From Candidatus Latescibacterota bacterium (GTDB taxonomy: Bacteria > JAAXHH01 > JACQVL01), in assembly GCA_016209865.1 (NCBI GenBank), contig JACQVL010000094.1:1-19719 (forward strand): a stretch of 19,719 bases of DNA. The letters run 5' to 3'. The position numbers and the translations under genes were made by a program. This document shows, one piece after another, positions 1-19,719 of the stretch. The notes beneath the pieces were generated by a model. The model was not told the origin of the DNA, ran no database searches, and saw only the letters and a program-made list of their open reading frames with translations. Every line of letters begins with the position of its first letter. Positions within the stretch are counted from its first letter, which is position 1.

Positions 1-1
1 A

Positions 2-427
2 ACAGGAGGGTGGATCATCGACTACTGTCATTGTCCGCTCGAAACTCCAGTCCACCGGAACAAGGACTGCTCCGCCGATCAACTGCGCCGACGGTTCGAG
101 ACGGTGCTGGCTGAAGGGGGTGACGAGGTCTGGTGTGCCGTTCCTGAAGAGGTGATGGATTACCACCTGACCCGGCGGCAGACCCGGATCGAGACACTCG
201 CCGAGACGCCGGAAGAACGGCGCTATCGCCTGCGCCTCGACGGGCTGAGCGACCGGGTCACGTGCCGGACGCTCACGGTCGACGCGGAGGTGCCGGCGGC
301 CTGGTGCCGGTCGCCCGCCGTGTGGGTGGACGGACAGCCCCGTCCGGCGTCCTTAGTGCGGCCGCGGACGCTGCGGGTGACGGTGGACGTTGTCGATGGA
401 ATGGAGCTGGTGTTTCGTAAACGATGA
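2..427 (+). CDS. Polysaccharide deacetylase-like protein, 3' part only
   Basis: The reading frame is open from base 2 to the TGA at 425-427, so only about the last 141 residues are present. The first residues (GGWIIDYCHCPLE) followed by a helix and the stretch DEVWCAVPEEVMDYHLTRRQT resemble the C-terminal end of the NodB-type deacetylase barrel (carbohydrate esterase 4 superfamily), where a Gly-Gly-Trp strand precedes a segment ending in 'vW.a..eEV..Y...R'. The last ~80 residues look like a small beta-sandwich tail. The metal-binding Asp and His motifs would lie upstream of the window, so activity cannot be judged. Members of this superfamily remove acetyl or similar groups from amino-sugar polymers. 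It ends 17 bp before hyuA on the same strand and could be co-transcribed with it. The family call rests on the C-terminal pattern only; an uncharacterised protein remains possible. Confidence 0.55.
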   Translation, partial: TGGWIIDYCHCPLETPVHRNKDCSADQLRRRFETVLAEGGDEVWCAVPEEVMDYHLTRRQTRIETLAETPEERRYRLRLDGLSDRVTCRTLTVDAEVPAAWCRSPAVWVDGQPRPASLVRPRTLRVTVDVVDGMELVFRKR

Positions 428-444
428 ACGCGGAATGATGAACG

Positions 445-2553
445 ATGAACCAGGTCGGCGTCGACATCGGCGGGACGTTCACGGATGTCCTCCTCTACGA
501 CCCTGCTCAGCACCAGTTCCGCATCGGAAAAGTCCTGACGACGCCGGAGGACCCGGCCCTGGGGGTACTCGATGGACTGCGCCAGGTCATGCCCGGCCCG
601 GAGTCTGCAGCCTCCCTCTCCCGCATCGTCCACGGCACGACGCTCGTCACCAACGCCCTGATCGAACGCAAAGGGGCGCTGACCGCGTTGCTCACGACAC
701 AGGGGTTCCGGGATGCGGTCGAGATCGGCCGCGAGCACCGGTACGACCTGTATGATATCTTTATCGAACGGCCCACATCCCTCGCCCCACGCTGGCTGAG
801 ACGCGAGGTCCCGGAACGCCTCAGGGCCGATGGGACGATCCTCATCCCGTTAGACGTATCGGAGACCCGTCGCATCGTCCGCGACTTGAGAGGCCTGGGG
901 GTCGAAGCGATCGCGGTGTCCTTCCTCCATGCGTACCGGAACGATCGCCATGAACGACGAGCCGCGGCGATCATCGCGGACGAAGCCCCTGAGATTATCG
1001 TCTCTCTCTCCTCGGACATCCACCCGCACCTCGGCGAGTACGAGCGGACCTCCACCACGCTGGCCAATGTCTACGTCCGCCGTCTCGTCCAGGCTTACCT
1101 GGAGCAACTCGAGGCGCAGTTGGCCGCGTTGGGGTTCACTGGCTCGCTGTTCGCCATGCTGTCCAGCGGGGGAATCTGCTCCGTCGAAACGGCTCAACGG
1201 TACCCCATCCGGCTGGTCGAGAGCGGGCCGGCGGCGGGCGCGCTGGCGGCGGCCGAGTTTGGCCGGCATCTCGGAGAGTCCCATCTCCTGGCCTTCGACA
1301 TGGGCGGGACGACCGCCAAAGCCGCGCTCATCAAAGACGGCCGGCCGCTTCGCAGCCAGCAGTTCGAGGTGTGCCGCGTCTACCGTTTCAAACGCGGGAG
1401 CGGCCTCCCGATTTCCGTGCCAGCCATCGAGCTGATCGAGATCGGGGCGGGCGGCGGGTCGATCGCGCGGGTCGATGCGATGGGGTTGTTGAAGGTTGGG
1501 CCGGACAGCGCCGGGGCGGCGCCGGGGCCGGCCTGTTACGGACGCGGCGGGACGCTGCCGACCGTGACGGACGCGGACCTGGTGTTAGGGTATCTCGATG
1601 CCGACTTCTTCTTAGGTGGAGCGATGCCTCTCGACCGGAGCGCGGCGGAACGGGCGCTCCAGGCTCATCTCGCCCGCCCGCTCGGCCTCGACCTCCAGCG
1701 CGCCGCGTGGGGAGTGCATCAAGTGGTCAACGAGAACATGGCAGGGGCGGCGCGGATGCACGCGATCGAGCACGGGGAAGACCCGCGCGCGTACACCCTG
1801 TTCGCGTTCGGTGGGGCCGGACCGGGCCACGCGTACCGGGTCGCGGACATCCTCGGCATCTCGCGGATCATCGTTCCGTTCGGCGCGGGCGTGGCGTCCA
1901 CGATCGGCTTCTTAGCCGCTCCCTTAGCGTTCGACTTCGTCCGCAGCGATTACGCCCCGCTCGATGAGGTCGACTGGTCGCGCGTCCGCTGTCACCTGAC
2001 GGAGATGGAGGCGGAAGGCCGGGCGCTGGTCACGCGCGCCGGGGTGGACGCGGAGCAGGTCGCGGTGCGCCGCACGGTAGAGATGCGCTACACAGGACAG
2101 GGCCACGAGGTGACCGTCGACGTGCCTCCGGGCGAGCCATCCTCCGCGATGTGCGACGCGCTCGTCCAGAATTTTGAGGCGGCATACCGGACGCTGTACG
2201 GACGGACTGCGCCCGGCGTTCCCATCGAAATCCTGACCTGGCGTCTCGACGTGTCCGGCCCGCGTCCCGGCCTGCCGCTCGCCGCCTTCTCCGCGCAGCC
2301 TCCCTCACCCCCGGCCTCTCAGAGAGGGGAGGGGAAAAGCGAGCAAGCCATCAAAGGGGAGCGCCCGATGTACCTCCCCGAGTATCAGGCGTACCGGTCC
2401 GTTCCGGTGTACGACCGCTACGCGCTGAGGCCAGGACACATCTTTGCCGGGCCGGCGATCATCGAGGAACGCGAATCGACGGTGATCGTCGGGCCGCGAG
2501 GAAATGTTGAGGTGGATCAGTACCGGAACCTGATGATCACGCTTACTTCATGA
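445..2553 (+). CDS. hyuA: Hydantoinase A / 5-oxoprolinase-type ATP-dependent subunit (HyuA family)
   Basis: This 702-residue protein has the full-length architecture of the HyuA/OplaH-A family, whose members use ATP to open or activate cyclic amides (5-oxoproline, hydantoins, N-methylhydantoin) or, in acetone carboxylases, ketones. The actin/hexokinase-like fold shows a phosphate-1 loop near residues 6-14 (VDIGGTFTD), HGTTLVTNALIER near 68-80, a second phosphate motif FDMGGTTAK near 283-291, the family signature VGPDSAGAAPGPACYGRGG near 351-369, and FAFGGAGPGHAYRVADILG past 450. The ATG at 445 puts the first phosphate loop at the very N terminus, as usual; no good Shine-Dalgarno precedes it. 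A Pro/Gly-rich stretch near residues 617-637 looks like a repeat-derived insert. HyuB, its normal partner, lies more than 10 kb downstream beyond an inverted operon. The 3' end overlaps the convergent decahaem gene by 11 bp. The cytoplasmic substrate cannot be told from sequence. Confidence 0.9.
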   Translation: MNQVGVDIGGTFTDVLLYDPAQHQFRIGKVLTTPEDPALGVLDGLRQVMPGPESAASLSRIVHGTTLVTNALIERKGALTALLTTQGFRDAVEIGREHRYDLYDIFIERPTSLAPRWLRREVPERLRADGTILIPLDVSETRRIVRDLRGLGVEAIAVSFLHAYRNDRHERRAAAIIADEAPEIIVSLSSDIHPHLGEYERTSTTLANVYVRRLVQAYLEQLEAQLAALGFTGSLFAMLSSGGICSVETAQRYPIRLVESGPAAGALAAAEFGRHLGESHLLAFDMGGTTAKAALIKDGRPLRSQQFEVCRVYRFKRGSGLPISVPAIELIEIGAGGGSIARVDAMGLLKVGPDSAGAAPGPACYGRGGTLPTVTDADLVLGYLDADFFLGGAMPLDRSAAERALQAHLARPLGLDLQRAAWGVHQVVNENMAGAARMHAIEHGEDPRAYTLFAFGGAGPGHAYRVADILGISRIIVPFGAGVASTIGFLAAPLAFDFVRSDYAPLDEVDWSRVRCHLTEMEAEGRALVTRAGVDAEQVAVRRTVEMRYTGQGHEVTVDVPPGEPSSAMCDALVQNFEAAYRTLYGRTAPGVPIEILTWRLDVSGPRPGLPLAAFSAQPPSPPASQRGEGKSEQAIKGERPMYLPEYQAYRSVPVYDRYALRPGHIFAGPAIIEERESTVIVGPRGNVEVDQYRNLMITLTS
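2301..2336. repeat. Palindromic GC-rich element inside hyuA
   Basis: A CCCTCACCCC run leads into CCTCTC-A-GAGAGG (2315-2327) and GGGGAGGGG. This mirror-like layout is typical of short dispersed palindromes in GC-rich genomes. It is read in frame as a Pro/Ser/Gly/Arg-rich loop (PPSPPASQRGEG) between two conserved HyuA segments, so it seems to be tolerated as a linker. Other copies outside this window are needed to prove it is a repeat family. Confidence 0.4.
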
Positions 2554-4588
2554 CCAAGGCTGTCGTCATCGTCCCGACGTGGTACGTGTGACAGGTCAGG
2601 CAGTTGTCGTTCATTTTCTGTCCGGTGTGGCAGGTGGTGCAGGTCGCTTTGACGATCGGTTTGAAGTCGCGCGCTGCATGGAGGGCATGGCAGGCGCGGC
2701 ACGCTTGTCTGATGAGGTGCGGCGCATGGGAGAACTTGACGGCGCGTCGCTCGGCCGGAAGCGAGCGCTCCTCAGTCCACTCGACCAGACGGCCCTGTTG
2801 ACTCTGGGCATCGGGTCGGGCATGGCATCTCATGCACTGGCCGGGGGTATCCGGGGCGGAGGCTGTGAGGATCTCGAAAATCTCAGCGGCACGACCCGCT
2901 GTCCCATACCGTTTTCCGGTGACATCGACCCAGGCGCGGACGAAGTGATCCGCGTGCCCGGCCGGCCGGTAGAACAGGGTCAACGCTCGATCCACGCGAG
3001 ACCAGCCGCCGACCGGATTCTCCCGCTCGGCGTCCCCTGTTGCGATGAATTTCATGGCGAGTTCCTTCAATGTGACCGTTTTTCCAGCCCGGTAGAGCGG
3101 CACTTCCGCCATCACATCGGGCAACCACCGTCGTTGGGCCGCCTGCAGTCTGTTTAACCAGTCCGGCTGGATCACAGGAAACAGCCATCCGGGGGCCTCT
3201 GAACTCTGGCCGGTCAGGGCGGGAACATCACGGGGACTCAGCGGGACGCCGAACGCCTTCGTGAGCCGTGCGACAAGCTCCGCCCGGCCGTTGGTGAGCA
3301 GGTCGTAGTAGAGTCCCTTCACCGCCCACACCACCCGTCCCGCCGCCGCAACCTGCCGCTCACTCGCCTTCTCCAGGTCATACAGATGCACGCCTGCCCT
3401 CGCCAGTTCGTCGAGGTCTCGCGCGACCTTCGGGTCTGCGGAGAGCAGGAGCGCCATGAACGGGGTAAGGTCTTCTTCTAAGTCGAGGTTGGCCTCGTCC
3501 GGCCATTCTCCGATCTCGATCCCGTGGTCGAGCAGGGTCTCGAAGTCGACCCCCGGGAGGTTGAAGACGGCAATGCCGCTCCCTCGTTGGATATGTTCAA
3601 GGTGACAACCGGTACACGTCCGCTCAAAGGGGTCTGTCAGGATCGTCCGCCTGTTCAGGGCAGGCCGGTGGCAATGCTGGCAGCCAAACGCGATGCCCTT
3701 CGTCGGAAAGTGTTCTTTCTCGTGAGACACATGATTAAACTGCCATCGACTGCGTGACTGGGACGGATAGCCGGTGAATTCTGGATGGCCGTTCATCAAG
3801 CTGGGGAAGCGGACGAGATGACAGGGCTGACAGTATTGGTTGTCTATTCGGGTGAGACGGACGGTTCGACCCAGATGTTCCCCGTGGCATGGGACGCACG
3901 CCAGTTCTCCGTGTTCATCGGGTCGGACATCGGCCGCTGCCGGGGCAAGGGACAGAGAGGATGAGGGAGAGAGGGGTGATGGCGCACGTTTCATCCGTTC
4001 GGTGATCTGAGACAGGTTTTGGGGAGGGAGTCCGTGTGGCTTGAGTCCCTGATCGGATCGATGACAGGTGATACACTGCTGGCTGTCCGCAACCCTGATG
4101 CCCGACGCCAGCACGGCCAGCAATTCTCCTACGGGGTGCTCCTGAGCGGCGACGTGACAGGCCGCGCAGTCCCGGATGACCTCATGCGACTTGACGAGCG
4201 GTCCGGGGGACACGAACAGATGGGGCGAGACGACCAGCCGTGGCCCGGCAAGGAACAGCAGGAGCAGGCTGAACGTGAAGGCCGAGACCAGGAGCGTGAC
4301 CATCCCCCGCCGGGTGCGGAGACTCCGGACCGGCTGGCATGTCGGGATGGGATGGCAGCACGTCCCATCCGGCAAGGGGCCTTCCTCGCACGGCCCGCCC
4401 CCGCCCGGCGGGCGCGCACACGACCAGCGATCCCCCTTGCGGACGGGGAAACACTCGTACGTGGCCTGGCAACGGCCTTTCTGATCGGGCCCGACCCGGC
4501 AGGCCCGCCCCTCAGCCGCCCATCCACACACCCACTTCTGAGTCGGCCGCTCGTAGTCGCCCTGATCGAACCGGGACGGCCTGTTCAT
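2543..4588 (-). CDS. Membrane-anchored decahaem c-type cytochrome with N-terminal cysteine-rich domain
   Basis: The 681-residue protein has three parts. Residues 1-94 form a cysteine-rich domain with nine Cys (21, 30, 40, 46, 57, 67, 77, 78, 84) and no haem motif. An Arg-rich stretch (RSLRTRRG) precedes one membrane helix at about 96-116, which by the positive-inside rule leaves the Cys-rich domain in the cytoplasm and the rest in the periplasm. Ten CXXCH motifs follow: 141, 172, 231, 253, 303 and 325 in a first group, then 585, 630, 650 and 663 in a second, separated by about 255 residues without haem sites. The Cys-rich region resembles one I associate with some uncharacterised cytochrome c3-type proteins, but its cofactor is unknown. 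It is last in the operon and its ATG overlaps the preceding stop by 4 bp (ATGA). Inferred role: periplasmic electron relay receiving from the neighbouring b-type protein. A low-complexity Ser/Pro segment (about 202-220) separates haems 2 and 3. Confidence 0.88.
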   Translation of the reverse strand: MNRPSRFDQGDYERPTQKWVCGWAAEGRACRVGPDQKGRCQATYECFPVRKGDRWSCARPPGGGGPCEEGPLPDGTCCHPIPTCQPVRSLRTRRGMVTLLVSAFTFSLLLLFLAGPRLVVSPHLFVSPGPLVKSHEVIRDCAACHVAAQEHPVGELLAVLASGIRVADSQQCITCHRSDQGLKPHGLPPQNLSQITERMKRAPSPLSPSSSLSLAPAAADVRPDEHGELACVPCHGEHLGRTVRLTRIDNQYCQPCHLVRFPSLMNGHPEFTGYPSQSRSRWQFNHVSHEKEHFPTKGIAFGCQHCHRPALNRRTILTDPFERTCTGCHLEHIQRGSGIAVFNLPGVDFETLLDHGIEIGEWPDEANLDLEEDLTPFMALLLSADPKVARDLDELARAGVHLYDLEKASERQVAAAGRVVWAVKGLYYDLLTNGRAELVARLTKAFGVPLSPRDVPALTGQSSEAPGWLFPVIQPDWLNRLQAAQRRWLPDVMAEVPLYRAGKTVTLKELAMKFIATGDAERENPVGGWSRVDRALTLFYRPAGHADHFVRAWVDVTGKRYGTAGRAAEIFEILTASAPDTPGQCMRCHARPDAQSQQGRLVEWTEERSLPAERRAVKFSHAPHLIRQACRACHALHAARDFKPIVKATCTTCHTGQKMNDNCLTCHTYHVGTMTTALVMK

Positions 4589-5427
4589 CCGGTTCCTCCG
4601 CGGAACGCATAGTAGTAGACCATCATGACCAGACCGTGCACGAACCCGACCAGCAGCAGGCTCGACGTTACGGGGATATGGACGAACAACCAGTACTTGA
4701 GGACGGCTTGATGAGCATACTGGTAATCCAGGTCATCCTTCGCCCGGATGAGGTCTGCGATCTCATCCATCAGTTTTCGCTCTTCGGTGTTCGCGTAACG
4801 GTCTAAGACGACCAGCTCGTTCAGCAGCCGATACCGGGGCCGGTTCGATTCCACCAGATGCCGCCAGAAGTGGCGCGGGTCCGCGAAGAACACGACGAGC
4901 CGCCTCGCGTAGAAGTCAGCGATGGTCACAGAATTCGCCTCAGTCATCGCGCGCCGCACCACCCCTTCAACCGCGTCGCGGAGCTGTCTTCTGAGGGCGG
5001 GGATGCGCTCGAACAGCACCTGTTCGCCGCGGGTGGTCAGGCGTCCCGGGATCGTGCGCGACAGCCCCAGCCCGACGAGACCGCTCCCGACCACGATCAG
5101 ATAGAGGACGGTGAGGGCGATCTCCAGTCCGCCGCTCGGTACCCGGACATCGATGTGGAGGCAGAAGAGGACGACGCTCAGCAGACCGGCATAGACATGA
5201 AACTGCAACCACTGTGACGAGGAAAACAGGGGAAGAAACGGCAATTTCTTGCGAACGGTATACAAGGCCAGGACGATCAGGAGGCCGAAGAGGACCCAGC
5301 CGGAGACGATGAAGAAGGAGGAGTGGCGTAACGCAGGGGAAGAGAGGGTGTAGAGGAGAATGCCCAAACCGGACAGGATGGTGCAGACGGCGAGGTTCGT
5401 CCACCGTCGGACGGCGAATGAGATCAT
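4585..5427 (-). CDS. Putative di-haem b-type membrane cytochrome
   Basis: This 280-residue protein has five predicted membrane helices: about 8-29, 38-58, 75-93, 101-123 and 245-273, with a ~120-residue hydrophilic, charged segment (124-240) between helices 4 and 5. Helix 3 carries His77 and His91, and helix 5 carries His250 and His264. Each pair is 14 residues apart, the spacing used by transmembrane di-haem b cytochromes to hold one haem near each membrane face. If helices 3 and 5 run parallel, as the count suggests, the natural pairs are His77-His250 and His91-His264. I do not recognise a named family. The gene overlaps both neighbours by 4 bp, so it is probably translationally coupled to the iron-sulphur protein upstream and the decahaem cytochrome downstream, fitting a membrane link between the two. 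A non-haem structural subunit of NrfD type is the main alternative, but it would not need the histidine pattern. Confidence 0.7.
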   Translation of the reverse strand: MISFAVRRWTNLAVCTILSGLGILLYTLSSPALRHSSFFIVSGWVLFGLLIVLALYTVRKKLPFLPLFSSSQWLQFHVYAGLLSVVLFCLHIDVRVPSGGLEIALTVLYLIVVGSGLVGLGLSRTIPGRLTTRGEQVLFERIPALRRQLRDAVEGVVRRAMTEANSVTIADFYARRLVVFFADPRHFWRHLVESNRPRYRLLNELVVLDRYANTEERKLMDEIADLIRAKDDLDYQYAHQAVLKYWLFVHIPVTSSLLLVGFVHGLVMMVYYYAFRGGTG

Positions 5428-7154
5428 CGACTGATCCAGGTGATGAGCGATTCCGGGTCATTGTGCAGGTCGACTCGTCGCAAGGCGTCGTGGGGGCAGG
5501 CGCGCTGGCAGGCCGGCCCGCCCATCTGATCGATGCAGAGGTCACATTTCGTGGCCTTCACGATGGGGAGGTTGGTGGTGCGATCCAGGATGAACGCGCC
5601 GTGGTCATTCCGGACCTCGACCATGCGGATGTTCTGATACGGGCAGCTATTCGCACAGGTCGCGCAGCCGATGCAGGTCGCGTCGTTGATGACGACCTGC
5701 CCTTGAAACGCGTCCCGATGGATGGCGCCGGTCGGACAGCCGATCATGCAGACCGGGTCGGCACAGTGCATGCAGGCGTGGGCCACCAGGTAGGGACCGA
5801 ATTGCGGGCCATGCCGGAGGAAGCGAGGGTTATTGTCATGTGTCGCGGCACACGCGCGGACACAGTCGTCGCACCGGGTGCAGCGGTCGAGGTTGATGAC
5901 CATCGTGGCCGTGCCGTTGATGAACCGGTTCTCGACGAGGAATTCGAGGAAATCATCGTCGATCCTTCGCCGCCTCTCCTGTTCCGGGTGGCTCGTCGTG
6001 GCGGCTTCAGGCACGGTGATCGGGGGTGGAAGTAGAGAGCGCGGAATGAGCGGAGCGTCCCGGTCCGGGCCGAGCACATACCGTTCGATGACGGGGGTGG
6101 GGACGAGCAACACATCGACATAGCCGAGCGCGCGAAGGGTGTACTGCAAGGGCACCTGGTTGACCTGGCGCCAGTTCTGCACGATCTCGTCGAACCCGTA
6201 CGCGTGGCCGCGGCCCAGGTAACTGAGCGTCCGGTGGCCGTGTCCGAACCGCTGGCTGACTCGCGCGAACCCGGATCGGATAAGGATCAGCCCGTTCGGG
6301 TAATGTCCTTCTTCAGCGATGATCGGCTCGTCGTCCAGACGACCGGCGGCGCGTCCCTCCACTATGGTTTTGTACGAGGCATGCCAGTCGAAGTGACCAT
6401 ACGTCTCGAACACGGTCTGATTCACCACTTCCGTGAGGTCTTCTTCGCTGAGATGGCGGAAGATCGGGGTTTCTTGCAGGTGGACTTTCAGACTCCGCTC
6501 ACGGTAGAGTTGATCGATATACAGTTTCAACTCCTCCACGCGGGATCGCAGGTCCCGGAGTCCCTGCCACCGAATCTCGAGCAGCTCAGCCTCGCCGTCC
6601 GCGAAGACCGTCGCCGTGCGTGGCGTCCGGCCAAGCGCGGCAATCTCGCCGAAAAACTCCCCCGCTTCGAGTCGCACCGTCTTGTGCTCGCTGAGCACCG
6701 CTGGCACGTCCTGCAAGAAGATGCGCGTCCGCGCGCCGTCCCCCCGGCTCCCTCCGGCCGGAGAAGGGGTCGTATAGGCGGCCAGGTCGCGGACCTCGAT
6801 CCCCTTTCGGGTATTCCACACCTGGGCCAGGACCTCGACAAAGCTCTTGTGCCGGGGTTCGCGCCGGCCGAGCACCGAGGCGGGCAGGTCGTCGATGACA
6901 ACCCGAACCGCCCCGGAGATGATGAAGAACGCCGAGTTTCCGTAGTCTCCCTCACGAACAATGATATCCCCGTGTTGATACTGCCCAATCCGGGTGTCGT
7001 TGTGGATGATGCTGCGCAACGGCGCGGCGGGGGAAAACTTCGCTGGATCCATCCGGCTGAACGGGGGAATCGCCAGGAGACGATCGACCGCCGCATTCGT
7101 CATGTCGGGATCGAACGGGTTATCCCACCTCTGAGGACGGGTGATGACTTCCAT
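5424..7154 (-). CDS. Cyclic-nucleotide-binding-domain protein fused to a four-[4Fe-4S] ferredoxin
   Basis: The 576-residue protein has no signal peptide or membrane helix and should be cytoplasmic. Domain order: a cyclic-nucleotide-binding (CNB) beta-roll at about 25-205, a second at about 225-365, and a ferredoxin domain at about 415-560. The first CNB contains the phosphate-binding cassette FGEIAALGRTPRTATV (about 168-183) with the Glu (170) and Arg (179) that contact the cyclic phosphate in CRP and PKA-R; it is interrupted at about 98-150 by a loop rich in Gly, Pro and Arg. The second roll keeps the fold pattern but not the cassette. The ferredoxin part has 16 cysteines in the HybA/DmsB/NrfC arrangement: 425/428/431/435, 461/464/469/473, 494/497/500/504 and 537/540/549/553. 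A Shine-Dalgarno (GGAGG) lies in the 16-bp gap after the c554-like gene. Inferred role: cytoplasmic electron-transfer subunit of the membrane complex, controlled by a cyclic nucleotide. Confidence 0.9.
   Translation of the reverse strand: MEVITRPQRWDNPFDPDMTNAAVDRLLAIPPFSRMDPAKFSPAAPLRSIIHNDTRIGQYQHGDIIVREGDYGNSAFFIISGAVRVVIDDLPASVLGRREPRHKSFVEVLAQVWNTRKGIEVRDLAAYTTPSPAGGSRGDGARTRIFLQDVPAVLSEHKTVRLEAGEFFGEIAALGRTPRTATVFADGEAELLEIRWQGLRDLRSRVEELKLYIDQLYRERSLKVHLQETPIFRHLSEEDLTEVVNQTVFETYGHFDWHASYKTIVEGRAAGRLDDEPIIAEEGHYPNGLILIRSGFARVSQRFGHGHRTLSYLGRGHAYGFDEIVQNWRQVNQVPLQYTLRALGYVDVLLVPTPVIERYVLGPDRDAPLIPRSLLPPPITVPEAATTSHPEQERRRRIDDDFLEFLVENRFINGTATMVINLDRCTRCDDCVRACAATHDNNPRFLRHGPQFGPYLVAHACMHCADPVCMIGCPTGAIHRDAFQGQVVINDATCIGCATCANSCPYQNIRMVEVRNDHGAFILDRTTNLPIVKATKCDLCIDQMGGPACQRACPHDALRRVDLHNDPESLITWISR
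6740..6772. repeat. Palindromic GC-rich element inside the CNB-ferredoxin gene
   Basis: A perfect 12-bp palindrome, CTCCGGCCGGAG, lies at 6752-6763 flanked by a C-run on one side and AAGGGG on the other. It encodes part of the Pro/Gly/Ser/Arg loop that breaks the first CNB domain. Such sites often mark small dispersed palindromes, but a second copy is not present here. Confidence 0.3.
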
Positions 7155-7170
7155 GAGCGGAGCCTCCGCG

Positions 7171-8247
7171 TCACTTGCCGTCGGAAACTTTCCCCTTGTA
7201 TTGCTTCGCGTCAGGGATCAGGGCGTCGAGGGCGGCGAACTGGCTGCCGTCGTAGTTGGCCGCGACAAACTTCTTCGCCGCGGTTTTGACTCTGTCGACG
7301 GCTGCGATCAGCTCGGCCTGGTTGTTCGACTGCAGCCTGGCGGTCGCCGCCGCGTTCACTATCTCCCCGATGATCGGAGCGAGGATGGGAGCGTGAGCCT
7401 GGATCTCCTTTAGCCTGTCCACGACCGCGACGGTCCGTTGTTTCATGGCATCGATGTAGGGCCCGTCTTGCGTCGCCCTGGCCGCGGCGCGCAGGCTGTA
7501 TTCCAGGTCGAGCATCCGTCCGATGATGTACAGCACGCGTGTATGGTGCGCCGGATTGAGGGCTTTAGGGGCTTCCCGGTTCTCCGTCCCGTTGGAGAGG
7601 AGGAAATTGTGGCGTACTTCCCCCTGTGCCCATGAGACCAGTTCAAAGGCGCTGCCGGCGGTATGTCCTCCCTTGTTGACCAACTCCTCGTTCGGCACCG
7701 TATGGCATTGGAAGCAATTCTCGGCCACGAAATACGGCTGATTCGGGCGGATCATACCGAGTTTCTCGCTCTGTTCCAGACGCATCGTGCGGTGGTCGGG
7801 GAGCTCGGTCTCCCTCGTCGCCTTCTCCCTTTTCGCGTCCGTGCCGTAGTCGTTGTGCACTCCGCGCCACTCTTTCGCCGCGCCGTGACAGGATTCGCAA
7901 GACACCCCGGCGATCGCTTTCGGCCGCGCTCCCTCCGCTTGCATCGTGAAATGGCACGTCGTGCACGGTTCACGCTTGACGCTCCGCAAGCCTAACTTAT
8001 CCAGGATGGCCTGAGCGGCAGGTTGGCGCTGTAAGGGTTCAAAATCGGGCGCTCCATCGAACGCTTTCTGGTGTTTCATGCTCATCAACGTCTGGTATTC
8101 CGCTTTATGGCAATCTATGCAGGCCGCGGGGCCGAGAATTTTCTCCGGGTCGGTGGCCGCCCCTGCCGTCCTTGCCCCGATGCTGAGCAAGAAGACGAAC
8201 ACCCCACACCAAATAGATACAGTCTTTATCCGCTTCTCCAACACCAT
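7171..8247 (-). CDS. Periplasmic tetrahaem cytochrome c, c554-like
   Basis: The 358-residue protein begins with a Sec signal peptide (hydrophobic core about 10-24, likely cut after AGA near residue 30). Four CXXCH motifs stand at 43, 95, 117 and 178. The order CIDCH...MKHQKAF, CTTCH, GVSCESCHG and CFQCHTVPNEELV is that of the cytochrome c554 / 'multihaem c-type' family known from hydroxylamine oxidation in Nitrosomonas and from many other electron chains. The C-terminal ~150 residues have no haem and look helical (many Ala, Lys, Gln), perhaps a docking or four-helix domain. A good Shine-Dalgarno (AAGGAG, with AGGAGG further upstream) precedes the ATG. It sits between the flavin reductase and the CNB-ferredoxin genes. 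Likely role: soluble periplasmic carrier between the decahaem cytochrome and the outer-membrane components. A catalytic role on a nitrogen compound cannot be excluded. Confidence 0.85.
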   Translation of the reverse strand: MVLEKRIKTVSIWCGVFVFLLSIGARTAGAATDPEKILGPAACIDCHKAEYQTLMSMKHQKAFDGAPDFEPLQRQPAAQAILDKLGLRSVKREPCTTCHFTMQAEGARPKAIAGVSCESCHGAAKEWRGVHNDYGTDAKREKATRETELPDHRTMRLEQSEKLGMIRPNQPYFVAENCFQCHTVPNEELVNKGGHTAGSAFELVSWAQGEVRHNFLLSNGTENREAPKALNPAHHTRVLYIIGRMLDLEYSLRAAARATQDGPYIDAMKQRTVAVVDRLKEIQAHAPILAPIIGEIVNAAATARLQSNNQAELIAAVDRVKTAAKKFVAANYDGSQFAALDALIPDAKQYKGKVSDGK

Positions 8248-8270
8248 CTATCGTGCTCCTTTCCTCCTTC

Positions 8271-9575
8271 TTACGCATCCAGCACCACGTGCCCCTTCGG
8301 GACTGCGATGCACGTCAGGCACGTCCCCGCTTCCGGGATCGGGTTTGGAGCATGGATGTACCGCACCTCTCCCTCTTTAATGGCGGTCAGGCACGTCTGA
8401 CAGTTGCCGACCCGACAGCCTGAGTCGATCGTGACGCCGTTCGCTTCAGCGAATTCCAGGAGCGACCCCACGCTGGGGTCCCACACCACCCGCTTCCCGG
8501 ATTGACTGAACGTCACCGTCATCCCCGGGCCGGGCACAGCCCCGGTCTCCGCGACGGACCGTGCAATCTGTTTGACGCTGGCCGGACTGAACGCCTCGAA
8601 TTTGATGTCGTCGTCGGGGACGCCCCAGTCCCGGAGTCCGTCGATCAGGGCCGTCATCATGGACGCCGGCCCGCAGAGGTAGAACTGGTAGTTATTCGAC
8701 GGCAACAGGCGTTTCAAGAGGCCGATGCTGATCCGTTCGCCATGATGATAGTCTTTCCCCTGCACATCGTCCTCACCGGGCGCACTGTAGCAGAGGTGGA
8801 GACGGATATTCTCATGTTCCCGAGCGATGCGGTCGAGGGACGCGCGCATGATCTGTTCACGGCTGTTGCGGGCCCCATAGAAGAACCACGTCTCACGCCG
8901 GGACCCGCTGTCGATGAGCGTATTGAGCATACTGAGCATCGGCGTCACCCCGACCCCACCGCCGATCAAGACGACCGGGGTCTGCTTCGTCATATCGAGG
9001 AAGAAATCCCCGCTGGGCGCTTTGATATCGAGGATATCTCCCTCCTGCACCCGGTCGTGAAAAAAATTCGACACCAACCCCGGCGCGAGGTCGGACCGAT
9101 CGGGCGTGGGGGCTAATCGTTTGATCGACACCCGGTAATAGTCCGGCCTGGGGGAGTCGGACAGGGAATAGCAGCGGACGGCCGGCCGGTTCCGGCGGTG
9201 TCCGGCGCGCGGGTCGTTGAGATGGAGCTGAAAGGTCAAGAACTGGCCGGGCTTGAACGGCGGCAACGGCCGGCCGTCATGAGGGGCGAAATAGAATGAG
9301 CAGACACGCGCGAGGGCATCTTCGTAGACTTTGCGCTCGACCTTGAACTTCCGGTATCCGTTCCACGAGAGATCGGTCAGGGCCTGAGCGCGTTCCCATT
9401 CCACGCGAAGCCGTCCCGCCGCCGCCTTCGCGTCTTCCACCCGCTGCTGCAGGAGTCGGAGGGCCGTCCGGTGTCGCCGGAAGGACGAGTACAGCACCAA
9501 GACAACCTGAATGAAGACCGCGCTGGCGATGAGGAAACCGAGAATGGGTATGGAATCGAGAATCCGAACGAGCAT
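8271..9575 (-). CDS. Membrane-anchored FAD/NAD(P)H reductase with C-terminal [2Fe-2S] ferredoxin domain
   Basis: This 434-residue protein has an N-terminal membrane helix (about 8-30) followed by Arg/His (SFRRHR), which places the rest in the cytoplasm, and a short helical linker (about 37-66). The reductase core closely follows the flavohaemoglobin/ferredoxin-NADP reductase pattern: FAD motif RCYSLSDSP at 134-142, YRVSIKR at 147-153, NAD(P)-binding GGGVGVTPMLSML at 205-217 and CGPASMM at 301-307. The C terminus is a plant-type [2Fe-2S] domain with Cys387, Cys392, Cys395 and Cys422. It therefore resembles the reductase half of Hmp, or Hcr/BenC-type reductases, with a membrane anchor where Hmp has its globin. 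Its ATG directly abuts the TAG of the preceding porin gene, so translational coupling is likely. Inferred role: moves electrons between NAD(P)H and the iron-sulphur module of this operon. Confidence 0.9.
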   Translation of the reverse strand: MLVRILDSIPILGFLIASAVFIQVVLVLYSSFRRHRTALRLLQQRVEDAKAAAGRLRVEWERAQALTDLSWNGYRKFKVERKVYEDALARVCSFYFAPHDGRPLPPFKPGQFLTFQLHLNDPRAGHRRNRPAVRCYSLSDSPRPDYYRVSIKRLAPTPDRSDLAPGLVSNFFHDRVQEGDILDIKAPSGDFFLDMTKQTPVVLIGGGVGVTPMLSMLNTLIDSGSRRETWFFYGARNSREQIMRASLDRIAREHENIRLHLCYSAPGEDDVQGKDYHHGERISIGLLKRLLPSNNYQFYLCGPASMMTALIDGLRDWGVPDDDIKFEAFSPASVKQIARSVAETGAVPGPGMTVTFSQSGKRVVWDPSVGSLLEFAEANGVTIDSGCRVGNCQTCLTAIKEGEVRYIHAPNPIPEAGTCLTCIAVPKGHVVLDA

Positions 9576-10991
9576 CTAAAACTTCACCTGCGTCTCGAAC
9601 CGTCCACCATAAGCTGTATCGCGTCGTTGCTGGGTGGCCGCAAACCCATCGAGTTGCAGGAGCATCCGCCGGCCGACCGCGTGCTGATACCGCATCCCGA
9701 TCGCGGCCGCGCCCGCATCGATACGGTTCGTATCTTTCCGCCCGCTCACTTCCAGGATGAGCTGCCGGCGGCGGGTCTTGGTGAACAGCATCTGATACCC
9801 CAGGCTCCCGCCGACCGCGTCCTGCGCCTGACTGCTGAGCGCTGCCCCATACTGGCCCATCCCCGCGGCCGCAAACAGGATGCCGATGCGCCCCAACGGA
9901 CCGTCAACTCCTGGGTCTCGGGCGACCAGGGAGTAGCTCTGGATCGCCCAGAAGGTATTGAAATAGAGCAAATTCCTCGTGCGTGGCGGAGTCCAGGAGA
10001 ATTCGCTGGACAACAGCGTTCCCCGGCTGGCCACCACGGTCTGGCGGTCGATCGGGATGGACGCGTTGACCCGGAACGTCGTGTTGATCTCCCCGAGGCG
10101 CTGGGTCCCGCTCACCCCTGCGTAGAAGGCGTCTCCGGTCGTTGCTTTGGCGAGGACGTAGGCGAGGTCGACGTTGATCGTGCTGGCCCGCGTGTCCGTC
10201 TCGGTGAACAGGCCGATGAGCTGGGCGGATCGATCCTCGATGGTGTCGGTACGGTTGATCTGATTCCACCCGTACAGTCCGGTGATCCTGATATTGGTCA
10301 CGCCCCACGGCCGAAGAGAGTTCCGGGTGAGCCCCACCGCGTCCATGTTGTCGTTCATCAGCATCCCATCCTGGAACACCAGGGCCTGCCGCCCGACCGC
10401 GAACCCGATGTCGAAGGGACGGCGGTCGTAGCTGTCCAGCTTCGGGAAGAGCTCGCCGATATCCCCCTCGAAGAAGAGGGTCTGGATCTGGCTCGTAAAG
10501 TTATGCTGCCAGCCGTCGTTGCGGGTGGGTCGGAAAATGTACCCCACGTCGCCCCGATCATTGAACGGGCGGAGGCCGAGCAGGATGCGCTCCGTCCCGG
10601 ATAGTCGCAGGTTGACGAAGACGTCCATCCGGTTCGTCCATTCAGCCAACGTCGGCCCGTTGTCGAACGACTGCACCCCCGTCCGGTAGGTGCCAAACAC
10701 CCACAGGGCCGGCTGCCAGGTGGCCCCCGTCGGAATCGTGACGCCCCGTCCCAGGGGACCGGTGCTGAGAAACCGTTCGCCCAACTCCAGCAACAGACGG
10801 GGCCGCTTCGGGAAGTTTTTCGTCTGAAGCGGGATGGGTCGATCAGACAGCCGGCTGTTGTCCGGCTTCTCGTCCGATGCGGCCCAGCCCGGCGAGAGGC
10901 ATCCGATCAGCACCAGGGCAACGACCATCCCGACCGGCCAGCTCCGCAAAATGGCTGATATTCCTTTTTGTATTGCGTGTCCCTGTCTCAT
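9576..10991 (-). CDS. Outer-membrane beta-barrel protein (porin-like)
   Basis: The 471-residue protein starts with an export signal (Arg/Lys-containing head, hydrophobic core about 20-34). Cleavage is probably after GWA near residue 37; the sequence LIGC at 28-31 also fits a lipobox, so a lipoprotein is possible. The mature protein shows alternating hydrophobic/aromatic strands with short turns throughout and ends in FETQVKF, the terminal Phe typical of proteins inserted by the BAM complex. The length suits a 16- to 22-strand barrel. I cannot assign a named porin family. It lies 12 bp after the pentahaem cytochrome gene (with GGGGGTGA as ribosome site) and 0 bp before the reductase gene. Position between cytochrome genes suggests a porin-cytochrome arrangement in which the barrel lets a haem protein reach the outside; a simple diffusion channel for a substrate is the alternative. 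Confidence 0.8.
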   Translation of the reverse strand: MRQGHAIQKGISAILRSWPVGMVVALVLIGCLSPGWAASDEKPDNSRLSDRPIPLQTKNFPKRPRLLLELGERFLSTGPLGRGVTIPTGATWQPALWVFGTYRTGVQSFDNGPTLAEWTNRMDVFVNLRLSGTERILLGLRPFNDRGDVGYIFRPTRNDGWQHNFTSQIQTLFFEGDIGELFPKLDSYDRRPFDIGFAVGRQALVFQDGMLMNDNMDAVGLTRNSLRPWGVTNIRITGLYGWNQINRTDTIEDRSAQLIGLFTETDTRASTINVDLAYVLAKATTGDAFYAGVSGTQRLGEINTTFRVNASIPIDRQTVVASRGTLLSSEFSWTPPRTRNLLYFNTFWAIQSYSLVARDPGVDGPLGRIGILFAAAGMGQYGAALSSQAQDAVGGSLGYQMLFTKTRRRQLILEVSGRKDTNRIDAGAAAIGMRYQHAVGRRMLLQLDGFAATQQRRDTAYGGRFETQVKF

Positions 10992-11003
10992 GTGCTCACC
11001 CCC

Positions 11004-12860
11004 TCAATCCCCCTTTTTCATCGCTTTCTCAGTCGAATCCTGGGGTTTATCCGTGGCCATCGAACGATCCCAGAGCGCTGGAGTCACCGCCTTCTGCTGC
11101 CACACGATCGACCTGGCGTCTTTGTGGGTATCGATGATCGCCTCATACTCCCCCAACAGGGCGTGCCGTTCGACGATCGCATCCGCGACCTGGCGCGTGC
11201 TCATCCCATAATCAAACCCGACGCCCTCGACCTCATGGACGAGGTTCACCGGAACCATGCCCGCTAACAACTTGACCGTCGCTCTATACGGACCTTTCCC
11301 GGTCAGGGCGGATTTCTTCACTTCGTACTCCGGCCAGTAGCTGCCGAGCGGAGGAATCGTCATCCTGTGGGTCCGCGCTCCGGCCGGGCGTCCGGTCAGG
11401 ATAGCTGAGAACGTCGACGGCCGGATGAAGGGGAGGGCGTCGATCGAGAGGTTGGTGGGGATGACGGGATGGCGGTCGCTCCCCCGGACGTTCTGGATGA
11501 TGAACTCGGATTGCAGGTTGAACAGGTACTTATCCTTCGGGACGATCCCATTCTGGACGTAGACAGAATGGGTTTCCCGGAGGTCGCCGTTGGGGTCAAG
11601 GTCGCCCGACTGGAAGATGATTTTTCCGTCGCTGTCCGTGACGGTGACCTGCAGGTAGACGGGCCGCTCCGCCGCGAACCCGGTCGGCACGTTATGCCCA
11701 TCGGAGGGGTTCTTGACCTGCACCTTGAACCGGATGCCGCGCTCGTCCGCCTGCTCGGTGACGATCTGGCCGATCTGGTACCCGTTGCTCAACACCTCGA
11801 TCCGCTTGGCCATGTATTCGTTGAGCAGCTTGATCTGGTCGTCGATGATCTCACGCGCCTCGATGCGGTCGTCGTACGACGTCCACCGTTTCGGGAAGGT
11901 GTAGCCTTTCGGCAGCCGGTCTTCAAATTCCTCCGTTCCCCACCCGGCTTTATAATCGAACGTCAGCCATTCACTGATCGTCGCCATCTTGGCGGCACGG
12001 ACGTTATGCGGATAGATGCCGGGATGGATGATCGAATGATCTGGACCAGCTATCATGTGGTCGGTCAGCTTGCGCGGCCTGGTGGGTTTGCCGTTGACGA
12101 TCGCGGCTGGACCGACGTTGTAGTTCGTCTCCGGGCTGCCGGTAAACAGGCCTAAGGTTTTCCCCATGTGGCAATCCTGGCAGGTCACTCCGTTCTTGGC
12201 CGCCGGAGAATTTTTATACTCACTGAACGCCTCCTCCAGCCGGAACCCGTTCATCAGCGTGACGTCATGGCACGCCCCGCAGAAGCCGGGCTTGGTGATG
12301 GCGAAGAACCGCTGGGCTTCGAGATGGACGGGAAACCGGCGGGCTTTGTCGTTGGCGGTCGCCACGTTGAACGTATTGTCCGACTGAACCCGTTTCAGTT
12401 CCTCTCCCCCGCGCGGTCCGTAGATCGTGCCGTAGATGTCCTCCTCCTGGACGGTCAGCCGGGCGCTGATCTTTCCGTGGGCCTGGTTGATGCGATGGCA
12501 CGTCACGCAGTTGACCCCCTCACGGGCGATCTGAGACCGCTCTTCGTTAGCCGTGAAGACGGATTCCTTTAACGCCATCCCCTCCGTCGTATGGCACCGG
12601 ATGCAGAAGTCGCCGTTCGTCCCGTTCGTCCGCTTCGTCGTCGTCGCCTGCATCGCGTTGAACACGGGACTGAGCTGACCATAGGCATGGGGAGAGACCG
12701 CCCACTGCCGGAAATGGTTGGGATGGCACGTCCCGCATGCCGCGGCAGACGGGAACTTGATCGCCTCTTCGTGCATCTGCACGGAGTCAAGCTTGTACTC
12801 TTGAGCCCAGACAGGGGTGATGATGAGACAGAGCAGAGACAGGAGGATGACAGACCTCAT
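11004..12860 (-). CDS. Exported pentahaem c-type cytochrome
   Basis: The 618-residue protein opens with a short Sec signal peptide (cleavage likely after VWA, residue 19). Five CXXCH motifs lie at 42, 86, 118, 194 and 227, in the c554-type spacing, so all haems sit in the first 40% of the protein. The remaining ~380 residues include a beta-rich region (about 375-510) with HNVPTGFAAERPVYLQVTV, a segment seen in other multihaem cytochromes in which the His may serve as a distal haem ligand. It is the first gene of the seven-gene operon and has a strong ribosome site, GGAGGGAGG, 5-6 nt upstream of its ATG. Pairing with the outer-membrane barrel directly downstream suggests it works at or through the outer membrane. 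Whether it is a conduit, a surface reductase or a periplasmic enzyme cannot be told from sequence. Confidence 0.87.
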   Translation of the reverse strand: MRSVILLSLLCLIITPVWAQEYKLDSVQMHEEAIKFPSAAACGTCHPNHFRQWAVSPHAYGQLSPVFNAMQATTTKRTNGTNGDFCIRCHTTEGMALKESVFTANEERSQIAREGVNCVTCHRINQAHGKISARLTVQEEDIYGTIYGPRGGEELKRVQSDNTFNVATANDKARRFPVHLEAQRFFAITKPGFCGACHDVTLMNGFRLEEAFSEYKNSPAAKNGVTCQDCHMGKTLGLFTGSPETNYNVGPAAIVNGKPTRPRKLTDHMIAGPDHSIIHPGIYPHNVRAAKMATISEWLTFDYKAGWGTEEFEDRLPKGYTFPKRWTSYDDRIEAREIIDDQIKLLNEYMAKRIEVLSNGYQIGQIVTEQADERGIRFKVQVKNPSDGHNVPTGFAAERPVYLQVTVTDSDGKIIFQSGDLDPNGDLRETHSVYVQNGIVPKDKYLFNLQSEFIIQNVRGSDRHPVIPTNLSIDALPFIRPSTFSAILTGRPAGARTHRMTIPPLGSYWPEYEVKKSALTGKGPYRATVKLLAGMVPVNLVHEVEGVGFDYGMSTRQVADAIVERHALLGEYEAIIDTHKDARSIVWQQKAVTPALWDRSMATDKPQDSTEKAMKKGD

Positions 12861-12865
12861 ACGAG

Positions 12866-12874
12866 CCTCCCTCC
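12866..12874 (-). promoter_or_regulatory. Ribosome binding site of the pentahaem cytochrome gene
   Basis: Read on the minus strand this is GGAGGGAGG, ending 5 nt before the ATG at 12860-12858. It is the strongest Shine-Dalgarno in the operon and supports that start. Confidence 0.8.
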
Positions 12875-12926
12875 GTGCAGTATGGAGTGCATGGCTTATG
12901 ATGCGAGCGGCGCGCGGAGAATTACC

Positions 12927-12954
12927 TTGACAACACGCCGCGCAAGCCTATTCT
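12927..12954 (+). promoter_or_regulatory. Possible weak plus-strand promoter
   Basis: TTGACA at 12927-12932 is followed after 16 bp by TATTCT (12949-12954), four of six matches to TATAAT. It would give a leader of about 230 nt before hyuB, which is long, so it may be chance. I found no better sigma-70-like pair closer to hyuB. Confidence 0.25.
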
Positions 12955-12981
12955 CATCAATCAAAATCTCTCATCAAAAAT

Positions 12982-13015
12982 GCGTGGTCGGTTAAGGTGA
13001 CGATGAAGACCACGC
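12982..13015. promoter_or_regulatory. Inverted repeat, possible operator or leader hairpin
   Basis: GCGTGGTC at 12982-12989 and GACCACGC at 13008-13015 are perfect inverted copies separated by 18 nt. If the minus-strand promoter candidate is right, the element lies about 12-45 nt after transcription start of the cytochrome operon. That is a plausible place for a repressor site or an RNA hairpin. Confidence 0.4.
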
Positions 13016-13033
13016 TCAGACAGGAATGTGCAG

Positions 13034-13062
13034 AATATGGTGAGATTCTGCTGTTCTGTCAA
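13034..13062 (-). promoter_or_regulatory. Candidate sigma-70-type promoter of the cytochrome operon
   Basis: On the minus strand a perfect -35 box TTGACA (13062-13057) is followed by a 17-bp spacer and CATATT (13039-13034), four of six matches to the -10 consensus. Transcription would start near 13027 and give a leader of about 165 nt before the pentahaem cytochrome. No other pair in the region is as good for this strand. Confidence 0.45.
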
Positions 13063-13194
13063 CATATTTTCAACCCCTGGGTCACAGAATACCTCATGAG
13101 TGTGATAGGATTATACCACAGACGACATCGGATACCGTGATCCAGAGCACGTTTGCGTGACGAGGGTGAAAATTTCTGTCCAGGGTGTCCATCC

Positions 13195-14850
13195 ATGCCA
13201 TGTGTTCCCGTCTTCGACCCGATCACCCTTGAAGTCCTGTGGAACCGTCTGATCGCCGTCGTCAACGAGCAGGCGACCGCGCTGATGAGGACCTCGTTTA
13301 CGTCGATCGTCCGCGACGCCGGGGACCTGTCGGCGGGCGTCTTCGACCCGCACGGCAACATGGTCGCTCAGGCGGTCACCGGCACGCCCGGCCATATCAA
13401 CGCCATGGCGACGTGCATCCATCACTTTTTAGCCGTGTACCCGGCGGAGCGCCTGCGTCCTGGCGATGTCCTGATCACGAACAACCCGCAGCAGACGTCC
13501 GGCCACCTGCACGACCTGACCGTCGTCACCCCGATCTTCCGGGGAACGGAGCTCGTCGCTTTCTTCGGGAATACCTGCCATGCGATCGACATCGGTGGGA
13601 TCGGGCTGGGGACGGATGCCCGGTCGGTCTACGAAGAGGGTCTGTGTATCCCCATCACGAAGCTGTACGCGGCCGGGGCGCCGAACGAGGACCTGTTCAA
13701 CATCATCCGGGCGAACGTCCGCGCCCCGGCGATGGTCATCGGCGACCTGCACGCTCAGGTGGCCGGAAACGACGTGGGCGGGCGGCGTCTGCTGGCGTTT
13801 ATGGACGAGTTCGGCTTAGCGTCGATTCAGCCGCTCGCGGACGCCATCATCGACCGCTCCGAGCGGGCGATGCGCCGGGCGATCGCTGCTCTCCCGGACG
13901 GGACGTACGCCAACACGGTGTACAGTGACGGCTACGATGAGCCGGTGCGTCTGAGCGTGCAGATCATGAAACGCGGGTCTGAGCTGTGGGTCGATTTCGC
14001 GGGGAGTAGTCCGGTCAGCCCGCGGGGGATCAACGTCGTGCTCAACTACACCCATGCCTACGCCACCTACGCCCTCAAGTGCGCGCTGGCGCCGGAGGTG
14101 CCCAACAACGAGGGGAGTTTCCGGCCGGTGCACGTGACCGCCCCCGACGGGTGCATCCTCAACGCCCAGCCGCCGGCGCCCGTCGCCGCCCGGCACATCA
14201 TCGGGCACTTCCTCCCCGGCCTGATCTTCGGTGCGCTCGCCCCGGCCATCCCGGATCGCGTCTTAGCGGAAGGGGCGGCCAACATCTGGGCGACTCAGTT
14301 TACCGGATACGACCGGGCCGGCCAGCCGTTCACGTACGTCTGGTTCTCCTCCGGCGGGATGGGCGCGCGGCCGACGAGCGACGGGCTGCACGCCACCGCC
14401 TTCCCGAGCGGGGTAGCGGGCGTCCTGACCGAAGTCATCGAAACCCTCGCTCCCCTGCTCCTGCGCCGCCGCGAACTGCGTCCCGACAGCGGCGGGCCGG
14501 GCCGGTTCCGGGGCGGATGCGGCCAGACGATGGAGGTGGAAGTCCTGACCGACCAGGAGTACCGATTCTCGCCGCTGTTCGACCGGAGCCGATTCCCCGC
14601 CGCCGGGTCTGCGGGCGGACAGCCCGGCGCACTGGGCGTGATCGTCCTCAGTGACGGGACGCGTCTGACCCAGAAAGGGGCTCGTGTCCTGGCGCCCGAC
14701 GTGCGCGTGACCCTCGACCTGCCCGGCGGCGGCGGGTACGGCGATCCTCGGACGCGCAACCCGGCTCTCGTCCTGGAGGACGTTCGCAACGGGCTGGTGA
14801 CCCAGCAGGCTGCCCGTGACGCGTACGGCGTCGTGATCGCCGGAGAGTAG
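13195..14850 (+). CDS. hyuB: Hydantoinase B / 5-oxoprolinase-type subunit (HyuB family)
   Basis: With the ATG at 13195 the protein has 551 residues, the normal size for HyuB. An in-frame TTG at 13153 would add 14 residues, but the family normally begins a few residues before DPITLEVLWNRL, which favours the ATG; neither has a clear ribosome site. Family hallmarks include TSFTSIVRDAGDLSAGVFD and NMVAQAVTGTPGHINAM in the first 70 residues, GDVLITNNPQQTSGHLHDLT near 92-111, HAIDIGGIG near 132-140, and the C-terminal GGGGYGDPRTR typical of 5-oxoprolinase B subunits. HyuB works with HyuA in ATP-dependent opening of cyclic amides or in related carboxylations. The matching hyuA is at 445-2553 beyond the inverted cytochrome operon. 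The TAG stop lies inside the left arm of an inverted repeat. It is followed by the NagB-type gene on the same strand. Confidence 0.9.
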   Translation: MPCVPVFDPITLEVLWNRLIAVVNEQATALMRTSFTSIVRDAGDLSAGVFDPHGNMVAQAVTGTPGHINAMATCIHHFLAVYPAERLRPGDVLITNNPQQTSGHLHDLTVVTPIFRGTELVAFFGNTCHAIDIGGIGLGTDARSVYEEGLCIPITKLYAAGAPNEDLFNIIRANVRAPAMVIGDLHAQVAGNDVGGRRLLAFMDEFGLASIQPLADAIIDRSERAMRRAIAALPDGTYANTVYSDGYDEPVRLSVQIMKRGSELWVDFAGSSPVSPRGINVVLNYTHAYATYALKCALAPEVPNNEGSFRPVHVTAPDGCILNAQPPAPVAARHIIGHFLPGLIFGALAPAIPDRVLAEGAANIWATQFTGYDRAGQPFTYVWFSSGGMGARPTSDGLHATAFPSGVAGVLTEVIETLAPLLLRRRELRPDSGGPGRFRGGCGQTMEVEVLTDQEYRFSPLFDRSRFPAAGSAGGQPGALGVIVLSDGTRLTQKGARVLAPDVRVTLDLPGGGGYGDPRTRNPALVLEDVRNGLVTQQAARDAYGVVIAGE

Positions 14851-14916
14851 GGGCAAAGCATTCGCAGGTCAGACGTAACAGGGCTCTACCTTGAGAGGCG
14901 AATGCTTTGCCCCTAC
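14847..14916. repeat. 19-bp perfect inverted repeat (short palindromic or MITE-like element)
   Basis: The arm GTAGGGGCAAAGCATTCGC at 14847-14865 is perfectly inverted at 14898-14916, with a 32-nt centre. The left arm contains the hyuB TAG stop and the right arm ends two bases before the ribosome site of the next gene. GTAGGGGC...GCCCCTAC ends are familiar from small non-coding palindromic elements dispersed in many GC-rich bacteria. A transcribed copy would form a strong hairpin, but there is no T-run, so I do not call it an intrinsic terminator. Confidence 0.75.
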
Positions 14917-14917
14917 A

Positions 14918-14935
14918 GGAGGGAGATACACCGTG
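14918..14935 (+). promoter_or_regulatory. Ribosome binding site that fixes a GTG start for the NagB-type gene
   Basis: AGGAGGGAG (14918-14926) stands 6 nt before GTG at 14933-14935. An in-frame TTG at 14891 has no ribosome site and would place the inverted-repeat sequence inside the protein, so the GTG is preferred. Confidence 0.8.
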
Positions 14936-16771
14936 TCGACCCCGCGTGAACACATCCCTGTCGTCATCCTGCCTGACCACGACGCGATCGCCGAAGCGGT
15001 CGCTCAGGAGATCATCGCGTATATCCAGGCACAGGCCGCCCAGAAGAAGAAAGCGGTCCTGGGGCTGGCCACCGGGTCGACCCCGATCGGCGTCTACCAG
15101 AAATTAGTGGAATCCCACCGGCGCGGGATGAGCTTCCGTCATGTCATTACGTTCAACCTCGACGAATACTACCCGATGTCGTCCGACTCGTTGCAGAGTT
15201 ACCAACGGTACATGCATGAGTATCTCTTCGACCACCTGGACATCCCGCAAGACCAGGTCTTCATCCCGACCGGAGATGTCCCGCGCGATCAGGTGGCCAT
15301 GCATTGTACCTGGTACGAGGAATGTATCAAACAGGCGGGCGGTATCGGCATTCAGGTCTTAGGGATCGGGCGCACCGGGCATATCGGGTTCAACGAGCCC
15401 GGCTCCCTGCCCGATACCCGCACCCGGCTCATCCGCCTGGATGAGATCACCCGCAAGGACGCGGCGGCGGATTTTTTCGGGGAGGAGAACGTGCCGCTTG
15501 AAGCGATCACGATGGGCGTCGGCACGATCTTAGACGCGCAGCGGATTCTGCTGATCGCGACGGGTGAACACAAGGCGCACATCATCAAACGGGCGGTCGA
15601 GGGGGAGGTCAGCCCACAGGTCGCGGCCAGCTACCTGCAGCGCCATCCCAACGTGACCTTCTACGTCGATCCGGCGGCCGGCCGCGAACTCACCCGCATC
15701 AAGACCCCCTGGCTGGCGGAGGACCCCGTCGACTGGACGCCCACCTTAGCGCAACGCGCCGTGCTGTGGCTCTGCGAGCAGACGAACAAGCCCATCCTCC
15801 ACCTGCAGCGGCGTGATTACAATGAACATCATCTGTATACGCTGCTCGAGACGCAGCCCGACGTCGATGCCCTCAACAAGCACGTCTTCGAGCAGATCCG
15901 CGCAAAAATCCGCGAACGGCGCGACCTGTTCACCGGCAAACGCTGTGTGTGTTTCTCCCCCCATCCGGATGATGACGTCATCTCGATGGGAGGGACGCTC
16001 CTGCACCTGGCCGCGCGGGAGAACGACATCACGCTCGCTTACATGACCAGCGGCAACCTGGCGGTGTTCGACGCGGACGTGCTCCGCCAGCTCGATTTCA
16101 TCCAGCTCACTCTCCGCGACCTGCAGTGCGCCCACCAGCAGTTCGATTCCATCGCGGACACGATCCGGACGTTCCTCGCCACGAAACAGCCCGCGCAGGT
16201 GGACATCCCTGAAATTCAGGCCATCAAGACGAACATCCGCCGCTCTGAGGCGATCGCCGGGGCGGGGACCGTCGGCATCCCATCCCACAAGACCCGGTTC
16301 CTCGACCTGCCGTTCTACCAGACGGGGCAGGTCAAAAAGAATCCGATCGGGGAAGACGACATCCGGATCATCCTCGACCTGCTGAACGAGGTGCAGCCGG
16401 ACGTCGTCTTCGTCGCCGGCGACCTGTCCGACCCGCACGGGACACACCGCATGTGCAAGGATGCCATCGAACGGGCGCTGCAACGCGACCCCCGGCCGCG
16501 GCCGGAAATCTGGCTCTACCGCGGGGCCTGGCAGGAATGGGAGATCGACGAGGCGGACGTGTTCGTGCCGCTGTCGTACGATGAATTGTCGCGCAAAATC
16601 CAGGCGATCTTCAAGCACGAGTCACAGAAAGACGTCGCCATGTTCCCCGGCGCGTATGATGACCGCGAGTTCTGGGAGCGCGTCCAGGACCGCAACACAG
16701 CGACCGCCCGGCTCCTCGACCGGCTCGGTCTGCCGCAGTATTACGCGATAGAGGCGTTTGTGATCGACTGA
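14933..16771 (+). CDS. nagB: Glucosamine-6-phosphate deaminase-type protein fused to PIG-L/LmbE deacetylase domain
   Basis: From the GTG start the protein has 612 residues. Residues about 8-260 are a NagB-type sugar-phosphate isomerase/deaminase: GLATGSTPIGVYQKL (about 44-58), FNLDEYY (Asp77) and GIGRTGHIGFNEPGS (about 144-158). Compared with E. coli NagB, His143 and Glu148 are kept (here His150 and Glu155), but the catalytic-site Asp141 is Thr148; I recall the same GRTGHIGFNEP form in the long NagB proteins of Bacteroidetes, so this may be a subfamily trait. Residues about 335-600 are a PIG-L/LmbE domain with the zinc motif SPHPDDD (His344, Asp346, Asp347) and a distal HGTH (502-505). The pair suggests deacetylation and deamination of N-acetylglucosamine phosphates or related amino sugars in the cytoplasm. 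It sits between hyuB and a glycoside hydrolase gene 15 bp downstream. Confidence 0.87.
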   Translation: MSTPREHIPVVILPDHDAIAEAVAQEIIAYIQAQAAQKKKAVLGLATGSTPIGVYQKLVESHRRGMSFRHVITFNLDEYYPMSSDSLQSYQRYMHEYLFDHLDIPQDQVFIPTGDVPRDQVAMHCTWYEECIKQAGGIGIQVLGIGRTGHIGFNEPGSLPDTRTRLIRLDEITRKDAAADFFGEENVPLEAITMGVGTILDAQRILLIATGEHKAHIIKRAVEGEVSPQVAASYLQRHPNVTFYVDPAAGRELTRIKTPWLAEDPVDWTPTLAQRAVLWLCEQTNKPILHLQRRDYNEHHLYTLLETQPDVDALNKHVFEQIRAKIRERRDLFTGKRCVCFSPHPDDDVISMGGTLLHLAARENDITLAYMTSGNLAVFDADVLRQLDFIQLTLRDLQCAHQQFDSIADTIRTFLATKQPAQVDIPEIQAIKTNIRRSEAIAGAGTVGIPSHKTRFLDLPFYQTGQVKKNPIGEDDIRIILDLLNEVQPDVVFVAGDLSDPHGTHRMCKDAIERALQRDPRPRPEIWLYRGAWQEWEIDEADVFVPLSYDELSRKIQAIFKHESQKDVAMFPGAYDDREFWERVQDRNTATARLLDRLGLPQYYAIEAFVID

Positions 16772-16786
16772 GTCAGGAGACTATCC

Positions 16787-18775
16787 ATGTCCGAATCAGA
16801 CCGTCTCTTACGCCTGCTCGTCTACTGGACGCCGTTCGACCTCGACCACTTGCTCGACCATCTCGCCCGCGCCCGGTCGCAGGTCCTCCAGATCGGCCAG
16901 TTCGGTCCCAATTTTTACAGCCTGATTCATACGGATGAGCACGAATCCTCGCTGGGACTCCCGGCGCGCACCCTCCAGGAAGGGTGCGACTGGTGGCGGA
17001 CGTTCATCGCGGATGTCCACCGGCTGGGGATTAAGGTGGTCGGCATCTTTAGCATGACCTACCACTACGGGAACGCCGACACCGGGGATGGCTGGTTTGA
17101 GTTCTGGCGGAATTGGGACGACGGCCTGCTCGGCCCCCGGCCGTGCGACGACCCGCTCACCCTCCTGAAACGCACCCCTGACGGACAGCCGGTATTCAGC
17201 GAGGTACAAGGCCGCCCGATGCGCCAGTACGCCGGGTGCCTGAACAACCCGGACTGGCGGCGCGTCCTCAAGAGCATGGTGAAGGCCGGGATCGATCTCG
17301 GCCTGGATGGGTTCAACACCGTCTACAACTACATGGGCTGTCACTGCGCCTGGTGTGTGGAAGGATTCCGGGCACACCTGGCAGGGCGGTACGCGACGGA
17401 CGACCTGAAGCGTCTGTTCGGGATCGAGGACCTGGCCACGCACCCTTTCCCCGCCATCAACTGGATGTACGGCGACGGCCCTGACCTGTACAAACAGGAA
17501 TGTCTGATTTTTAGCAGTCTCGCCCTCAAACGAGCGCAGGATGAGATTTTCGGGGAGTTCGGCCGGGGGGTGAAGCCCGGCCTGATCCGGGCGACCTGGT
17601 ACCACAGCTACGGGCACAGCGGCCCGTTCGTCTTCGTCCAGAACGACGAACGCTCCGGCCTCCCCCGCGACCTGTGGGCGAAGGACGAGACGTTCTTCTG
17701 GTATTGTCTGAGCGCGGAGAAGAACCTGACCGACTTCGGTCGCGGGTACGTGGGCGACATCACCCTGGAAGCGAAATACTACCTGGCCGCCGGACGGGAC
17801 ACGCCGTTCATCGCCAACAAATACGACTACGCCCGGTACCGGTTGTACATCGCGGAAGCCGCCGCCAACCGCGCGGTCGCGTTCGGGTTCCACTGGGACG
17901 CGGCCACGCAGCACGGCGACCGGGAGATCGCCCGTTACTTCGACGCCATCAGTCAATACTTCGGGTTCTTAGAGGCGCACGCCGGCCTGTACGACCCGGT
18001 CGACTCCTACGTGGACGTCGCCCTGGTCTTCTCATGGACGGGGGTCGAGCGCGGGGACGCGGCCTTCGTCCGCACGATGAAACGGCTCGCCCGGCCGATG
18101 ATCAACCGGCACATCCCGTTCGACGTCCTGATCGACCAGGACTTCACCCTCGATCGGCTCAGGCGGTACCGGGTCGTGATTCTTCCCGACATCCGGTCTG
18201 TGAGCGACGCACAGTGCGCGCTCCTCCGGGACTACGTGGCGGCGGGCGGGAGGGTGATGGCGACGGAGGAGACCGGGCTGTACGATGAACACGGGACGCG
18301 ACGGCCCGTCCCTGCCCTGTCAGACCTGGTTCGCAAACGGCTCACGGTCCCCCAGGACGAGGTGCCGCTCGGTCCCAACCGGGCGACGCTGATTCCGCCT
18401 CGTCTCGAAGATGACGTCTTCGGCAATCTCTTCGCCGACCGTCTGCAGGAGATGATCGGTACCCCTCTCCTGCAAACCATCGCCCCGTGGACGGTGGAGA
18501 TCGTCCTGTACCGTCAGGACGAGGCGCGGCGGCTCATCGTCCATTGCGTCAACTACCTCAGGGATGAGGCCGAGGCCGTCGAGACCCCCATTCCGTCCGC
18601 GCCGTTCGACGTGAGCATCCGGCTCCCGGACGGGGTGCGAGCGACCACCGTCTCCCTGCTCTCGCCCGACACGGACGGCGCACGCACGCTCCCCTTCCAT
18701 CAAGGCCGGGATCAGGTCCATTTCGGGGTTCCATCCGTGGTCGTTTATACCATCATCACGGTAGAATGGGAGTAA
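16787..18775 (+). CDS. Putative glycoside hydrolase, GH42-like (beta-galactosidase type) fold
   Basis: This 662-residue protein lacks an obvious signal peptide. The first ~380 residues look like a TIM barrel (HRLGIKVVGIFSMTYHYGN, GIDLGLDGFNTVYNYMGCHC). An upstream Cys (GCLNNPDW) plus CHCAWC followed by 'EGFRAHL' match the zinc-binding four-cysteine layout and following helix seen in GH42 beta-galactosidases. About residues 395-510 resemble the GATase-like trimerisation domain of that family: 'IPFDVLIDQDFTLDRLRRYRVVILPDI' (split here across the domain) and then 'LLRDYVAAGGRVMATEETGLYDEHG'. The C-terminal ~100 residues form a beta domain. Catalytic acids cannot be assigned with confidence. AGGAGA lies 6 nt before the ATG, and only 15 bp separate it from the NagB-type gene, so they form an operon. 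A substrate in amino-sugar or host-glycan breakdown fits the context but is not shown by the sequence. Confidence 0.65.
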   Translation: MSESDRLLRLLVYWTPFDLDHLLDHLARARSQVLQIGQFGPNFYSLIHTDEHESSLGLPARTLQEGCDWWRTFIADVHRLGIKVVGIFSMTYHYGNADTGDGWFEFWRNWDDGLLGPRPCDDPLTLLKRTPDGQPVFSEVQGRPMRQYAGCLNNPDWRRVLKSMVKAGIDLGLDGFNTVYNYMGCHCAWCVEGFRAHLAGRYATDDLKRLFGIEDLATHPFPAINWMYGDGPDLYKQECLIFSSLALKRAQDEIFGEFGRGVKPGLIRATWYHSYGHSGPFVFVQNDERSGLPRDLWAKDETFFWYCLSAEKNLTDFGRGYVGDITLEAKYYLAAGRDTPFIANKYDYARYRLYIAEAAANRAVAFGFHWDAATQHGDREIARYFDAISQYFGFLEAHAGLYDPVDSYVDVALVFSWTGVERGDAAFVRTMKRLARPMINRHIPFDVLIDQDFTLDRLRRYRVVILPDIRSVSDAQCALLRDYVAAGGRVMATEETGLYDEHGTRRPVPALSDLVRKRLTVPQDEVPLGPNRATLIPPRLEDDVFGNLFADRLQEMIGTPLLQTIAPWTVEIVLYRQDEARRLIVHCVNYLRDEAEAVETPIPSAPFDVSIRLPDGVRATTVSLLSPDTDGARTLPFHQGRDQVHFGVPSVVVYTIITVEWE

Positions 18776-18800
18776 CTCGTGTCCTCTATCGTTTCCAACT

Positions 18801-18875
18801 TGTCATTCCCGTGAAAACGGGAATCCATCCTCTGTTGGGATGCCGTCATGGATTCCCGCTTGCGCGGGAATGACA
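18801..18875. repeat. Double-hairpin palindromic repeat between glycoside hydrolase and sialidase genes
   Basis: The 28-bp arms at 18801-18828 and 18848-18875 are inverted copies with three differences. Each arm also contains its own perfect 8-bp hairpin: ATTCCCGT-GAAA-ACGGGAAT in the left and ATTCCCGC-TTGC-GCGGGAAT in the right. The CATTCCCG...CGGGAATCC core is familiar as a dispersed REP-like palindrome in many bacteria. It could limit read-through or stabilise the upstream mRNA; no T-run follows it. It accounts for most of the 118-bp gap. Confidence 0.8.
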
Positions 18876-18893
18876 CAAAGCGCTGAGGATATC

Positions 18894-19719
18894 ATGATGA
18901 AACGCTACCCCCTCACTCATTGCGTCCTGGAGGCCGGAGCGCCGGTTGAAGTCGGCCGCGCGACCGGCCACTTCTGGTTCTCGTCCATCCATCCGGTCGA
19001 TGCTCAGCGCCTCCTCTGTGAGGTCGTCATCACGGCGGACAAGGCACAGGGCAAGTGGCCCGCCGCGCTGTATGGGTCACAGGACGGCGGCGCGTCCTGG
19101 GAGAAAGCCGGCGAGATCGAGTCGTACGGCCCCAGCTCGACTCCCCTCGCGCCTCGCCAACTCCTGCTGATGCCGTACGAGGTCTGGCCGCTCGCGCCGG
19201 GCGATGAGCGAAACGGCTCGGCCGATGGGACGATCATCACGTGGAACGACCATGACGGGGTGTCTGCCGAGCCAGCTCCGGTCAGGTTTCTCGACTTTCC
19301 GCACGACCTGGCCCCGTACCACGAGGGAGAATTGTGCCTGCTCACGAACGGAAACATCCTGCCACTGAATGATGGACGCCTGTTCATGACCGTCTACGGC
19401 AAGTTTGCGGGGGATACTAAGGACAGGGTGTTTGCGGTCGTGAGCGAGGATCGAGGGTTCACCTGGCGGTTCCGTTCGGTCGTGGCGAACGGCGCCGACA
19501 TCCCGGACGTGTACGAAGGGGCGAACGAATCGAACACCGTCCGCTTAGCCGACGGCCGGCTGCTGTGCGTCTACCGTGTCGGCAGCGGGCGGCCCCACCC
19601 GTACCATCAGAGCTCCAGCGCGGACGAGGGCGCGACCTGGACGCCGCCGCGCAAGATGGAGGGCGTCTGGTCGGTCGAGCCCCGGCTCGTCCGCCTCGAC
19701 AACGGACTGATTCTGCTCT
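18894..19719 (+). CDS. Sialidase/neuraminidase-like BNR-repeat protein, 5' part
   Basis: The frame is open from ATG 18894 (or the adjacent ATG 18897) to the window edge, giving at least 275 residues with no stop. TGAGGA upstream is a reasonable ribosome site. Three Asp-box (BNR) motifs of the form S-x-D-x-G-x-[ST]-W are visible: SQDGGASW, SEDRGFTW and SADEGATW, each at the turn of a predicted beta-propeller blade. The strands YEGANESNTVRLADGRLLCVYR and VEPRLVRLDNGLILL follow the sialidase superfamily pattern. No signal peptide is apparent, so a cytoplasmic or otherwise exported enzyme cannot be decided. The fold occurs in exo-sialidases and in other glycan-active or binding proteins, so substrate is open. 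It lies downstream of the GH42-like gene on the same strand, supporting a glycan-degradation role. Confidence 0.75.
   Translation, partial: MMKRYPLTHCVLEAGAPVEVGRATGHFWFSSIHPVDAQRLLCEVVITADKAQGKWPAALYGSQDGGASWEKAGEIESYGPSSTPLAPRQLLLMPYEVWPLAPGDERNGSADGTIITWNDHDGVSAEPAPVRFLDFPHDLAPYHEGELCLLTNGNILPLNDGRLFMTVYGKFAGDTKDRVFAVVSEDRGFTWRFRSVVANGADIPDVYEGANESNTVRLADGRLLCVYRVGSGRPHPYHQSSSADEGATWTPPRKMEGVWSVEPRLVRLDNGLILL

Follow-up and report, generated by a model that had tools for sequence, protein, structure and literature searches.

A seven-gene operon from a Latescibacterota bacterium encoding a predicted trans-envelope redox system of the PCC4 subgroup II type

Genes at the locus

The window analysed here, a stretch of 19,719 nucleotides of contig JACQVL010000094.1 from a Candidatus Latescibacterota bacterium, holds seven open reading frames that run head to tail on the minus strand from 12860 to 2543, with gaps of 12, 0, 23, 16, −4 and −4 bp (Table 1). 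An initial sequence-only reading had described seven genes at these spacings, and all were found where it placed them. Counts of the haem-c motif CXXCH (5, 0, 0, 4, 0, 0 and 10 in g1 to g7) agree with its haem assignments, and its inventory of 19 c haems, two b haems, five Fe-S clusters and one flavin holds as a set of predictions. The sigma-70-like promoter candidate upstream of g1 is tentative, as the scan returned 4 sites where 2.3 were expected by chance.

Table 1. Features of the operon, with positions in the window
Feature	Position	Strand	Assignment
g1	11004..12860	-	exported pentahaem c-type cytochrome, signal peptide
g2	9576..10991	-	outer-membrane beta-barrel, OprD/Occ/AlgE-like fold, 18 strands predicted
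g3	8271..9575	-	FAD/NAD(P)H reductase, membrane-anchored (TM 9-27), C-terminal [2Fe-2S] ferredoxin domain
g4	7171..8247	-	exported c554-like tetrahaem cytochrome
g5	5424..7154	-	cytoplasmic CNB-CNB-4x[4Fe-4S] protein, PF13247 present
g6	4585..5427	-	di-haem b protein, five TM (predicted)
g7	2543..4588	-	Cys-rich cytoplasmic N-terminus, TM about 96-118, then ten haem-c sites
Candidate promoter TTGACA-17-CATATT	13034..13062	-	sigma-70-like, upstream of g1; tentative

Genes for hydantoinase A and hydantoinase B (445-2553 and 13153-14850, both on the plus strand, opposite to the operon) lie on either side of it. These two genes are usually neighbours, and the operon sits as though inserted between them; in relatives the operon does not have conserved hydantoinase flanks. 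Further along the plus strand lie a gene for a glucosamine-6-phosphate isomerase fused to a PIG-L deacetylase (14891-16771) and one for a protein with a GH42 trimerisation domain (16787-18775), followed by a repeat-like palindromic stretch at 18790-18885 (GTCATTCCCGTGAAAACGGGAATCC ... GGATTCCCGCTTGCGCGGGAATGAC).

Cofactor ligands and predicted folds

Ligand conservation was judged over 35-50 homologues per protein. At the cytoplasmic end, g3 matches the Pfam families NAD_binding_1 and Fer2, has flavohaemoproteins and NqrF as its nearest solved relatives and keeps its [2Fe-2S] cysteines (387, 392, 395 and 422) in the alignment of homologues. g5 combines Pfam cNMP_binding and 4Fe-4S families, with PF13247 scoring 38.4 bits against a cut-off of 26.2, and its 16 cluster cysteines, present in at least 48 of 49 homologues, point to four [4Fe-4S] clusters. 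The phosphate-binding cassette of its first CNB domain, CNB1, retains Gly169-Glu170 and Arg179 (Glu170 in 48 and Arg179 in 46 of 49 homologues), while the corresponding Glu and Arg were not seen in CNB2, which is degenerate. Cyclic-nucleotide occupancy of CNB1 may regulate electron entry. Together g3 and g5 bear out the cytoplasmic redox entry first read from the sequence.

g6 has no Pfam or NCBIfam match above cut-off. Four histidines (77, 91, 250 and 264) are invariant in 49/49 homologues and form two H-x13-H pairs, each within a WX3HX13H motif: W73/H77/H91 in TM3 and W246/H250/H264 in TM5. An SGxxG motif lies in TM4 at residues 115-119 (S115-G116-G119). The model (pLDDT 93) shows five long membrane helices (4-29, 35-59, 70-91, 100-130 and 214-275) and finds no confident match in the PDB by Foldseek, NOX-like folds included; STEAP1 and cytochrome b561 appear as weak matches at VIA Z of about 7. 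Against PF01794 the protein scores 14.7 bits where the curated cut-off is 28, and matches of any kind occur in 4/51 homologues. The two invariant pairs support, as a prediction, the earlier assignment of g6 as a di-haem b protein.

Matches to multihaem families in Pfam, together with ten CXXCH motifs and ten candidate distal histidines conserved across homologues, likewise support g7 as an anchored decahaem cytochrome. Ahead of its membrane helix is a cysteine-rich stretch (C21, C30, C40, C57, C67, C77 and C84), a possible additional metal site that the earlier reading did not contain; the seven cysteines are present in at least 36 of 40 homologues, the stretch being shorter in some planctomycetes. 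g4 matches the Pfam family Cytochrome_C554 and has four CXXCH motifs with four conserved candidate distal histidines.

At the outer end, g1 also matches Cytochrome_C554, and its five CXXCH motifs are accompanied by several conserved histidines elsewhere in the protein, making bis-His ligation of all five haems likely. Its C-terminus forms a GHxxPTG beta domain, and cytochrome c552 of T. tepidum (5ze8) is a distant relative. In some planctomycetes the g1 gene is tandemly duplicated (L161:1465-5285). g2 matches no family in Pfam or NCBIfam; its model (pLDDT 85) is a beta-barrel of 18 strands, counted from DSSP elements, with OprD/Occ and AlgE channels as best matches (VIA Z 24-28 over about 320 residues). 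The barrel is narrower than those of the MtrB type and inside the range predicted for Geobacter-type Pcc barrels, which have 18-22 strands and periplasmic partners with 5-14 haems (PMC4245776).

A narrow barrel paired with five haems could equally serve a soluble substrate or an outer-membrane crossing. Since even six haems have been argued to be too few for spanning the outer membrane (PMC4245776), the five of g1 alone may not do so. The barrel might instead import a soluble oxidant that periplasmic g1 reduces, with no electrons crossing the outer membrane, a proposal that touches the outer end alone and leaves the inner chain described below intact. It is favoured by the OprD/Occ/AlgE-type model of g2, by the kinship of five-haem g1 to T. 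tepidum c552, by the lack of an extracellular cytochrome in the operon and by the tight co-evolution of g1 and g2. A fold match, however, shows no function, and the strand number and haem count also fall within the Geobacter-type ranges given above. Moreover, all five g1 haems have conserved candidate distal histidines, so that no open catalytic haem is evident. We regard oxidant import as quite possible, if short of probable. Of the complete conduit originally described, the passage of electrons toward the outer membrane is supported, whereas completeness is called into question by the 18-strand barrel, the pentahaem partner and the missing extracellular cytochrome.

Recurrence of the gene set and co-evolution of its parts

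Scanning GTDB contigs and searching whole genomes turned up the set in Alphaproteobacteria, the isolate Thalassobaculum litoreum among them, as well as in Planctomycetes, Verrucomicrobia and the order to which the window belongs; Magnetococcales yielded part of it. The synteny search that the sequence-only reading had proposed was thereby run and gave a gene set shared by several phyla, which argues that the operon is not a chance assembly and upholds its description as a single functional unit. The closest named relative is a metagenome-assembled genome labelled Candidatus Poribacteria (67% for g5). Within the window's order the distribution is patchy, with orthologues in three genomes (G000, G001 and G014) and none in a genus of 12 genomes. 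In a comparison of 56 loci, no conserved neighbours recurred apart from the seven genes themselves; most of the other neighbour clusters are shadow ORFs on the opposite strand. The genes come in the order [g1-g3][g4-g7] or [g4-g7][g1-g3], and g1-g2 lie on a separate contig in some planctomycetes. Even when unlinked, g1 accompanies g5: both are present in 23 of 26 alphaproteobacterial carriers (2.0 expected; Fisher p 9e-28) and in 33 of 36 planctomycete carriers (4.6 expected; Fisher p 6e-32), in tests that count genomes and are uncorrected for relatedness. A search of viral contigs found no instance of the system; in a search of plasmids, the only matches were distant cousins carried by those of Sphingobium.

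Pairwise distance matrices from 21 loci carrying all seven proteins give partial correlations of 0.68 for g3-g5, 0.54 for g5-g6, 0.39 for g6-g7, 0.51 for g7-g4, 0.29 for g4-g1 and 0.93 for g1-g2. The result is a linear chain from the reductase through the CNB-ferredoxin, the di-haem b protein, the decahaem and the tetrahaem to the pentahaem with its barrel. The distance correlation of g1 and g2 is 0.94, which suggests that the two pair with each other. Given that g3 adjoins g2 in the operon yet correlates with it at just 0.15, the chain tracks the route that electrons would be expected to take, not the adjacency of the genes. Read as wiring, this order is suggestive only, as related sequences are non-independent and shared inheritance of a module can mimic contact.

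The distances of g1-g2 correlate weakly with those of the inner part, g3-g7 (0.15-0.54), and outer and inner parts therefore have partly separate histories. Such a weak correlation speaks for a reading in which unrelated complexes happen to lie side by side. This reading is rejected as highly improbable on the conserved gene set, the co-occurrence of unlinked genes and the chain-like co-evolution.

The cytoplasmic entry module seems exchangeable, because five loci (L180, L182, L183, L185 and L191) combine the b protein and/or the decahaem with the tetrahaem and g1-g2 and have no nearby CNB-ferredoxin. Some planctomycetes also have no nearby g3, and entry from NAD(P)H is accordingly not universal. 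More distant cousins carry other entry proteins. A Lysobacterales locus (L033, 3694-8935) encodes a Pyr_redox-CNB-CNB-4Fe-4S protein with a b protein and a multihaem cytochrome, and a Sphingobium plasmid (L174, 5684-10859) a Pyr_redox flavoprotein fused to the CNB-ferredoxin, again followed by a b protein and a multihaem cytochrome; downstream of the fused protein in such cousins come the b protein and then a decahaem. At L187:3190-5007 (minus strand) a g3-type reductase with an N-terminally fused FHA domain lies near a g5/g6 cousin. The Pyr_redox fusions and this FHA-fused reductase support pyridine-nucleotide entry. The FHA-type cousins (L033 and L174) and PCC3 share with the operon a paired H-x13-H b protein next to a large multihaem cytochrome, and in L033 and L174 the CNB-4Fe-4S protein is shared as well. 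They differ from the operon in their identity to it of about 25-30% and, in several cases, in an FHA or FHA-like (Yop-YscD) domain that replaces the Cys-rich N-terminus, detected by Pfam in L174, L175 and L189. One genome of the window's order also holds a second, distant (26%) pair of CNB-ferredoxin and b protein with no adjacent multihaem gene (L055:12578-14809).

Electron path, kinship to PCC4 and other redox systems

He et al. (2017; PMC5566968) describe PCC4 as a predicted porin-cytochrome system whose cytochromes have 4, 5 and 10 haems, with a five-TM protein carrying SGxxG in TM4 and WX3HX13H in TM3 and TM5. In its subgroup II, known from Planctomycetes and Proteobacteria, a pfam13247 Fe-S gene precedes the five-TM protein and a redox gene precedes the tetrahaem gene (PMC5566968). 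By CXXCH counts and the barrel model, the operon has a porin gene and cytochromes with 4, 5 and 10 haems. g6 carries SGxxG and both WX3HX13H motifs, the PF13247 protein g5 is encoded upstream of g6 with an overlap of 4 bp, and g3 lies 23 bp upstream of g4. As every listed testable feature is present, the operon is assigned by gene content and motifs to PCC4 subgroup II, here in a member from another, poorly known bacterial lineage. The sequence-only reading, which knew of no system joining these parts, is corrected by this match in gene content and motifs (PMC5566968). Our literature search found no experimental test of any PCC4 system; a 2026 cave metagenome paper mentions PCC4 in passing.

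Our results provide a model in which the operon probably encodes a PCC4 subgroup II trans-envelope redox system running from NAD(P)H through g3, g5, g6, g7 and g4 to g1/g2. NAD(P)H would reduce the membrane-anchored FAD/[2Fe-2S] reductase g3, which would hand electrons to the cytoplasmic CNB-ferredoxin g5, and the two b haems of g6 would take them across the inner membrane to the anchored decahaem g7. The tetrahaem g4 would then ferry them over the periplasm to the pentahaem g1. Paired with the 18-strand barrel g2, g1 would work at the outer membrane, where an acceptor or, less likely, a donor would meet it through or at the barrel. The flavoprotein fusions of the cousins suggest a cytosolic NAD(P)H link, not the quinone link of He et al.

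With regard to direction, He et al. propose that electrons flow inward, with the donor outside the cell and the quinone pool at the receiving end (PMC5566968). The conduit here could run the same way, starting at Fe(II), Mn(II) or some other external donor and ending at the quinone pool or NAD(P)+. PCC4 is reported from marine Zetaproteobacteria iron oxidisers and from drinking-water filter genomes (PMC5566968), carriers of this kind are reversible, and an extracellular cytochrome is lacking as in MtoAB and PioAB. However, RuBisCO is missing in 8 of the 9 carriers tested, the genome of the window giving one weak fragment match at a contig end, and haem-copper oxidases are present in 7 of the 9, with none found in the window's genome (83% complete). 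Calvin-cycle lithoautotrophy is hence not the general role of the carriers. Electron transfer from such donors to NAD(P)H would also have to overcome an unfavourable potential difference as well as the membrane voltage, and the flavoproteins at the cytosolic end are of the reductase type. We consider uptake unlikely. Export from NAD(P)H is favoured, given the cytosolic reductase-type flavoproteins, the NOX-like haem spacing, the rarity of RuBisCO and the haem-copper oxidases. In its strongest form, which is doubtful but not far-fetched, the export model would describe an exporter that draws on NAD(P)H without quinones, reaches across the entire Gram-negative envelope and is controlled by a cyclic-nucleotide switch, in effect a split NADPH oxidase with 19 c haems and an 18-strand pore.

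PCC4 has been a prediction on paper since 2017, linked to iron oxidation. Here it emerges as a machine whose parts are tightly conserved across several phyla, most of the genomes tested having no RuBisCO. New are a testable order of carriers and indications of cytosolic NAD(P)H, not quinones, at the inner end, together with the retained Glu and Arg of CNB1, the Cys-rich N-terminus of the decahaem and the prediction of an 18-strand OprD/AlgE-like barrel. The main text of He et al. makes no mention of CNB domains or cyclic nucleotides for PCC4, whereas g5 has CNB domains, and it describes the decahaem as periplasmic, whereas g7 has an N-terminal TM helix and a Cys-rich cytoplasmic part. The role and direction of PCC4, a long-standing question, can now be put to the test in cultivated carriers, among them Thalassobaculum litoreum.

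MtrCAB, MtoAB and PioAB resemble the operon in encoding a barrel with multihaem cytochromes. Their barrels have 28 predicted strands that sheathe a decahaem (PMC4245776), in contrast to 18 strands and a co-evolving pentahaem here, and electrons enter via quinol oxidases such as CymA; the operon is thus not of this type. The Hmc, Nrf and CbcL complexes similarly couple a ferredoxin-like subunit or b haem to multihaem c but, unlike the operon, lack outer-membrane components. The search of the operon revealed no NrfD-like subunit, and no sequence homology of g6 to these complexes was found; with partial matches only, such as HmcB at E 2e-8 over the ferredoxin part, Hmc/Nrf-type membership was rejected. 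In NADPH oxidases and ferric reductases, as in the operon, an FAD/NAD(P)H module feeds two b haems on H-x13-H pairs, and g6 has two such motifs as predicted haem ligands, although its PF01794 score lies below the curated cut-off. The operon departs from these enzymes in distributing the path over separate proteins with Fe-S relays and in delivering electrons, as predicted, to c haems.
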